Source: Planctomycetota bacterium
GTDB taxonomy: Bacteria; Planctomycetota; Phycisphaerae; Phycisphaerales; UBA1924
DNA length: 51,542 bases
Reading direction: 5' to 3'
Assembly: GCA_024276195.1 (NCBI GenBank)
Contig: JAJRXR010000005.1
Location: 1 to 51,542 of the forward strand
Each line of letters opens with the position of its first letter. Within the stretch, counting starts at the first letter, position 1. Positions 1-51,542 of this stretch are shown in pieces. The notes beneath the pieces are model-generated. The model was not told where the DNA came from. It did no database searches and was given only the letters and a program-made list of their open reading frames with translations. A program made the position numbers and the translations under genes.

Positions 1-227
1 AACTTGACGCGCTCGAGCAGCGGCGTGCGCTCGTCCATGGCCTGCGACAGGACGCGCCGGTTGAACTCGAGCCATGAGATGTCGCGGTTGAAATACCGGG
101 CCTCGGGGGCGCCCTCGGGCGAGGGCGGGGCGCCGAGGGGGGTGACCTCGCGCGACTGGCGGCGGTCTTTCTTGTGCTTCTTCGAGCCCTGGTCTTTGGG
201 CTTGTTGTCTTTGGATGATGAACTCAC
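1..227 (-). CDS. ppk1: Polyphosphate kinase 1, N-terminal part (runs off left edge)
   Basis: Only the first 75 or so codons are present. After a Lys-rich, low-complexity N-terminus (residues 1-45) comes [16 protein letters not shown] followed by a stretch ending TPLLERVK. This is the hallmark opening of the polyphosphate kinase 1 N-domain, which contacts ATP. PPK1 reversibly transfers the gamma phosphate of ATP to polyphosphate chains through a phospho-histidine, and that catalytic part lies outside the window. The GTG start (225-227) overlaps the TGA of the upstream pterin-synthase gene in a GTGA junction, so the two are probably translationally coupled. No nearer Met fits the family start. 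The family call is firm; activity cannot be judged from this fragment. Confidence 0.85.
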
Positions 228-628
228 GCGCCGCCCTCCGGGGGGAAGTAGGTCGCCTGGCACCCGGGGGCTTCGGTGACGCTGACGCTTTTGACGCGGG
301 CGAGGCGGGGCAGGGCGCTGCCCAGGCTTGCGATGAGCTGGTGTGCGATGTGGGCGGCGACACCTTCGGCGCTGGGGTTGATCGAGCCCGGGGAAGATTC
401 AGCGAACGGCGGGGCGTCGTTGAGCGTGGTGTTGTTGAACGACTCGCAGATCTCTTTCAGGGCCGCCTCGACGAGATGGAAATCGCACAGCAGGGCGTCG
501 GCGTCGAGGGCGGGGCCAGCGATGGTGACGCGGACGCGCCAGTCGTGCCCGTGGAGGGGCTCGCGGGCCGGGCCGATGGTGAGGGCGTGGGCCGCGGAGA
601 AGGTGTGCTCGACGCGGATCTCGTACAT
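224..628 (-). CDS. 6-pyruvoyl-tetrahydropterin synthase / QueD family protein, altered active site
   Basis: 134 residues, the usual length of the fold. The three zinc-binding histidines are visible (H14 in FSAAHAL, H26 and H28 in LHGH), as are the late glutamate in SVTEAPG and the NPSAEGVA helix start. QueD/PTPS normally have Cys at -4 from HGH; here there is Glu at -3 (E23, giving ExxHGH). That pattern is reported for PTPS-III enzymes, which release 6-hydroxymethyl-dihydropterin for folate synthesis. The Asp-His pair expected just before LND is N65-N66 here, so catalysis is uncertain. Likely substrate is 7,8-dihydroneopterin triphosphate in the cytosol. Queuosine synthesis is an alternative, since queA lies at 41661. 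The gene is coupled to ppk1 by a GTGA overlap. Confidence 0.75.
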
Positions 629-710
629 AGGTGGGGGAGTGTAGGTGTGGATAGAGTGTGGAAGTGAGGCATCAGGGATCGGGCATCAGGCAGCAGGACG
701 AGGAGTTGTG

Positions 711-2396
711 ATGGGTGAGTCGGGATTGATCTTGGGGGTGAGTGGGCTGCGGGGGATTGTGGGGGAGAGTTTGACGGTGGAGGTGGCGGCGAGGTACGGG
801 CATGCTATCGGGTGGTGGTTGCGCAGCAAGTGTGGGCCTGTAGGCACGATCGTGATTGCGGAAGATGGTCGGCGGGGTGGGCAAACAATCAAACTGGCAG
901 TCGCTTCGGGATTGGTATCGAGCGGCTTCCCAGTGGAGTACATCGGCATCGCGACAACTCCGACGGTCGGAGTCGCCGTTGATCAGCTCAATGCGGTAGC
1001 CGGAGTACAGATCACAGCGAGCCACAATCCGCAGGAATGGAACGGAATCAAGCTGCTCCTCAATCTTAGAGCCGACCTAGATGACAGACTCTCGGAGGGG
1101 GCGAGTGCTCCACCGGCCCAGATCGCCCAAGAGATCATCGAGTTCTTTCAAACGCGATCATGGAGAGAAATGCCATCTTCGGATCATTGTTCGTACTTGA
1201 TGGGTGAAGATCATGCTCACACTCACATGAATGCCGTGCATGACGCGATGTGCAACTGTGACATGGATTGCTTCGATCACCCGGATGAAGACCGCATGAT
1301 CAGCATCGATGACAACGCATATCGGATCTGTGTTGATTCGGTCAACGCGTCGGGAAAATGTGTTGTTGATGAACTTGCCGCGAGGTTCGAGTGCGAGTTG
1401 ATCCAGATCGCCGGCCTGGACACCGGAGTCTTCCCGCACACACCTGAACCCACGAGAGAAAACCTCTCCGGCGAGGGTGGGCTGTGCGATGTGGTTCCCG
1501 GCGTGAAAGCTGATGTTGGCTTTGCCCAAGATCCCGACGCCGACCGGCTGGCGATTGTCGATGAGCTCGGGAACTACATCGGCGAGGAGTACACGCTGGT
1601 GCTGGCTGCGGTGAGTTTGCTTGAGGCGAGGAAGGAAGGAAGCGGAGAGGACGAAGCCCCTCACCCCGGCCCTCTCCCCAGGGGGGAGAGGGAGGAAGAG
1701 GACGAAGCCCGGCGCCCCGGCCCTCTCCCCAGGGGAGAGAGGGAGGAAGCGAAGGCTGTCATCGTCACGAATCTGTCAACGTCGCGGATGATCGATGATG
1801 TCGCGGCGAGGTACGGGGCTCGGGTGGAGCGGACAGCCGTGGGTGAGGCGAATGTGGTGGAGCGGATGAAGGCGCTCAAGGCCAATGGCGAAGACGTGAT
1901 CCTGGGCGGCGAGGGCAACGGGGGCGTGATCTGGCCCGAGGTGGTGTATGTGCGCGATTCGTTGAGCGCGATGGCGCTGACGCTGGCGCTGATGGCGCGC
2001 ACGGGAAAGACGGTGTCTGAGCTGGTGGCGCAGATTGACTCGATGGCGGAAGGTGGGGAGAGGAGAGAGGGAGGAGGTACGGGCGGGACGCCCGTGCCAC
2101 GAGGGGGGAGAGGTGGGGGTAGGGGGTACACGATCATCAAGCGGAAGGTGGAGATCCCGAGCAAGGACGCGGCGGCGCCGGCGGTCGAGGCGGTGCGACG
2201 CGCGTGCGAGGGCGAGGCGGGGGCGGTCGTTGATCTTCAGGACGGCGTCCGGGTGGACTGGCCCGCGCAGCGGGCGTGGGTGCATGTGCGCGCGAGCAAC
2301 ACCGAGCCGATCATGCGATTGATCTGCGAGGCGGGCTCCGAGGGCGAGGCGGAGGCGCTGCTGGCGCGGGTCGAGGGGATGATCGCCAGCGGGTGA
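711..2396 (+). CDS. Phosphoglucosamine/phosphomannomutase family phosphohexomutase with repeat-derived insertions
   Basis: 561 residues, about 100 more than usual for this alpha-D-phosphohexomutase family. Landmarks in order: GVSGLRGIVGESL at the N-terminus, TASHNP with the phospho-acceptor Ser104, the metal loop DPDADRL near residue 276, the sugar-specificity loop GGEGNGGVIWPEV, and the phosphate-binding loop RASNTEPIMRL near the C-terminus. It interconverts hexose-1- and hexose-6-phosphates; GlmM activity (GlcN-6-P to GlcN-1-P for UDP-GlcNAc) is most likely, phosphomannomutase possible. ATG 711 follows a GAGGAG site; upstream in-frame codons are not family-like. Three dispersed repeat copies are translated in frame (around 1657-1749 and 2049-2130). 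Residues 159-190 hold six His and four Cys. GC is visibly lower from about 840 to 1500. Confidence 0.85.
   Translation: MGESGLILGVSGLRGIVGESLTVEVAARYGHAIGWWLRSKCGPVGTIVIAEDGRRGGQTIKLAVASGLVSSGFPVEYIGIATTPTVGVAVDQLNAVAGVQITASHNPQEWNGIKLLLNLRADLDDRLSEGASAPPAQIAQEIIEFFQTRSWREMPSSDHCSYLMGEDHAHTHMNAVHDAMCNCDMDCFDHPDEDRMISIDDNAYRICVDSVNASGKCVVDELAARFECELIQIAGLDTGVFPHTPEPTRENLSGEGGLCDVVPGVKADVGFAQDPDADRLAIVDELGNYIGEEYTLVLAAVSLLEARKEGSGEDEAPHPGPLPRGEREEEDEARRPGPLPRGEREEAKAVIVTNLSTSRMIDDVAARYGARVERTAVGEANVVERMKALKANGEDVILGGEGNGGVIWPEVVYVRDSLSAMALTLALMARTGKTVSELVAQIDSMAEGGERREGGGTGGTPVPRGGRGGGRGYTIIKRKVEIPSKDAAAPAVEAVRRACEGEAGAVVDLQDGVRVDWPAQRAWVHVRASNTEPIMRLICEAGSEGEAEALLARVEGMIASG
1657..1749. repeat. 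Two copies of a C-rich/G-rich palindromic repeat inside the phosphohexomutase gene
   Basis: Copies at about 1657-1698 and 1708-1749. Each has a left arm ending CCCCGGCCCTCTCCCC and a right arm GGGGAGAGGGAGGAAG, forming a hairpin. They are translated as PGPLPRGEREE and do not disturb the frame. Further copies lie at 8123-8256 and 9537-9580. Confidence 0.9.
2049..2130. repeat. Second repeat insertion in the phosphohexomutase gene
   Basis: A purine-rich stretch surrounds GGGCGGGACGCCCGTGCCAC, the core of another dispersed palindrome also present near 8350 and 23117-23187. It is translated as a Gly/Arg-rich linker containing GGTPVPRGGR, between the sugar-specificity loop and the C-terminal phosphate-binding domain. 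Confidence 0.8.
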
Positions 2397-2428
2397 GCCT
2401 CGGTCGGGTTTGGTCGGGTAGACAGATG

Positions 2429-4057
2429 CTACGGGATGATCGGCGCATAGACGGTGATGGTCTGGTTGACAGGGATGTCGTCGAGGCGGACGAGCGTGCC
2501 GTCGTGCCACTCGACCTCGAGGGTGACGCTCTGGGCAAAGGCGAGCCCGAAGTGGGCGGAGTGCTCGCTGTTGCAGAGGTACTGGCCCGCGATATCGATG
2601 TAGCGGAGCTGGGTGGCGTCGGGGGTGATGGCGCGGACGCGGGCGCCGATGCCGTGGGGCGCGAGATCGGACCGAGCGGAGGTATCGATAAAGACGCGCA
2701 GCCAGTTGACGCCCGAGGCCTTGGTGTCGAAGATGTCGTTGCGGAGCAGCGTGAGGCGCCCGGCGTTGGCGATGATGAGGATGTCCTGATCGCCGTCGTT
2801 GTCGAAGTCGAGTCGCGCCAGCGCTCGACCCTGCAAGAAGTGGTGGAACCCGGTCTGTGCGGCGACGTCAGTAAAGAACGCGGCGCCGTCGTTGAGGAAG
2901 AGCTTCGACGCCTCTGCGAGGAAGTCGGGTTCGGAGGCCCAGCCGTTGGTCTCGGCGAGGTCGAGGTCTCCGTCATGGTCGATATCGACCGCGACGGTTC
3001 CCCAGCCCCACCCGCCGTCGTCGGTTCCTGTGGGGGCTGAGACTTCGGTAAAGATGTGAGATCCGAGGTTCATGTAGAGCTTGTTGCCCTCGCTGAGGCG
3101 CGGGGGCGTGGGGTCGTAGATTGAGGAGACGTACCAGTCGATGAGTCCGTCGTTGTCGAGGTCTCCCTGGGTGTTGCCCATGCCGAACTCGTCGTGCCCA
3201 ACGCCGGCGCTGGCGGTGTGGTCGGAGAACGTGCCGTCGGTGTTGTTGACGAGGTACTTGCTGGTGCCGAAATCCGCGACCCAGAGGAGTTCGGGGTACC
3301 AGTCTGCGTCAGTATCGACGAAGCTGGGGGAGAAGCCGCGGACGGTGGTCATGTCGGCGTCGATCATGGCGGTGGCGTCGGTGAATGAGGTGAGCTCGCC
3401 CTCGGCGGCGCCGTCGTTCCGGAAGAGGCGGTTGCCGCTGGGTGGTGAGAACCATCCCGCGACGGCGAGGTCGAGGTCGCCGTCGAGGTCGTAATCGCCC
3501 CATGCGGATCCGAAGCCGTCAGCGATGGGGCCGATCGAGTTGACGCCGACTTGGGCGGCGACGTCGGTGAACGAGAACATTCCTGCGGCGTCGGGGCCGT
3601 TGTTCTGGTAGAGGATGCACTTGCCCGGCTCTCCGACGGTTCCGGGCGTGCCGTGGCTTGTGATGTAGATGTCGATATAGCCGTCGTCGTTGAAGTCGGC
3701 GGCGCAGGCGCCGGAGCCGATGTGGGTGGCGCCGACGCCCCAGGCGACACCCTGCTCGGAGAACGTGCCGTCGGTGTTGTTGATGAAGAGCATATCTCGC
3801 TCCCCGCCTCCACCGAGGAAGAAGATGTCCTGCCAGCCGTCGTTGTTGAAGTCCCCGATGGCGCCGCCCCCGGTCATCGGGTCTGCGCGCGGGAGGACAC
3901 CGGCAGGCATGACGTGGTCAACGTCGAGCCCGGCCTGGACAGTGATGTCGGTGAAGGCGGGGCGGCGGGTGGGCCTGGCGACATCCGCCGTCTGACCCGC
4001 GGTCGTCCCTGTGAGACACGCTGCGGTTGCGAGCACGATCGTGGCGGCACGCTGCAT
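2429..4057 (-). CDS. Secreted FG-GAP/VCBS repeat protein with C-terminal ASPIC/UnbV domain
   Basis: 542 residues from the ATG at 4057, which begins a signal peptide (MQRAATIVLATAACLTGTTA). It carries at least five FG-GAP/VCBS blades with calcium-loop motifs of the type DFNNDGWQDI, DFNDDGYIDI, DYDLDGDLDL, DLDNDGLIDW, DIDHDGDLDL and DFDNDGDQDI, which together build a beta-propeller. The C-terminal 110 residues match the ASPIC/UnbV module (GIGARVRAI, then VEWHDGT and the closing V-N-Q-T). Such proteins are abundant in Planctomycetota and are exported; the ligand is unknown and an extracellular binding role is inferred. It is convergent with the phosphohexomutase, with 32 bp between stops. The same frame stays open far upstream of 4057, but that part has no signal peptide or family match. 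Confidence 0.9.
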   Translation of the reverse strand: MQRAATIVLATAACLTGTTAGQTADVARPTRRPAFTDITVQAGLDVDHVMPAGVLPRADPMTGGGAIGDFNNDGWQDIFFLGGGGERDMLFINNTDGTFSEQGVAWGVGATHIGSGACAADFNDDGYIDIYITSHGTPGTVGEPGKCILYQNNGPDAAGMFSFTDVAAQVGVNSIGPIADGFGSAWGDYDLDGDLDLAVAGWFSPPSGNRLFRNDGAAEGELTSFTDATAMIDADMTTVRGFSPSFVDTDADWYPELLWVADFGTSKYLVNNTDGTFSDHTASAGVGHDEFGMGNTQGDLDNDGLIDWYVSSIYDPTPPRLSEGNKLYMNLGSHIFTEVSAPTGTDDGGWGWGTVAVDIDHDGDLDLAETNGWASEPDFLAEASKLFLNDGAAFFTDVAAQTGFHHFLQGRALARLDFDNDGDQDILIIANAGRLTLLRNDIFDTKASGVNWLRVFIDTSARSDLAPHGIGARVRAITPDATQLRYIDIAGQYLCNSEHSAHFGLAFAQSVTLEVEWHDGTLVRLDDIPVNQTITVYAPIIP

Positions 4058-4207
4058 GTGTTGATCCCCCAGGCCACAGCGGCTCCCCCCCCGGGGATCC
4101 TGAGCGGCCACGCACAGGATACCGGGATCTGTTCGAGATCCAAAAGCAAGACCCGGGAAGAGGCGATGTCTCTGCGTGAGGGGGCGTAGCGGCCCTAGAG
4201 TGGGGGC

Positions 4208-4468
4208 ATGAGGACTTCTGTGGAGCTGGGCGAGGGTGTTCGGGTGCGGATCACGCAGCAGGTGCCGCGCCTGAGCGGGACGATGAGCACGAGCGTCGAG
4301 GGCGAGATCCTGCGCGTCGGGCAGCAGAAGACGGGGTCGTGGTTCGCCCACAGCAAGGACAAGAAGCTCTGGATCGACCGCGTCGAGCTGCGCAAGGACG
4401 ACGGCGAGATCGCCTTTGTCAACCTCGACCAGAACTCGCACGTTGAGATTCTCAGCGGCGAGGACTGA
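4208..4468 (+). CDS. Small conserved-looking protein, unknown function
   Basis: 86 residues, no signal peptide or membrane segment, strongly charged. The pattern of alternating beta-strand-like stretches (VRVRITQQV, STSVEGEILRV, KLWIDRVELRK, EIAFVNLDQ) suggests a small SH3-like or OB-like barrel; that is inference from composition only. It stands alone between the divergent propeller gene and the phage-derived block and is closed by a strong intrinsic terminator at 4495-4525, so it is its own transcription unit. I do not recognise the family. The terminator and the high GC at third codon positions support it as a real gene. Confidence 0.7.
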   Translation: MRTSVELGEGVRVRITQQVPRLSGTMSTSVEGEILRVGQQKTGSWFAHSKDKKLWIDRVELRKDDGEIAFVNLDQNSHVEILSGED

Positions 4469-4494
4469 TCGGCGGTTCGATCTGGCTTGGACGG

Positions 4495-4525
4495 CCCCCG
4501 CGGTTGCGGGGGTTGTTTCGTTTTT
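4495..4525 (+). terminator. Intrinsic terminator after the 86-residue gene
   Basis: A perfect 7-bp stem, CCCCCGC / GCGGGGG with loop GGTT (4495-4512), is followed by TTGTTTCGTTTTT. It lies 27 bp after the stop at 4468. It insulates the phage-derived block from upstream transcription. The remaining sequence to 4782 holds no convincing gene. Confidence 0.85.
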
Positions 4526-4781
4526 GGGCAGGGCGGGGTTTGTGCGCACGGGATGGTCTTGGGCGCGGGGAGCGCACAGAGAAATCTGAAGTTTTCTAGC
4601 CGTTGGTTCGGGCTGGGGTTGCGCGCCGGGCGAGGGGCGCCAGGGCGCTGGTGCGCGCGCACGGAGTGGGATCGGGGAAGCAGAGGTGAGGGCGGCGAGC
4701 AGTGAACGCCGCGGGACGATCAGGCAGTTGGTAGCGCCGAGGCCACACAGGACCGGCGCGGGAAAGTGGAGGGGGCGGCCC

Positions 4782-6293
4782 ATGTCCTACCGGCTCGACG
4801 TGTTTTCTGGGGTAGGCCTCGATGAGGCAAGGCTGGCGCTCGCGATCGACGGGCGGCGGGCGCGGGAGCTGCCGCGCCTGGAGAAGCTGTGGAGCTACTT
4901 CCGGAATCCGCTCGAGCCGGTGGGGGTGGGCGGCGCAGCTGCGGGATCGTGGCGGGGGTGGTATCGCCAGGCGCAGGAGGTCGGCCTGCCCGACCGGGTG
5001 ACCGGGAGGCGGCGCGACCCGGGCCTTGATGACCGGGCCTCGGGGCGGCGCGAGGTCGTGATCGAAAACGACATCGCGTGGCGCGTGCAGCTCATGGTGG
5101 ACTTCCTGTTTGGTAAGTCGATCCGGGTCCTGAGCACGAGCGAGGACGAGGCGACACGGGAGCGCGTCGAGAAGGTGATCGAGGCGGTGTGGGAGGCGTC
5201 GGGCGGGATCGCGATGCTGCAGGACGCGGCGACGCTCGGGCATGTGTACGGGCACGTGGATCTGGTGGTTCGGATCGACGAGGAGCGGTTGCTGGGCGCC
5301 GCTGCCGGCGATATCGCGGCGATCGCGGACGCGATCCGGATCGAGCCGATCGACGCGACGCGCGGGGCGCCGATCGTCAACCGAGATGATTACCGGGAGC
5401 TCGACGCGTACGCGATCTGTGTTGAGCGCGAGGCGCCGGGCGCGAGCGCCGAACAGGAGCCGGAGCGCCGGATGCGTCTGCGCGGGGGGCGGCGCTCGAG
5501 CGGGCGGGCGCAGGCGGCGCGGGAGCGCGTGCTGAGCCTGGAGCTGATCGGGCCGGGCGTGCGCCAGGTGTACGAGGACGGGATGCTGGTGGAGGAGTCG
5601 CGGAGCGTGCTGCTGCCCGAGACGCTGCCGATCGTGCATGTGCAGAACGTGAGCCAGCCGTTCCGGTACTCGGGGCTGAGCGAGGTGGAGGCGTTGATCC
5701 CGCTGCAGGACGAGCTGAACACGAGGCTGAGCGATCGGGCGAGCCGGGTGACGATGCAGAGCTTCCAGATGTATCTGGCGAAGGGGATCGAGGGGTTTGA
5801 CCGGGCGCCGGTGGGGCCTGGGGCGCTGTGGCAGACGGACAACATGGAGGCGTCGGTGCAGGCGTTCGGGGGTGATTCTGCGAGCCCGAGCGAGACGGCG
5901 CATATTTCGGAGATCCGCGAGGCGATGGACAAGATCAGCTCGGCGCCGCCGCTGGCGGGGGGGGTGTTGCGCGGGCGGGTCGGGAACCTGTCGAGCGCGA
6001 CGGCGCTGCGCGTCACGCTGATCGGGCTGCTGTCGAAGACGGAGCGCAAGCGGGTGACGTACGGGCGCGGGATCACGCGGGCGAGCCGGGTTGTGCTCGA
6101 GGCGCTCGACGCTGCGGGTGTTGTGCGCACGGGGGCGGGGGACCGGGGCGTGCGTGTGGCGTGGTCTGACCCGCTCCCGAGCGAGGAGCGGGACGACGTG
6201 GCGGCGGCCCGGGCGAAGGTGGAGCTGGGCGTGCCCGAGGAGCGGGTGCTGAGTGAACTGGGGTATGAGGCGACGGATCCGTCGATCCGCTGA
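4782..6293 (+). CDS. Phage portal protein (SPP1 gp6-like)
   Basis: 503 residues, normal for SPP1-type portals. Visible landmarks: the N-terminal wing with NDIAWRVQLMVDFLFGKSIRV (residues about 95-120), the long conserved stem region LSEVEALIPLQDELNTRLSD near residue 305, the PPLAGGVLRGRVGNLSSATAL crown segment near 400, and a C-terminal clip/crown with AWSDPLPSEERDDVAAA. Portals form the dodecameric DNA channel at one capsid vertex. ATG 4782 is chosen for the GGAAAGTGGAGGGGG site just upstream; an upstream GTG in frame (4686) lacks support. It heads the block. No terminase gene precedes it, which is abnormal. GC and codon use match the neighbouring chromosomal genes. Confidence 0.85.
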   Translation: MSYRLDVFSGVGLDEARLALAIDGRRARELPRLEKLWSYFRNPLEPVGVGGAAAGSWRGWYRQAQEVGLPDRVTGRRRDPGLDDRASGRREVVIENDIAWRVQLMVDFLFGKSIRVLSTSEDEATRERVEKVIEAVWEASGGIAMLQDAATLGHVYGHVDLVVRIDEERLLGAAAGDIAAIADAIRIEPIDATRGAPIVNRDDYRELDAYAICVEREAPGASAEQEPERRMRLRGGRRSSGRAQAARERVLSLELIGPGVRQVYEDGMLVEESRSVLLPETLPIVHVQNVSQPFRYSGLSEVEALIPLQDELNTRLSDRASRVTMQSFQMYLAKGIEGFDRAPVGPGALWQTDNMEASVQAFGGDSASPSETAHISEIREAMDKISSAPPLAGGVLRGRVGNLSSATALRVTLIGLLSKTERKRVTYGRGITRASRVVLEALDAAGVVRTGAGDRGVRVAWSDPLPSEERDDVAAARAKVELGVPEERVLSELGYEATDPSIR

Positions 6294-6324
6294 GCGGGTT
6301 GGGGGCGCCAGAAAGGAGCGAGGG

Positions 6325-6843
6325 ATGAAGGGTGGACAGGCCAATGAGCCGCTCGGCGGCGCGGGCGGGGGCGAGGGCGAGGGCGGGGGGGCGGATGTGA
6401 GCGCGGAGCTGCTGATGCAGGCCCGGGCGGAGGAGGCCGAGTCGAAGTGCGCCGAGCAGGAGGCGAGGATCAGCGAGCTCGAGGCGAAGCTGGTCGCGGC
6501 GCGGGAGGCGACCGACGCGAGCGAGCGCCGGCGAGAGATCGAGCGGGCGCTGGGCGAGTCGGACACGGTGGACGTGGAGACGGCGCGGTTGCTGACGGAG
6601 GCGGCGGTGGCGCAGATGGACGAGCCGGACGTGGCGTTGGCGGTGGATGAGCTGCGCCGGCGCAAGCCGTTCTTGTTCCACGGTGAACCGGCGGCGGCGC
6701 AGATGCGCGGGATCGCGATGCGCCCGGCGCAGGAGATGATGATCGGCGATGGCGCGCTCGACGGGCTGGCCGACGAGGCGAGGCAGACGGGAGATCGGCG
6801 GGTGCTGCTGCGATATCTGCGACAGCGTCGGTGCGGGTACTGA
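6325..6843 (+). CDS. Probable capsid scaffolding / head assembly protein
   Basis: 172 residues between portal and major capsid genes, the usual place for a scaffolding protein. Residues 1-28 are Gly/Glu-rich and disordered; residues 30-75 form a predicted coiled coil (LLMQARAEEAESKCAEQEAR followed by ISELEAKLVAAREA); the C-terminal third is basic and ends in arginines and RRCGY. A coiled coil with a basic capsid-binding tail is typical of scaffolds. Sequence identity to a named family is not evident, so the call rests on position and composition. ATG 6325 follows AAAGGAG. No protease active site (Ser-His or ClpP-like) is visible in it or nearby. Confidence 0.6.
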   Translation: MKGGQANEPLGGAGGGEGEGGGADVSAELLMQARAEEAESKCAEQEARISELEAKLVAAREATDASERRREIERALGESDTVDVETARLLTEAAVAQMDEPDVALAVDELRRRKPFLFHGEPAAAQMRGIAMRPAQEMMIGDGALDGLADEARQTGDRRVLLRYLRQRRCGY

Positions 6844-6905
6844 GCGGGCTTGAAGGGGTTTCGAGCGGGTTTGTGGGTTGAGTTGAGCAGAGCAAAGGAG
6901 AGACG

Positions 6906-8081
6906 ATGGCTTTTACAGGCAAGGCGACGTACGGGGCGGGGGTGGACCTGCCCGAGCTGGTTGAGGACGTGTCGGATGTGATCGGGATTGTGAGCCCGCA
7001 CGAGACGGCGCTGCTGGATCATCTGGGAGATCCGAAGCGGGCGGCGACCTCGACGGTTCACGAGTGGATCGAGGACACGCTGGTGTCGAACACGGGGATG
7101 CTGAATCAGACGGTGTTCACGCCGAACCCGGAGTCGGCGCCGGCGCTGACGCTCGATGATGTTTCCGGGTTCCGGGTGGGGGATCTGGTGCGACCGGCGG
7201 GGTCGAGCGAGGTGATGCTGGTGACGACGGTGGACCCGGGGACGGAGACGCTGGTGGTCACGCGAGGGTACGGCGGGACAGTCAGCGCGACGCTGGCGGA
7301 CAACATGGAGCTGACGATCCTGGGCAACGCGGCGCTCGAGGGCGACGGGGCGCCGGACGCGAGGTTCACGGACCGGGTACGCCAGCGGAATTTTACCCAG
7401 ATCTTCACGGCGAGCGTGGATGTTTCGGGGTCGATGCAGGCGGCGCGGGCGTACGGGATTGACGACGAGGTTGATTACCAGAAGCAGGAGCGGATGCGCG
7501 AGCTGCTGCGTGATCTTGAGAACTGCGTGATCAACGGCGCCGCCCCGAGCGCCAACGAGCAGGGGACGAGCGGGGTTCGGCGTTCGCTCGATGGGATGAT
7601 CCACTCGATCGGGACCAACCAGTTTGAGCCCGGGCTCGGGGGGATCCCGATCGGGGATGGCGCGGGATCGGATGAGCTGAACGAGTCGGTGCTCAACGCG
7701 GCGCTCAAGCAGATCTGGGATCAGTCGTCGGGCGGGGTGGACACGATCGTCGTGGGCGGGGCGCAGAAGCGCCGGATCAACGGGTTCGCGTCGGGCTCGC
7801 GGGCGTACCTGCCCGAGGACACGGCGTTCCGAGATCTGGTGAGCGTGTACGAGAGCGATTTCGGGGTGTGCAAGGTTGTGATGAGCCGGTGGATGCCGGC
7901 GGACTCGCTGCTGCTGCTGGATTCGACGCGGGTGCAGGTGATGCCGTTGCAGGGGCGGAGCTTCCACTTCAAGCCCCTGGCGTCGGATGGTGATTCGATC
8001 CGCGGGCAGGTGATCGGGGAGTACACGCTGGAGTTCAAGAACGAGAACGCGCACGGGCTGATCAGCGGGCTGGGCCTGTGA
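6906..8081 (+). CDS. Major capsid protein, SU10-like / DUF5309 family
   Basis: 391 residues. The N-terminus reads MAFTGKATYGAGVDLPEL, then VEDVSDVIGIVSPHETALLD, which matches the SU10-type major capsid family (formerly DUF5309; HK97 fold). Residues 75-145 hold an inserted beta-rich domain (FRVGDLVRPAGSSEVMLVTT, TLVVTRGYGGT). Conserved features follow: RQRNFTQIFTASVDVSG near residue 160, DEVDYQKQERMRELLRDLE (E-loop and spine helix) near 190, and a C-terminal A-domain with VVGGAQKRRINGF and LPLQGRSFHFKPL-type strands. It would build the icosahedral shell. A strong AAAGGAGAG site precedes the ATG. There is no obvious cleavable delta domain, in keeping with the absence of a protease gene. Confidence 0.85.
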   Translation: MAFTGKATYGAGVDLPELVEDVSDVIGIVSPHETALLDHLGDPKRAATSTVHEWIEDTLVSNTGMLNQTVFTPNPESAPALTLDDVSGFRVGDLVRPAGSSEVMLVTTVDPGTETLVVTRGYGGTVSATLADNMELTILGNAALEGDGAPDARFTDRVRQRNFTQIFTASVDVSGSMQAARAYGIDDEVDYQKQERMRELLRDLENCVINGAAPSANEQGTSGVRRSLDGMIHSIGTNQFEPGLGGIPIGDGAGSDELNESVLNAALKQIWDQSSGGVDTIVVGGAQKRRINGFASGSRAYLPEDTAFRDLVSVYESDFGVCKVVMSRWMPADSLLLLDSTRVQVMPLQGRSFHFKPLASDGDSIRGQVIGEYTLEFKNENAHGLISGLGL

Positions 8082-8122
8082 CGGGTTGATGGGGTAGGGC
8101 GAGTCGGCGGGGAGAGGGAGAC

Positions 8123-8256
8123 ACCCCTCACCCCGGCCCTCTCCCCAAAGGGGGAGAGGGAGGAAGACGAAGACCCCTCACCCCGGCCCTCTCCCCAAAG
8201 GGGAGAGGGAGGAAGACCTTTCACCCCGGGTCTTTTCTGGGGGAGAGGGAGGAAGA
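8123..8256. repeat. Three tandem copies of the C-rich/G-rich palindromic repeat
   Basis: Copies at about 8123-8166, 8173-8216 and 8219-8256, all with the CCCCGGCCCTCTCCCC core or a decayed form. They fill the 304-bp gap between the capsid gene and the next gene. A copy of the GGCGGGACGCCTGTCCCAC palindrome follows at about 8349-8371. The gap holds no gene. Confidence 0.9.
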
Positions 8257-8385
8257 AGGTTGGCGTTGGGTTCGGGGGGACCTTGCGTGCCCGCGCCGGG
8301 GGGAGACCGGCGGCGCGGGTTTGGGGAATGGGGAGTGAAAGGCATGACAGGCGGGACGCCTGTCCCACTGTGGGGGGAGGGTGAG

Positions 8386-9021
8386 ATGTTTGTCACGGAC
8401 AGGGATCTGCTGGTTTTGGAGCCGGGGGTGTTTCGGGATGTGGTGTGGCTCGGGCAGCGCCTGGTGCGGGGTGTCGGTTCGGTGAGCGGGACGACGCTGA
8501 CGATGACGAGCCAGGACACGGGATTTGATGACGCGGGGGTCGGGGCTGGGAGCGTGGTGGTGATCGACGGCGTGGCGCTCGAGGTGCTCTCGCGGACGTC
8601 GGGCAGCGAGCTGGAGGTGTCGCGCTTGCGCGAGAGCGTTTCGGGCGCGGGGGTCGGGGCCGGATCGATCGTGAACAAGGTGGTGGATGTCTCGACGTTC
8701 GGGGCGCAGGCGGCGTTGGTGCATGCGCAGGTGCTGCGGATGCTGGGGCTGGAGGCGTCGGGGAGTGCGCTCGATGCGCCGGGCGAGGACGACGTGGTGA
8801 ACCCGCAGGACTTTTCGCTGGTCGAGGCGCTCGGGACATTGCATGTGGTGTATGCGTCGGCGAGTGCTGCGGGCGCGGGGGATCTTGCGGGCAAGGCTGC
8901 GATGTACCGCGAGCGGTTCGCGGCGGAACGCCAGCGCGTTGATGCGCGGATCGATCTTGATGGGGACGGGGTTGCTGACGCGACGCGGAGGATGAATGTG
9001 GTGCAGTTTGCGCGGGCGTGA
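8386..9021 (+). CDS. Phage-block gene: probable head-tail connector/neck protein
   Basis: 211 residues directly after the major capsid gene, where neck and adaptor proteins normally lie. Residues 1-85 are beta-rich (VWLGQRLVRGVGSVSGTTLT, then GSVVVIDGVALEVLSRTSG, a pattern also seen as repeated short barrels in neck proteins). Residues 90-190 are largely helical, with a Q-A-A-L-V-H-A-Q-V-L-R-M-L-G helix and a late D-L-D-G-D-G-V-A-D loop that resembles a calcium-binding or dockerin-like turn. No family is recognised with confidence. ATG 8386 is preferred because GGGGGGAGGG sits just upstream. Opening the frame earlier, at 8344 or 8260, would translate the dispersed repeat. Confidence 0.6.
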   Translation: MFVTDRDLLVLEPGVFRDVVWLGQRLVRGVGSVSGTTLTMTSQDTGFDDAGVGAGSVVVIDGVALEVLSRTSGSELEVSRLRESVSGAGVGAGSIVNKVVDVSTFGAQAALVHAQVLRMLGLEASGSALDAPGEDDVVNPQDFSLVEALGTLHVVYASASAAGAGDLAGKAAMYRERFAAERQRVDARIDLDGDGVADATRRMNVVQFARA

Positions 9022-9027
9022 TGGGGG

Positions 9028-9092
9028 TTCGAGCCGGTTGGAAACCGGCTCCACCAGGGCATTGAGCCGGTTGAAAACCGGGTTTACCAGGA
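9028..9092. repeat. Pair of GAGCCGGTTGGAAACCGGCTCC repeats, second copy decayed
   Basis: Copies at about 9028-9056 and 9063-9092. The core GCCGGTTGGAAACCGGC is a palindrome; the second copy reads GCCGGTTGAAAACCGG. A matching copy lies at 19962-19996. They occupy the gap between two genes of the phage-derived block. Confidence 0.85.
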
Positions 9093-9105
9093 GGGGAGGC
9101 GGCAG

Positions 9106-9510
9106 ATGCTGGTGTTGAATCCGAGGCAGGTTGAGTTTGGGGCGAGCACGTGGACGAACGTGACGAGCGTGTCGGTCGGGCGGTCGGCCAGGCACGTGCT
9201 GACGGAGTGGTCCGACAGCGGGCCTTACACGGTTCTGGTGGATGTTCCCGAGCAGCTGGTGACGGTGCGCGTGGTGCAGGAGATGCTCGCTGATGACATG
9301 GACGAGGTGCGCCCGAGCGAGACCGGGACGCTGACGTTTGTGACGGGGCAGAACTCGTCGGACGCGGGGACGCGGCTGGTGACGGTTGAGTGCGTGGCGA
9401 AATCGGTGAGCTACGAGACGTCGGTATCGCGCGGATCGCGTCGGTTTATTGAGCTGATCGCGGTGTCGAGCGATGGGGTGGCAGATCCGGTGGACGTGAG
9501 CGCGGCTTGA
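9106..9510 (+). CDS. Phage-block gene: probable small tail/neck structural protein
   Basis: 134 residues, almost all predicted beta strand (TWTNVTSVSVGRSARHVL, YTVLVDVPEQLVTVRVVQEM, GTLTFVTGQNSSDAGTRLV, KSVSYETSVSRGSRRFIEL). This composition fits a tail-tube or tail-terminator protein, which assemble as rings of beta-sandwiches. The evidence is context and secondary-structure pattern, not a recognised family. ATG 9106 has a strong AGGAGGGGAGG site. It is followed after 75 bp, which contain a dispersed repeat, by another small gene of the block. GC matches the chromosome. Confidence 0.55.
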   Translation: MLVLNPRQVEFGASTWTNVTSVSVGRSARHVLTEWSDSGPYTVLVDVPEQLVTVRVVQEMLADDMDEVRPSETGTLTFVTGQNSSDAGTRLVTVECVAKSVSYETSVSRGSRRFIELIAVSSDGVADPVDVSAA

Positions 9511-9536
9511 GGCGGGCGCACAGGGGAGGAGGGGAG

Positions 9537-9580
9537 CCCCTCACCCCGGCCCTCTCCCCAGAGGGGAGAGGGAGGAGGAG
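9537..9580. repeat. C-rich/G-rich palindromic repeat between two phage-block genes
   Basis: One well-preserved copy of the CCCCGGCCCTCTCCCC...GGGGAGAGGGAGGAGG hairpin. Its purine-rich right arm sits just before the ATG at 9586 and supplies what looks like the Shine-Dalgarno sequence of that gene. Confidence 0.85.
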
Positions 9581-9585
9581 GAGTG

Positions 9586-9978
9586 ATGGCGAGTTCGTTC
9601 AAGGGGTTGGACCTGTTCGGGTCGGGGGCGCACCGGTTCGCGCTGGGGCGACAGGGGTTGTACGCGGTGCCGTTGTCGGTGGTGGGGGGGAACGCGACGC
9701 TGGCGGGATCGAGCTGGTTCGGGGATCTGGAGCTGGAGGTGCATGTGCGCGGGCGTTTGGTGGCGGCGAGCGAGTCGGCGCTGTGGACGCTGCGCGACGC
9801 GGTGAGCGCGCAGTCGGCGAGCACGGTTTCGCCCATACCCGGGGTGCTGATTGATCTGCACGGGCGGACGTGGGCGTCGATGTCGTTCTATCGGTACGAG
9901 GAGGAGGACCACATCGACCGGGGGCGGGTGTGGTCGGTGGGGTATCTGGCGCGGTTCAGGCGGTTCATCGGGACGTGA
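9586..9978 (+). CDS. Phage-block gene: small structural-type protein of unknown role
   Basis: 130 residues from ATG 9586 (a GTG one codon earlier is possible). Beta-rich with aromatic content: SWFGDLELEVHVRGRLVA in the middle and GVLIDLHGRTWASMSFYRYE near the C-terminus, closing VGYLARFRRFIGT. No signal peptide or membrane helix. Position after the candidate tail/neck gene and before a small membrane protein suggests a tail-completion or baseplate-like part, but I do not recognise the family. The ribosome-binding region is the purine-rich arm of a dispersed repeat, so expression may depend on that insertion. Confidence 0.55.
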   Translation: MASSFKGLDLFGSGAHRFALGRQGLYAVPLSVVGGNATLAGSSWFGDLELEVHVRGRLVAASESALWTLRDAVSAQSASTVSPIPGVLIDLHGRTWASMSFYRYEEEDHIDRGRVWSVGYLARFRRFIGT

Positions 9979-9988
9979 GCGTATTTGG

Positions 9989-10052
9989 AGGGGGCGGTTT
10001 CCAGCCGCCTCGCATTGCGTTCGGTTGCGCAGCAGTCGTGCGGCTGGAAGCC
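9989..10052. repeat. Decayed GGTTTCCAGCCGCC / CGGCTGGAAGCC inverted pair
   Basis: Two facing copies of a TGGAAGCC-type repeat related to those at 10914-10978, 19915-19945 and 25116-25145. They lie in the gap before the small membrane protein gene. Confidence 0.6.
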
Positions 10053-10073
10053 ACACGCTCCGGGAGGCGGTTG

Positions 10074-10352
10074 ATGATGGAGGCGGAAGTGGCGGCGGTG
10101 CTGGCGCAGTTCGGGGTGGCGGGGCTGATCGGGTGGATGTGGATGACCGAACGCCGGGCGTCGTCGGCGCGGGAGAAGCAGATCGGCGAGTTGCACGACC
10201 GGATCTTGCGTGAGCGGACGGAGCTGGAGGTGCTGGTGACGGTGGTGAAAGAAAACACGAGGGCGCTGTCGGCCCTGGAGACGGGGCAAAGGGGGCTGGT
10301 GGCGCTGCTGAGCAGGATGGCGCCCGGGCGCCAGGAGGGGGCGGAGGGTTAG
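10074..10352 (+). CDS. Small membrane protein with coiled coil, holin-like organisation
   Basis: 92 residues from the first of two adjacent ATGs (10074, 10077), preceded by GGGAGGCGG. One membrane segment, VAAVLAQFGVAGLIGWMWM (residues about 5-23), is followed by a charged amphipathic helix (EKQIGELHDRILRERTELEV, then TRALSALETGQRGLVALL) likely to form a coiled coil on one side of the membrane. Small one-helix proteins of this design are common near phage lysis or tail genes and are often annotated as holin or putative membrane protein. The lysis role is inference: no endolysin is present. It is the last gene that clearly belongs with the phage-derived block. Confidence 0.6.
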   Translation: MMEAEVAAVLAQFGVAGLIGWMWMTERRASSAREKQIGELHDRILRERTELEVLVTVVKENTRALSALETGQRGLVALLSRMAPGRQEGAEG

Positions 10353-10361
10353 ACTCTGGGT

Positions 10362-10892
10362 ATGAGGCTGACTTTCCGATCGGTGCTGGTGGGTTCGGCG
10401 GTGTTGTGTGTGATGCTGGGCGGGTGCGCCAGGCCCGGGTCAACGCCCAAGGCGGCGATGCCGTCGGCGGGGCAGTTGACCGGGGGGGCGTTTGCGCCGG
10501 CGAGCATGCGCGTGTACCCGTTGACGCACATCGAGGCGGAGGGTGAGGATGGGGCGAGGCTGGTCTTGCACCTGGAGCTGCGCGACGCGTGGGGGGACAC
10601 GGTCAAGGGTGTGGGGAGCTTGCAGGTGCAGCTGCTGCGCGGCGGAGACCTTGGCGGGGGCGGGCGCGACGAGCGGATGTGGGAGGTGGACATGCGCGAC
10701 CCGGAGGTGAACGCGCTGTACTACGACCCGGCGACGCGGACGTACCGGGTGCAGCTGCGCGACCTGCCACGCTGGGCGGTGGAGCAGAGCAGGCAGCGGG
10801 GCGGGCGGGTGCGGGTGCTGGCGGTGCTGACGACGCCGGCGCCGGACGGGAGCGAGCGGTTCCTGCGCGATGAGTACACGATTCAGAACTAA
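10362..10892 (+). CDS. Lipoprotein of unknown function
   Basis: 176 residues. The N-terminus MRLTFRSVLVGSAVLCVMLGGC is a lipoprotein signal peptide with lipobox LGGC, so Cys22 should be lipidated. The mature part has beta-strand stretches (GARLVLHLELRDAWGDTVKG, SLQVQLLRGGDL, TYRVQLRDLPRW, VRVLAVLTTPAPDGSERF), a pattern of a single Ig-like or transthyretin-like domain. It begins 9 bp after the small membrane protein, so the two are probably cotranscribed; its Shine-Dalgarno (CAGGAGGGGG) lies inside that gene. Either a chromosomal gene at the end of the block or an envelope partner of it. Family not recognised. Confidence 0.75.
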   Translation: MRLTFRSVLVGSAVLCVMLGGCARPGSTPKAAMPSAGQLTGGAFAPASMRVYPLTHIEAEGEDGARLVLHLELRDAWGDTVKGVGSLQVQLLRGGDLGGGGRDERMWEVDMRDPEVNALYYDPATRTYRVQLRDLPRWAVEQSRQRGGRVRVLAVLTTPAPDGSERFLRDEYTIQN

Positions 10893-10913
10893 GGGGTGTT
10901 CCGGGGGTGAGTT

Positions 10914-10978
10914 GCGTACGGGCTGGAAGCCCATACCACCAGACCTGTTTGTGTACGGGCTGGAAGCCCATACCACCG
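10914..10978. repeat. Two direct copies of ACGGGCTGGAAGCCCATACC
   Basis: Copies at about 10917-10942 and 10953-10978, containing the short palindrome GGGCTGGAAGCCC. They fill the space between the convergent lipoprotein and amidohydrolase genes. Related copies at 25116-25145 read GGGCGGGCTGGAAGCCCGCC. Confidence 0.85.
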
Positions 10979-10981
10979 AGT

Positions 10982-12334
10982 TTAGTCGTCTTTGATGATG
11001 CCGAGCTGTTGGTATTTGTCGCGGTACTTGTCGCGGAGCTTGGTTTGTTTGTTGGTGAGGTCGATCTCGCGGCCGTCGATCCAGGCGCGGGTGACGTTGG
11101 AGGTGACTTCGAGGATGTCGGCGTCGGTGAGGATGAGGGTGGCGAGCTTGCCGCGCTCGATGGAGCCGAGGTCGCCATCGACACCCAGGATCTGCGCGGG
11201 CCAGAGGGTGATCGAGGCGAGGGCGCTGTCGTGGTCGAGCCCGAAGGCGACGGCGCGCCCGGCCTCGTGGGGGAGGTTGCGGACGTTGCCGTCGCGGTCG
11301 GCGGTGTTGAGGCACCAGCGAACGCCGGCGTCCTGGAGGCGTTTGGGCAGGGTGAAACGGGTGTCGAAGGGGGAGTCGGCGCGTTTGGGGAAGGTGTGCG
11401 TGCCCGAGACGATGACGGGGACGTTGTTGGCGTTGAGCAGGGCGGCGCAGAGCGGGGCGTCGCGCCCGCCGACGATGACGGCGCGGAGCTGGCGCCCGGC
11501 GGCCCAGGTGACGGCGGAGACGATCTGGTCCACGTCGTTGGCGTTGATGAAGACGGGCTTCTGATTGGCGCCCGCGCTGGGCATGACCTCGAGCATCGCC
11601 TCGTAGCGCAGGTCCTGCGGTGCGTTCGGGCCAGCGGCGCGGGCGCTGGCGTAGGCCTTTGCAGCGTCGAAGAGGTCGTCGATGGCTTGCAGGTTTTTGC
11701 GGACGGCGTCGGTCCGGTCGGATTTGGAGCGGGTTTCAAACGGGCCATCGGAGAGGCGGACGGAGGGCCAGTTGATGACAAGGCCAGCGCTGTCGTCGAT
11801 GGACATGGATTCCCAGGTCCAGGCGTCGGCGCGCATGACCGAGGCGCGTCCGGGGACGCGCCCGCCGGTGGGGAAGGCGGCGAAGGTGAGGATGCCGCCC
11901 GAGCGGGCGACGGGGATCAGGGCCGAGTCCGGGTTGACGGAGACGGCGGCGCGGACCTCGGGTGTGACGGAGCCGACCTCGTTGTGATCGAGCGAGGCGC
12001 GGACGGCGTTGATCTCGGTCAGGCCCAGTCGAGTCATGCTGGCGATGAGGCCCGGGTAGAGGTGCATGCCGGCGGCGTCGATGACCTCGGTGTCGGCGCT
12101 GAGGCGGATGGTCTGCATGATCTTGTCGTCGGAGATGATGGTCAGGCGTCCGTCGGTGAAGGCGACGACGCCGTTGTCGATGGTGTCGCCCGAGATGGTG
12201 TGGACGGTGGCGCCGACGATGAAGACGGGGTGGTCCTGCGGCGGGGCTTTGTGGGTGAGGTCCTGGGCGCTGGCGGGCAGGGCGGCGAGGGCCAGGGCGG
12301 CGAGGGTCGCGGAGATGCGGTTCATGTGTGTCAT
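10982..12334 (-). CDS. Secreted amidohydrolase-family protein lacking the HxH metal motif
   Basis: 450 residues with a signal peptide (MNRISATLAALALAALPASA; start at 12334 or at the inner ATG 12325). The fold is that of the metal-dependent amidohydrolase superfamily: an N-terminal small beta-sandwich (VFIVGATVHTISGDTIDNGV), a TIM barrel, and the C-terminal WPAQILGVDGDLGSIERGKLATLILTDADI that completes the sandwich. Where active members have PGLIDxHxH this protein has HLYPGLIASMTRLGLTE, so the first two metal-binding His are missing. A classical dinuclear hydrolase mechanism is therefore unlikely. It lies 18 bp downstream of the larger amidohydrolase, probably in one operon, and may be its non-catalytic partner. 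Confidence 0.85.
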   Translation of the reverse strand: MTHMNRISATLAALALAALPASAQDLTHKAPPQDHPVFIVGATVHTISGDTIDNGVVAFTDGRLTIISDDKIMQTIRLSADTEVIDAAGMHLYPGLIASMTRLGLTEINAVRASLDHNEVGSVTPEVRAAVSVNPDSALIPVARSGGILTFAAFPTGGRVPGRASVMRADAWTWESMSIDDSAGLVINWPSVRLSDGPFETRSKSDRTDAVRKNLQAIDDLFDAAKAYASARAAGPNAPQDLRYEAMLEVMPSAGANQKPVFINANDVDQIVSAVTWAAGRQLRAVIVGGRDAPLCAALLNANNVPVIVSGTHTFPKRADSPFDTRFTLPKRLQDAGVRWCLNTADRDGNVRNLPHEAGRAVAFGLDHDSALASITLWPAQILGVDGDLGSIERGKLATLILTDADILEVTSNVTRAWIDGREIDLTNKQTKLRDKYRDKYQQLGIIKDD

Positions 12335-12352
12335 CGCGGGGGTGCTCCTGGC

Positions 12353-15300
12353 TTAGCGGTCGTTGAACTGGAGGTTGTGGTTGGATGCGCTGCATCCGCA
12401 GTCGCCCGGGCGCATGTACGGGTCGGTCGTCAGGTCGTCGAAGGCGAAGGGGGGTGAATCGACCATGTAGATATCGACCTCGCCTTCATCCTTGTTGTCG
12501 GCGTCTTTGGATTTGTCGTCGGCGGGGATCGCGAGGATTTTCTTGATGAGGCGCTCGCGCTCGCCTGCAATGCGCGAGCGGTGGGCCTTGTCGCGCTCGA
12601 GCGAGAAGTATTCGCGCCCGTCGATCCAGACGCTCTCGGGGCGGGAGAAGGAGCTGAGCGGGTCGCCCGACCAGATGACGACGTCGGCGTCCTTGCCGGC
12701 TTCGAGCGAGCCGATGCGGTCATTCACGCCCAGCATGATCGCGGGGTTGATGGTGACGAACTTGAGAGCCTCTTCGGGGCTGACGCGCCCGGAGGAGTAC
12801 TTGACGGCCTTGGCGGCTTCGAGGTTCATGCGCCGGGCGAGTTCGTCCGAGTCGGAGTTGAAACTTGTCAGCAGGCCAGCCTCGTGGTTGATGGGGCCGG
12901 CGTAGGGGATGGCGTCCTGGACTTCGAGCTTGTAGGCCCACCAGTCACTGAAGATGGAGGCGCCGAGGGCGTGCTCGCGGACGGTCTCGGCGACCTTGTA
13001 CGTCTCCAAGCCGTGCTGGAAGGAGCCGATCTTGAAGCCGAAGTCCTCGGCGATGCGGCAGAGCATGAGGATCTCGTCCTGGCGGTAGGAGTGGCAGTGG
13101 ACGAGGCGATCGCCAGCGAGGATCTGGGCGAGGGCTTCGAGTTCGAGGTTGCGGCGGGGGAACAAACGCTGAGAGAGTTCCTTGTAGGCGAGTGCCCCCT
13201 CGGAAGGTGTGAATGGCTGATACTTGGTTCTACCGTCTGGGGCTCGGGCTCCCCCATCGCCACCTTCGCTGAAGAATTCCTTGGCGAGTTCTAGAACAGC
13301 CTGGCGACGCTCATCTGGCACGAGATTCGAGTCAAGCAGGTGGTCCATGTCTTGGAGAGCTTGCCTAGCTCGCTGATGACGCTCCGCGTACTCCTTTGCG
13401 GCCTGGAAGCGGTCGCGGATGATGGTTTCGACGCCCATGCGTGTCTGGGGGTAGCGGGTGGTTTTGTTGTCGCCCCAGTTGGATTGTTTGACGTTCTCGC
13501 CGAGTGCGAACTTGATGCCTGGCTTGGCGCCGTCCATGAACATGGCCTCGGCGTCTTGCGCGCCCCAGCGGACCTTGACGATCTGGCTCTGGCCTCCGAT
13601 GGGGTTGGCCGAGCCGTGGAGGAGGTTGGCGGTCGTCACGCCTCCGGCGAGCTGGCGGTACCAGTTGATGTAGCCCGGGTCGAGCGAGTCGCCGATCCAG
13701 CACTCGCTGGTGACGGCCTGGCCCGATTCGTTGACGCCGAAGCGGAAGAGGCCCGTGTGTGAGTGGGCGTCGATGAGGCCGGGGGTGACGTGCTTGCCCT
13801 CGGCGTCGATGCGGACGACGTTGGTGGCGTCGGCGGGGAAGCGGAGTGATTTCTCTGGTCCGACGTAGTCGATGAGGCCGTCCTTGAGGACGACGAGGGT
13901 GTCGGTGTCTTCGGGGCGGAGGATGCCGTCGGGTCCGCAGGTCCAGACGGTGGCTCCGGAGATGACGACGTAGTCGGGGCGTTCGGGGAGCGCGGGCATG
14001 GTGTAGGAGCCGAAGGGGGCGCCGAGGATTTCGGGGATGTCGGCGTGCTTGGGCTCGTCCTGGGTTCGGGCGCCGGTCATGGCGTAGGAATCGTCGTCGG
14101 GGCTCAGGACTTTGCCGACGATTTCGCCGTCGATGAGTACGCAGGTGATGGTGAAGACGCGGTCATCGCCGAAGGGGTCGTCCATCGTGAACGAGACGCG
14201 GTCGCCATCGAAGGCGATGTCGCGCGCTTCGATGGTCTTGTCCTCGAAGAAACCGGTGATGGTCTCGCCCTCGACGCTGAGTTTTATGGTGGTCTGGGAT
14301 TCGCCCATCGTCAGCGTCCAGTCGCCCTCGAAGGCGCTGGGCTCGGGGTCGGGCTGGCCCGGGCGAGCGCGGACGGCGCGCCACTGGGCGGGGGCGCCGC
14401 GGGGACGCATCATGGCGCCCATGAGTTCGCCCCGGGTGTGGACGGCGGAGAAGATGATGGGCGAGTCGCCCGCGAGGGCGGGGACGATGACGCTGAAGCT
14501 GATGGCGCTGTCGTCGATGGAGGCGTTGGCGCCCTTGTGGGCGGATTCTTTGCCCGCGGCGTCGCTGACGTAGAGGGTGATGGCGTTGTCGTCGTCGATT
14601 TCGAGTCGGGCGGAGAGGGCGTTGTCGATGGTGACGTTCCAGTCGCCGGCGAGGTCGTCGCCCTTGGGCGGGTTGACCATGTGGCGGGCGCCGTGGGTCC
14701 AGACGTCGAGGATTTTGGTGTCTTTGTCGAAGATCGGTCCATCGGCGATGATGAGCGAGGCGGCGAAGCCCGGGGCGACAGCGCCGAGGGTGGTGTCCAT
14801 GCCCAGGATGCTCGCGGGGGCAGTGGTGAGCATGGCGAGGGCGTCGTCTTCGGAGAGGCCGTGCTCGATGGCGCTGCGGAGGTTTGTGCGGAACTTCTGC
14901 CCCTTGGGGAGATTGCTGGAGGTGAGGGCGACGCGGAGGCCGGCGTCGTGGAGGCGCCTTGCGTTGGTGGGAGCCTGCTCCCAGGCCATGAGGCGGTCGA
15001 GGCTGGTGGCGTCGGCCTTGCCGATGCTCGAGACGTCGGGCTTGCTCGGGAATCGCAGGGGGACGATGAGCGAGGCGTCGAGGGTTGAGATGGCGTCGAG
15101 GCGCCTGAACTCGGAGCCCGAGCCGACGAGCAGGATGTGCCCGGTGTTCAGCTCGTTCTGGATGCGCCGGGCGAGGAGGGTTTCCAGCTCGTGCGTGGTG
15201 ACAAAGCAGAGCGGGGCGTCGGCGGTGTAGAGGGGCGTGAGCGCGTTGATCGCGTTCTTGTCGGCGCCCTCTTGCCAGTCGGCGTCGAGGAGTGTCTGGC

Positions 15301-15955
15301 GGTAGAGGGCCATGACGCCCATGTGGCTGGTGGGGTACTCGCCGCTGGACCAGCCGGATTTATCGAAGGCGAGGGTGTGGTAGGCGTCGGTGTCATAGAT
15401 ATGGGCTTCGCCCAGGGAGCGGTCGCTGTGGTCGGTGTCGAGCGAGACCAGGGCGGACAGCCCGCGGAAGACGCCGCCCTTGGGCGCGACAGCGGCGGTC
15501 GCGAAGCCCATGGCGCGGAGGTCCTTCTTGGCGTCCTCGCTGAGCCCGGGGCCAGAGAGGACGGAGCGCTGGGGGGTGACGCGCGAGTTCCAGTGAAGCC
15601 CGGGCGAGGCGGCGTCGGGCGTGGGGGTGTCAACCTCGACGAAGGCGTCGATGAAGGCGGCGTAGACGTGCAGGCCGGTCGCGTCCCAGATGCGGGCGCC
15701 GTCGGGGGGGGCGCCCGCGCCGACGGAGACGATGACGCCGTCGCGGAATACCACGGTCGCGCGTTCGAGCGTCTGGCCCGGGCGGGTGTGGACGGTGGCG
15801 CCGACGATGGCGTGCCAGCTCGGGTCGGCGTGCTTGGGGCCGTTGGCTGGGGGCGCGAGCGGGGAGTCGCTCGTGGGCTGGGCGAGCGACGGGCTGGTGA
15901 AAGCGGTCGCCAGCGCCATCAGGGCGCCGACCGCGACGGAACGTCGTGTGGGCAT
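12353..15955 (-). CDS. Secreted tandem amidohydrolase, degenerate N-domain plus intact C-domain
   Basis: 1200 residues. The ATG at 15955 starts a signal peptide (RRSVAVGALMALATAFTSPS). Domain 1 (about 40-440) is an amidohydrolase fold without the metal motif: AAFIDAFVEVD stands where IDxHxH is expected, and it closes with PASILGMDTTLGAVAPGFAA. A beta-rich linker (about 460-680) contains two similar repeats beginning GDWNVTIDNA and GDWTLTMGES. Domain 2 (about 720-1200) is complete, with HVTPGLIDAHSHTG, RLVHCHSY, GSFQHGLE and NPAIMLGVNDRIGSLEAGKD. Likely a periplasmic metal-dependent hydrolase of imidazolonepropionase/dipeptidase type; substrate unknown. GC drops within domain 2 around 13150-13400. 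Confidence 0.85.
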   Translation of the reverse strand: MPTRRSVAVGALMALATAFTSPSLAQPTSDSPLAPPANGPKHADPSWHAIVGATVHTRPGQTLERATVVFRDGVIVSVGAGAPPDGARIWDATGLHVYAAFIDAFVEVDTPTPDAASPGLHWNSRVTPQRSVLSGPGLSEDAKKDLRAMGFATAAVAPKGGVFRGLSALVSLDTDHSDRSLGEAHIYDTDAYHTLAFDKSGWSSGEYPTSHMGVMALYRQTLLDADWQEGADKNAINALTPLYTADAPLCFVTTHELETLLARRIQNELNTGHILLVGSGSEFRRLDAISTLDASLIVPLRFPSKPDVSSIGKADATSLDRLMAWEQAPTNARRLHDAGLRVALTSSNLPKGQKFRTNLRSAIEHGLSEDDALAMLTTAPASILGMDTTLGAVAPGFAASLIIADGPIFDKDTKILDVWTHGARHMVNPPKGDDLAGDWNVTIDNALSARLEIDDDNAITLYVSDAAGKESAHKGANASIDDSAISFSVIVPALAGDSPIIFSAVHTRGELMGAMMRPRGAPAQWRAVRARPGQPDPEPSAFEGDWTLTMGESQTTIKLSVEGETITGFFEDKTIEARDIAFDGDRVSFTMDDPFGDDRVFTITCVLIDGEIVGKVLSPDDDSYAMTGARTQDEPKHADIPEILGAPFGSYTMPALPERPDYVVISGATVWTCGPDGILRPEDTDTLVVLKDGLIDYVGPEKSLRFPADATNVVRIDAEGKHVTPGLIDAHSHTGLFRFGVNESGQAVTSECWIGDSLDPGYINWYRQLAGGVTTANLLHGSANPIGGQSQIVKVRWGAQDAEAMFMDGAKPGIKFALGENVKQSNWGDNKTTRYPQTRMGVETIIRDRFQAAKEYAERHQRARQALQDMDHLLDSNLVPDERRQAVLELAKEFFSEGGDGGARAPDGRTKYQPFTPSEGALAYKELSQRLFPRRNLELEALAQILAGDRLVHCHSYRQDEILMLCRIAEDFGFKIGSFQHGLETYKVAETVREHALGASIFSDWWAYKLEVQDAIPYAGPINHEAGLLTSFNSDSDELARRMNLEAAKAVKYSSGRVSPEEALKFVTINPAIMLGVNDRIGSLEAGKDADVVIWSGDPLSSFSRPESVWIDGREYFSLERDKAHRSRIAGERERLIKKILAIPADDKSKDADNKDEGEVDIYMVDSPPFAFDDLTTDPYMRPGDCGCSASNHNLQFNDR

Positions 15956-16120
15956 GGATGTTTCCTCGTCGAGGGGAGACTCGAGCGTATCGGCAGGGCG
16001 AGCCCGAGGGAATACGCGCCTGCCGGTTCGGTCTACCGGCGAGGGAGGGGTCGGAGGCGCCTGTGGGTGTGGGGCGGGCTGGCTACGCTCCGGGTGGGGC
16101 GTGTATAAGGGAGACCACCT

Positions 16121-17371
16121 GTGCCGGAACTGATCCAGGGAAACGCCGTCATCGGGCAGTCGGGCGGGCCGACGGCTGTGATCAACGCCTCGCTCGTCGG
16201 GGTGATCGAGGGGCTGCGCCAGGGGGGGGCGGGCTCGCCCGGGAACCCGATCACGAAGATCCTGGGCATGCGCCACGGCGTGAGCGGCCTCGTCCGGGGC
16301 GAGTTCCACGACCTGACGAACATCTCGCCCGATCGTCTCGACCGCCTGGCGGCGACGCCCTCGGCCGGGCTGGGCTCGACGCGCGACAAGCCCGATGCGC
16401 CGTACTGCGAGCGCATCTTCGAGGCGTGCGAGAAGCACAACATCCGGTACTTTTTCTACATCGGTGGCAACGACAGCTCGGACACGTGCCGCATTGTCAA
16501 CGAGCTCTCAAACGAGCGAAACTACGAGCTGCGCTGCTTTCATGTGCCCAAGACGGTGGACAACGATCTGGTGGGCTCGGACCACACGCCCGGGTTCCCC
16601 AGCGCCGCCCGGTTCGTGGCCAAGGCGTGCATGGCCGACTTCATGGACAACATCTCATTGCCCGGGATCAAGATCAACGTGGTGATGGGTCGGCACGCGG
16701 GTTTTTTGACCGCGGCCAGCGCGATGGCGCGGCGCGGGGCGCGGTTCGGGTTTGAGCCGGCGGGCGATGGGCCGCAGTTGATCTATGTTCCCGAGGTCGC
16801 GTTCGATCTGGACCGGTTTGTGCAGGATGTCGCTCAGGTGTACGACAGGCAGGGGCGGTGCCACATCGCGGTGAGCGAGGGGATCCAGGATAAGGAAGGG
16901 CAGTCGATCGGGGCGATGCTGATCCAGGGGCAGGTCGATGACCACGGCAACGTCCAGCTCTCGGGCTCGGGCGCCCTGGGCGACCAGCTCGCCGGCGTGC
17001 TCAAGGCCCGGCTCACGCCCGAGGGGGGCACGGCGCTGCGCGTGCGTGCGGACACGTTCGGGTATGTCCAGCGATGCTTCCCCGATCAGTCGCCCGTGGA
17101 CCTGCGCGAGGCGCGCGGCTCGGGTCGGTTCGCGGCCAGGCTCGCGACCTCGGGCGACCTGGACGGGTCGATCGCGATCGTGCGCACCAGCCCGATCGGC
17201 GTCGATCAGCCGTACGCGGCCCGGTACGAGCGGATCGATCTCTCGGTGGTCGCGGGCAAGACGAGGCACATGCCCGCGGAGTTTCTCGACGGGCACAACA
17301 ACGTGAGCGAGATGTTCTTGGACTACTGCAGGCCGCTGGTGGGGGAGCTTCCGAGCTACGAGCGGTTGTAA
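16121..17371 (+). CDS. pfp: Pyrophosphate-dependent 6-phosphofructokinase
   Basis: 416 residues from GTG 16121. The N-terminal nucleotide/PPi loop is GQSGGPTAVIN; the second is GGNDSSDTC, where Asp in place of the ATP-PFK Gly is the accepted mark of PPi use. The substrate motif PKTVDNDL (with Lys of the PPi type) and VMGRHAGFLTAASAMAR follow. It phosphorylates fructose-6-phosphate reversibly with PPi in the cytosol, serving both glycolysis and gluconeogenesis. The gene is divergent from the amidohydrolase operon with 165 bp between them, so promoters for both must lie there. Downstream are repeats and no clear terminator on this strand. Highly confident family call. Confidence 0.95.
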   Translation: MPELIQGNAVIGQSGGPTAVINASLVGVIEGLRQGGAGSPGNPITKILGMRHGVSGLVRGEFHDLTNISPDRLDRLAATPSAGLGSTRDKPDAPYCERIFEACEKHNIRYFFYIGGNDSSDTCRIVNELSNERNYELRCFHVPKTVDNDLVGSDHTPGFPSAARFVAKACMADFMDNISLPGIKINVVMGRHAGFLTAASAMARRGARFGFEPAGDGPQLIYVPEVAFDLDRFVQDVAQVYDRQGRCHIAVSEGIQDKEGQSIGAMLIQGQVDDHGNVQLSGSGALGDQLAGVLKARLTPEGGTALRVRADTFGYVQRCFPDQSPVDLREARGSGRFAARLATSGDLDGSIAIVRTSPIGVDQPYAARYERIDLSVVAGKTRHMPAEFLDGHNNVSEMFLDYCRPLVGELPSYERL

Positions 17372-17380
17372 GAAAGTCCA

Positions 17381-17590
17381 GGAGGTACGCGGAGAGCGCG
17401 GAGGAGGCGCGGAGGCCGCAGAGGGATACGTCAGGTTTTGGATCTGACCCTCTTGGATTTCTTTGCGATCTCTGGTTGTCTCTGCGATCTTCGCGTTCGT
17501 ATTTTGAAGGCCCCGTGGTCGCTTGTGCTCTCCGGCTCGGTTTGGGGGGGGAAGAGGTACACGGAGGGCGCGGAGAGAGCGCGGAGGGAT
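17381..17590. repeat. GTACGCGGAG-type repeats, several partial copies
   Basis: Purine-rich copies of GGTACGCGGAG...GCGCGGAGG occur at about 17384-17425 and 17557-17590, with an opposite-strand relative (TCTCTGCGATCTTCGCG) around 17477-17495. The same family forms a larger inverted structure at 23609-23743. This fills most of the 316-bp space between the PFK and DUF1579 stops; no gene is seen. Confidence 0.7.
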
Positions 17591-17600
17591 TCGGGGTATT

Positions 17601-17636
17601 GAAAAGAGACGCCGCCCGGGCGTTGGCCCGGGCGGC
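17601..17636 (-). terminator. Intrinsic terminator for the DUF1579 gene
   Basis: A perfect 11-bp stem GCCGCCCGGGC / GCCCGGGCGGC (17611-17636, loop of four bases) followed, on the minus strand, by GTCTCTTTTC. It lies about 50 bp beyond the stop at 17688. A stem of the same type is seen at 41544-41569. Confidence 0.8.
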
Positions 17637-17687
17637 GGATGTTGAGCGTGTTGTCATCGGCGCGATGTCGACGGCAGTGGTGTGTGT

Positions 17688-18380
17688 TTAGCCGCCGCGT
17701 GAGCCCATGCCGCCCATGCCGCCTTGCTTGCCGTGCTCGTTGTGCTTGTCGTGCTCGCCCTGGCCGGTGCGTGTGTAGGTGATCTGACCAGACTGGACCC
17801 ATTCGTCGGCGTACTTGTCGTAGAAGGTGTCGATCATGGTGTTGGCGTCGGGCTGGGCGGAGACGATTTTCATTTCGTGCTCGCCCATGGGGCCGGCGGC
17901 CATGCCGGTGAGGACGAGTTCGTCGCCCTCCATGTTCCCGGTCATGTACAGGATGGAGGTGCCGAAGGAGTCGGCCCAGACGCTGACGTACTGCTTCTTG
18001 GCGTTGTCGTAGCCGGTGATGCTGACGCCTTCGAAGTCCATGCCGGCGAAGCCGCCCGTGTAGCGACCGAGGGTGAAGCGTCCGCCGAGGATTGTTTCGA
18101 GGGACATCACACCCTCGCCCTCGGAGGCCTCGCCCGGGCCCATGGAGAACTTGGTGTGGGCTTTCCAATCGCCCGCGTTGGCGGCGAGCTTGGCGTGATG
18201 CTTGCCGGGTGTCGCGGCTTTCTGCATCATCTTCATCATGGCGTCCATGCCCATCTCGCCCTCGGGCTGGGCGACGAGGGTCATGCTGGGCGCGGCGGAT
18301 GAGCCGGCGTGGTACGAGGTCAGGCCGACGCCTGCGAGCAGGGTGAGGGCGGCGGCGCCGACGAGTGCTGTGCGAATCAT
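17688..18380 (-). CDS. Secreted DUF1579-family protein
   Basis: 230 residues with a signal peptide (MIRTALVGAAALTLLAGVGL). The mature part begins with a Met-rich stretch (GMDAMMKMMQKA) and then shows the DUF1579 pattern: HAKLAANAGDWKAHTKF, LGGRFTLGRYTGGFAGMDFE, SITGYDNAKKQYVSVWADS. It ends in a His/Gly/Met-rich tail (GEHDKHNEHGKQGGMGG). The family is a lipocalin-like beta-barrel common in Planctomycetota and is of unknown function. The His- and Met-rich ends could bind metal; that is inference only. Monocistronic, with its own terminator at 17601-17636. Starts from the ATG at 18380, preceded by GGAGATC. Confidence 0.85.
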   Translation of the reverse strand: MIRTALVGAAALTLLAGVGLTSYHAGSSAAPSMTLVAQPEGEMGMDAMMKMMQKAATPGKHHAKLAANAGDWKAHTKFSMGPGEASEGEGVMSLETILGGRFTLGRYTGGFAGMDFEGVSITGYDNAKKQYVSVWADSFGTSILYMTGNMEGDELVLTGMAAGPMGEHEMKIVSAQPDANTMIDTFYDKYADEWVQSGQITYTRTGQGEHDKHNEHGKQGGMGGMGSRGG

Positions 18381-18609
18381 GTCGATCTCCTTTGTGGGGT
18401 TTTGAGGCCGGGGTCCGGGTCAGGAACCGGGTCAGGAACTGGGGTTGGGATTGGGGTGTGTCATTGTGCCTGTCCGCAGTTGTGCGGCGGGGCGCGTGTG
18501 TCGTGGTCACCGTCACATGAGGCGGTACCAGAACCCGAACATGCTTGCACATCTTGACATGGAAAGCAAGCAGGATTTTCGGACGTACCCGGAGAGCGAT
18601 CGCCCTGAA

Positions 18610-19851
18610 TCAGGCCAGGGAGGCTTTGGAGGGGGTTTCAAGCTCGATAGGGGTGGTGTCAGAAATCTCAAGGCCGAAGGCCTCGAGCCCAGGGAGGGCC
18701 TTGGGGTGGTTGGTCAGGAGGTTGAGCTTGGACAGGCCCAGGGCGCGGAGGATCTGTCCGCCGACGCCGAAATCTCGCTGGTCCATGGGGACGGCATTGC
18801 CCGCGATCGAGTCGGGTCGGGTCAGGTCGGGGGTGTCGGCGCCGGAGTCGAGGGCCGGGCGTCGGATGGCGCTGAGGCGGTCGCTCAGGGGCGTGTCGGC
18901 GCCGTCGATGCCCTCGGGTCGGAGGTAGACAATGGCGCCGCGCCCTTCGCGCTGGATGGCGCGCATCGAGGCGCGGAGCAGGTCGCTGGTGGGCCCGTCG
19001 GAGGAGGCGTTGAGGTCGGAGAAGATGTCGCCGAGCAGGTTGCGTCGGTGCATGCGCACGAGGGTGGGTTCGGGCTGCTCGATGACGCACCCGTCGGCGC
19101 CCAGCGCGCCGACGCCGCCGACGGTCAGCGCGAGGTGCGCGAGCGGGTCAACGACGCTCTCGAAGGCGATGAGGGTGAACTTGCCCTCGGGCGTGCGGAT
19201 CGTTGTTCCCGCGGCGGGGTCGAGGCGTCTGACGAGCGACTCGCGCGCGAGACGATACTCGATGATCGCGGCGATGGAGCACATCTTGAGGTCGTGCTTG
19301 GCGCAGAACTTTTCAAGGTCGGGCACGCGGGCCATCTCGCCGTCGGGGCGGCAGACCTCGATGCCGACGCTTGCCGGGTAGAGCCCGGCCAGGCGGCACA
19401 GGTCCACCATCGCCTCGGTGTGCCCGGTGCGGACAAGGACGCCGCCGTCGCGTGAGCGGAGTGGGTTGATGTGCCCGGGCCTGACGAAGTCGTCGGGGCC
19501 GGAGGTGGGGTTGAGCGCGAGCTTGATGGTGTTGGCGCGTTCGGTGGCGGAGACTCCGGTGGTGAAGCCGTGCTTGGGGGCGCCGTCGATGGTGACGGTC
19601 AGCGGCGTGCCGCGGGCGGAGGTGTTGACGGGCGTCTGCCCGTGCAGGTTCAGGCGGTCGCAGTCGTCGTTCGTGAGCGAGAAGAACATGTACCCGCCGG
19701 CCTGGCGGACCATGAAGTTGACGCCCTCGGGCGAGATAAACTCGGCAGCGATGATCAGATCACCCTCGTTCTCGCGGTTCTCGTCGTCGGTGACGACAAC
19801 CATCTTGCCGGCGCGGAGGTCTGCGAGGATGTCGTCGATGGGGCTGAACAT
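18610..19851 (-). CDS. ribB: 3,4-dihydroxy-2-butanone 4-phosphate synthase fused to degenerate GTP cyclohydrolase II (RibBX-like)
   Basis: 413 residues. Residues 1-205 are a complete RibB domain: DDENRENEGDL (22-32), RPGHINPL and the catalytic RTGHTEA (141-147). It converts ribulose-5-phosphate to the four-carbon riboflavin precursor. Residues 215-400 follow the RibA fold (VRMHRRNLLGDIF; DQRDFGVGGQILRALGLSKL; LLTNHP), but the three zinc cysteines are gone: HSEC is HRRN and the CDCG region reads NASSDG. The catalytic EGRGIG loop reads EGIDGAD. GTP cyclohydrolase II activity is therefore not expected, and a separate RibA should exist elsewhere. The RibBX class of RibB with an inactive RibA-like tail is known; this looks like such a case. 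Monocistronic. Confidence 0.9.
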   Translation of the reverse strand: MFSPIDDILADLRAGKMVVVTDDENRENEGDLIIAAEFISPEGVNFMVRQAGGYMFFSLTNDDCDRLNLHGQTPVNTSARGTPLTVTIDGAPKHGFTTGVSATERANTIKLALNPTSGPDDFVRPGHINPLRSRDGGVLVRTGHTEAMVDLCRLAGLYPASVGIEVCRPDGEMARVPDLEKFCAKHDLKMCSIAAIIEYRLARESLVRRLDPAAGTTIRTPEGKFTLIAFESVVDPLAHLALTVGGVGALGADGCVIEQPEPTLVRMHRRNLLGDIFSDLNASSDGPTSDLLRASMRAIQREGRGAIVYLRPEGIDGADTPLSDRLSAIRRPALDSGADTPDLTRPDSIAGNAVPMDQRDFGVGGQILRALGLSKLNLLTNHPKALPGLEAFGLEISDTTPIELETPSKASLA

Positions 19852-19914
19852 GGGGGATGGTAGGGGGAGGGGGGTGAGTGGCGAAATGGCGAGGTGGTCA
19901 GATCAGTCTTTGGA

Positions 19915-19996
19915 GGCGGGGGCTTCCAGCCCCTGCGCCCTTGCGGGTGGGCTGTCCTGAAGTGGAGCCGGTTGGAAACCGGCTCCACCAAAGCAG
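19915..19996. repeat. Two dispersed repeats ahead of the lipoprotein pair
   Basis: A GGGGCTTCCAGCCCC palindrome at about 19916-19940 is followed by a GGAGCCGGTTGGAAACCGGCTCC copy at 19962-19989. Both families recur elsewhere in the window. They lie between the divergent ribB and lipoprotein genes. Confidence 0.85.
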
Positions 19997-20062
19997 GGCT
20001 TGCTACCATCCCCGCCTGCGCCGCCCACGCCGGGCGGCGATGGAACCACTGAGGGGAACCCC

Positions 20063-20533
20063 ATGTCCACGATCACACGCCGCGTCTTTGCTCTGGCTGC
20101 TCTGTTTGCGATGTCCGTCCTGCTCACCGGGTGCGGCGGGAGCCCGTTCGAGGGCGAATGGACCATGGATAAGGACGCGACGCGCCCGATCATCAAGAGC
20201 GCGATGGAGAAGCAGATGGCATCCGAGGCTGGCGAATCCGGCGGCGCGGCGTTGGACATGATCGACGGGATGCTCGACAAGATGCTCGACGAGATGGACG
20301 CGACGCTGACGGTCAACGCCGACGGCACGTTCATCGGGACGGGCAAGTTCGGCGACAACTAAACCCTCACCGGGACCTGGACCGAGACGGACGGGACCGT
20401 CACCTTCGACGCGGCGGGCGAGCAGGACGACTTTATCGGCACGCTCGACGGCACGTCACTCCGCTTCGCCCCGGCCAACCCCGAGGAGGGCATGCCCGAG
20501 GACTTCGCGATGATCTTCACCAAGAGCAAGTAA
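20063..20533 (+). pseudogene. Lipoprotein gene interrupted by a stop codon
   Basis: The frame starts MSTITRRVFALAALFAMSVL with lipobox LTGC and runs to a TAA at 20360-20362. The same frame then continues without a break to a second TAA at 20531-20533, coding TLTGTWTETDGTVTFDAAGE and ending FTKSK. The full 156-codon product would match its neighbour at 20546-21052 in signal peptide, GGSPFEGEWTMDKD core and a C-terminal strand-rich half. One base change (for example TAC to TAA) would explain the break, so it is recent, a sequencing error, or a site of readthrough. The truncated product (99 residues) keeps the lipidation signal but loses the beta-rich C-terminal third. Confidence 0.8.
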
Positions 20534-20545
20534 GGGCACGAACCA

Positions 20546-21052
20546 ATGCACACCATAACCCGCCGTTTCTTTTCATTGGCTGTCGTTCTCTCGATGGGGT
20601 TCTTGCTGACTGGTTGTGGCGAGAGTCCGTTTGTGGGCGCCTGGCGTCTGGATCAGGATCAGACGCTTCCCCATGTCGTTGAGCGAGTCATGAGCGATGT
20701 GGCGTCTTCGTCCGAAGAGCAGCCAAGCGAAGAGGCGAAGGACTTTGCCAACGAACTGACTCGTCCGATCTTTGAGGGCATAGCTCGCGGTATGGTTGAA
20801 GCCATGGATAGCACGTTGGTGATCAATGACGATGCGACCTTCACGTTAGCAAGCCTCACGGCAGATGTTGAGCCAGTCGTCGGCATCTGGTCAGAATCGG
20901 ATGGTGTCGCGACTTTCACCTTCACGATGAACGGGTTTGCTTTCAACTCGACCGCGATCCTCCAGGAAGGTTCGCTCCGCTACACCATTCAAGGTCCGCC
21001 GGATAAGAAGATGAATGAGCTGCACATGATGTACGTCCGCGAAGTGGAGTGA
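20546..21052 (+). CDS. Lipoprotein, paralogue of the preceding interrupted gene
   Basis: 168 residues. Signal peptide MHTITRRFFSLAVVLSMGFL with lipobox LTGC, then SPFVGAWRLDQDQTLPHVVE, parallel to the previous gene's SPFEGEWTMDKDATRP. A helical middle (about 45-85) is followed by strands (STLVINDDATFTLASL, VVGIWSESDGVATFTFTMN, LRYTIQGPP), suggesting a lipocalin-like half barrel. Function unknown. Its GC is clearly lower and its third positions more mixed than in the first copy, so the two paralogues are not a fresh duplication, or one was acquired. It begins 12 bp after the end of the interrupted gene and is followed after 9 bp by the methyltransferase. Confidence 0.75.
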   Translation: MHTITRRFFSLAVVLSMGFLLTGCGESPFVGAWRLDQDQTLPHVVERVMSDVASSSEEQPSEEAKDFANELTRPIFEGIARGMVEAMDSTLVINDDATFTLASLTADVEPVVGIWSESDGVATFTFTMNGFAFNSTAILQEGSLRYTIQGPPDKKMNELHMMYVREVE

Positions 21053-21061
21053 GCATTCGTC

Positions 21062-21736
21062 ATGGACATGACGCCCGAGCGGTGGCAGGCGACCTGCTCG
21101 TACCTCGACGACGTGTTCGGCGTCGAGGACGAGCGGATGTCGTCGCTCATGCGCAGGGCGGTTGAGGCGGGGTTGCCGGATATAGCCGTCAGCGCGAGCG
21201 TCGGGCGCCTCTTGCTGCTGCTGGTCAAGATCACCGGCGCGCGCACGATCATCGAGGTCGGCACGCTCGCGGGGTACTCCGGCGCCTGGCTGGCGCGCGG
21301 GCTGGCGCCGGGCGGGCGGCTCATTACCATCGAGCCGGTGGACCTGCATGCCGACTTCGCCCAGCGCGAGTTCGATGCTCTGGGTCTGGGCGAATGCGTC
21401 GAGCTTCGGCGCGGGCTGGGGCTGGACGTGCTGCCCGGGCTGGTGAGCGAACTGGGCGAGTCCAGCGTGGATGTGGTTTTCTTAGACGCGATCAAGAGCG
21501 AGTACCCGGGATACTTCCCGCACGCCAAACGCCTGTTGCGCCCGGGGGGGCTGCTGATCGCCGACAATGCGCTCGGGGGCGGGGACTGGTGGATCGACGA
21601 TCCCGAGGGCGTCAATGAATCCCGCGACGGGGCTGATCGGCTGAACCGGATGGTGGCCGCGGACGAACAGTTCGATGCGGCCTGCGTGCCGATCCGCGAG
21701 GGGGTTCTGGTGGCGAGGAGGAGAGCGGGCAGATGA
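21062..21736 (+). CDS. O-methyltransferase, caffeoyl-CoA/catechol type (family 3)
   Basis: 224 residues. SAM-binding motif I is IIEVGTLAGYSGAWLARGL (residues about 61-79) followed by the acidic loop ITIEPVDLH; DVVFLDAIKSEYPGYF is the metal/substrate region and GGLLIADNALGGG the classic motif with the D-N pair. This class methylates hydroxyl groups of small aromatic or CoA-linked acceptors with a divalent metal; the substrate here is unknown. ATG 21062 lies 9 bp after the lipoprotein stop, and its own stop overlaps the next ATG (ATGA), so it is cotranscribed with both neighbours. Confidence 0.88.
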   Translation: MDMTPERWQATCSYLDDVFGVEDERMSSLMRRAVEAGLPDIAVSASVGRLLLLLVKITGARTIIEVGTLAGYSGAWLARGLAPGGRLITIEPVDLHADFAQREFDALGLGECVELRRGLGLDVLPGLVSELGESSVDVVFLDAIKSEYPGYFPHAKRLLRPGGLLIADNALGGGDWWIDDPEGVNESRDGADRLNRMVAADEQFDAACVPIREGVLVARRRAGR

Positions 21737-23115
21737 AGATTCTCACACAAGCCTCACTCACGGCCCTGCTCGCCTGTTTGTTGATGGCAGTCGGTCCCCA
21801 GCGACAAGCACAGGCTGACGACATCATGGTTGAGTGGTTGCGGTTCGAGTTGATGACACCGGGCGGCGCCATGCCCTTTGTGGGCGGATTGACGAAGGTC
21901 GCGGTGAAGGACGAGAACGCCGTTCTCGGAAAGCGATATGTCCCTGCGTTTGTTATCCGCAACGGCGAAGAGATGATCTGGTCCACTGATGTCGAGATCG
22001 AGACGGATTCATATCCCTCGATACATGACAAGCTGGCTGACACGAGAATCATCCGACGGTATCGGGTGGGGTTTCCGCAGTACGCGTCGGAGTTGACGAT
22101 TGAGATGGTGCGTGGGCGGAACGTGCCTGTATTCGGGCGCGGCGTCTGGCGGAAGCAGCGCGGCGCCGGCTCAGTTGAAGTGCCGTTGATCGCTTTCGCG
22201 TCAGAACCAGAGCCGGACAAATGGCCCAGCCGCTTTGAGCACTCACCCGATGAAACAAAGGTATCGGCAGGCGTCTCTGAGATTTCGGGACGCTGGAGAG
22301 TTCGCTTCTCTGAGTCCGATGACGACGCCGTCGGTGAGTTCCAGGTGAGCGCGAAAACCGGCCTCGTCACGGGCACGTTCCTCACTACGACCGGCGACTA
22401 CCGCTATCTCGCCGGGCGGGTAGATGGCAACCTCCTTCGCCTCTCCACCTTCGACGGCGCCCACGCCTTTCTCTTCAAAGCAACCCTCCAGCCCGACGGC
22501 TCGCTCAAGGGTGACTTCTGGTCGGGCAACTGGTGGCACGAAACCTGGACCGCCGTGCGCGATGACGACGCGGCCCTGCCCGACGCGATGGATGAAACCG
22601 TGTGGCGGGGCGACACACCCCTCGAAGAGCTGGCTTTCAAGGATCTTGATGGCCAGCCCAGGTCCGTCGCCCAGGCGATGGACGCGCTCGACGCGGACGG
22701 CGCCAGAGCCACCATCCTCCTCGTCTTCGGCTCGTGGTGCCCCAACTGCGCCGACGCGACCGAGTACCTCGTCGAGCTACAGCAGCGCTACCACGCTCGC
22801 GGCCTGCGCGTCCTCGGCCTCGCCTTTGAGCTGACCGGCGACATCGAGCGCGACGCGCGGCAGGTGCGGATCCACCAGGAGCATCACGGCGCCGAGTGGC
22901 CCGTGCTCGTCGCGGGGTTGTCCGACAAGGATGAAGCCTCGAAGGCGTTCCCGGTGCTCGACAAAATCCGCTCGTACCCCACGGCCGTGTTCATGGACAG
23001 CGAACGCGAAGCCGTCGCTATCTGGACCGGCTTCAGCGGCCCGGCGACCGGGGAGGCGAACGTCGAGCTTCGCCGGCGCTGGGAGGGCGTGATCGAAGGG
23101 ATGCTCAAGGATTGA
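21733..23115 (+). CDS. Exported protein with C-terminal TlpA-like thioredoxin domain
   Basis: 460 residues with a signal peptide (residues 1-28, ending QAQA). The C-terminal part (about 290-460) is a TlpA/ResA-like thioredoxin domain: ATILLVFGSWCPNCADATEY carries the active-site CPNC, and RSYPTAVFMDSE holds the cis-proline. The N-terminal 270 residues are a beta-rich domain of a kind often found before such thioredoxins (GRWRVRFSESDDDAVGEFQV, LKGDFWSGNWWHETWTAV). It probably reduces or isomerises disulfides in the periplasm. Base composition changes sharply near 22370: the first half is AT-richer, the thioredoxin half very GC-rich. Coupled to the methyltransferase by ATGA. Confidence 0.88.
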   Translation: MKILTQASLTALLACLLMAVGPQRQAQADDIMVEWLRFELMTPGGAMPFVGGLTKVAVKDENAVLGKRYVPAFVIRNGEEMIWSTDVEIETDSYPSIHDKLADTRIIRRYRVGFPQYASELTIEMVRGRNVPVFGRGVWRKQRGAGSVEVPLIAFASEPEPDKWPSRFEHSPDETKVSAGVSEISGRWRVRFSESDDDAVGEFQVSAKTGLVTGTFLTTTGDYRYLAGRVDGNLLRLSTFDGAHAFLFKATLQPDGSLKGDFWSGNWWHETWTAVRDDDAALPDAMDETVWRGDTPLEELAFKDLDGQPRSVAQAMDALDADGARATILLVFGSWCPNCADATEYLVELQQRYHARGLRVLGLAFELTGDIERDARQVRIHQEHHGAEWPVLVAGLSDKDEASKAFPVLDKIRSYPTAVFMDSEREAVAIWTGFSGPATGEANVELRRRWEGVIEGMLKD

Positions 23116-23116
23116 T

Positions 23117-23187
23117 GGTGGTGGGGCAGGCGTCCCGCCTGCCGGTGTGCCATCATTCATGGCAGGCGGGACGCCTGCCCCACCCTT
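23117..23187. repeat. Head-to-head pair of GGCAGGCGTCCCGCCTGCC palindromes
   Basis: A left copy at about 23124-23144 and a right copy (GGCAGGCGGGACGCCTGCC) at 23161-23181, within larger facing arms starting GTGGGGCAGG and ending CCTGCCCCAC. The whole can form one long hairpin. It separates the thioredoxin gene from the AhpD-like gene. Related cores occur in the phosphohexomutase and near 8350. Confidence 0.85.
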
Positions 23188-23201
23188 TCCTACCCTTGCC
23201 C

Positions 23202-23555
23202 ATGAACCGATACGAACAGTTCCAGGCGTTCCGCGCCGAGATGAACGAGAAGATTCTCGCCCGCGGCACCACCACGACAAAGCGATTCTTCAACCTCGAC
23301 ACCAAGGCTTACGAGGCGGGCGCGCTCGACGCCAAGACCAAGGAACTGTTGGGCCTCTCAGCCAGCATGGTCCTGCGCTGTGACGACTGCATCGCGTACC
23401 ACGTTGATCAGGCGATCAGTGCGGGCGCGACGGACGACGAGCTGTCCGAGACGTTCGACATCGCGCTGATCGTGGGCGGCTCGATCGTGATCCCGCACCT
23501 GCGGCGTGCGGTGGAGTTTGTTGAGCAGTGCCGGGCGGCGGGCGCCTCCGACTGA
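23202..23555 (+). CDS. Carboxymuconolactone decarboxylase/AhpD-like protein
   Basis: 117 residues from ATG 23202; earlier in-frame codons translate the dispersed repeat and are rejected. The AhpD fold is indicated by LDAKTKELLGLSASMVLRCD followed by DCIAYHVDQAISAGATDDEL, with the redox/catalytic C-D-D-C pair and the H four residues later, as in AhpD-type carboxymuconolactone decarboxylase family proteins. Such proteins either act as alkylhydroperoxidases or in proton-relay chemistry. Its place after a thioredoxin-domain gene fits a redox role, though the thioredoxin is exported and this protein has no signal peptide. No terminator is seen before the large inverted repeat at 23552. Confidence 0.88.
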   Translation: MNRYEQFQAFRAEMNEKILARGTTTTKRFFNLDTKAYEAGALDAKTKELLGLSASMVLRCDDCIAYHVDQAISAGATDDELSETFDIALIVGGSIVIPHLRRAVEFVEQCRAAGASD

Positions 23556-23803
23556 GCCGGGAGCGCCAGCGACCCGGGGTTCGGACGATCCTGAACCATG
23601 CGAGGAGAGGCGGTACGCGGAGGTCGCGGAGTTGGACGCGGAGGGCGCGGAGAGGAGAAGATTTGGTTCAAGACTTTGCGGTCTTCCCACAAAGAATCCT
23701 CTCCGCGCTCTTCGCAATCTCTCCGCGCCCTCCGCGTACCGCCTTTGAGACGTAGACGCGAAGTAAAGAGAAGACCCTGGGGCGCTGGCGTTTCCGGCTC
23801 GGT
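23552..23803. repeat. Nested inverted repeats of two families
   Basis: Outer arms: GAGCCGGGAGCGCCAGCGAC (about 23553-23572) against a facing copy ending TTTCCGGCTCGGT (about 23773-23803). Inner arms: GCGGTACGCGGAGG... (23609-23654) against ...CCTCCGCGTACCGC (23699-23743). The whole 250-bp gap before the CCA-adding gene can fold into a long cruciform. No gene is seen. The outer family recurs at 37588-37688, the inner one at 17381-17590. Confidence 0.85.
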
Positions 23804-23830
23804 GGGGCGGGGGGCACTACACTCGCGCGT

Positions 23831-25117
23831 ATGGGCCAGCACGAGGATTCACAGGCGGCGCGGGGCGCCGCGGTGTCGGTGGTCAGGCGTCTGCAGGACG
23901 CCGGGCATGTCGCGTACTTCGCCGGCGGGTGTGTGCGAGATGAACTGCTCGGGCTCGAGCCGACGGATTATGATGTGGCGACCGACGCGACGCCGGACGC
24001 GATCCGGGGGCTGTTTGCGCGCACGAGCGAGGTCGGCGCCGCGTTCGGCGTGATGATTGTCCGCGAGCAACACCAGAGCATCGAGGTCGCGACCTTCCGC
24101 GAGGAGGGGGCGTACACGGACAAGCGGCGCCCGGATGAGGTCCGGTTCTCGACGCCCGAGCACGACGCGAAGCGGCGCGACTACACCGTCAACGCGCTGC
24201 TGCTCGACCCGGTCGCGTTGGATGAGCGGGACGCGGGATCTGAGGGCGTCGGCACGATCCACGGGCATGTGATCGATCTCGTCGGGGGCATGGACGATCT
24301 GCGCGCCGGGCTCATCCGCGCCGTCGGCGACCCGAACGACCGGCTGGGCGAGGACCACCTGCGCGCGCTCCGGGGCGTGCGCCTGGCGGCGAGGCTCGGG
24401 TTCGAGATCGAGGCAAGGACGGCGAGCGCCATCCGTGAGCACGCGAGCGAGCTGGTGGGGGTGAGCCGAGAGCGGATCGGGGAGGAGGTGCGCCGGATGA
24501 TGGGGCACAGCTCGCGCGCTCGGGCGGCGGGGCTGATGCAGACGCTCGGGCTCGACGGGCCGGTGTTGGGCGAGGCGCTGGGCGAGGCGCCGACGCCGGT
24601 GCTCGGGGCGCTCGACGCGGGCGCATCCCCCGCAGCGGCGCTCGGGGCGTGGGCGATCGATCGCGCGGGCGCCGACGCGGCGCTGGGGGCGGTCGGGCCA
24701 TGGCGTGAGCGGCTGATGCTCAGCAACGATGAGCAGCGGGCGCTGCGGGCGGCGCTCGAACGCTTGGGCGAGCTGCGCCATGACTGGGCGTCGATGGACG
24801 TCGCCCGGCGCAAGCGGCTGCTGTGCAGCGCCGGGGCTGAAGATGCGATGGCGCTGCTCGCGGCGATCGACCCCGCGGCGCACGGCGAGATCGAGCGCGA
24901 TGTTGATGCGCTCGCGGGCGATGGGGTGGGGCTTGCGCCGCTGGCGCTGGTGTCGGGGGATGATCTTGTTGGGGCGGGGTTTGAACCGGGGCCTGGGTTC
25001 AAGGCGCTGCTCGACGCGGTGTACGACGCGCAGCTTGAGGGGCGCGTAGGCGGGCGCGACGAGGCGATGGCGCTGGCGGTGGGTGAGGCGGAGAAGTTTG
25101 GGGTGACGAGGCGCTGA
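23831..25117 (+). CDS. CCA tRNA nucleotidyltransferase / poly(A) polymerase family protein
   Basis: 428 residues, class II nucleotidyltransferase head. Motif A is YFAGGCVRDELLGLEPTDYD with catalytic DYD aspartates; GAAFGVMIV, then the motif C RRDYTVNALLLDP; motif D/E region AVGDPNDRLGEDHLRALRGV with RLAARLGF. The C-terminal 190 residues are helical and Ala-rich, without an HD phosphohydrolase signature. The enzyme adds CCA (or C, or A) to tRNA 3' ends, or polyadenylates RNA; the head motifs alone do not separate these. Monocistronic-looking, ATG 23831, convergent with the ABC exporter. Confidence 0.88.
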   Translation: MGQHEDSQAARGAAVSVVRRLQDAGHVAYFAGGCVRDELLGLEPTDYDVATDATPDAIRGLFARTSEVGAAFGVMIVREQHQSIEVATFREEGAYTDKRRPDEVRFSTPEHDAKRRDYTVNALLLDPVALDERDAGSEGVGTIHGHVIDLVGGMDDLRAGLIRAVGDPNDRLGEDHLRALRGVRLAARLGFEIEARTASAIREHASELVGVSRERIGEEVRRMMGHSSRARAAGLMQTLGLDGPVLGEALGEAPTPVLGALDAGASPAAALGAWAIDRAGADAALGAVGPWRERLMLSNDEQRALRAALERLGELRHDWASMDVARRKRLLCSAGAEDAMALLAAIDPAAHGEIERDVDALAGDGVGLAPLALVSGDDLVGAGFEPGPGFKALLDAVYDAQLEGRVGGRDEAMALAVGEAEKFGVTRR

Positions 25118-25145
25118 CGGGCGGGCTGGAAGCCCGCCCGTCCGG
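25116..25145. repeat. GACGGGCGGGCTGGAAGCCC palindrome
   Basis: A near-perfect palindrome ending GCCCGTCC, sitting between the convergent stops at 25117 and 25154. It could act as a bidirectional hairpin, but it lacks a T tract. Same family as 10914-10978. Confidence 0.8.
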
Positions 25146-25153
25146 GACATGAG

Positions 25154-26992
25154 TCAGGACGCGGCCGGGACGAGCTGGCGGCGTGCGATCTGGTTGTAGA
25201 CCTCGCACCGGGTCATCAGCTCATCGTGCGAGCCCTGGTCGATGATGCGTCCGCGGTCCATGACGACGATGCGGTCGGCGCCGAGCACGGTGCTCAGGCG
25301 GTGCGCGACGACCAGCGAGGTGCGCCCGCGCGCGAACTCGGCGATCGCTTGAGTTATCTTCGCCTCGCTCTCGGCGTCGATCATGCTTGTCGCCTCGTCG
25401 AGGATCAGGATCGCCGGGTCGCGCAGGATGGCGCGGGCGATGGCGATGCGCTGGCGCTGCCCGCCCGAGAGCGTGAGGCCCTGCTCGCCGCAGATGGTCT
25501 GGTATCCCTGGGGGAGTTGCTGGATGAACTCGTCGGCGTGGGCCTGACGCGCGGCTTGGCGGATGCGATCGTCGCTGACGTCCGAGGCGCCGTAGGCGAT
25601 GTTGTCGGCGATCGACGCACGGAACAGGACGGTCTCCTGCGTGACGACCCCGATCTGGCGGCGCAGCGACCGGACGTTGTACTCGCTCACGTCGCGCCCG
25701 TCGATGAGCACGCGCCCGCGCGTCGGCTCGAACAGGCGCGGGACCAGCGCGAGCAGCGTGGTCTTGCCCGAGCCGTTCGGGCCGACGACCGCGATGGTCT
25801 GCCCGCGCTCGACGCGCAGCGAGACGCCCGCGAGTGCCTGGGTGTCGGCGCCGGGGTAGGTGAACTCGATGTCCTTGAGCTCGATGGATTCGGCGTGCCT
25901 GGGGAGCTTGGGCAGGTGGGCGCCGTGCCCGGGCTCGGGCTCGGAGGCGAGGAGCTGGGCGAGTCGGTCGGCCGCGGCGCCGGACTGCTGGATGTCGTTG
26001 ACAAGCCCGGTCAGCGGCTTGAGCGAGCCGCCCGCGACGCCCAGGGCCGTGATGGTCAGGAGGAACTCGCTGCGTTCGAGGCGTCCTTCCAGGATGAGCC
26101 ACACGGCGCCGAGGGTGATTGCGCCCACCGCGATGATCGAGAGCACCTCGACGAGCGGGCTGGCGATGGCGCGGGCGGTGCGCACGCGCAGCTGCTGGCG
26201 CAGGAACTCTTTGTTGATCTTGTGGAAGCGCCCTTGCTCATAGCGCTCGGCGGTGTGGACCTTGACGACGCGCAGGCCCTGCATCGCCTCGGTCGAGGCG
26301 TGCAGCAGGCCCGCCTGAGATTCGAGCGCCCGTCGGGACGCGCGCCGGATCCGCTTGCCCAGCTTGCGGATGACGGTGACGAGCAGGGGCGCGATGATGA
26401 GGGCGCTGAGCGTCAGGGGCCAGTTGAGGATGAGCGCCGCGATGAACGCGCCGATGCCCTTGGTGATCTGGGCGACTGCTTTGGAGAGCATCGCGTTGAG
26501 GCCCTGGGCCAGATAGGCCGTGTCGTTGACCACACGGCTGACCGAGTCGCCCGTGCCCTGGCTGACGACCTGGGCGAGGGGGAGATGGACGAGGGTAGCG
26601 AAGGCGCGCCTCCGGACGTTGGCGACGGTCCGGTGTACGACGGTCAGGGCGAAGTACTGGTGCAGGAAGTTGGCGGTGGCGCCCAGGACCGAGAGCACCC
26701 CGAGCCCGATAAGAATGACAACGATCGCGGTAAATGGCCCCGGGGGCGCGGCGTCGATGAGCCAGTTGGGCACCCAGCCGCTGATCGGTGAGTCGTTGTC
26801 GAGCGAGGTGAGCAGCTCGGGCAGGCCGGCGGCTTGCCCGGTTTCGCCCCCGAGGACGATATCGAGCACGGGCTTCATCGCGACGATGCCGATGCCGAGC
26901 CCGCCGGCGGAGAGCACGGCGAAGATGATCGCGAGGATCACCAGGCGTTTGTACCGGAGCATGCTCCGAGCGAATGTCCAGAAGGCGTCCAT
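25154..26992 (-). CDS. ABC exporter, fused permease and ATPase (MsbA-like)
   Basis: 612 residues from ATG 26992. The N-terminal 320 residues are the six-helix exporter core; helix 1 is VILAIIFAVLSAGGLGIGIV, and the coupling region carries RRAFATLVHLPLAQV. The ATPase domain (about 360-600) has Walker A GPNGSGKTT, Q-loop, signature LSGGQRQRIAIARAI, Walker B AILILDEATS and H-loop VVAHRLSTV. Homologues flip lipid-linked molecules or export peptides; the gene's divergent placement beside a surface-glycan operon (208 bp between starts) makes a lipid or lipopolysaccharide-like substrate plausible, by inference. The codons upstream of 26992 encode a Pro/Arg-rich stretch and are not included. Confidence 0.9.
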   Translation of the reverse strand: MDAFWTFARSMLRYKRLVILAIIFAVLSAGGLGIGIVAMKPVLDIVLGGETGQAAGLPELLTSLDNDSPISGWVPNWLIDAAPPGPFTAIVVILIGLGVLSVLGATANFLHQYFALTVVHRTVANVRRRAFATLVHLPLAQVVSQGTGDSVSRVVNDTAYLAQGLNAMLSKAVAQITKGIGAFIAALILNWPLTLSALIIAPLLVTVIRKLGKRIRRASRRALESQAGLLHASTEAMQGLRVVKVHTAERYEQGRFHKINKEFLRQQLRVRTARAIASPLVEVLSIIAVGAITLGAVWLILEGRLERSEFLLTITALGVAGGSLKPLTGLVNDIQQSGAAADRLAQLLASEPEPGHGAHLPKLPRHAESIELKDIEFTYPGADTQALAGVSLRVERGQTIAVVGPNGSGKTTLLALVPRLFEPTRGRVLIDGRDVSEYNVRSLRRQIGVVTQETVLFRASIADNIAYGASDVSDDRIRQAARQAHADEFIQQLPQGYQTICGEQGLTLSGGQRQRIAIARAILRDPAILILDEATSMIDAESEAKITQAIAEFARGRTSLVVAHRLSTVLGADRIVVMDRGRIIDQGSHDELMTRCEVYNQIARRQLVPAAS

Positions 26993-27200
26993 GACGGGGG
27001 CTGGTCCTCGGGGCGGTCTCGGGCGGATCGGCGATCCGGGCTTGCCTGCGGACACGCCGGGCGTCGGAAGAGGGACGATACGCTCGGAGTCGCTCGGTGA
27101 CAGGATAGATCGGATCGGGGGGGCTCACAGGGTTGTCCGCGGGCTCGGGCGGCGCGTCCTGGGTTTTCCGGGTCCGGGCGGAGCGCGTACGCTTGGGGCC

Positions 27201-28214
27201 ATGGGACGTGGGGATCACAGCACGGTGTCACAGTTCCCGGGCGCACCGCCCGAGCCTCCCCTGACCATCAGCGTCGTCACCCCGAGCCTCAACCAGGGTC
27301 GATTCCTGCGCCAGTGCGTCGAATCCGTCCTCGATCAGGACTACCCGGGGCTTGAGTATCTCGTCATGGACGGGGGCTCGGTGGATTCTTCGGTCTCGAT
27401 CCTGCGGACGTTTGAGGGGCGCCTGCGCTGGCGTTCGCAGCCCGACGCCGGGCAGGCGTCGGCGATCAACCAGGGCATCCGCGAGACCCGGGGCGAGTAC
27501 GTCCTGTGGCTCAACTCGGACGATTATCTCCTGCCCGGCGCCCTCGACGCGCTCGCCCGGTGCGCCCGGGCCAACCCGGACGCGGAGATGATCTACGCCC
27601 GGGCGGACATGGTCGATCAGGATGGCGGGCGGATCCGGGCGTACCCGACGTTCGCCTTCCGGCGGTCTGATCTGCGGCGCAAGTGCTACATCTGTCAGCC
27701 GGGCGTGCTGATCAAGCGGAGCGCGTTTGAGCGGGTGGGACTGCTGAGCGAGGCGCTCGAGCTGTGCTTTGATTACGAGCTGTGGCTGCGGATCGGGCGC
27801 GAGGGGCGCCTGGTGCATTGCGACGCGCTCGTCGCGGCGAGCCGGCACTACGGGCAGACCAAGACGGCCAGCCGACGCCTGCGCGGGCTCATCGAGGCGG
27901 GGTACCTGATGCGCGCCCACTTCGGGGTCGCGTCGGCGCGGTGGAGCGTCAAGTGGGTCGTGCGCCGCTGGTCGCTGGACCGCTCGCGGTTCCTGACGCC
28001 GATCGGCTGGCTCGCGGCCCTGGGCAGCGCGAGGCGGTACCGGAGGCGGTTTGACGCGCGCCGGGAGGCGAGCGTGCGCGGGCGACGACTCCTGGCGGCC
28101 CTTGAACGCCCGCCGATGCTCAGCGTGTCGCTGGCGATCACCCCGGCGCCCGAGCCCAAGCTGGGAACGCCCGCGCCGGCGCCCAAGGGACAAGCGGGGG
28201 CGGCGGCTTCATGA
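27201..28214 (+). CDS. Glycosyltransferase family 2
   Basis: 337 residues from ATG 27201. GT-A motifs: LTISVVTPSLNQGRFLRQCV, EYLVMDGGSVDSS, the SQPDAGQASAINQGI nucleotide loop, and LWLNSDDYLLPGALDAL with the metal-binding S-D-D in place of DxD. LCFDYELWLRIG holds the acceptor-side acidic residues typical of the WcaA-like group. The C-terminal 90 residues are basic and probably sit at the membrane surface. It transfers a sugar from a nucleotide donor to a growing lipid-linked glycan in the cytoplasm. First gene of the surface-glycan operon; its TGA overlaps the next ATG (ATGA at 28211). Confidence 0.9.
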   Translation: MGRGDHSTVSQFPGAPPEPPLTISVVTPSLNQGRFLRQCVESVLDQDYPGLEYLVMDGGSVDSSVSILRTFEGRLRWRSQPDAGQASAINQGIRETRGEYVLWLNSDDYLLPGALDALARCARANPDAEMIYARADMVDQDGGRIRAYPTFAFRRSDLRRKCYICQPGVLIKRSAFERVGLLSEALELCFDYELWLRIGREGRLVHCDALVAASRHYGQTKTASRRLRGLIEAGYLMRAHFGVASARWSVKWVVRRWSLDRSRFLTPIGWLAALGSARRYRRRFDARREASVRGRRLLAALERPPMLSVSLAITPAPEPKLGTPAPAPKGQAGAAAS

Positions 28215-28990
28215 CGGCGGCGCTGCTCCGGTACCGATCGTTCATCTGGCGGCGTGCGCTGCTGGACATGCGGATCAAGTACGCTGCGGCGGACCTGGGC
28301 GTGCTCTGGAACATCCTGCACCCGATCCTGCTGGTGCTGATGTACACGTTCGTGTTTACGTTTATTCTCAAGCGTGGAGACCTGGGCGGCGACGTCCCGT
28401 ACTGGCTGTTTCTGTGCTCCGGGCTGCTGCCCTGGGTGGCCTTTAGCGAGTGCGTGGTCCAGGGCGCGGGCGGGTTCCAGCGCAACGCGCCGTACCTGCG
28501 CCGCCTCGCGGTTCCCGAGGAGGTGTTCATCGCTGAGCGCGCGCTCTCGGCGACGCTGGGACTCGGGCTGAGCTTTGTCGTTCTTATTATCGTCGCGTTG
28601 CTGGCCGGACGCGTCCCGACGTGGCACTGGGTGCTGCTGCCGGTGGCTCTGCTCCTGCTCCAGGCGATGGGCTTTGGGATCGGGCTGACGCTCGGGACAC
28701 TGTGCGTGTTCTTCCGCGATATCCCGCCCACCCTGCCGCTGCTGCTGCGTCTGGGGATGTGGACAGCGCCGGTTCTCTACCCGGCGTCGTTCATTCCCGA
28801 GTCGGTGCGCCCGTACATGATGGCGCACCCGGTGACTCCGTTTATGAACCTCATCCGCGGGCTGTTCATCGAGGGGGTGATGCCCGAGTGGTGGGTCTGG
28901 CTGATCTGCCTGGGGTGGGTGAGCGTGAGTGTGGTTGTCGGGTCGCTGGTGCTCCGGGCGCTGCGGAGCGAGATCAGGGACGTGCTGTGA
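28211..28990 (+). CDS. wzm: O-antigen/polysaccharide ABC exporter permease
   Basis: 259 residues, the usual Wzm length. ABC-2 permease features: the amphipathic N-terminal RSFIWRRALLDMRIKYAAAD, then LGVLWNILHPILLVLMYTFV (helix 1), LGLSFVVLIIVALLAG, VLLPVALLLLQAMGFGIGLT, MWTAPVLYPASFIPE and a final WLICLGWVSVSVVVGSLVL. With the following ATPase it exports complete undecaprenyl-linked glycans to the outer face. Both ends overlap its neighbours by 4 bp (ATGA at 28211, GTGA at 28987), so the three genes are translationally coupled. Confidence 0.92.
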   Translation: MTAALLRYRSFIWRRALLDMRIKYAAADLGVLWNILHPILLVLMYTFVFTFILKRGDLGGDVPYWLFLCSGLLPWVAFSECVVQGAGGFQRNAPYLRRLAVPEEVFIAERALSATLGLGLSFVVLIIVALLAGRVPTWHWVLLPVALLLLQAMGFGIGLTLGTLCVFFRDIPPTLPLLLRLGMWTAPVLYPASFIPESVRPYMMAHPVTPFMNLIRGLFIEGVMPEWWVWLICLGWVSVSVVVGSLVLRALRSEIRDVL

Positions 28991-30252
28991 ACGGGACGGG
29001 CGATGACAACAACGTGATCTGCGCGAGGGATCTGGGCAAGACGTACAAGGTCTACAAACGCCAGTCCGAGCGTCTCATCGAGTGGCTCAGCTTCGGCTCG
29101 GTCAGACGCCACCAATCATTCGAGGCCCTGCGCGGCATCGACCTGGACGTCCCCCGGGGGCAGTGCCTGGGGGTCATCGGCCTCAACGGGTGCGGCAAGA
29201 GCACGCTGCTCAAGCTCCTCTCGGGCGTTCTCTGCCCCACCAGCGGCTCGTTCGAGGTCCGCGGGCGCGTCTTCGCGCTCATCGAGCTCGGCACCGGGTT
29301 CAACCCATACCTGACCGGCTCGCAGAACATCGACCTCGCCTCCGGCCTGCTCGGGCTCGACCCGGAGTATGTCCGCCTGCGCAAGGATCAGATCATCGAG
29401 TTCGCAGAGCTTGAAGAGTTCATCGACCGCCCGATGCGGACGTACTCGTCGGGCATGCGCGCCCGCCTGTCGTTCGCGCTCTATGCGTTCATGGAGCCGG
29501 ACGTGCTGATGATCGACGAGGCGTTCAGCGTGGGCGACGCCTCGTTCCGCGAGAAAAGCTACGAGCTGATCGAGCGGATGGTGCGCGACGAAAACCGGAC
29601 GGTGGTCTTCGTCTCGCACTCGATCGGCGCCATCAAACGCCTCTCGCAGCGCGTGCTCTGGCTCGACAAGGGCCTCGTCCGCCAGATCGGCGACGCGGAC
29701 GAGGTGACCAAGGCGTACCTCGAGCGCGTCGGGCGTGGGCGGGAGAGCAGGATGCGCTCGCTCGTCCCCGATGACGCCCCGACGCCCGACGCGGACGAAT
29801 GTTTCTACCGCGCCGCCGGGGCGGACGAGGCCCTGCGCCGCGCTTGGATCGAGCTCCGGGCGGGCAGGGGGGCGCCGCGTGCGCCTGCGTACGAGCGGTT
29901 CCTGCTCGGGGCGGTCATCCGCGCCGACGCGCCCGGGCCGTCGCACGCCTCGATGGTGGTCGAGGACGAGTCGGGCGTGCTCGTGGCGCAGGGCGATACC
30001 GAGCGTCTGGGTCTGGACCCGGCCCAGCACAGCGATGGCGCCGAGGTGGTGATGCGCTGGCCCTGGCGCCCGCTCGGGATCGCCCCCGGGCGGTACCGCG
30101 TTCGGTTCGGGCTCCGGGCGGCAGGGTCCGATACTCCGCCCGGTCAAACGTGGGACGCGGGCTGGTTCGAGGTCACGGGGTCGAGGGTGAGCGACTCTAC
30201 CTACCATGTGCTCTTGACGCCGCGAGTCCAAGAGCGAGTTGATGGTCGGTGA
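28987..30252 (+). CDS. wzt: Polysaccharide ABC exporter ATPase with C-terminal substrate-recognition domain
   Basis: 421 residues from GTG 28987. ATPase (about 8-245): Walker A GLNGCGKSTLLKLLSG, the FALIELGTGFNPYLTGSQN segment typical of Wzt/TagH, signature YSSGMRARLSF, Walker B DVLMIDEAFSVGD and the H-loop FVSHSIGAIKRL. Residues 285-421 form a separate beta-rich domain (FLLGAVIRADAPGPSHASMV, WPWRPLGIAPGRYRVRFGL), the position of the Wzt carbohydrate-binding domain that recognises a terminal modification of the finished glycan. The presence of a sulfotransferase and a methyltransferase in the next gene fits such a chain-terminating cap; this link is inference. Its end overlaps the next gene by 11 bp. 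Confidence 0.92.
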   Translation: MNGTGDDNNVICARDLGKTYKVYKRQSERLIEWLSFGSVRRHQSFEALRGIDLDVPRGQCLGVIGLNGCGKSTLLKLLSGVLCPTSGSFEVRGRVFALIELGTGFNPYLTGSQNIDLASGLLGLDPEYVRLRKDQIIEFAELEEFIDRPMRTYSSGMRARLSFALYAFMEPDVLMIDEAFSVGDASFREKSYELIERMVRDENRTVVFVSHSIGAIKRLSQRVLWLDKGLVRQIGDADEVTKAYLERVGRGRESRMRSLVPDDAPTPDADECFYRAAGADEALRRAWIELRAGRGAPRAPAYERFLLGAVIRADAPGPSHASMVVEDESGVLVAQGDTERLGLDPAQHSDGAEVVMRWPWRPLGIAPGRYRVRFGLRAAGSDTPPGQTWDAGWFEVTGSRVSDSTYHVLLTPRVQERVDGR

Positions 30253-33200
30253 AGCCGGAGAAAATCTTGTCTTCGTCCTCGGGGTGCCCAGATCGGGCAC
30301 GACGCTGCTGTGCGCGCTGCTCGCGGGGCACGAGCGGGTGCTGTGCCCGCCCGAGCCGTGGGTGATGCTCGCGCTCGAATCGCTCGGCTCCACCAGCCCG
30401 AGCCACCCGGCCGACGCCCAGGTCATCGGGCGCGCCTTCCGCGACTTCACCCGAGGCGCCCCCCCGACCCAGGCCCTGCGCCGCTTCGCGACTGACCTCT
30501 ATAACCAGCGCCTCGATGGCACCGGCAAGAGCGTGCTCGTTGACAAGACGCCCAGGTACTACCACATCCTCCCGTTCATCGAGCGTCTGTTCCCCGAGGC
30601 GAAGTTCGTCTGGCTCAAGCGCGACCCGTTCGATATCGCGGCGTCCTACCAGAACACCTGGGGGATCGATCTGGCTGACAAGGCCATGAGCGACCCGGGC
30701 GACCCGGCATCGCTCGATCTGCTCGTGGGCCTGCCCACGCTCGAGGCCTTCGCGAGCGAGCACAAGGACCGGGTCCATGCGCTGCGCTACGAGGATCTCG
30801 TTCGCGATGCGGACGCGGCGCTCGCGGGGGTGTACGCGTTCCTCGGGCTTGCGCCGGCGCCAGCGCCGGAGCGCCCCGCCGACACGCTTGTCGAGTTCAA
30901 GGGCTCGCCCGTGGGCGACAAGAAGATCCTCGAAACCGCCGGCGTTCACTCGGCCAGCGTGGGCACGGGGCTCGAATCGCTCTCGGGCGACCAGCTTGAA
31001 TCGATCTACAGCGCCGTCGGGGTGCGCACGCTCAAGGGCCTGGGCTACGCATCCACGCTCGACGCGCTCAAGCGGCGCGGGATCTCCGAACCCAAGGAAT
31101 CCTCGACCAAGGCGCGCCGGCTCGGCGCGACGAAACAGCTCGAACAGCGATGGTCGCGCGTGGACAGCGCGTCGGACATCGAGGCCGACCTGCCCCCCTC
31201 GCTCCGCTACCACCTCGACGAGGCCGAGCGCCGGTTCGAGGGCATGCGCGGGCACGCCGAAGCGCTCGAGGGCGAGCGTGACACCTGGATCGGGCGTTTC
31301 GAGGAGCAGAAGGGCGAGGCCGAGCGTGAGCGGAAGGCCCGTTACGAGCTGGTCCGGGTCCATGAGCGTCTCGAGCACCAGTTCCAGGCGCACAAAGACC
31401 GCGGCCCGCGCGCGATCGCCAAGGAGCTGGCCCGCAAGGTGATCGACGCGTTCATCGTGCGCATCGCGCGCGAACGGCGCGGCGGCCCGCTCCCGCCGAT
31501 CACCCTCGTCACCCCCTGCTTCAATGCTGCGGACACCATCCGCGAGACGATCGAGAGTGTCCTGGCCCAGGGCTACCCGAACCTGCAGTACATCATCGTG
31601 GACGGCGCCTCGACCGACAGCACCATGGACATCGTCCGCGAGTACGAGGATAAGCTCGGCGCGGTCATCTCCGAGCCCGACGGGGGCATGTACGACGCGG
31701 TCGGCAAGGGGTTTGATCGCGCGACGGGCGAGGTGCTGATGTACCTCAACGCCGACGACGTGCTCGAACCGCGCGGGCTCGAGCGCGTGGGCGAGCACTT
31801 CCGCGACCATCCCAAGTCGCACGTCGCGTACCGGGAGGACACGATCACGATCGGCCCGTGGCGGTTCCCCAACGCCGCCCAGCCGCCCCGCGTGGACATG
31901 TTCAGCCTGCTCAACGGGCATATTTTGTTCCAGGACGGCGTCGCGTTCCGCAAGAACGCCTACCGCCAGATCGGGGGCGTGGACCGCACGATGCGCCTCG
32001 CGGGCGACTACGACCTGTGGCTGCGCCTCTCGCGCCACTTCCGGTTTGACCGCGTCCACGGGCACGTGTCGAGCTTCCGCATCCGGGCCGGGCAGCTCTC
32101 GACGGACATGGACGCCTACGGGCACGAGCAGCGTCAGAGCCGTGCGCGGTTCAAAGAGCGCATGCGACTGATCGGCTGGGTCCGCCGGGTTCCGGGGCGC
32201 CTCTGGACGCGCGCCGTCAATGCGACGCACTCGGTGTTCGCTCGGCGCCGGTTCTTCTACCCGGTGTGTTTCGCGGGCCAGCCCGCGCCGGGCGACGCGC
32301 CCGACCCGGCCTCGCCCGCGCCGTCGTGCCCGCTGACCGGGCGCCCGATGGACCGCCTGCTGTTCACCTCGCGCGACACACGCTTCGAGTGCCCGCTCGT
32401 GAGCAGCGTGTACTACAACGACGCGAGCGGCGTCGCCGTGACGTGGCCGAGGCTCGAGGGCGAACAACTCAACGAGCTGTACGAGACGTACTACTCGTCC
32501 GCCCCGGGCGAGCCGATCGCCCCGCCCGAGGGATTGATAAGTCCTTATCGAGGCTGGTACGACAAGCGATGGGTGCTCGGGCGGATCGTCCGCAAGCTCG
32601 AGGCGCCCTTCCGCGTGCAGCAGGTCATCAACCACCGGGCCGAGTCGGGCACGTGGGGCCAGATCACTTGGCGCGATCTCAAGGGCGCGCTCGGCGGGCG
32701 CGTGCGCGCCGACGACAGTTCGGTCCGGTTCCTCGACGCCGGGTGCTTCGAGGGCGAGGTGCTCGACGAGCTGCGCGAGCAAACATCGTGGCGTCTGTCC
32801 GGGCTCGAGCCCAACACGCTGGCCGTCGCCAAGGCGAGGGACAAGGGGCACACGATCTTTGAAGCGTTCGTCGAGGACGCGGTCAGCGTGATCCCCGAGA
32901 CCGAGCGCTTCGACGTGATCTTCCTGGGCCAGGTCATCGAGCACGTCAACGACCCGCCGATGGTCGTCCGCCGCCTGACGCAACTGCTCAAACCCGGCGG
33001 CCTGCTCGTGCTCTCGACGCCCAACCTCGACAGCGCCCAGGCGCGCATGTTCGGGCCGACGTGGTCGCACTGGCACCTGCCGTACCACCGCGTGCTGTTC
33101 GGCATCAAATCCATGCGCGAGCTCGGGCGCGTGTGCGCCCTGAAGACACTCAAGATCAGGACGCACTCCAACTCGTTCTGGAGCGGGTACTCGGTCAAAG

Positions 33201-33355
33201 TCAACGAGCTGGGCGTGGCCGGGTCGGCGCCGCACACATGGCATCCCGATCCCAAGACCATGCGCACGGCCCGCAGCATCTCGGCCTGGAGCCGCCTGCT
33301 CTGGAACTGGCGGGGCAAGGGCGATTATCTCTTTGCGGTGTACAGGAAGATCTAG
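30242..33355 (+). CDS. Trifunctional fusion: sulfotransferase, GT2 glycosyltransferase, SAM methyltransferase
   Basis: 1037 residues. Residues 5-290: sulfotransferase with the PAPS 5'-phosphosulfate loop GVPRSGTTLL, KFVWLKRDPFDIAASY as the 3'-phosphate region and RVHALRYEDLV. Residues 300-410: charged, coiled-coil-like linker (EAERRFEGMRGHAEALEGER). Residues 418-650: GT2 with ITLVTPCFNAADTI, YIIVDGASTDSTMDI, SEPDGGMYDAVGKG and YLNADDVLEP. Residues 690-1000: methyltransferase with motif I FLDAGCFEGEVLDEL, acidic GLEPNTLAVAKA and FDVIFLGQVIEHVNDP. One polypeptide thus could add, sulfate and methylate a sugar. ATG 30242 is preferred to the TTG just before. It overlaps wzt by 11 bp. Confidence 0.88.
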   Translation: MVGEAGENLVFVLGVPRSGTTLLCALLAGHERVLCPPEPWVMLALESLGSTSPSHPADAQVIGRAFRDFTRGAPPTQALRRFATDLYNQRLDGTGKSVLVDKTPRYYHILPFIERLFPEAKFVWLKRDPFDIAASYQNTWGIDLADKAMSDPGDPASLDLLVGLPTLEAFASEHKDRVHALRYEDLVRDADAALAGVYAFLGLAPAPAPERPADTLVEFKGSPVGDKKILETAGVHSASVGTGLESLSGDQLESIYSAVGVRTLKGLGYASTLDALKRRGISEPKESSTKARRLGATKQLEQRWSRVDSASDIEADLPPSLRYHLDEAERRFEGMRGHAEALEGERDTWIGRFEEQKGEAERERKARYELVRVHERLEHQFQAHKDRGPRAIAKELARKVIDAFIVRIARERRGGPLPPITLVTPCFNAADTIRETIESVLAQGYPNLQYIIVDGASTDSTMDIVREYEDKLGAVISEPDGGMYDAVGKGFDRATGEVLMYLNADDVLEPRGLERVGEHFRDHPKSHVAYREDTITIGPWRFPNAAQPPRVDMFSLLNGHILFQDGVAFRKNAYRQIGGVDRTMRLAGDYDLWLRLSRHFRFDRVHGHVSSFRIRAGQLSTDMDAYGHEQRQSRARFKERMRLIGWVRRVPGRLWTRAVNATHSVFARRRFFYPVCFAGQPAPGDAPDPASPAPSCPLTGRPMDRLLFTSRDTRFECPLVSSVYYNDASGVAVTWPRLEGEQLNELYETYYSSAPGEPIAPPEGLISPYRGWYDKRWVLGRIVRKLEAPFRVQQVINHRAESGTWGQITWRDLKGALGGRVRADDSSVRFLDAGCFEGEVLDELREQTSWRLSGLEPNTLAVAKARDKGHTIFEAFVEDAVSVIPETERFDVIFLGQVIEHVNDPPMVVRRLTQLLKPGGLLVLSTPNLDSAQARMFGPTWSHWHLPYHRVLFGIKSMRELGRVCALKTLKIRTHSNSFWSGYSVKVNELGVAGSAPHTWHPDPKTMRTARSISAWSRLLWNWRGKGDYLFAVYRKI

Positions 33356-34273
33356 ATGCGCAAGCCCAGGCCGACCATCTCGATCGTCACGCCCTCGTAC
33401 AACCAGGCGGAGTACATCGGGCGCACCGTGCGCTCCGTGCTGCTCCAGCGCTACCCGAACCTCGAGTACGTCCTCATGGACGGCGCCTCGACCGATGGCA
33501 CGCAGGACGTGCTGAGCGAATACCGCGATCGCTTTGCGCACTATGAATCAAAGCCCGACGGGGGGCAGTCCGACGCCGTCAAGCGCGGCTTCGAGCACAC
33601 CTCCGGCGAGATCATGGCCTGGCTCAACTCCGATGACGTGCTCGCGCCCGGGGCGCTCGACTTCGTCGCGGACTACTTCGCCAAGCACCCGGGCGTTGAC
33701 GCGATCTACTCCAACCGCGTCATCATCGACGCCGACGACCGCGTCATCGGGCACTGGGTGCTGGGCGAGCACTCCGACTGGCTGATGAGCCACTGGGATC
33801 TGATCCCGCAGGAGACGTGCTTCTGGCGGCGCAGCCTCTACGAGAAGGCCGGGCCGGTGGACGATTCCTACCGCTTCGCGCTCGATTATGACCTGTTTTC
33901 CAGGTTCATGGAGCACGGGCGAATGGAACGGGTTGACCGCTTCCTCGGCGCCTTCCGCATGCACGACGAATCCAAAACCATCGTCCAACTCGAAACCGTC
34001 GGCATGCAAGAGATCGTCCGCGTCCACCGGGCGCGCGAGCTCAAGTTCGGGCGCTGGGCGCGCGTCCGCGGCCCCGTCTTCACCAAGATGGCACAGCTCC
34101 GGGCCGCGTGGCATGTGCGCACGAAGCATGTCATGCCCGGGTGCCTGCCCGGGCTCGGGTGGGATTATGACGACCTCTGGGGCGGGCTGATGCGTGAGGG
34201 CGCGCTGCCTCCATTGACCTCGTCGCAGATCGAGAGCAAGCCCGAGGGCGTTCTCGAAGAGGCGGCGTCTTAG
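33356..34273 (+). CDS. Glycosyltransferase family 2
   Basis: 305 residues; the ATG follows the previous TAG with no gap. Motifs: PTISIVTPSYNQAEYIGRTV, EYVLMDGASTDGTQDV, ESKPDGGQSDAVKRGFEHTS, MAWLNSDDVLAPGALDFV and FALDYDLFSRFMEHGRMERV. It is most similar in layout to the GT2 domain of the preceding fusion (WLNSDD against YLNADD), so the two may derive from one another. It would extend or cap the same glycan. The C-terminal 70 residues include LPGLGWDYDDLWGGLM and a Glu-rich end. The next gene's ATG abuts its TAG, continuing the operon. Confidence 0.9.
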   Translation: MRKPRPTISIVTPSYNQAEYIGRTVRSVLLQRYPNLEYVLMDGASTDGTQDVLSEYRDRFAHYESKPDGGQSDAVKRGFEHTSGEIMAWLNSDDVLAPGALDFVADYFAKHPGVDAIYSNRVIIDADDRVIGHWVLGEHSDWLMSHWDLIPQETCFWRRSLYEKAGPVDDSYRFALDYDLFSRFMEHGRMERVDRFLGAFRMHDESKTIVQLETVGMQEIVRVHRARELKFGRWARVRGPVFTKMAQLRAAWHVRTKHVMPGCLPGLGWDYDDLWGGLMREGALPPLTSSQIESKPEGVLEEAAS

Positions 34274-34630
34274 ATGCAGCGCGACGGGATCGATCACGAG
34301 AACGCGCAGATGTCGGACATCCAGTGCGATTTCTGCCATAAGCCCTGGACGATGGAGCGGGCGATGGTCGAGGGGCACCGCGGCGCGTGCGTGTGTAGCG
34401 ATTGCCTGACCGTGGCGTACGCGGAACTGGTCCTGCACAAAGTCGGCTCCCCGGCGTCGCCCGAAGAGATTTGCATCATGTGCCGCGAGGAGCGCGACGA
34501 CCCGCACTGGCGCTCGCATATGTTCGACGAGGCGCTCGCTTGCCGGCGCTGCATCAAACAGGCGGCGGGCGTCCTGCACAAAGACCGCGACGTCGCGTGG
34601 GCCAAACCAGCAGCAAGCACCGAAAAATAA
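34274..34630 (+). CDS. Small protein with four CxxC pairs, zinc-binding candidate
   Basis: 118 residues. Four cysteine pairs are visible: CDFC (near residue 18), CVCSDC (near 38), CIMC (near 73) and CRRC (near 93). The first half, CDFCHKPW...CVCSDCL, resembles the C4 zinc finger at the N-terminus of ClpX; the second half, CIMCREERDD...CRRCIKQA, is a second likely C4 site. No signal peptide. The start may be the ATG at 34310 (MSDIQCDFC) instead. It is the last gene of the surface-glycan operon, abutting the glycosyltransferase stop. Function unknown; a regulatory or chaperone role for the operon products is possible but not shown. Confidence 0.75.
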   Translation: MQRDGIDHENAQMSDIQCDFCHKPWTMERAMVEGHRGACVCSDCLTVAYAELVLHKVGSPASPEEICIMCREERDDPHWRSHMFDEALACRRCIKQAAGVLHKDRDVAWAKPAASTEK

Positions 34631-34727
34631 AGCCCCAAGCCCCAAGCCCCAAGCGTCAGCGCCGGGTTTCTTCGCCTGTGCGGCGAGTGTGAGAAGACAA
34701 ACCCGTCGCTGACGCTCAGGGCTTTAA
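34629..34727. repeat. GCCCCAA triplet and an inverted pair of GCTGACGCTCAGGGC repeats
   Basis: Three tandem GCCCCAA units (34632-34652) lead into a decayed left arm AAGCGTCAGCGCCGGGTTT and a well-preserved right arm AACCCGTCGCTGACGCTCAG ending GGCTTTAA. The TTA at 34724-34726 provides the stop codon of the minus-strand membrane protein, so that protein ends inside the repeat. The better-preserved relative is at 40917-40984. Confidence 0.85.
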
Positions 34728-35356
34728 GGGCCGCCGCACTCCGGGCAGGTGTTCAGCCTACTCATGTCGTAGCCGCAGGCGGGGCAGCGCCCGCGCCGCG
34801 TGCGTCGCCAGCGCCGAACGCTGCCAGGGGCAGTGAGCGCCACCCAAGCCACCGAGGCGTAGAACAGCGTGTTGACCGCGAACCCGGGCCAGACGGGGCG
34901 GAGGGGGAGCCGAATTCGATTCTGTATCGACTCAATCCCCTTATCCCAGATTGGCCATTTGGGGTGATGACGATCAACGAATTCTTGCAGGGCTCGCTCA
35001 TCGAGATAGTCGATCTCATCTGGAGCAACTACGAACCATGACCTTCTCGTTGTTGCGCGAGATGGCCAGCCGTATCTATCGATAGACATCTGGAAGTAGC
35101 CGTTGGTGTGTCCGCCGTCTTCGTCAATCCAGTTCCTCGCATCAAATAGGACATGGACCGACCGACTTGACGACGGATTCGATGGCCAAGCGGCGGGAAC
35201 GCCTGCGGGCCAATCGGTGCTTTGCTTGTCTTGGATCAATTTCTCGGTAATCCAGCCTCGGTAGAGCGCAGTCGCGACGAGCGATGATCCCATCCATGTG
35301 GCCACCACACCCACCACCAAGCACACAATGACTCGCCTGACCCGGAGCCCCCGCAT
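34724..35356 (-). CDS. Membrane protein with C-terminal zinc ribbon, planctomycete type
   Basis: 210 residues. Helix 1 is VRRVIVCLVVGVVATWMGSS (residues about 6-25); a second, FAVNTLFYASVAWVALTA, lies near residue 165. Between them is a 130-residue outside domain with WIDEDGGHTNGYFQMSIDRY. After a basic stretch (RRWRRTRRGR) it ends CPACGYDMSRL NT CPECGGP, a C4 zinc ribbon. Membrane proteins with this CPxCGYD...CPECG tail occur in great number in Planctomycetota; function is unknown. The extracytoplasmic part is encoded by AT-richer DNA than its surroundings. The stop codon lies in a dispersed repeat (34629-34727). Confidence 0.8.
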   Translation of the reverse strand: MRGLRVRRVIVCLVVGVVATWMGSSLVATALYRGWITEKLIQDKQSTDWPAGVPAAWPSNPSSSRSVHVLFDARNWIDEDGGHTNGYFQMSIDRYGWPSRATTRRSWFVVAPDEIDYLDERALQEFVDRHHPKWPIWDKGIESIQNRIRLPLRPVWPGFAVNTLFYASVAWVALTAPGSVRRWRRTRRGRCPACGYDMSRLNTCPECGGP

Positions 35357-35420
35357 ACGTGTCTCCGTTGGGTTGGTCAGTGGTTCGTGGTCAGGTGGTC
35401 AATGGCGAAACACAATCAAG

Positions 35421-35472
35421 CCATCTGGCCATCTGGCCATCTGGCCATCTGGCCATCTGGCCATCTGGCCAT
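35421..35472. repeat. Octanucleotide tandem repeat CCATCTGG, 6.5 units
   Basis: Six perfect CCATCTGG units and a trailing CCAT. It lies between the divergent membrane-protein gene (start 35356) and the PIN-TRAM gene (start 35644). A unit of eight changes frame with each gain or loss, as in phase-variable loci, but no gene with a convincing start spans it, so an effect on promoter spacing is the only evident possibility. The rest of 35473-35643 holds nothing recognisable. Confidence 0.95.
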
Positions 35473-35643
35473 TCCCAGACCCACCCCGATCGACGGCCAG
35501 GACACCGGCGGCGCCGGGCGACGGCCGCTTATGGCTGCTGCGGTCAAGCCCTGACCAGGTTCACGGGCCACCCGCGCACCGGGCCCGGCCGCCGATCGGA
35601 GCGGGTCCGCATCCATCCTAGCCCCCCGGCGTACACTTGCCCG

Positions 35644-36987
35644 GTGACCATCCGCACGCCCGCACAACCCTCTGATCCCGCCTCTGGACGCCTCGCGGGC
35701 TCGTCAATCGCCCGGGCGCCGTCGAGCGCGGCCGATCCGTTCGAGGTCAGCCGGCGCCAGCGTCGCTTGTTGCTCCGCTTGGTCCGGTTCAGCTTCCTGA
35801 TCCTCTTCGCCGTGATCACGGGTCTCTCGCTGATCGGCGCGGGTCTGGCCGACAATCCCGAGGCGCCGCGCTACTGGCCCTACACGCTGGGCATCGCGCT
35901 CGTCGTCGCCGCGGCCATCATCGTCACCGACCTGCTGACCCCGAGCAAGAAGATCTCGACCATCGTCAGCATCGTGCTCGGGCTGCTCGCGGCCATGCTC
36001 GCGACCGCCGCCATCGGCTTCGTCTTCGATCTGCTCGCGAGCACCTGGGACATCACAGGCGATGGCCTGCAGCTCATCAGCATTGCCAAGATCCTCATCG
36101 GCGCCGGGCTGGCCTACCTCGCCATCGCCACCGTCCTCCAAACCCAGGACGACTTCAGGCTGGTCATCCCATACGTCGAGTTCGCCAAGCAGATCCGTGG
36201 CCCGCGCCCGCTGCTGCTCGACTCGTCGGCGATCATCGACGCGCGCATCGTCGAGATCGCCGAGACCGGGCTGATCCAGTCGCCCGTGGTGATCCCGAGC
36301 TTTGTGATCGCGGAGCTGCAGCTGCTGGCCGACAGCGCCGACAAGATGACCCGCGCCAAGGGGCGCCGGGGTTTGGATATCGTCGGACGCCTCCAGCGCC
36401 TCGCGGTGCTGGATGTTTCGATCGACGAGACGCCGATCCCGGGCAAGGCGGTCGATGCGATGCTCGTCGAGCTGGCGCGTCGTCTGCCCGGGATGGTGGT
36501 GACGACGGACGTCGGGCTGAGCCGGGTGGCGCAGATCCAGAGCGTGCCGGTGCTCAACGTGAACGATCTGGCCAACGCGATGAAGCCGAGCGTGATCCCG
36601 GGCGAGTCGATGCGCCTGAAGATCATCAAGCCGGGCGAGCAGTCGGGCCAGGGAGTGGGGTATCTCGACGACGGGACGATGGTGGTGGCCGAGGACGGGG
36701 CCGAGCACATCGGGCTCATCGTTGATCTTCGCGTCACCAGCTCGCTCCAGACCTCCGCCGGGCGCCTGATTTTCGGTCGGATCAACGAGCCCACGCGCGA
36801 CGAGGCGCCGATGCACGCGCCGCCGTCCGAGCCCGTACACGAGCCAGAGCCCGCGCCGGACGCCGCCGCCCCGCCCGCCGAGTCGCCCCATGCTCCCCAA
36901 CCCTCGGGCCAAACCTCGGGCCAACCCCCCGCCCCGCCCCGTCCCGCCCGATCCCGCGGCGCCTCGCCCCGCAACCCGCGCCGCTAA
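35644..36987 (+). CDS. Membrane-anchored PIN-TRAM domain protein (YacL-like)
   Basis: 447 residues from GTG 35644. Four membrane segments fill residues about 40-170 (FSFLILFAVITGLSLIGAGL; TLGIALVVAAAIIVTDLL; TIVSIVLGLLAAMLATAAIG; ILIGAGLAYLAIATVL). A PIN nuclease domain follows (about 195-310) with its acidic residues in LLLDSSAIID, IPSFVIAELQLLADS, AVDAMLVELARRL and VVTTDVGLSRVA. A TRAM RNA-binding domain (about 325-395) holds MRLKIIKPGEQSGQGVGYLD. The tail is Pro-rich and disordered. YacL-type proteins are predicted membrane-bound ribonucleases; the substrate is unknown. The TTG/GTG context is typical of this genome. Next gene 110 bp downstream. Confidence 0.88.
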   Translation: MTIRTPAQPSDPASGRLAGSSIARAPSSAADPFEVSRRQRRLLLRLVRFSFLILFAVITGLSLIGAGLADNPEAPRYWPYTLGIALVVAAAIIVTDLLTPSKKISTIVSIVLGLLAAMLATAAIGFVFDLLASTWDITGDGLQLISIAKILIGAGLAYLAIATVLQTQDDFRLVIPYVEFAKQIRGPRPLLLDSSAIIDARIVEIAETGLIQSPVVIPSFVIAELQLLADSADKMTRAKGRRGLDIVGRLQRLAVLDVSIDETPIPGKAVDAMLVELARRLPGMVVTTDVGLSRVAQIQSVPVLNVNDLANAMKPSVIPGESMRLKIIKPGEQSGQGVGYLDDGTMVVAEDGAEHIGLIVDLRVTSSLQTSAGRLIFGRINEPTRDEAPMHAPPSEPVHEPEPAPDAAAPPAESPHAPQPSGQTSGQPPAPPRPARSRGASPRNPRR

Positions 36988-37097
36988 CACGCTCGCCCTG
37001 CCATCCCGCCTGGTCGTTCCATGGTCCTACGATCCGGGCCGCCCCGGGCTCGTTTGACCTGTGGGTGGACGCGATCATCTCTGGCGAAAGGGCGCCC

Positions 37098-37583
37098 ATG
37101 GCCAGCGTTGGCAAGCACTGCATCCTCGAGCTCTACGGGTGTCCGAGCGAGACGCTCAACGACAAGGATCTGATCGTCAAAGTCCTGCGCCAATCCGCGG
37201 AGCGCGCGGGCGCGACGTGGCTGGGCGAGGTGGCGCACAGGTTCGACCCCCAGGGCGTGACGGCCCTCGGGCTGCTGGCCGAGAGCCACATCTCGATTCA
37301 TACCTGGCCCGAGATCGGCTACGCCGCGGCGGATGTCTTTACCTGCGGCGCCTCGTGCGACCCCGCGCTCGCCTGCGAGCTGCTGGCCCAGGCGATGGGC
37401 GCCGAGCGCCACACCATGACCACCCTCCCTCGCGCCACCCAGCTCACGCCGCGTGAGGTGCTGCACATCGACGCCGACGACGCGCACATGGAATCAACGG
37501 CGACCCCGGTCTCGCCCGAGGCCCCCCTGCGCCGCCCGCCGATGGCGATCCGCCACTCGGTCCAAGAGATCGCGCGAACCTAA
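37098..37583 (+). CDS. speH: S-adenosylmethionine decarboxylase proenzyme (SpeH type)
   Basis: 161 residues. The self-cleavage site is intact: AESHISIHTWPE with the pyruvoyl-forming Ser63, proton-handling His68, and Cys83 in DVFTCG, at the same positions as in the Thermotoga-type enzyme. Cleavage gives a beta chain of 62 residues and a pyruvoyl-capped alpha chain. It supplies decarboxylated AdoMet for spermidine synthesis in the cytosol. The 40-residue C-terminal extension (after LTPREVLHI) is not part of the family core. ATG 37098 gives the family N-terminus MASVGKHCILELYGC; an in-frame codon at 37065 is possible but unlikely. Convergent with lexA. Confidence 0.93.
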   Translation: MASVGKHCILELYGCPSETLNDKDLIVKVLRQSAERAGATWLGEVAHRFDPQGVTALGLLAESHISIHTWPEIGYAAADVFTCGASCDPALACELLAQAMGAERHTMTTLPRATQLTPREVLHIDADDAHMESTATPVSPEAPLRRPPMAIRHSVQEIART

Positions 37584-37587
37584 TCCA

Positions 37588-37688
37588 GCCGAGCCCGGGA
37601 GCGCCAGCGACCAGGGGGCATTCCCCCGTTGTCTTGACGCCCTTTTCGCGTGTGCTTTCCCGTGGTCGCTCGCGCTCCCCGGCTCGGT
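37588..37688. repeat. Inverted repeat GCCGAGCCCGGGAGCGCCAG / facing arm
   Basis: Left arm about 37588-37613, right arm about 37663-37688 (TGGTCGCTCGCGCTCCCCGG). It sits between the convergent speH and lexA stops. The same family forms the outer arms at 23552-23803. Confidence 0.8.
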
Positions 37689-37715
37689 CATGCAGCGCCC
37701 GACCATATTGAGCGT

Positions 37716-38333
37716 TCAGCGGTACCGGCGGACCACGCCCTTGACGATCCCCTGCACCTGGCAGAACTTCACGCGGATGGGCTCGAAGTCCGGGTTGGCC
37801 GGCTGGAGGCGGATGTGGTCGGCCTCTTTGTAGAAGGTCTTGAGCGTGGTCTGCCCGTCGTCGAGCAGGGCGACGATGCGGTCGCCGTTGTGCGCGACCT
37901 GGGCGCGTTCGAGGAGGATGATGTCGCCGTCGAGGATGCCCTCGTCGCGCATCGAGTCGCCATCGACCTGCAGCGCGAACAGGCTGCTCTCGCGCTCGGA
38001 CCCGGCGCCGAGGAACTCGCCCAGATCGATCTCGTCGATGTTCTCGACCTTCTCGATCGGATGCCCCGCCGCGATCTTGCCCACCAGCGGGTAGCGCAGC
38101 GGGCGCGACTCGTCCGGCACCGCGATCCCGTCAGCGATCGACAAAGAGCGTGCCTTGTTCGGCTCGCGGACCAACGCCCCCTTCTTGATGAGCGCCTCGA
38201 CGTGCTCGAACACGGTGACCTTGCTGACGCCGATTTCGTCGGCCAGCTCCTGCATGGTCGGGGAATAGCCACGCCGAATGCGTGAATCCCGGATGAGCTG
38301 CAGAATCCGGAGCTGCTTGGGTGTGAGGTTCAT
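37716..38333 (-). CDS. lexA: LexA repressor
   Basis: 205 residues from ATG 38333 (MNLTPKQLRIL). The N-terminal winged helix reads RGYSPTMQELADEIGVSKVT. The autocleavage site is Ala89-Gly90 in GKIAAGHPI. The catalytic pair is Ser127 (GDSMRDEGI) and Lys165 (TTLKTF), 38 residues apart as in other LexA proteins. It represses SOS genes and cleaves itself on RecA filaments. An earlier start at 38354 is possible (MYERTKA). The gene is preceded by an 11-bp direct repeat, TCGTACAACCG (38347-38357 and 38431-38441), and by a promoter at 38820-38848, so the transcript leader is about 480 nt unless the overlapping reading frame there is a gene. Confidence 0.95.
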   Translation of the reverse strand: MNLTPKQLRILQLIRDSRIRRGYSPTMQELADEIGVSKVTVFEHVEALIKKGALVREPNKARSLSIADGIAVPDESRPLRYPLVGKIAAGHPIEKVENIDEIDLGEFLGAGSERESSLFALQVDGDSMRDEGILDGDIILLERAQVAHNGDRIVALLDDGQTTLKTFYKEADHIRLQPANPDFEPIRVKFCQVQGIVKGVVRRYR

Positions 38334-38736
38334 CGCCTTCGTCCTTTCGTACAACCGGGCCGATCAAACGGCGCCCGTCCGTGCTCTCGTCCGTCCGACT
38401 CACCAACCCCCCGACCGAATCCCCAATCTCTCGTACAACCGCCTCGGCTCCGAGCCTCGCGCCCAGACGTCCCAGACGCCGGCGCGCCTGCTCGACGAGC
38501 GCCTGCTGCCCGCGGAGCGCGAGTTCCGCCGCCATGAGCAGGCCCGCAACCTCGGCGCACGACCCGTCGCTTCTGGCCGTCGTCACTCTGGGCGATCCGC
38601 CCCACGCCCTCGGGCGAAGACGCAGCAGCGACCGACCCGAGCGGGCGCCGTCGTAGGTCAGCTCGAACGAGCCGCCCGGACCCAGCTTGACCAATGGCTT
38701 GACCAATGGCTTGACCAGTGCTGATGATCGATCCAT
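38131..38736 (-). CDS. Uncertain reading frame upstream of and overlapping lexA
   Basis: A frame from ATG 38736 (or 38754) runs 201 codons and ends inside lexA in a different phase. For it: GGAAGGA lies 9 bases before the ATG at 38736; a promoter sits 75-100 bp upstream; and third positions in the unique part (38340-38736) are mostly G or C, as in real genes here. That part reads plausibly, with GGSFELTYDGARSGRSLLRL and a helical ELALRGQQALVEQARRRLG. Against it: about 200 bp overlap with lexA and no recognised family. A frameshift near 38350 that once ended or fused it is possible. Treat as a candidate lexA-operon gene, a decayed gene, or chance. Confidence 0.35.
   Translation of the reverse strand: MDRSSALVKPLVKPLVKLGPGGSFELTYDGARSGRSLLRLRPRAWGGSPRVTTARSDGSCAEVAGLLMAAELALRGQQALVEQARRRLGRLGARLGAEAVVREIGDSVGGLVSRTDESTDGRRLIGPVVRKDEGDEPHTQAAPDSAAHPGFTHSAWLFPDHAGAGRRNRRQQGHRVRARRGAHQEGGVGPRAEQGTLFVDR
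38347..38441 (-). promoter_or_regulatory. Two direct copies of CGGTTGTACGA before lexA, possible operator
   Basis: On the minus strand CGGTTGTACGA occurs at 38431-38441 and 38347-38357. The copies are 84 bp apart, eight helical turns, and the nearer one ends 14 bp before the lexA ATG. LexA genes are commonly autoregulated, so an operator is plausible. The motif is not one of the classical LexA boxes, and both copies also fall in the same phase of the candidate overlapping frame, encoding VVR twice. Confidence 0.35.
38686..38720. repeat. 12-bp tandem repeat CTTGACCAATGG, three units
   Basis: Two perfect units and a third ending CTTGACCAGTG. In the candidate minus-strand frame it codes (VKPL) repeats; unit length 12 keeps the frame. 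Confidence 0.9.
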
Positions 38737-38819
38737 GGTGGATCGTCCTTCCACAGGCCATCGCCGCTGTACTCGCGTGTTTCATCCGAAGACCAGCCTC
38801 CGATCGGTTTCCAATCAAA

Positions 38820-38848
38820 AACCTATCGTCTATTCAGGAGCTTGTCAA
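38820..38848 (-). promoter_or_regulatory. Sigma-70-like promoter, probably for lexA
   Basis: On the minus strand TTGACA (38843-38848) is separated by 17 bp from TAGGTT (38820-38825). It lies in a locally AT-richer stretch (about 38740-39165) that holds no other credible gene, only a CCCCC/GGGGG inverted repeat around 39143-39162 near the dprA stop. Confidence 0.5.
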
Positions 38849-39165
38849 GGGATTTGTTGGGGAGAACACGCGTGCTCGCGGATCTGGCCTCGATGCGACA
38901 ACGCTTTACGGCTCATGCCCGATCCTCCAATCGAGCACGCACCCCGGCGTCGCCTTGCCGAAAGTCTGGTTCCCGCCGGTCCCCGGCGACCCATTCAATC
39001 GTCACACACCTCCCGGACACTCCACCTTTCAACGCACAAAGTACGGCATATGATAGCCAATCAACGGCCACACGAAAACTCCCGGCTCCGCCCTTCCCAC
39101 CCCAGATATTCTCGGACTCAACCCGTTTCTGACGTTCGGTATCCCCCACAAATAGGGGGGGGTGT

Positions 39166-40383
39166 CTACCTGGGCGCCCGGGCCAGGCGCGAGCCGAACC
39201 GTTTGATCCGCCCGCCCAGCTCCAGGCGCGTCAGCTCGCCCCGGAGCGTGCTCGGCTCGAGCCCGCTCGCCTTGCACAGTTCGTCGGGCGTCATCTCGCC
39301 CACGAGCGCCTCAAGAATCCGGGCCTGAATCTCGCTGAGCCCGACGCCGGGCGCTGGGCTGGCATCTGGGGGCGCCTCGGGCAGTGGCCGGACCGGATCG
39401 ACGTAGCGCGCCTCGTGCGTGCCTTGATGGTGGTGACGCCCGACGGGCTCGAGCGCGTTGATGACATCGCCCGGCTCCGTCGCCACGCCCGCCTCGCCCC
39501 GCTTGATCAGCTCCAGCGATCCACGGCTCGCCTCCGAATCGATGCGACCGGGGATCGCGAGCACCTCGCGCCCCTGGTCCTCGACCGCCTGACGCGCCGT
39601 AATCAGCGCGCCCGAGCGCAGCCCCGCCTCGACCACAACAACGCCGAGCGAGAGCCCGGAGATGATCCGGTTGCGCGCCGGGAAGTTCTCCGAGTTCGGG
39701 GGCGTGCCCATGGGCAGCTCGCTGACGAGGGCGCCGCGCCCCTCACTGACGATGCGATCGAACAGGTTCGCGTTCTCGGGCGGGTAGGCGATGTCCACGC
39801 CGCACCCGAGGACAACGAGGGTGCGCCCGCCCGCGTTGAGCGCGCCGCGGTGGGCCGCCGAGTCGATCCCGCGCGCCCCGCCCGAGACGATCGTCAGCCC
39901 GTCGCGCGCCAGCGACCCGGCGAATCGCTCGCTCTGCTCCAGCCCGTAGGGCGTGCAGCGCCGCGATCCCACAATCGCGACCGGGTATCTGTCCACCCCC
40001 GCGGGGTCGATCTCGCCCCGGACAAGGATCAGCGTCGGCGCCGAGGGGATCGCGCCGAGCAGCTCCGGGTACCCCTGGCCCCCGCGCACGAGCACGCGGG
40101 CGCCGCTGGCGTGGATTCGTTCGAGCGCCTCGTCGATGCGGGACTCGGGCGCCTTGCCCGCTTCGAGCACAGCCTTGGCGGTCTCTTTGCCGACGCCCCG
40201 GACGCTCTGGAGCTGCGCAGGCGAGGCGCCGAGCACCGCCCCGGGCGAGGCGAACCGATCAAGCAGGCTCTGCACACGCACAGGCCCGAGCCCGGGCGCA
40301 AGCCACAGACGCAGCGTGTTGCGCAGGTCCGGCCCTGTCTCTGGGCTTGTGTCTGGTCCGGTTTCTGGGCTCGTCTCGTCCAT
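39166..40383 (-). CDS. dprA: DNA-processing protein DprA
   Basis: 405 residues from ATG 40383. A helix-hairpin-helix/SAM-like N-domain (about 20-100) contains LQSVRGVGKETAKAVLEAG. The Rossmann core (about 115-320) carries VAIVGSRRCTPYGLEQSERF, GLTIVSGGARGIDSAAHRGA, VVLGCGVDIAYPPEN, FPARNRIISGLSLGVVVVEA and SGALITARQA. A C-terminal winged helix (about 345-400) follows. DprA loads RecA on incoming single-stranded DNA in natural transformation. The first 18 residues contain a direct repeat, SPETGPD twice. It lies 32 bp downstream of a lipoprotein gene, with which it probably forms an operon. Confidence 0.94.
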   Translation of the reverse strand: MDETSPETGPDTSPETGPDLRNTLRLWLAPGLGPVRVQSLLDRFASPGAVLGASPAQLQSVRGVGKETAKAVLEAGKAPESRIDEALERIHASGARVLVRGGQGYPELLGAIPSAPTLILVRGEIDPAGVDRYPVAIVGSRRCTPYGLEQSERFAGSLARDGLTIVSGGARGIDSAAHRGALNAGGRTLVVLGCGVDIAYPPENANLFDRIVSEGRGALVSELPMGTPPNSENFPARNRIISGLSLGVVVVEAGLRSGALITARQAVEDQGREVLAIPGRIDSEASRGSLELIKRGEAGVATEPGDVINALEPVGRHHHQGTHEARYVDPVRPLPEAPPDASPAPGVGLSEIQARILEALVGEMTPDELCKASGLEPSTLRGELTRLELGGRIKRFGSRLARAPR

Positions 40384-40415
40384 CGCATCCACCGGATCGC
40401 TCAGTCGTCGTCGAG

Positions 40416-40802
40416 TTAGACGAGCACATACGCGCCCTCGGGCTTGCGCTCGTTGTGCTCGGCCAGACGCCGGTACACGCGCACGGGCGTCCCGATGCGC
40501 ACGTCCGTGATGATGTTCTGCTCGACGGTGGTTTGCGGGAAGAAGAAGGTCGGGTCCGGGCGGCGCACGGTCAGCAGCACCCGCCGCCCGCCGGAGATCT
40601 TGTCCGAGCGATCGAACTCGATCACCCACCCGGGCGAGGGGGACTCAACAACAACCACCCGGCGCTCCTCGGCCTCGCCCATCCGCATCGGGGGCCAGTC
40701 GGTCGTGAGGTCATCGCGGATTCCACCGCCGCCCCAGCACCCGCCCAGAGCCACAAGGGCGACCAACCCGAACATCACAGCGGCGCATCGAGCAGGCTTC
40801 AT
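40416..40802 (-). CDS. Small lipoprotein of unknown function
   Basis: 128 residues. Signal peptide MKPARCAAVMFGLVALVALG with lipobox LGGC. The mature protein is strand-rich: ERRVVVVESPSPGWVIEFDR, RRVLLTVRRPDP, IITDVRIGTPVRVYRRLAE, ending VLV. It has no recognised domain. It is located at the cell envelope and sits 32 bp upstream of dprA on the same strand, but a functional link with DNA uptake is not shown by the sequence. Good lipobox and codon bias make it a credible gene. Confidence 0.75.
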   Translation of the reverse strand: MKPARCAAVMFGLVALVALGGCWGGGGIRDDLTTDWPPMRMGEAEERRVVVVESPSPGWVIEFDRSDKISGGRRVLLTVRRPDPTFFFPQTTVEQNIITDVRIGTPVRVYRRLAEHNERKPEGAYVLV

Positions 40803-40916
40803 CCGAATCCATCCCCCGGATCATGGCACACGGCGTCCCCAGATCGCGGGCGCCGATGCTGTGGAATGGTACCACCCATCGCGCCCGTTTGTTTCCGATC
40901 CGTTCGGGCAAGACCG

Positions 40917-40984
40917 TTCAAGCCCTGAGCGTCAGCGACGGGTTCGCTGCGTACGGAACCCGTCGCTGACGCTCAGGGCTTCAA
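40917..40984. repeat. Near-perfect inverted repeat AAGCCCTGAGCGTCAGCGAC / facing arm
   Basis: Arms of about 29 bp with one mismatch around a 10-base loop containing GCGTACG. It lies in the 224-bp gap between the lipoprotein start and the 41027 stop. No T tract follows, so a terminator role is doubtful. Relative of 34629-34727. Confidence 0.9.
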
Positions 40985-41026
40985 GCGGACGCATTCCATG
41001 GCTCTCTTTGGAGGATGATTCTGGTC

Positions 41027-41485
41027 CTAATACACCACGTCGATCAGGCGTCCCGTCATCGCCTCGCGGTACTCGCTGATCCCCTCGGGGCGTTTCGTGT
41101 CGGCCTGGACGGGGGGTGATTCCTCGGGCACTGGCGCGACATCGCCGATCCGGGCGACGTCGGGGCGGGGGCGTGGCTCGTCCAGGGGCGCGGGCGCCGG
41201 GGCCTGGGGCTCCTCGTTGGGTTCGAGAGGCTTGTGCTGCTCGGGGCGATCGACGCCCTCGGGGCGTTCGAGGCGGCTGATCCTGTTCTGCGCCTCGATG
41301 TACCGGTGGTACGGCACAGTCCCCGGCGGCGCGTTGTACGGCTCAAGAATGTTGCGCCGCTCGAACCGGTCCACGCGGTCGCACGCGCGATGGCACGACT
41401 CGACCTGGCGCGCCCCGGGCGAGCGGGCGGGCAAGGCCCAGGCGCCCTGGGCGGGGTTCGGATCTTGGACTGGCTGGATCGACAC
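41027..41485 (-). CDS. Hypothetical Pro/Glu-rich protein, start uncertain
   Basis: About 152 residues if the GTG at 41485 (VSIQPVQDPNPA) is the start; the frame is open to 41668, but that part overlaps the queA start and a terminator-like hairpin and is Arg/Pro-rich shadow-like sequence. The credible part contains RRNILEPYNAPPGTVPYHRY, IEAQNRISRLERPEGVDRPE and a C-terminus EISEYREAMTGRLIDVVY-like, with a Pro-rich middle. No signal peptide is seen from this start, and no family is recognised. It could be a low-complexity cytoplasmic or envelope-linker protein, or a decayed gene. Confidence 0.5.
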   Translation of the reverse strand: MSIQPVQDPNPAQGAWALPARSPGARQVESCHRACDRVDRFERRNILEPYNAPPGTVPYHRYIEAQNRISRLERPEGVDRPEQHKPLEPNEEPQAPAPAPLDEPRPRPDVARIGDVAPVPEESPPVQADTKRPEGISEYREAMTGRLIDVVY

Positions 41486-41543
41486 ACCCAGGGCGGTGCA
41501 GGCGCCGGGCCGGTTTGCTCGGGGCGCCCAACGCCCGAGAATC

Positions 41544-41572
41544 GCCCGCCCGGGAGCGCCCGGGCGGGCTTT
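41544..41572 (+). terminator. Hairpin of terminator type before queA
   Basis: A perfect 11-bp stem, GCCCGCCCGGG / CCCGGGCGGGC (41544-41569, loop AGCG), followed by TTT on the plus strand. The T tract is short and no plus-strand gene precedes it, so it may instead attenuate the queA-mur transcript or be a chance GC palindrome. Confidence 0.4.
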
Positions 41573-41660
41573 GCCCCTGCGCTCGGGCGCTGGGCGGGGG
41601 TGCGGTTGTGCGGGTTCGTCGTGTGCGGGCAACACACGCCGGCGCGTACGATCCACCCTT

Positions 41661-42779
41661 GTGTACACCAGCGACCTCGAATATGACCTGCCCCCGGCGT
41701 TGATCGCGACGCGCCCGTGCTCGCCCAGAGACGGCGCCCGCCTGCTCGTCTGCTCGCGAACATCGCCCGAGATCCGTCACCTGCGTGTGCGCGATCTGCC
41801 CGGGCTGCTCGACCCGGGCGACGCGCTGGTGTTCAACACAACCAGCGTTGTGCGCGCGCGGTTTGTCGGTCGCAACCCGGACACGGGCGGGAAGGTGCAG
41901 GGGTTGTACCTGCGTGACGCGCCGCCGACGCCCGCGGGCGAGCCCTGCTGGGAGGCGATGCTCAAGGCCAGGCGGTTCCGCCCGGGGGGTCGGGTCGAGC
42001 TGATCGACGCCTCGGGGCGCGCGCCGGGCGTGGCGCTGCGCCTGATCGAGCGGACGGGCGACGAGGCTGGCGCGTGGCGCGTCGCGGTGGAGGGGGGCGC
42101 TGGCATGGGCGATGGGGGGGGCAGCGCAGACCTGCTCGAGCGGGCGGGGTTGACGCCGTTGCCGCCGTATATTTTGAGTGCGCGCAAATCACAGGGGCTC
42201 GAGATCGACGACGAGTCGGACCGGGCGAGCTACCAGACGGTGCTGGCGGACCCGGCCCGTGCGGGCTCGGTCGCCGCCCCGACGGCCGGGCTTCACTTCA
42301 CCCCCGAGCTGCTCGAAGCACTCTCGCTCCGGGGCGTGGTGCGCACCGATGTGGATCTGTGCGTCGGCGCGGGCACCTTCAAGCCCGTCGAGACCCAGAT
42401 GCTCGCGGACCACCCGATGCACAGCGAGCGCTGCTCGATGGGCGAGAGCGCCCGGCGGGTCGTGTTCGGGGGCGCCTCGCGTGTCATCGCGGTGGGCTCG
42501 ACCTCGGCCCGGACCATCGAGACGTACGCCCGCCTGATCGAGGGCGGGCGCCCGATCCCGCCCGCGATCGAGACGGACCTGCTCATCGCCCCGGGCTACC
42601 GGTGGCGGCGGGTCGATGGGCTGCTGACAAACTTTCACCTGCCCCGCTCGACGCTGCTGGCGATGGTCAGCGCCCTGTTCCCCGGGGGCATGGACCGCCT
42701 CAGAGAGATTTATGAGGAGGCGATCGGGCGCGAGTACCGGTTTTATTCGTTTGGTGACGCGATGCTTGTCCTGCCCTGA
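41661..42779 (+). CDS. queA: S-adenosylmethionine:tRNA ribosyltransferase-isomerase
   Basis: 372 residues from GTG 41661 (VYTSDLEYDLPPALIA). Family motifs: DALVFNTTSVVRARFVG, PLPPYI, ESDRASYQTVLADPARAGSV, AAPTAGLHFTPELLEAL, LCVGAGTFKPVE, GSTSARTIE and TNFHLPRSTLLAMVSALF. QueA transfers the ribosyl part of AdoMet to preQ1 in the tRNA anticodon, making epoxyqueuosine. It is the only certain queuosine gene in the window; the PTPS-family gene at 224-628 has an altered active site. An 85-bp gap separates it from murE. Confidence 0.94.
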   Translation: MYTSDLEYDLPPALIATRPCSPRDGARLLVCSRTSPEIRHLRVRDLPGLLDPGDALVFNTTSVVRARFVGRNPDTGGKVQGLYLRDAPPTPAGEPCWEAMLKARRFRPGGRVELIDASGRAPGVALRLIERTGDEAGAWRVAVEGGAGMGDGGGSADLLERAGLTPLPPYILSARKSQGLEIDDESDRASYQTVLADPARAGSVAAPTAGLHFTPELLEALSLRGVVRTDVDLCVGAGTFKPVETQMLADHPMHSERCSMGESARRVVFGGASRVIAVGSTSARTIETYARLIEGGRPIPPAIETDLLIAPGYRWRRVDGLLTNFHLPRSTLLAMVSALFPGGMDRLREIYEEAIGREYRFYSFGDAMLVLP

Positions 42780-42864
42780 GCGCACGCAAGTCGCGGTGAT
42801 TATGCTGCGCCCGGGCGGATCGGGCCGATAGGCGGCTCTGGGAACAGGCAGGGGGACACGAGCG

Positions 42865-44421
42865 ATGAACCTCGGGACGTTGATCGAGGGACTGGCGGTT
42901 CGGGCGGTCCGGGGCGACCCGGCGTCGGTGCGTGTGTGCGACCTGACCGAGGACTCGCGCACGGCGGTCCCCGGCTCGCTGTTCGTCGCCCGGCGCGGGT
43001 TGCGCTTCGACGGGCGACGCTTCATCGAGCCCGCGATCGAGTGCGGGTGCACCTGCGTGCTGACCGACGACGATTCGATTGAGCTGCCCGAGCGGGCCAG
43101 CGTGTGTGTGCTTGTCGCCGACGACATCCCGCGTGTTTCCGCCCAGATCGGCGAGCGGTTTTATGGCGATCCGTCCTCGAAGCTCGTCCTTGCGGGCATC
43201 ACCGGGACCAACGGCAAGACGACCGTCGCGCACTTTGCGCACCAGCTTCTCAACAGCGCCGGGCTCCGGTGCGGGCTGATCGGGACGGTCGAGGTGGACG
43301 ACGGGCGCGAGGTGGCGCGAGCCTCGATGACGACGCCCCCGGCCATCGAGCTCAGCCGCACGCTGGCGCAGATCGTCGAGCACGGGGGCAGGGCTGCGGT
43401 GATGGAGGTCTCGAGCCACGCGCTCGCCCAGGGCAGGCCCAGTGCGCTCAATTTTGACATCGCCGTCTTCACCAACCTCAGCGGCGACCACCTCGACTAT
43501 CACAAAACCATGGACGAGTACGCCCGGGCCAAGGCGGGGCTGTTCTCGATGCTGCCCGACGAGGGGGCTGCGGTTGTCAACAGCGACGACCCGCGCAGCG
43601 CCCAGATGCTCGGCGGGCGGCGCGTCGCGTGCTCGGCGCGGGGCGAGGGCGAGAGCAAGGGCGAGTGGACGGTGCGGGTCGTGTCCAGCTCGCTCGATGG
43701 GATGGAGCTGCAGATTCGTGGTCCGCGTTGGGCGCTCGACGCGCAGGTGGCGTTGTTTGGCGACCACAACGCGATGAATGTTCTCCAGGCGGTCGCCTGC
43801 GCGTCGGAGACGCTGGGGCGCTGCGGGCGTTCGGACGAGTCGATCGAGGCGGATCTGGCGGCGGGGCTGGCGCGCCTGCGCCCGCCGGCGGGGCGGATGG
43901 AGCGCGTCAGCACCGACGAGGACGCGGCGACTGTCTTTGTTGACTTTGCCCACACCGATGATGCGCTCGACAAGTGCCTCGCCTCGGTCCGCCCGCTGGT
44001 TCCCGAGGGGCGTGATCTGTGGGTCGTGATCGGGTGCGGCGGGTGCAAGGACGAGTCCAAACGCCCGCGCATGGGGCGCGTCGCGTTCGATAGCGCAGAT
44101 CGAGCCGTGTTCACGTCTGACAATCCCAGGACCGAACCGCCCGGGCGGATCATCGAGGCCATGCTCGAGGGCGTGCCGAGCGACCGGCGCCCGGAGGTCT
44201 TTGTCCACGCCGATCGGCGGCGTGCGATCCGGGCGGCGATCGAGGGGGCGCTGGCGGGCGACGTGGTTGTGCTCGCCGGGCGGGGGCACGAGACCGAGCA
44301 GGAGATCGCCGCGCCCGATGGAAGCGTGGCGCGCGTGCCGTTTGATGATCGCCTCGAGGCGCGCCGGGTTCTGCGCGAGATCCGCCTGCGCACGCCCAGG
44401 CCCGTGGGCGACGCCCCATGA
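42865..44421 (+). CDS. murE: UDP-MurNAc-tripeptide synthetase
   Basis: 518 residues. N-domain VRVCDLTEDSRTAVPGSLFV binds the UDP part; the ATP loop is GITGTNGKTTVAHFAHQLL; TTPPAIELSRTL and MEVSSHALAQGR follow; FTNLSGDHLDYHKTMDEYA carries the carbamoylated-Lys region nearby; DNPRTEPP near residue 418 is the amino-acid-selecting motif in its meso-diaminopimelate form (DNPR). It adds the third residue of the peptidoglycan stem peptide in the cytosol. ATG 42865 is preceded by CAGGGGGA. Its TGA overlaps the murF ATG. Confidence 0.95.
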   Translation: MNLGTLIEGLAVRAVRGDPASVRVCDLTEDSRTAVPGSLFVARRGLRFDGRRFIEPAIECGCTCVLTDDDSIELPERASVCVLVADDIPRVSAQIGERFYGDPSSKLVLAGITGTNGKTTVAHFAHQLLNSAGLRCGLIGTVEVDDGREVARASMTTPPAIELSRTLAQIVEHGGRAAVMEVSSHALAQGRPSALNFDIAVFTNLSGDHLDYHKTMDEYARAKAGLFSMLPDEGAAVVNSDDPRSAQMLGGRRVACSARGEGESKGEWTVRVVSSSLDGMELQIRGPRWALDAQVALFGDHNAMNVLQAVACASETLGRCGRSDESIEADLAAGLARLRPPAGRMERVSTDEDAATVFVDFAHTDDALDKCLASVRPLVPEGRDLWVVIGCGGCKDESKRPRMGRVAFDSADRAVFTSDNPRTEPPGRIIEAMLEGVPSDRRPEVFVHADRRRAIRAAIEGALAGDVVVLAGRGHETEQEIAAPDGSVARVPFDDRLEARRVLREIRLRTPRPVGDAP

Positions 44422-45851
44422 TCCCGCGCACGCTCGAAAGCATCGCCTCTGCGCTGGGCGGGCGCTGGCTCTCGCCGCCGATCGACGCGAGCGCGCCCGC
44501 GGCCGGCGTCTCGATCGACACGCGCACGCTCGAGGCGGGCGAGGTGTTCTTTGCGTTCAGGGGTGAGTGTGTTGATGGGCGCGAGTACCTCGGGCGCGCG
44601 CACGAGCTGGGCGCTGCGATGGGTGTGGTGGACAAGGCCCCGGACGGCGCCTGCCCCGCGGGGACGCTGCTCGTCGATGATCTGCGCGCCGCGCTGACGG
44701 CCCTGGCCCGGAGTGAACGCCAGCGCCGCCCGGACCTGCGCGTCGTCGGCGTCACCGGGTCCAATGGCAAGACCACGACCACGCGCCTGATCGAGAGTGT
44801 TCTCTCGACGGCGTTGCGCGGGCGATGCTCGCGCAAGAGCTTCAACAACGAGCTGGGGTTGCCGCTGACATTGCTCAGCGCGCACGCCGACGATGAGTTC
44901 GTCGTCTGCGAGATGGGCACGTCGAGCCCGGGCGAGATCGCACGCCTCACGTCAATCGCGCGCCCGGACGTCGCGGTCATCACCTCCATTGGGCGGGCGC
45001 ATCTGGAGTGGCTCGGCTCGATCGAGGGCGTCGCGCGCGAGAAATCAACGATTATCGAGGGCCTCGCGCCGGGCGGCGTCGCCATCGTCACCGATGACTC
45101 GCCCCAGCTCGACGCGGCCCTGAGCGGCTTTGCCCACGTCAGCGCCGAGCGTGTGGGCGAGCGTGAAGGCTCATGCTGGCGCATCAGCGAGATCCGATCG
45201 GGCGCCTGCGGGGTCCGCTTTGCGCTGGCGGGTGTGGGGGAGCTGGCGATCGGGTCGCCCGGGGCGCACAACGCGCGCAACGGGGCCATTGCAGCGGCGG
45301 TGGGGGTCTGGTTCGGGCTTGACGCGGGCACGATCCGCGCGGGGCTCGCCAGCGCCAGCGCGCCCGAGATGCGCCTGGGCGTCGAGACGATCCGGACGCC
45401 CGGCGGCGCGATCACGCTCATCAACGACGCGTACAACGCCAACCCGGAGTCGGTGCGGAGCGCGCTGCGGACGCTGGCCTCGTTCGAGCCGGCTCCGGGC
45501 GCCCGGCGCGTCGCCATTCTGGGCGACATGCTCGAGCTCGGGGCTGAGTCCGACGCCGAGCACGCGGCCCTGTTCGAGGGGGTGTGCCCCGGGATACACA
45601 GTTTCATCGCGCTCGGCGCGGCGATGAGCCGGGGCGTTGGCTCGCTCGGGCGGGGCACAGCGCTCGGCGGGAAGGAGGGCGAGGCGAGCGACGAGGCGAT
45701 CGCCCGAGCCGCGTCGATGGTCCGCCCGGGCGATGTCGTGCTGCTCAAGGGCTCGCGCGCCATGCGTCTGGAGCGCGTCGCTTCGGCTCTGCGATCCGGT
45801 GCGGGGGCGAAACCCGCGGTACACTGCGTCCCCCGCACGGACGCCCCTTAG
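44418..45851 (+). CDS. murF: UDP-MurNAc-tripeptide:D-Ala-D-Ala ligase
   Basis: 477 residues. Motifs: VSIDTRTLEAGEVFFAFRGE, the ATP loop VVGVTGSNGKTTTTRLIE, KSFNNELGLPLTLL, VCEMGTSSPGEIARLTSIAR, TSIGRAHLEWLGSIEGVARE, NDAYNANPESVRSAL and AILGDMLELG. It ligates D-Ala-D-Ala to the tripeptide, completing UDP-MurNAc-pentapeptide. The start overlaps murE by 4 bp (ATGA), and mraY begins 10 bp after its stop, so the three are one operon. Slightly longer than the usual 450 residues because of the C-terminus. Confidence 0.95.
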   Translation: MIPRTLESIASALGGRWLSPPIDASAPAAGVSIDTRTLEAGEVFFAFRGECVDGREYLGRAHELGAAMGVVDKAPDGACPAGTLLVDDLRAALTALARSERQRRPDLRVVGVTGSNGKTTTTRLIESVLSTALRGRCSRKSFNNELGLPLTLLSAHADDEFVVCEMGTSSPGEIARLTSIARPDVAVITSIGRAHLEWLGSIEGVAREKSTIIEGLAPGGVAIVTDDSPQLDAALSGFAHVSAERVGEREGSCWRISEIRSGACGVRFALAGVGELAIGSPGAHNARNGAIAAAVGVWFGLDAGTIRAGLASASAPEMRLGVETIRTPGGAITLINDAYNANPESVRSALRTLASFEPAPGARRVAILGDMLELGAESDAEHAALFEGVCPGIHSFIALGAAMSRGVGSLGRGTALGGKEGEASDEAIARAASMVRPGDVVLLKGSRAMRLERVASALRSGAGAKPAVHCVPRTDAP

Positions 45852-45861
45852 AGCGAGCACG

Positions 45862-47025
45862 ATGCTCTACCTGCTGCTTGAAGCGACACGCGATTGGCTC
45901 GACCGGATCGGGCTGTACCCGGTTTTCACGCTGCTGGACCAGATCCAGTTTCGTGCGCTGGCTGCGGCGGGGCTGTCGTTTTTGCTCGTGATCGTGTTCG
46001 GGCGGAGGACGATCCGGTGGCTGGTCTCGATGAAGATTGGTGACGGGGGCTCGACCGACGCCGAGGCGCTGCGGGCGCACGCGGCGAGCAAGGCCAACGT
46101 CCCCACCATGGGCGGCATCCTGATCTGCGCCTCGATCCTTGTCAGCACGCTGCTGCTGGCGGACCTGCGGCGCGACTATGTCTACATGGGCCTGCTCGTG
46201 CTCGTGTGGCTCTCGGTGCTGGGCGGGTTTGACGACTGGCTCAAGCTGACCGCCTCGCGTCGCGGCACGGGGCGCCAGGGCCTGTACGCGTGGGAGAAGC
46301 TCGTCTTCCAGCTCGGGCTCGGGCTGCTCGTGGGCATTTTCACCTACCGGGCCGGGGGCGAGGGCGACACGCTCGCGCATGTCCTGAATCTCCCGTTCCA
46401 GAAGACGTACATCAACCGCCAGGGCGAGATTTCCGGGGCGTTGTTTTATTTGCCGCAGTGGGCGTATGTGCTGGTCTCGATCCTGCTCATCGCGGGGGTG
46501 TCCAACGCGGTGAACATCACGGACGGGATGGACGGGCTGGCGTCGGGAGCGGCGGTGACGGTGTCGCTGGGGCTGCTGGTGCTGGCGCTCATCGCCGGGT
46601 CGGAGCAGATTTCGAAGTATCTGTTTGTGCCGCACATCGTGTACGCGGACGAGCTTGCCGTGATGGGCGGGGCGATGGCGGGGGCGTGTCTGGGATTTTT
46701 GTGGTGGAACTGCTCGCCGGCGCAGGTGTTTATGGGTGATACCGGGTCGTTGGCGCTGGGAGGGCTGATCGCGTACATCGCGATCGTGACGCGCCAGGAG
46801 CTGGTCGTGCTGCTCATGTGCGGCGTGTTTCTCTTCGAGATCGCCAGCGTCGTGCTGCAGGTGGGGTACTTCCGCTTCACCGGCGGCCAGCGCATCTTCC
46901 GGTGCGCCCCGTACCACCATCACCTGCACCTGGGCGGCTGGACCGAGCAGCAGGTCGTGGCGCGCCTGTGGATCGTCTCGATCATCCTGGGCGTGATCGC
47001 GCTCGCGTCACTCAAGATCCGCTAG
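45862..47025 (+). CDS. mraY: Phospho-MurNAc-pentapeptide transferase
   Basis: 387 residues with about ten membrane helices. Family motifs: KANVPTMGGILICASIL, GGFDDWLKL with the catalytic D-D, AVNITDGMDGLASG, FMGDTGSLALGGLIAYIAI and the final CAPYHHHLHLGGWTEQQVV with its His cluster. It transfers phospho-MurNAc-pentapeptide to undecaprenyl phosphate at the inner membrane, forming lipid I. Together with murE and murF this shows a working peptidoglycan branch. The 60-bp gap to the convergent gene includes an imperfect hairpin (CACGGCTT ... AAGCCGTG, about 47045-47075) without a T tract. Confidence 0.96.
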   Translation: MLYLLLEATRDWLDRIGLYPVFTLLDQIQFRALAAAGLSFLLVIVFGRRTIRWLVSMKIGDGGSTDAEALRAHAASKANVPTMGGILICASILVSTLLLADLRRDYVYMGLLVLVWLSVLGGFDDWLKLTASRRGTGRQGLYAWEKLVFQLGLGLLVGIFTYRAGGEGDTLAHVLNLPFQKTYINRQGEISGALFYLPQWAYVLVSILLIAGVSNAVNITDGMDGLASGAAVTVSLGLLVLALIAGSEQISKYLFVPHIVYADELAVMGGAMAGACLGFLWWNCSPAQVFMGDTGSLALGGLIAYIAIVTRQELVVLLMCGVFLFEIASVVLQVGYFRFTGGQRIFRCAPYHHHLHLGGWTEQQVVARLWIVSIILGVIALASLKIR

Positions 47026-47084
47026 CTGACCGTGCTAAGGGCGCCACGGCTTAGCCGGCTTTGCGGCAAGCCGTGCCGTCCATG

Positions 47085-48395
47085 TCATTCCCGCTCAACA
47101 AGCAGCAGCACGCGCTCGAGCAGGACGCGGTCCTGGATCGGGCCGTACGCCCCGGCGTCCACACGGACCTCCAGCGTCCGGCTTTCACCCCCGAGCCCCT
47201 CGGGCAGCTCGACGTTGAAGACCATCTCATCCTCGCCCGGGCGGAGCCTGGCGCGGGCCAGCTCGAACTGGCGCCCGCCGACGTCGAGCAGGATGCTCAC
47301 GGCGCAGTCCGCCCAAGGCCCGGGCGTCTCGCCCAGGGTTGCGACGCCCGCGAGGCGGCGAGCGCCGTGCGGCAGCGTCCAGCGCACACGCATCGGTCCG
47401 GGCAGCTCGATCGTCGAAGCGCCCAGCACGGCCTGCGCCGGGTCGCCCGCGATCGGGGGGGGTGCCCACCGGCGCTCGCCCGTCGGGGCGAACGACTCGG
47501 GCGCCATCCGCGCCAGCGGGCGCACGCCCGCGCCCCCGGCGTCGAAGACGATCCCCGCGATCCGCGACAAGGGCAGGCGCATCGTCACGCGGTGCAGGTC
47601 GCTCTCGCTGGCGCCCGGGTTTGCCTGGCTCTCGCGCGCGAGCGTCAGGTCGAACGCGATGAGGCGCTGGCCCGCGCCCGAGATCGCCCCGGCGCCGACG
47701 ATGGACCCGTCGTCCAGCCAGACGCGCGTGCCCTCGCCCGGGCGCACGGGGTTGGCCAGCTCGATGCTCGCGATGTTTGTCAGCGATATCTTGCGCGAAA
47801 CACCCTCGACCTCGATGGTCACGGTGCGCCCAAGGTGCTCGACAAAGCCCGAGACGCGGTCGCCGTTGGTCAGCTCGACGGTGTCGTCAACGCGCGCTCC
47901 GCCCGAGTGCAGGCGCGCCGGGCGGGATTCATCGAAGACCGAGCGAGCGCTAGTCAGCCCAGAGATCCGTTCGATGGAGACGCGCATGGTCTGCCCGCCG
48001 ATGAGCATCAGTTCGACGAACTCGCCGGCGCCCTCGGGGTCGTCGCCCAGGCGTGCGAGCAGGCGCTGCCCGTCGGTCGTTTCGATGATCGGGAAGCCGA
48101 GCGATTCGATGACCTGCTTGCGAACGCCCAGGGGCAGCAGCCCGCCCTCGGGGTCGATGATGGCGAGCAGCTCTTCGATCGCGCGGGCGCGCTCTCGCCC
48201 GGCGCTGTCCACCCAGCGGACCTGGCCCGAGTCGATCGAGGTCAGGCGGATTTCGGTCGCGTTGAGGTCTCGGTCGAGCAGGACGCGCACCAGGGCGTCG
48301 TCCTCGGCGCGAGCGCTCCCCGCGATGGCGAGCAGGCCCGCCAGGGCAACAGCGAGGCGGGATGGAACAGATGGGATCACTTCTGGTGGGGTCAC
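47085..48395 (-). CDS. Exported beta-rich protein of unknown function
   Basis: 436 residues from the GTG at 48395, which overlaps the upstream TGA (GTGA). The signal peptide is VPSRLAVALAGLLAIAGSAR. The mature part is built of repeated strand pairs: VRVLLDRDLNATEIRLTSID, DTVELTNGDRVSGFVEHLG, ISLTNIASIELANPV, GTRVWLDDGSIVGAGAISG. These look like Sm-fold or SH3-like modules. Its C-terminal 130 residues (ERRWAPPPI to LLLVERE) include GARRLAGVATLGETPGPWAD, a pattern close to NPCBM-type carbohydrate-binding domains. Role inferred only: an envelope protein working with the three upstream genes. Confidence 0.75.
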   Translation of the reverse strand: MTPPEVIPSVPSRLAVALAGLLAIAGSARAEDDALVRVLLDRDLNATEIRLTSIDSGQVRWVDSAGRERARAIEELLAIIDPEGGLLPLGVRKQVIESLGFPIIETTDGQRLLARLGDDPEGAGEFVELMLIGGQTMRVSIERISGLTSARSVFDESRPARLHSGGARVDDTVELTNGDRVSGFVEHLGRTVTIEVEGVSRKISLTNIASIELANPVRPGEGTRVWLDDGSIVGAGAISGAGQRLIAFDLTLARESQANPGASESDLHRVTMRLPLSRIAGIVFDAGGAGVRPLARMAPESFAPTGERRWAPPPIAGDPAQAVLGASTIELPGPMRVRWTLPHGARRLAGVATLGETPGPWADCAVSILLDVGGRQFELARARLRPGEDEMVFNVELPEGLGGESRTLEVRVDAGAYGPIQDRVLLERVLLLVERE

Positions 48396-49462
48396 TTCTG
48401 GAAGATCGGCAGGTATCGCTTGGGCATTTGCAAAATTATGAGCGCCATCGCGGTGGCGTAGGCCGGGCCAACGGTGCGATCCTCCCAGGACCCATCGTCG
48501 CGCTGGTCGTCGATCAGTTTCTGGCGGATGGCGGGCCACCACGCGTCCCAGTCGTCACCCCCCGCGAGGTACATCGCCTGCACGGCGTAGTACTGCCCGT
48601 AGAAGAAGTGAGCCCGCGAAGTTTGCGGCTTGTCCGGCGCCGCGACGCGGTGCAGGTAGCCCAGCCCGTTGTCGATCGCCTTGTCCTCGTAGATGCCCGC
48701 GTAGAACAGGCTCGCGACGCCCGCGGCGGACCGGGGCCAGGCGCTCGAGCCGGTCTCGACCTGATACTTGAAACCGCCGTCGGCGTTCTGGCACCGTCGG
48801 ATGTACTCGACGGCCTTGTCGATGACCTCTTTCTTGACCTCAATCCCGGCGTTGCGGGCCGAGCGCAGGGCCATGACCTGGCAGATGGTGACAGAGACGT
48901 CCGCGTCATACGGGACGGGGTTGTAGCGCCAGCCGCCCTCTTCGTTTTGCGTGCGCTCGATGAGGCGGATGGCCTTGACGAGGGCCTCGTGGACGCGGGC
49001 GCTCAGGGCGGTGTCGCCGCCCCCGGGCGTCATGCCGTAGACCTCGCCCAGCAAGAGCGTGGCGAACCCGTGCCCGTACATCGGCCCGTTGGCGGCCTCG
49101 GCGGCGATGAGCCCGTTCTCCGCCGCGTTGGACAGGACGAACTCCAGCCCGGAGCGGATGACCTCGGCGTGCTCGCCCCGGCTGGGCGTGTTGCCGTCGC
49201 CCATGAGCGCGAGGCACGCGAGCGAGGTGATCGCGGTGTTCTTGCCGAAGCGCCCGCCGGTCCACGAGCCGTCGGACTGCTGCTGTTCGCTGAGGTAGCT
49301 CAGCGCCCGGGCGATGGTCGCGTCGAGCTCGGGGGTGATTTCGTCCTGGGAGGCGTTGTTCTGGGCCGAGCGGGGCTCGGGCGGGGCGATCTCTTGCGAC
49401 GGGGCGAGCGCGGCGCAGGCGCTGAGCGTCAGCAGGGCGATCGTCACGGGTGCGGCTTTCAC
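48392..49462 (-). CDS. Exported QW-repeat protein (prenyltransferase/squalene-oxidase-like alpha-alpha barrel)
   Basis: 356 residues from GTG 49462. The N-terminus (MKAAPVTIALLTLSAC) has a possible lipobox LSAC. The rest is a toroid of helices with QW-type motifs: LSYLSEQQQSDGSWTGGRFG, IRLIERTQNEEGGWRYNPVP, VEYIRRCQNADGGFKYQ and DQRDDGSWEDRTVGPAYATA. Such repeats build squalene cyclase, prenyltransferase and alpha-macroglobulin-like barrels. No DxDD cyclase motif is visible, so an enzyme role is unlikely. Proteins of this sort recur in Planctomycetota near MoxR/Bat-like membrane clusters. GTGA overlaps join it to both neighbours. Confidence 0.85.
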   Translation of the reverse strand: MKAAPVTIALLTLSACAALAPSQEIAPPEPRSAQNNASQDEITPELDATIARALSYLSEQQQSDGSWTGGRFGKNTAITSLACLALMGDGNTPSRGEHAEVIRSGLEFVLSNAAENGLIAAEAANGPMYGHGFATLLLGEVYGMTPGGGDTALSARVHEALVKAIRLIERTQNEEGGWRYNPVPYDADVSVTICQVMALRSARNAGIEVKKEVIDKAVEYIRRCQNADGGFKYQVETGSSAWPRSAAGVASLFYAGIYEDKAIDNGLGYLHRVAAPDKPQTSRAHFFYGQYYAVQAMYLAGGDDWDAWWPAIRQKLIDDQRDDGSWEDRTVGPAYATAMALIILQMPKRYLPIFQK

Positions 49463-50127
49463 GGCTGGCGCTCCTCGGCCAGCCTGCGGTAGTACGCCTC
49501 GGTCAGTCGCTCGTACATCGAGCTGTACCGGTCTGAGCGCCCCTGGTACAACGCCTCACGCACGCGCGCCGGCAACGCCCCCCACGCGGCGCGGGCCGAA
49601 TCAATCTCGGGGTTGAGCTGTCCGTCGCGCTGCCCGGGCGGCGTGTTTTCTTGCGTGTTGTCGCCGTCGGAGGACTGGCCCTGCTGTTGTTGCTGCTGGG
49701 GCTGGTCGGGCTGCTGGTTCTGTTCGCTCGAGCTGCTCGACGAGCTCTGGGATTGCTGCTGGTTGTTCTTGGCGGCCTCGATGACCGCGTCGAGCTTGCG
49801 CAGGATGTCCTCTTGCAGGCGCTGCGTCGCGAGGCCCGAGTCGTTGAGCTCACCCAGGCGGGCGGCGGTCTCGCCCATCAGCGTCGCGGCCTGCTCGAAC
49901 GCCTGGGCGGCCTCTTGCTGGGACAGCTCACGCTCGAGTTCACTCTGGGCCGCGTCGGGCAGCTCGCGCGAGCCCTCCTGCCCATCGCCCGCCTCGACCA
50001 GGCCCAGCAGCTCGTCGAGGCTTTCGAGGCGCTCGCCTTCGTCCGGGGCCGCGTCCTGCGCCAGCGCAGGCGGCGCGCCCAGCGCGAGAGCCGCGAGCAG
50101 AATCGCTCCTGTCGTTGTAATACTCAC
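49459..50127 (-). CDS. Exported Gln-rich protein of unknown function
   Basis: 222 residues from GTG 50127. Signal peptide MSITTTGAILLAALALGAPP, cleaved near ALAQ. Residues 30-115 are helical and acidic (LDELLGLVEAGDGQ, QQEAAQAFEQAATLMGETAA). Residues 120-160 are a Gln/Ser-rich low-complexity linker. The C-terminus ARAAWGALPARVREALYQGR followed by YYRRLAEE is a conserved-looking amphipathic helix pair. That ending recurs in exported planctomycete proteins encoded beside Bat-like clusters. Function unknown. Coupled on both sides by GTGA overlaps. Confidence 0.78.
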   Translation of the reverse strand: MSITTTGAILLAALALGAPPALAQDAAPDEGERLESLDELLGLVEAGDGQEGSRELPDAAQSELERELSQQEAAQAFEQAATLMGETAARLGELNDSGLATQRLQEDILRKLDAVIEAAKNNQQQSQSSSSSSSEQNQQPDQPQQQQQQGQSSDGDNTQENTPPGQRDGQLNPEIDSARAAWGALPARVREALYQGRSDRYSSMYERLTEAYYRRLAEERQP

Positions 50128-51542
50128 GGCTGGACCTCCTCGGGCTCGATCTGGCTGGGCTCGATCTCGACGGGCGTGTCCACAGGGGTCTGTACCCCTT
50201 CACCGGGGCCTTGGTTCAACTGTTCGATCAGTTCCAGGGCTCGCTCGCCGAGGCGGCGTTGCATCTGCGAGAGTGTCCGGGTGTCCATGCCCGAGGCCCG
50301 CTCGTCCCCCTCGTGGGCTCTGCGGGTGAGCTGGGCGATCTGGGCCTGCATGGAGCGGAGGAGGATCAGCTCGCCCATGGGGGGGACAAGGGGTTGCTTT
50401 GGTTGCTGGCCCTGCCCGCCGCCGCCGCCTCCGCCCCCGCCCTCTTCGAAGTCTTGCTCTTCTTGCTCGGGCTGGCCCAGGGCCTCGACGAGCATCTGGA
50501 GGGTCTGGATGCTCATGGACTGGTTGAGCAGGACGGCGCGGTCAACGCGCCCATCGCCGAGTGTGCCCGAGGCGCTGGCCATGAGCGCGTCGAGCTGCTC
50601 GTGCGCCAGGGCGAACATGAGCGAATCGCCCAGGCCCTCGACCTCGTCGAGGAGGGTCTGGAGGCGTTCGCGCAGGGTGCGCTGGCGGGCGCCCATGGCG
50701 CGGACTCCGGCGCGTTGGCGCCGGGTCAGTTCGACGCCGAGCATCGCGCTCGATTCGGCGCTGAGCGCGACCTGCTCTTCGAGCGTCTCGCGGTAGGCCT
50801 GGCGCAGCTCCGCCCGGAGGCGGTCCTGCTCTCGGTCCTGCGCCTGCTCATCAATCTTCTCGGCCTCGGCCTTGGCCTCGGTCAGCAGGCGCAGCGAGTT
50901 ATCCTCAGCGAACGACACGCCGTCGGCGACGATCTCGTCGGCGCGCAGCAGCCCGATCGCCTCGCGCTGGGCGCCGGAGGCCTCTTCGAGCAGGTCGGCG
51001 ACGGGGCGCAGCTCGCCCGGGCCTTCGCGCACCTGCGCGAGCACGCCGAGCGTGTTCTGGTCCAGGCGGATCATGGCGGCGTCGAGGCCCGAGTAGTCAT
51101 TCTCGCCCCTGGCGCGGGCCAGGTTGGCGATCTCGCGCTGCTGGCGGGCGATGAGCGCCTCGATGGATTCGATCACGCTCGCGAGCATGCGGCGCAGGGC
51201 GCTGTCCTTGTTCTTGCCGGCGTTGTCGAGCTCTTCGAGCATCTGCTCGAGCGCCTCGATCGCCTCGTCCTGGTTCTGGGTCGCCCCGCCCGTCTGGTTC
51301 TGCGCGATCTGCTCGGAGGCCTGCTCGAGCGATTCTTGCAGCCCCCCCTCGCGTCCTTGGCGGGCGGCCTCGCTCATCGCCTCGCCCTTGGCCGGGTCCA
51401 CCTGGGACATCTGGCGCCCGCGTTCGCTCAGCTCGTCGAGCGTTTCCCGGGCGAGCTCGGCCGCGTCACGCTGGCGCTCGGCGATCCGCTCCAGATCGCT
51501 CCGCTCGCGCGCCGTCAGCTCGTCAAGCTCGCGCCCGAGCGT
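50124..51542 (-). CDS. Large coiled-coil envelope protein, C-terminal part (runs off right edge)
   Basis: At least 472 residues, open to the right edge (reading TLGRELDELTARERSDLERI there), so the true start is outside; an internal Met at 51410 is not taken as the start. It is almost all charged helix with heptad character (EAIEALEQMLEELDNAGKNK; RLRAELRQAYRETLEEQVAL). Then come a Gly run (about nine Gly near 50430) and the conserved-looking PLVPPMGELILLRSMQAQIA. The tail is Pro/Glu-rich. N-terminal membrane segments would lie outside. A role as a scaffold partner of the three downstream exported proteins is inference. Its TGA overlaps the next GTG. Confidence 0.8.
   Translation of the reverse strand, partial: TLGRELDELTARERSDLERIAERQRDAAELARETLDELSERGRQMSQVDPAKGEAMSEAARQGREGGLQESLEQASEQIAQNQTGGATQNQDEAIEALEQMLEELDNAGKNKDSALRRMLASVIESIEALIARQQREIANLARARGENDYSGLDAAMIRLDQNTLGVLAQVREGPGELRPVADLLEEASGAQREAIGLLRADEIVADGVSFAEDNSLRLLTEAKAEAEKIDEQAQDREQDRLRAELRQAYRETLEEQVALSAESSAMLGVELTRRQRAGVRAMGARQRTLRERLQTLLDEVEGLGDSLMFALAHEQLDALMASASGTLGDGRVDRAVLLNQSMSIQTLQMLVEALGQPEQEEQDFEEGGGGGGGGGQGQQPKQPLVPPMGELILLRSMQAQIAQLTRRAHEGDERASGMDTRTLSQMQRRLGERALELIEQLNQGPGEGVQTPVDTPVEIEPSQIEPEEVQP

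Follow-up and report, generated by a model that had tools for sequence, protein, structure and literature searches.

A phage-derived capsid block and a separate terminase locus in Phycisphaerae: a probable two-locus gene transfer agent-like element

Why would a planctomycete chromosome keep phage head genes in good order when the terminase that should precede them is missing? The question is raised by a stretch of 51,542 nucleotides, here called the window (Planctomycetota bacterium, GCA_024276195.1, contig JAJRXR010000005.1, positions 1-51,542 of the forward strand; its own genome is G000), for which the original prediction had offered three options: a split gene transfer agent (GTA), a phage-derived compartment or extracellular particle, and a slowly decaying prophage. 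We favor the first. The block is likely the structural half of a vertically inherited, two-locus GTA-like element with which Phycisphaerae would package host DNA, a reading that draws on its anatomy, its conservation, its co-occurrence with a terminase, the selection acting on it and a DNA word shared by the two loci.

Anatomy and chromosomal setting of the block

Portal, scaffold-like and SU10-type capsid genes follow one another in phage order, as had been proposed, the family match of the scaffold being weak (Table 1). Among the small genes put forward as neck or tail proteins, g4, g5 and g6 stand as candidates: g4 gave no significant match to families or PDB and g6 no significant match, while the AlphaFold2 model of g5 is all-beta (pLDDT 83.7, pTM 0.76). 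Weak evidence suggests that g7, by contrast, is holin-like rather than tail-like. By eye and in alignment it has a short hydrophobic N-terminal segment followed by a charged, helix-like portion, and a longer frame of the gene matches phrog_1625 ("bacteriocin production or immunity," E 9e-4) and, better, a phrog of unknown function (E 1e-4). The span first drawn, 4782..10352, does hold these genes, but the block continues through g8, for which family searches gave no match, to 10892.

In agreement with the original prediction, the block holds no protease, lysin, integrase or tape measure that family scans or inspection could recognise, and PHROGs and Pfam scans recognised no sheath or contractile gene there. 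The combination of an integrase with contiguous packaging and tail modules that marks an intact prophage is not found in the block, nor is it a shell without portal or terminase, of the encapsulin type. What we do find, as in GTAs, are phage-derived structural genes, including TerL (see below) and an HK97-type major capsid protein, in a host chromosome.

The setting is likewise as described. GC is 0.689 in 4782-10892 and 0.677 in the remaining window, and codon-position GC of the block is about that of neighbouring genes. Five gaps (8113-8213, 8343-8368, 9031-9094, 9526-9576 and 10912-10977) contain repeats that either recur elsewhere in the window or form side-by-side pairs, and all block frames are open. 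The small gene with its own terminator that had been noticed before the portal is a conserved chromosomal gene of 86 aa (PHROGs nothing better than E 0.07, Pfam nothing), which in some loci lies on the opposite strand or apart from the portal; it is often, not always, a neighbour of the block and probably stands outside it.

Table 1. Features of the capsid block and its upstream flank in the window. Counts refer to the 80 kept loci, some of which end early.
Feature	Position	Strand	Evidence and occurrence
86-aa conserved chromosomal gene, upstream of portal	4208..4468	+	34/80 loci
Terminator-like hairpin 3' of the 86-aa gene	4489..4518	+	1 found in 4050-4800 vs 0.4 expected
TTTGTGCGCAC, candidate regulatory site	4539..4549	+	sole exact copy in the window; site of this kind also at the terminase locus
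Portal protein, 503 aa	4782..6293	+	PF05133 E 8e-14, phrog_64 E 3e-16; 73/80 loci
Scaffold-like protein, 172 aa	6325..6843	+	weak phrog_2303 E 0.026; between portal and capsid genes; 67/80 loci
SU10-type major capsid protein, 391 aa	6906..8081	+	PF17236 E 6e-85
g4, 211 aa, head-tail adaptor candidate	8386..9021	+	position only; 76/80 loci
g5, 134 aa, all-beta neck/tail candidate	9106..9510	+	64/80 loci
g6, 130 aa, neck/tail candidate	9586..9978	+	64/80 loci
g7, 92 aa, holin-like	10074..10352	+	weak profile evidence; 61/80 loci
g8, 176 aa, lipoprotein-like, final block gene	10362..10892	+	signal-like N-terminal region containing Cys, judged by eye; 48/80 loci

Conservation, selection and the separate terminase locus

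The original prediction held that the block is maintained, and proposed looking for it in related Phycisphaerae, for the dN/dS of portal and capsid genes and for an unlinked terminase; all three lines support it. The capsid gene is present in 48 of 61 genomes (own genome and relatives), usually as a single copy, and in 132 of 298 genomes of the class Phycisphaerae. It is full length in 41 of the 48, with 59-87% identity outside the own genome, and 40 of these 41 genes are without an in-frame stop. In the 80 loci kept of 153 relatives (named records), gene order is conserved and all block genes share the strand of the capsid gene. Most named genomes are metagenome bins. Planctomycetota is not named in the titles of four loci (L055 Cyanobacteria, L082 Vicinamibacteraceae, L101 Leptolyngbya, L100 "bacterium"), which are in all likelihood mislabelled bins.

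The block is under purifying selection, as expected of a GTA, a conclusion that rests on the low-dS pair L098-L102, in which NG86 dN/dS is 0.17 for the portal, 0.13 for the scaffold, 0.14 for the capsid, 0.27 for g4, 0.16 for g7 and 0.27 for g8. Two values approach 1, g7 of the window and L031 (NG86 0.96, but ML 0.30) and the portal of L064-L071 (ML 0.83, but NG86 0.30). NG86 dS seems saturated or biased in GC-rich pairs, YN00 failed for most pairs and ML dS was frequently unbounded; because NG86 ratios range over 0.08-0.83 among host control genes of these pairs, NG86 alone cannot separate block genes from host genes.

No terminase lies ahead of the portal or elsewhere on the window's contig, so the absence noted originally holds locally, but not for the genome: a large terminase is encoded on contig 81 (G000:C81:24184-25629, E 8e-219 with a profile from an alignment of five), with strong matches in 50 of the 61 genomes. 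The Pfam Terminase_6N probe matched 16 of the 61 (12 above cut-off) and missed the G000 gene, which was reached through weak Terminase_6N matches elsewhere that led to a conserved locus and from there to the five-sequence alignment. The catalytic residues checked (GKT, DE, D and DH..D) are kept in 37/37 terminases, and the nuclease part matches the solved large terminase 5oe8 (E 4e-7). At this locus an S24-type repressor faces an operon in which a sigma-region-4-like HTH protein is followed by an ABC-GNAT protein, then a small ORF and finally the large terminase. Some families also have a ParB-like gene. Family scans and inspection by eye recognised no integrase or replication genes in the block or the terminase locus. 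No small terminase was found in G000, and TerS-like proteins, named by position, were matched in 11 of 25 loci, with one weak HTH_26 match (E 0.036); according to passages of PMC11841831, known GTAs have a small terminase without a detectable DNA-binding domain. The capsid and terminase loci of G000 occupy different contigs; those of G001 lie ~72 kb apart, and those of f14 are adjacent. The split looks derived because the two are adjacent in some families.

Both genes tend to be inherited together. Among the 298 class genomes, 124 have capsid and terminase, 7 capsid only, 26 terminase only and 141 neither, with 32 terminase matches at E 2e-26 or weaker and the capsid match of G252 scored as absent; without ten intermediate matches the figures are 124, 7, 16 and 151. 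Trees of capsid, terminase and RpoB, built for the 23 of 24 chosen genomes that had all three genes (G002 gave no RpoB match), have 10-12 of 20 splits in common and zero conflicts with both sides at least 95.

It would be wrong to call the capsid absent from viruses, as a single-sequence scan of IMG/VR found 0 homologues but an alignment-based scan 84 (80 kept). A tree was built with 34 of these 80 loci (two of 36 selected dropped out). In it, the 24 chromosomal capsids that were included group in a single clade (SH-aLRT 100) versus 31 viral-contig homologues, and 3 viral contigs nest inside it, by eye two phage-like with an orphan capsid gene and one chromosomal-looking. Host inheritance and distinctness from phage homologues, as in GTAs, are both found here. 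The terminase was matched in 1 of 50,697 phage records (23%) and in 2 IMG/VR contigs (34 and 31%), and inspection by eye suggests that L190 and L193 contain relatives that these scans overlooked. None of the 3 matches of the capsid profile to PDB at E 0.01 named a gene transfer agent.

The two loci also share a DNA word. TGTGCGC, picked out by an unbiased word count in the regions before the portal gene, occurs in 33 of 53 portal-upstream regions (taken from 86 sequences and limited to called portals >470 aa that were sufficiently flanked) and 12 of 17 terminase-locus intergenics versus 24 of 353 controls, and is missing from 20/53 and 5/17 of the former; the sequences are mutually related, which makes p values too small. 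An exact 14-base palindrome considered as the shared site proved too strict (4/61 genomes, absent from G000). The link between the loci is backed by the shorter word only, and not in the four loci of f4, f5 and f6 nor in G026.

Proposed mechanism and competing readings

How the element would be regulated, filled, released and transferred is inferred. A head module made up of phage terminase, portal, scaffold and capsid genes would have been captured early in Phycisphaerae, if not before that class arose. The terminase genes of the window's family stand separately, in a locus that also contains a likely switch: the S24 repressor, which is CI/LexA-like, opposite the operon of HTH, ABC-GNAT, small ORF and terminase. 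Loss or cleavage of the repressor would allow the sigma-region-4-like HTH protein to be made and to act at TGTGCGC-containing sites ahead of both operons; capsids would assemble on the scaffold, the terminase would fill them with host DNA via the portal, and the holin-like protein and the lipoprotein may help cell lysis.

The scarcity of tail candidates in the window's family, where merely two small genes occupy the tail position, speaks against a GTA. It would suit a domesticated DNA-packaging particle without gene delivery, whose tail-poor capsids with host DNA would be released by lysis, for example as biofilm eDNA, as nutrient or for killing neighbours. The blocks of L082 and L088 (f4), G123 (f18) and G106 (f20) point the same way: they hold portal, scaffold and capsid genes, g4 or a gene like it, a small membrane-type gene and a lipoprotein-like one, and no recognisable tail gene. 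However, G044 (f5), G068 (f14), G198 (f24) and G268 (f23) retain at the tail position a protein resembling a tail collar, together with relatives of another protein, of 523 aa, and we regard this reading as unlikely. A DNA-free compartment (encapsulin-like) or extracellular injection particle would agree with a host-kept HK97-type capsid and with the fact that no lysin was identified. Against this option of the original prediction stands the co-inheritance of a terminase that has both ATPase and nuclease residues; portal and scaffold accompany the capsid too, sheath or contractile genes were unrecognised in the block, and we consider it very improbable.

Even less credible is a slowly decaying remnant or a series of independent prophages. 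Blocks are indeed broken in some lineages (G025, G045), and G039, G047 and G055 carry prophage-like capsid genes ~30% identical, with a terminase match nearby; yet the mostly single copy, the constant order, frames that stay open, dN/dS values under 1, trees that show no strongly supported disagreement with RpoB and an integrase unrecognised in the block speak against it. Decay is refuted for most lineages with the gene, while some have lost or broken the block. Serine-recombinase elements inserted in the capsid gene, 4 of 5 with a capsid-domain gene, and the two phage-like viral contigs with an orphan capsid gene of the chromosomal clade might instead suggest a helper or defence module, in which the conserved capsid genes would be directed at invading phages or satellites and not at host-DNA packaging; but the element has its own regulator and terminase, the inserts disrupt the capsid gene, and we give this idea scarcely any weight.

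We retain the GTA-like element, and see an even chance that a fuller account is correct: an independent GTA of Planctomycetota (Phycisphaerae and some families outside), with packaging motor and switch located away from the capsid genes but coupled to these through a DNA site common to both, with the tail reduced or lost in several families, and with a capsid gene repeatedly hit by serine-recombinase elements, several with their own capsid gene, as possible parasites.

Relation to known systems

The open-access literature searched, including passages of PMC9662315, PMC11841831, PMC10582014, PMC11150451 and PMC12213060, gave no report of a GTA of Planctomycetes or Phycisphaerae. "Phycisphaerae" and "gene transfer agent" come together in one paper (PMC9032733), and in PMC12213060 the GTA term belongs to the reference list. 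Functional GTAs listed in 2022 were from alphaproteobacteria, one deltaproteobacterium, one methanogenic archaeon and one spirochete (passages of PMC9662315). If true, our reading would add a further, old, widespread and independently built GTA origin in Planctomycetota, bearing on gene exchange among these bacteria. Coexisting linked and split forms would offer a natural experiment on how GTAs are dismantled or rewired, and the capsid-targeting elements a glimpse of possible GTA parasites; capsid genes in Planctomycetota bins need then not mean contamination or prophage.

Encapsulins are likewise host-kept HK97-type shells, but they are not known to have a portal, scaffold or terminase, all of which are present here. 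Closer are RcGTA and the other Rhodogtaviriformidae of Alphaproteobacteria, including CcGTA, with host-inherited phage head genes, TerL and an HK97-type capsid. RcGTA genes, too, lie at more than one place (passages of PMC9662315), and in CcGTA gafYZ is under the control of the repressor RogA, a sigma-like HTH is predicted for GafZ, and GafY acts with IHF at both the gafYZ and the structural promoters (passages of PMC11150451). The proposed element differs in its phylum, its SU10-type capsid, SPP1-type portal and S24-type repressor, and, within the window's family, in the separation of the terminase from the capsid genes. BaGTA (Bartonella) and BhGTA (Brachyspira) resemble it in having independent phage origins, and passages of PMC9662315 place the genes needed for BaGTA over a wide region and those of BhGTA likely at several loci; they belong to other phyla, and their gene transfer was shown experimentally. 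SU10-type Caudoviricetes (Sporosarcina phage Lietuvens; IMG/VR contigs L189-L193, terminases of the contigs named by eye) share the order terminase, portal, scaffold, capsid, and their capsids are 31-42% identical to that of the window, but they have a portal-near terminase and a long tail module, and the 31 viral contigs tested fall in a separate clade.

A capsid block and a separate terminase locus

The block runs in one direction through genes for a portal, a scaffold-like protein, an SU10-type major capsid protein, three small neck/tail candidates (g4, g5 and g6), a holin-like (g7) and a lipoprotein-like protein (g8), each with an open frame. Portal and capsid protein are identified with certainty as far as family scores go; the putative scaffold, holin and lipoprotein are weak assignments from low scores, position and sequence features judged by eye, and family scans gave no match for g4, g5 or g6. 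GC content and codon-position GC equal those of the neighbours, and repeats are situated between the genes. The original prediction of collinear structural genes with open frames, chromosomal composition and repeats in the gaps is thus borne out; its start was correct as well, and its end at 10352 left out the last gene. A phosphohexomutase-like gene (by eye) is found near the head block, on either side, in several families (Table; also the clusters of genomes G106 and G198), which may reflect chance, an old neighbour or a link to surface sugars.

The terminase, predicted to be missing, is indeed absent before the portal, but not from the genome. Weak Terminase_6N matches in relatives led to a locus in which a sigma-region-4-like HTH protein, an ABC-ATPase with a GNAT domain (two genes in some genomes) and small genes are followed by a large terminase. 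A profile from a five-sequence alignment gives a strong terminase match in 50 of 61 genomes and a weak one in a 51st; G000, the window's own genome, has the gene on contig 81. Pfam recognises the protein marginally (Terminase_6C, E 1e-4). All 37 sequences have both Walker motifs and the nuclease aspartates that were checked, and the nuclease region matches a large terminase of solved structure. Between its ATPase and nuclease domains lie four cysteines, invariant in a nine-row alignment (A7; C247, C253, C261 and C267 of its first row), that could possibly form a zinc site. No small terminase was detected in G000; a short ORF takes its place. An S24-type repressor gene lies beside 18 of the 20 loci examined, the two misses being loci fetched without that flank, and is divergent from the HTH gene in the 17 loci where both were matched.

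Capsid and terminase genes occur together in 124 of 298 genomes of the class Phycisphaerae, with 7 having the capsid gene only, 26 the terminase only and 141 neither; these counts are inflated by relatedness, but the same pattern is seen within a single family (f2), where one genome (G211) alone is listed with a match to either gene and has both. The two loci of G000 are on different contigs and hence "separate", a weaker statement than "unlinked". Where both share a contig in the window's family (f1), they are ~10 to 300 kb apart (20 genomes, by eye). The distance is ~1 to 13 kb in single examples of f11, f18, f20, f23 and f24; another f20 genome (G112) has ~166 kb. In f14, portal, scaffold and capsid genes follow on from the terminase locus, with two small genes intervening in G068. 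Of the IMG/VR viral contigs, L189 and L190 have a terminase, identified by eye, directly beside the portal, and on L193 it stands ~3 kb ahead of it. Given these near or adjoining loci in several families and viral contigs, the linked form is likely ancestral and the split derived.

Coordinates of the features discussed
Feature	Record	Positions
Capsid block, portal to lipoprotein-like gene	window	4782-10892
Phosphohexomutase-like gene	window	645-2396
Phosphohexomutase-like gene	L184	8712-9950
Large terminase	G000, contig 81	24184-25629
Terminase with the four cysteines (A7)	L171	12107-13633
Serine-recombinase element	L133 (G020)	7619-18576
Serine-recombinase element	L135 (G005)	
Serine-recombinase element	L130 (G048)	
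Serine-recombinase element	L311 (G211)	
Serine-recombinase element	L313 (G061)	
Interrupted capsid gene	G247, contig 103	3495-4451 and 15345-15536
Orphan capsid gene	L187	7023-8183
Orphan capsid gene	L188	5970-7124

Conservation, inheritance and disruption

The suggested search of relatives recovered the capsid gene in 48 of 61 genomes (G000 included), full length in 41 and without in-frame stop in 40 of these. The seven others are split by insertions (G005, G020), spread over two contigs (G007), cut by a contig break (G052), or broken and rearranged with parts on opposite strands (G048); in G025 (L136) a deletion and in G045 (L137) a truncation to ~50 codons leave the adjacent genes open, and these are lineages with the block in breakdown. 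In G247 the capsid gene is apparently interrupted near codon 325, its parts ~11 kb apart. Wider draws gave capsid matches in 132 of 298 genomes of the class and in 46 of 294 of the phylum Planctomycetota. Of these 46, 4 are weak (E 2e-6 to 8e-5), and 22 of the strong matches come from outside the class, mostly from family f49. Among the best 80 of 153 loci from named records, some of which stop at a contig border, capsid (80), g4 (76), portal (73), scaffold (67), g5 (64), g6 (64), g7 (61) and g8 (48) keep order and strand wherever detected. The planctomycete block is also present in records titled Cyanobacteria (L055), Vicinamibacteraceae (L082) and Leptolyngbya (L101), probably bins with wrong labels. 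Phage records include 168 capsid relatives, none reaching 60% identity (24-33% among the 20 matches listed).

Trees of capsid, terminase and RpoB for 23 genomes have 10 to 12 of 20 splits in common and no conflict with both sides at 95 or more; path-length matrices of quick trees correlate at 0.80-0.86, with 0 of 999 permutations as high. Set against 31 viral-contig homologues in a quick tree, 24 chromosomal capsids form one clade (support 100), inside which the viral contigs L187, L188 and L236 are also placed. The first two, phage-like by eye, bear an orphan capsid gene (identity to that of the window 61% and 54%, respectively), with no portal recognised beside it. The proposed dN/dS comparison of portal and capsid, extended to all block genes, gave NG86 values below 1 in the eight pairs tried. 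Values near 1 are those of g7 between window and L031 (0.96 over 91 codons; ML 0.30) and of the portal between L064 and L071, where ML alone is that high (0.83; NG86 0.30). Because host control genes span similar values in these pairs, we place weight on L098-L102, a pair with low dS in which block genes give 0.13-0.27. Terminase-locus genes range from 0.12 to 0.35.

Large serine recombinase elements lie inside the capsid gene at codon ~57-64 in G005, G020, G211 and G061, and the gene parts, still in order, are separated by 7 to 11.5 kb. In G048, where the gene is rearranged, codon 62 is likewise the last of the N-terminal part, and such a recombinase lies next to it. These five genomes represent four families. 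All elements except that of G061 share genes for recombinase, HARE-HTH, AAA, capsid-domain and sigma-like proteins and carry restriction-type cargo (by eye); no terminase or portal was seen among element genes. The C-terminal half of the ~630 aa capsid-domain protein is a phage capsid domain in G020 (PF25209, E 1e-36); the other three proteins are 52-53% identical to that of G020. The gene for this protein is widespread: 28 of 61 genomes carry it, frequently as many copies, and identity between genera reaches 99%, so that the capsid gene of the block is one of several sites for it, and this mobile pattern is opposite to that of the block. Possibly, the elements are capsid-bearing satellites disrupting the proposed gene-transfer-agent-like element (capsid block plus terminase locus).

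Particle type, proposed switch and relation to known agents

The main rival to such an agent is a tail-less DNA particle. Blocks of L082, L088 (f4), G123 (f18) and G106 (f20) contain no recognised tail gene, and the tail candidates of f1 are g5 and g6 only; g5 models as all-beta (pLDDT 83.7), which would be compatible with a role in the neck or tube. Against a tail-less particle, G044 (f5) encodes a tail-collar-like protein (phrog_31611, E 7e-6), along with an 898-aa protein whose lectin-like domain scores slightly below the Pfam cut-off, and G068 (f14), G198 (f24) and G268 (f23) have proteins related to the collar-like one and to another of 523 aa.

An 8-mer count without preselected word upstream of 53 portal genes, ranked by ratio to shuffles, placed GTGCGCAC at the top (23 versus 0.75 for shuffled sequences and 1.2 as judged from control intergenics). 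Of the 53 regions, 33 contain TGTGCGC, as do 24 of 353 controls and 12 of 17 intergenics between repressor and HTH gene; the other five of these 17 are that of G026 (f1) and four of f4, f5 and f6. About 15 of the 53 regions (e.g., L042, L044, L045) contain a pair of TTTGTGCGCACAAA-like sites at a spacing of 110-114 bases (by eye), in some with an A/T-rich stretch between them, an arrangement that suggests a looped regulatory complex. At the terminase locus of several genomes, a -35/-10 pair is directed at the HTH gene, and an inverted repeat, GTTCrCT-N-AGyGAAC, spans its presumed start (both by eye); the repeat is likely the repressor operator.

What is observed is the set of parts, how far they are conserved and how they co-occur; we propose that they would work as follows: upon loss or cleavage of the S24 repressor the HTH protein would be made and turn on both operons, capsids would assemble, the terminase would package host DNA through the portal, and holin-type lysis would follow. 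As no small terminase was detected, packaging without sequence preference is plausible in G000; sequence-nonspecific packaging is argued for known agents in PMC11841831.

Gene transfer agents are a known kind of element. The available parts of the papers searched (including PMC9662315, PMC11841831, PMC10582014, PMC11150451 and PMC12213060) contain no description of one from this lineage, with this capsid type, or with the separate terminase or the proposed switch. For the Caulobacter agent, PMC11150451 describes a repressor and an activator pair, one with a sigma-like HTH, the activator being bound at both promoters. The switch proposed here would resemble it in logic (repressor, sigma-like HTH, two promoters), and it is the separate motor together with its putative switch that would set the planctomycete element apart from known agents.
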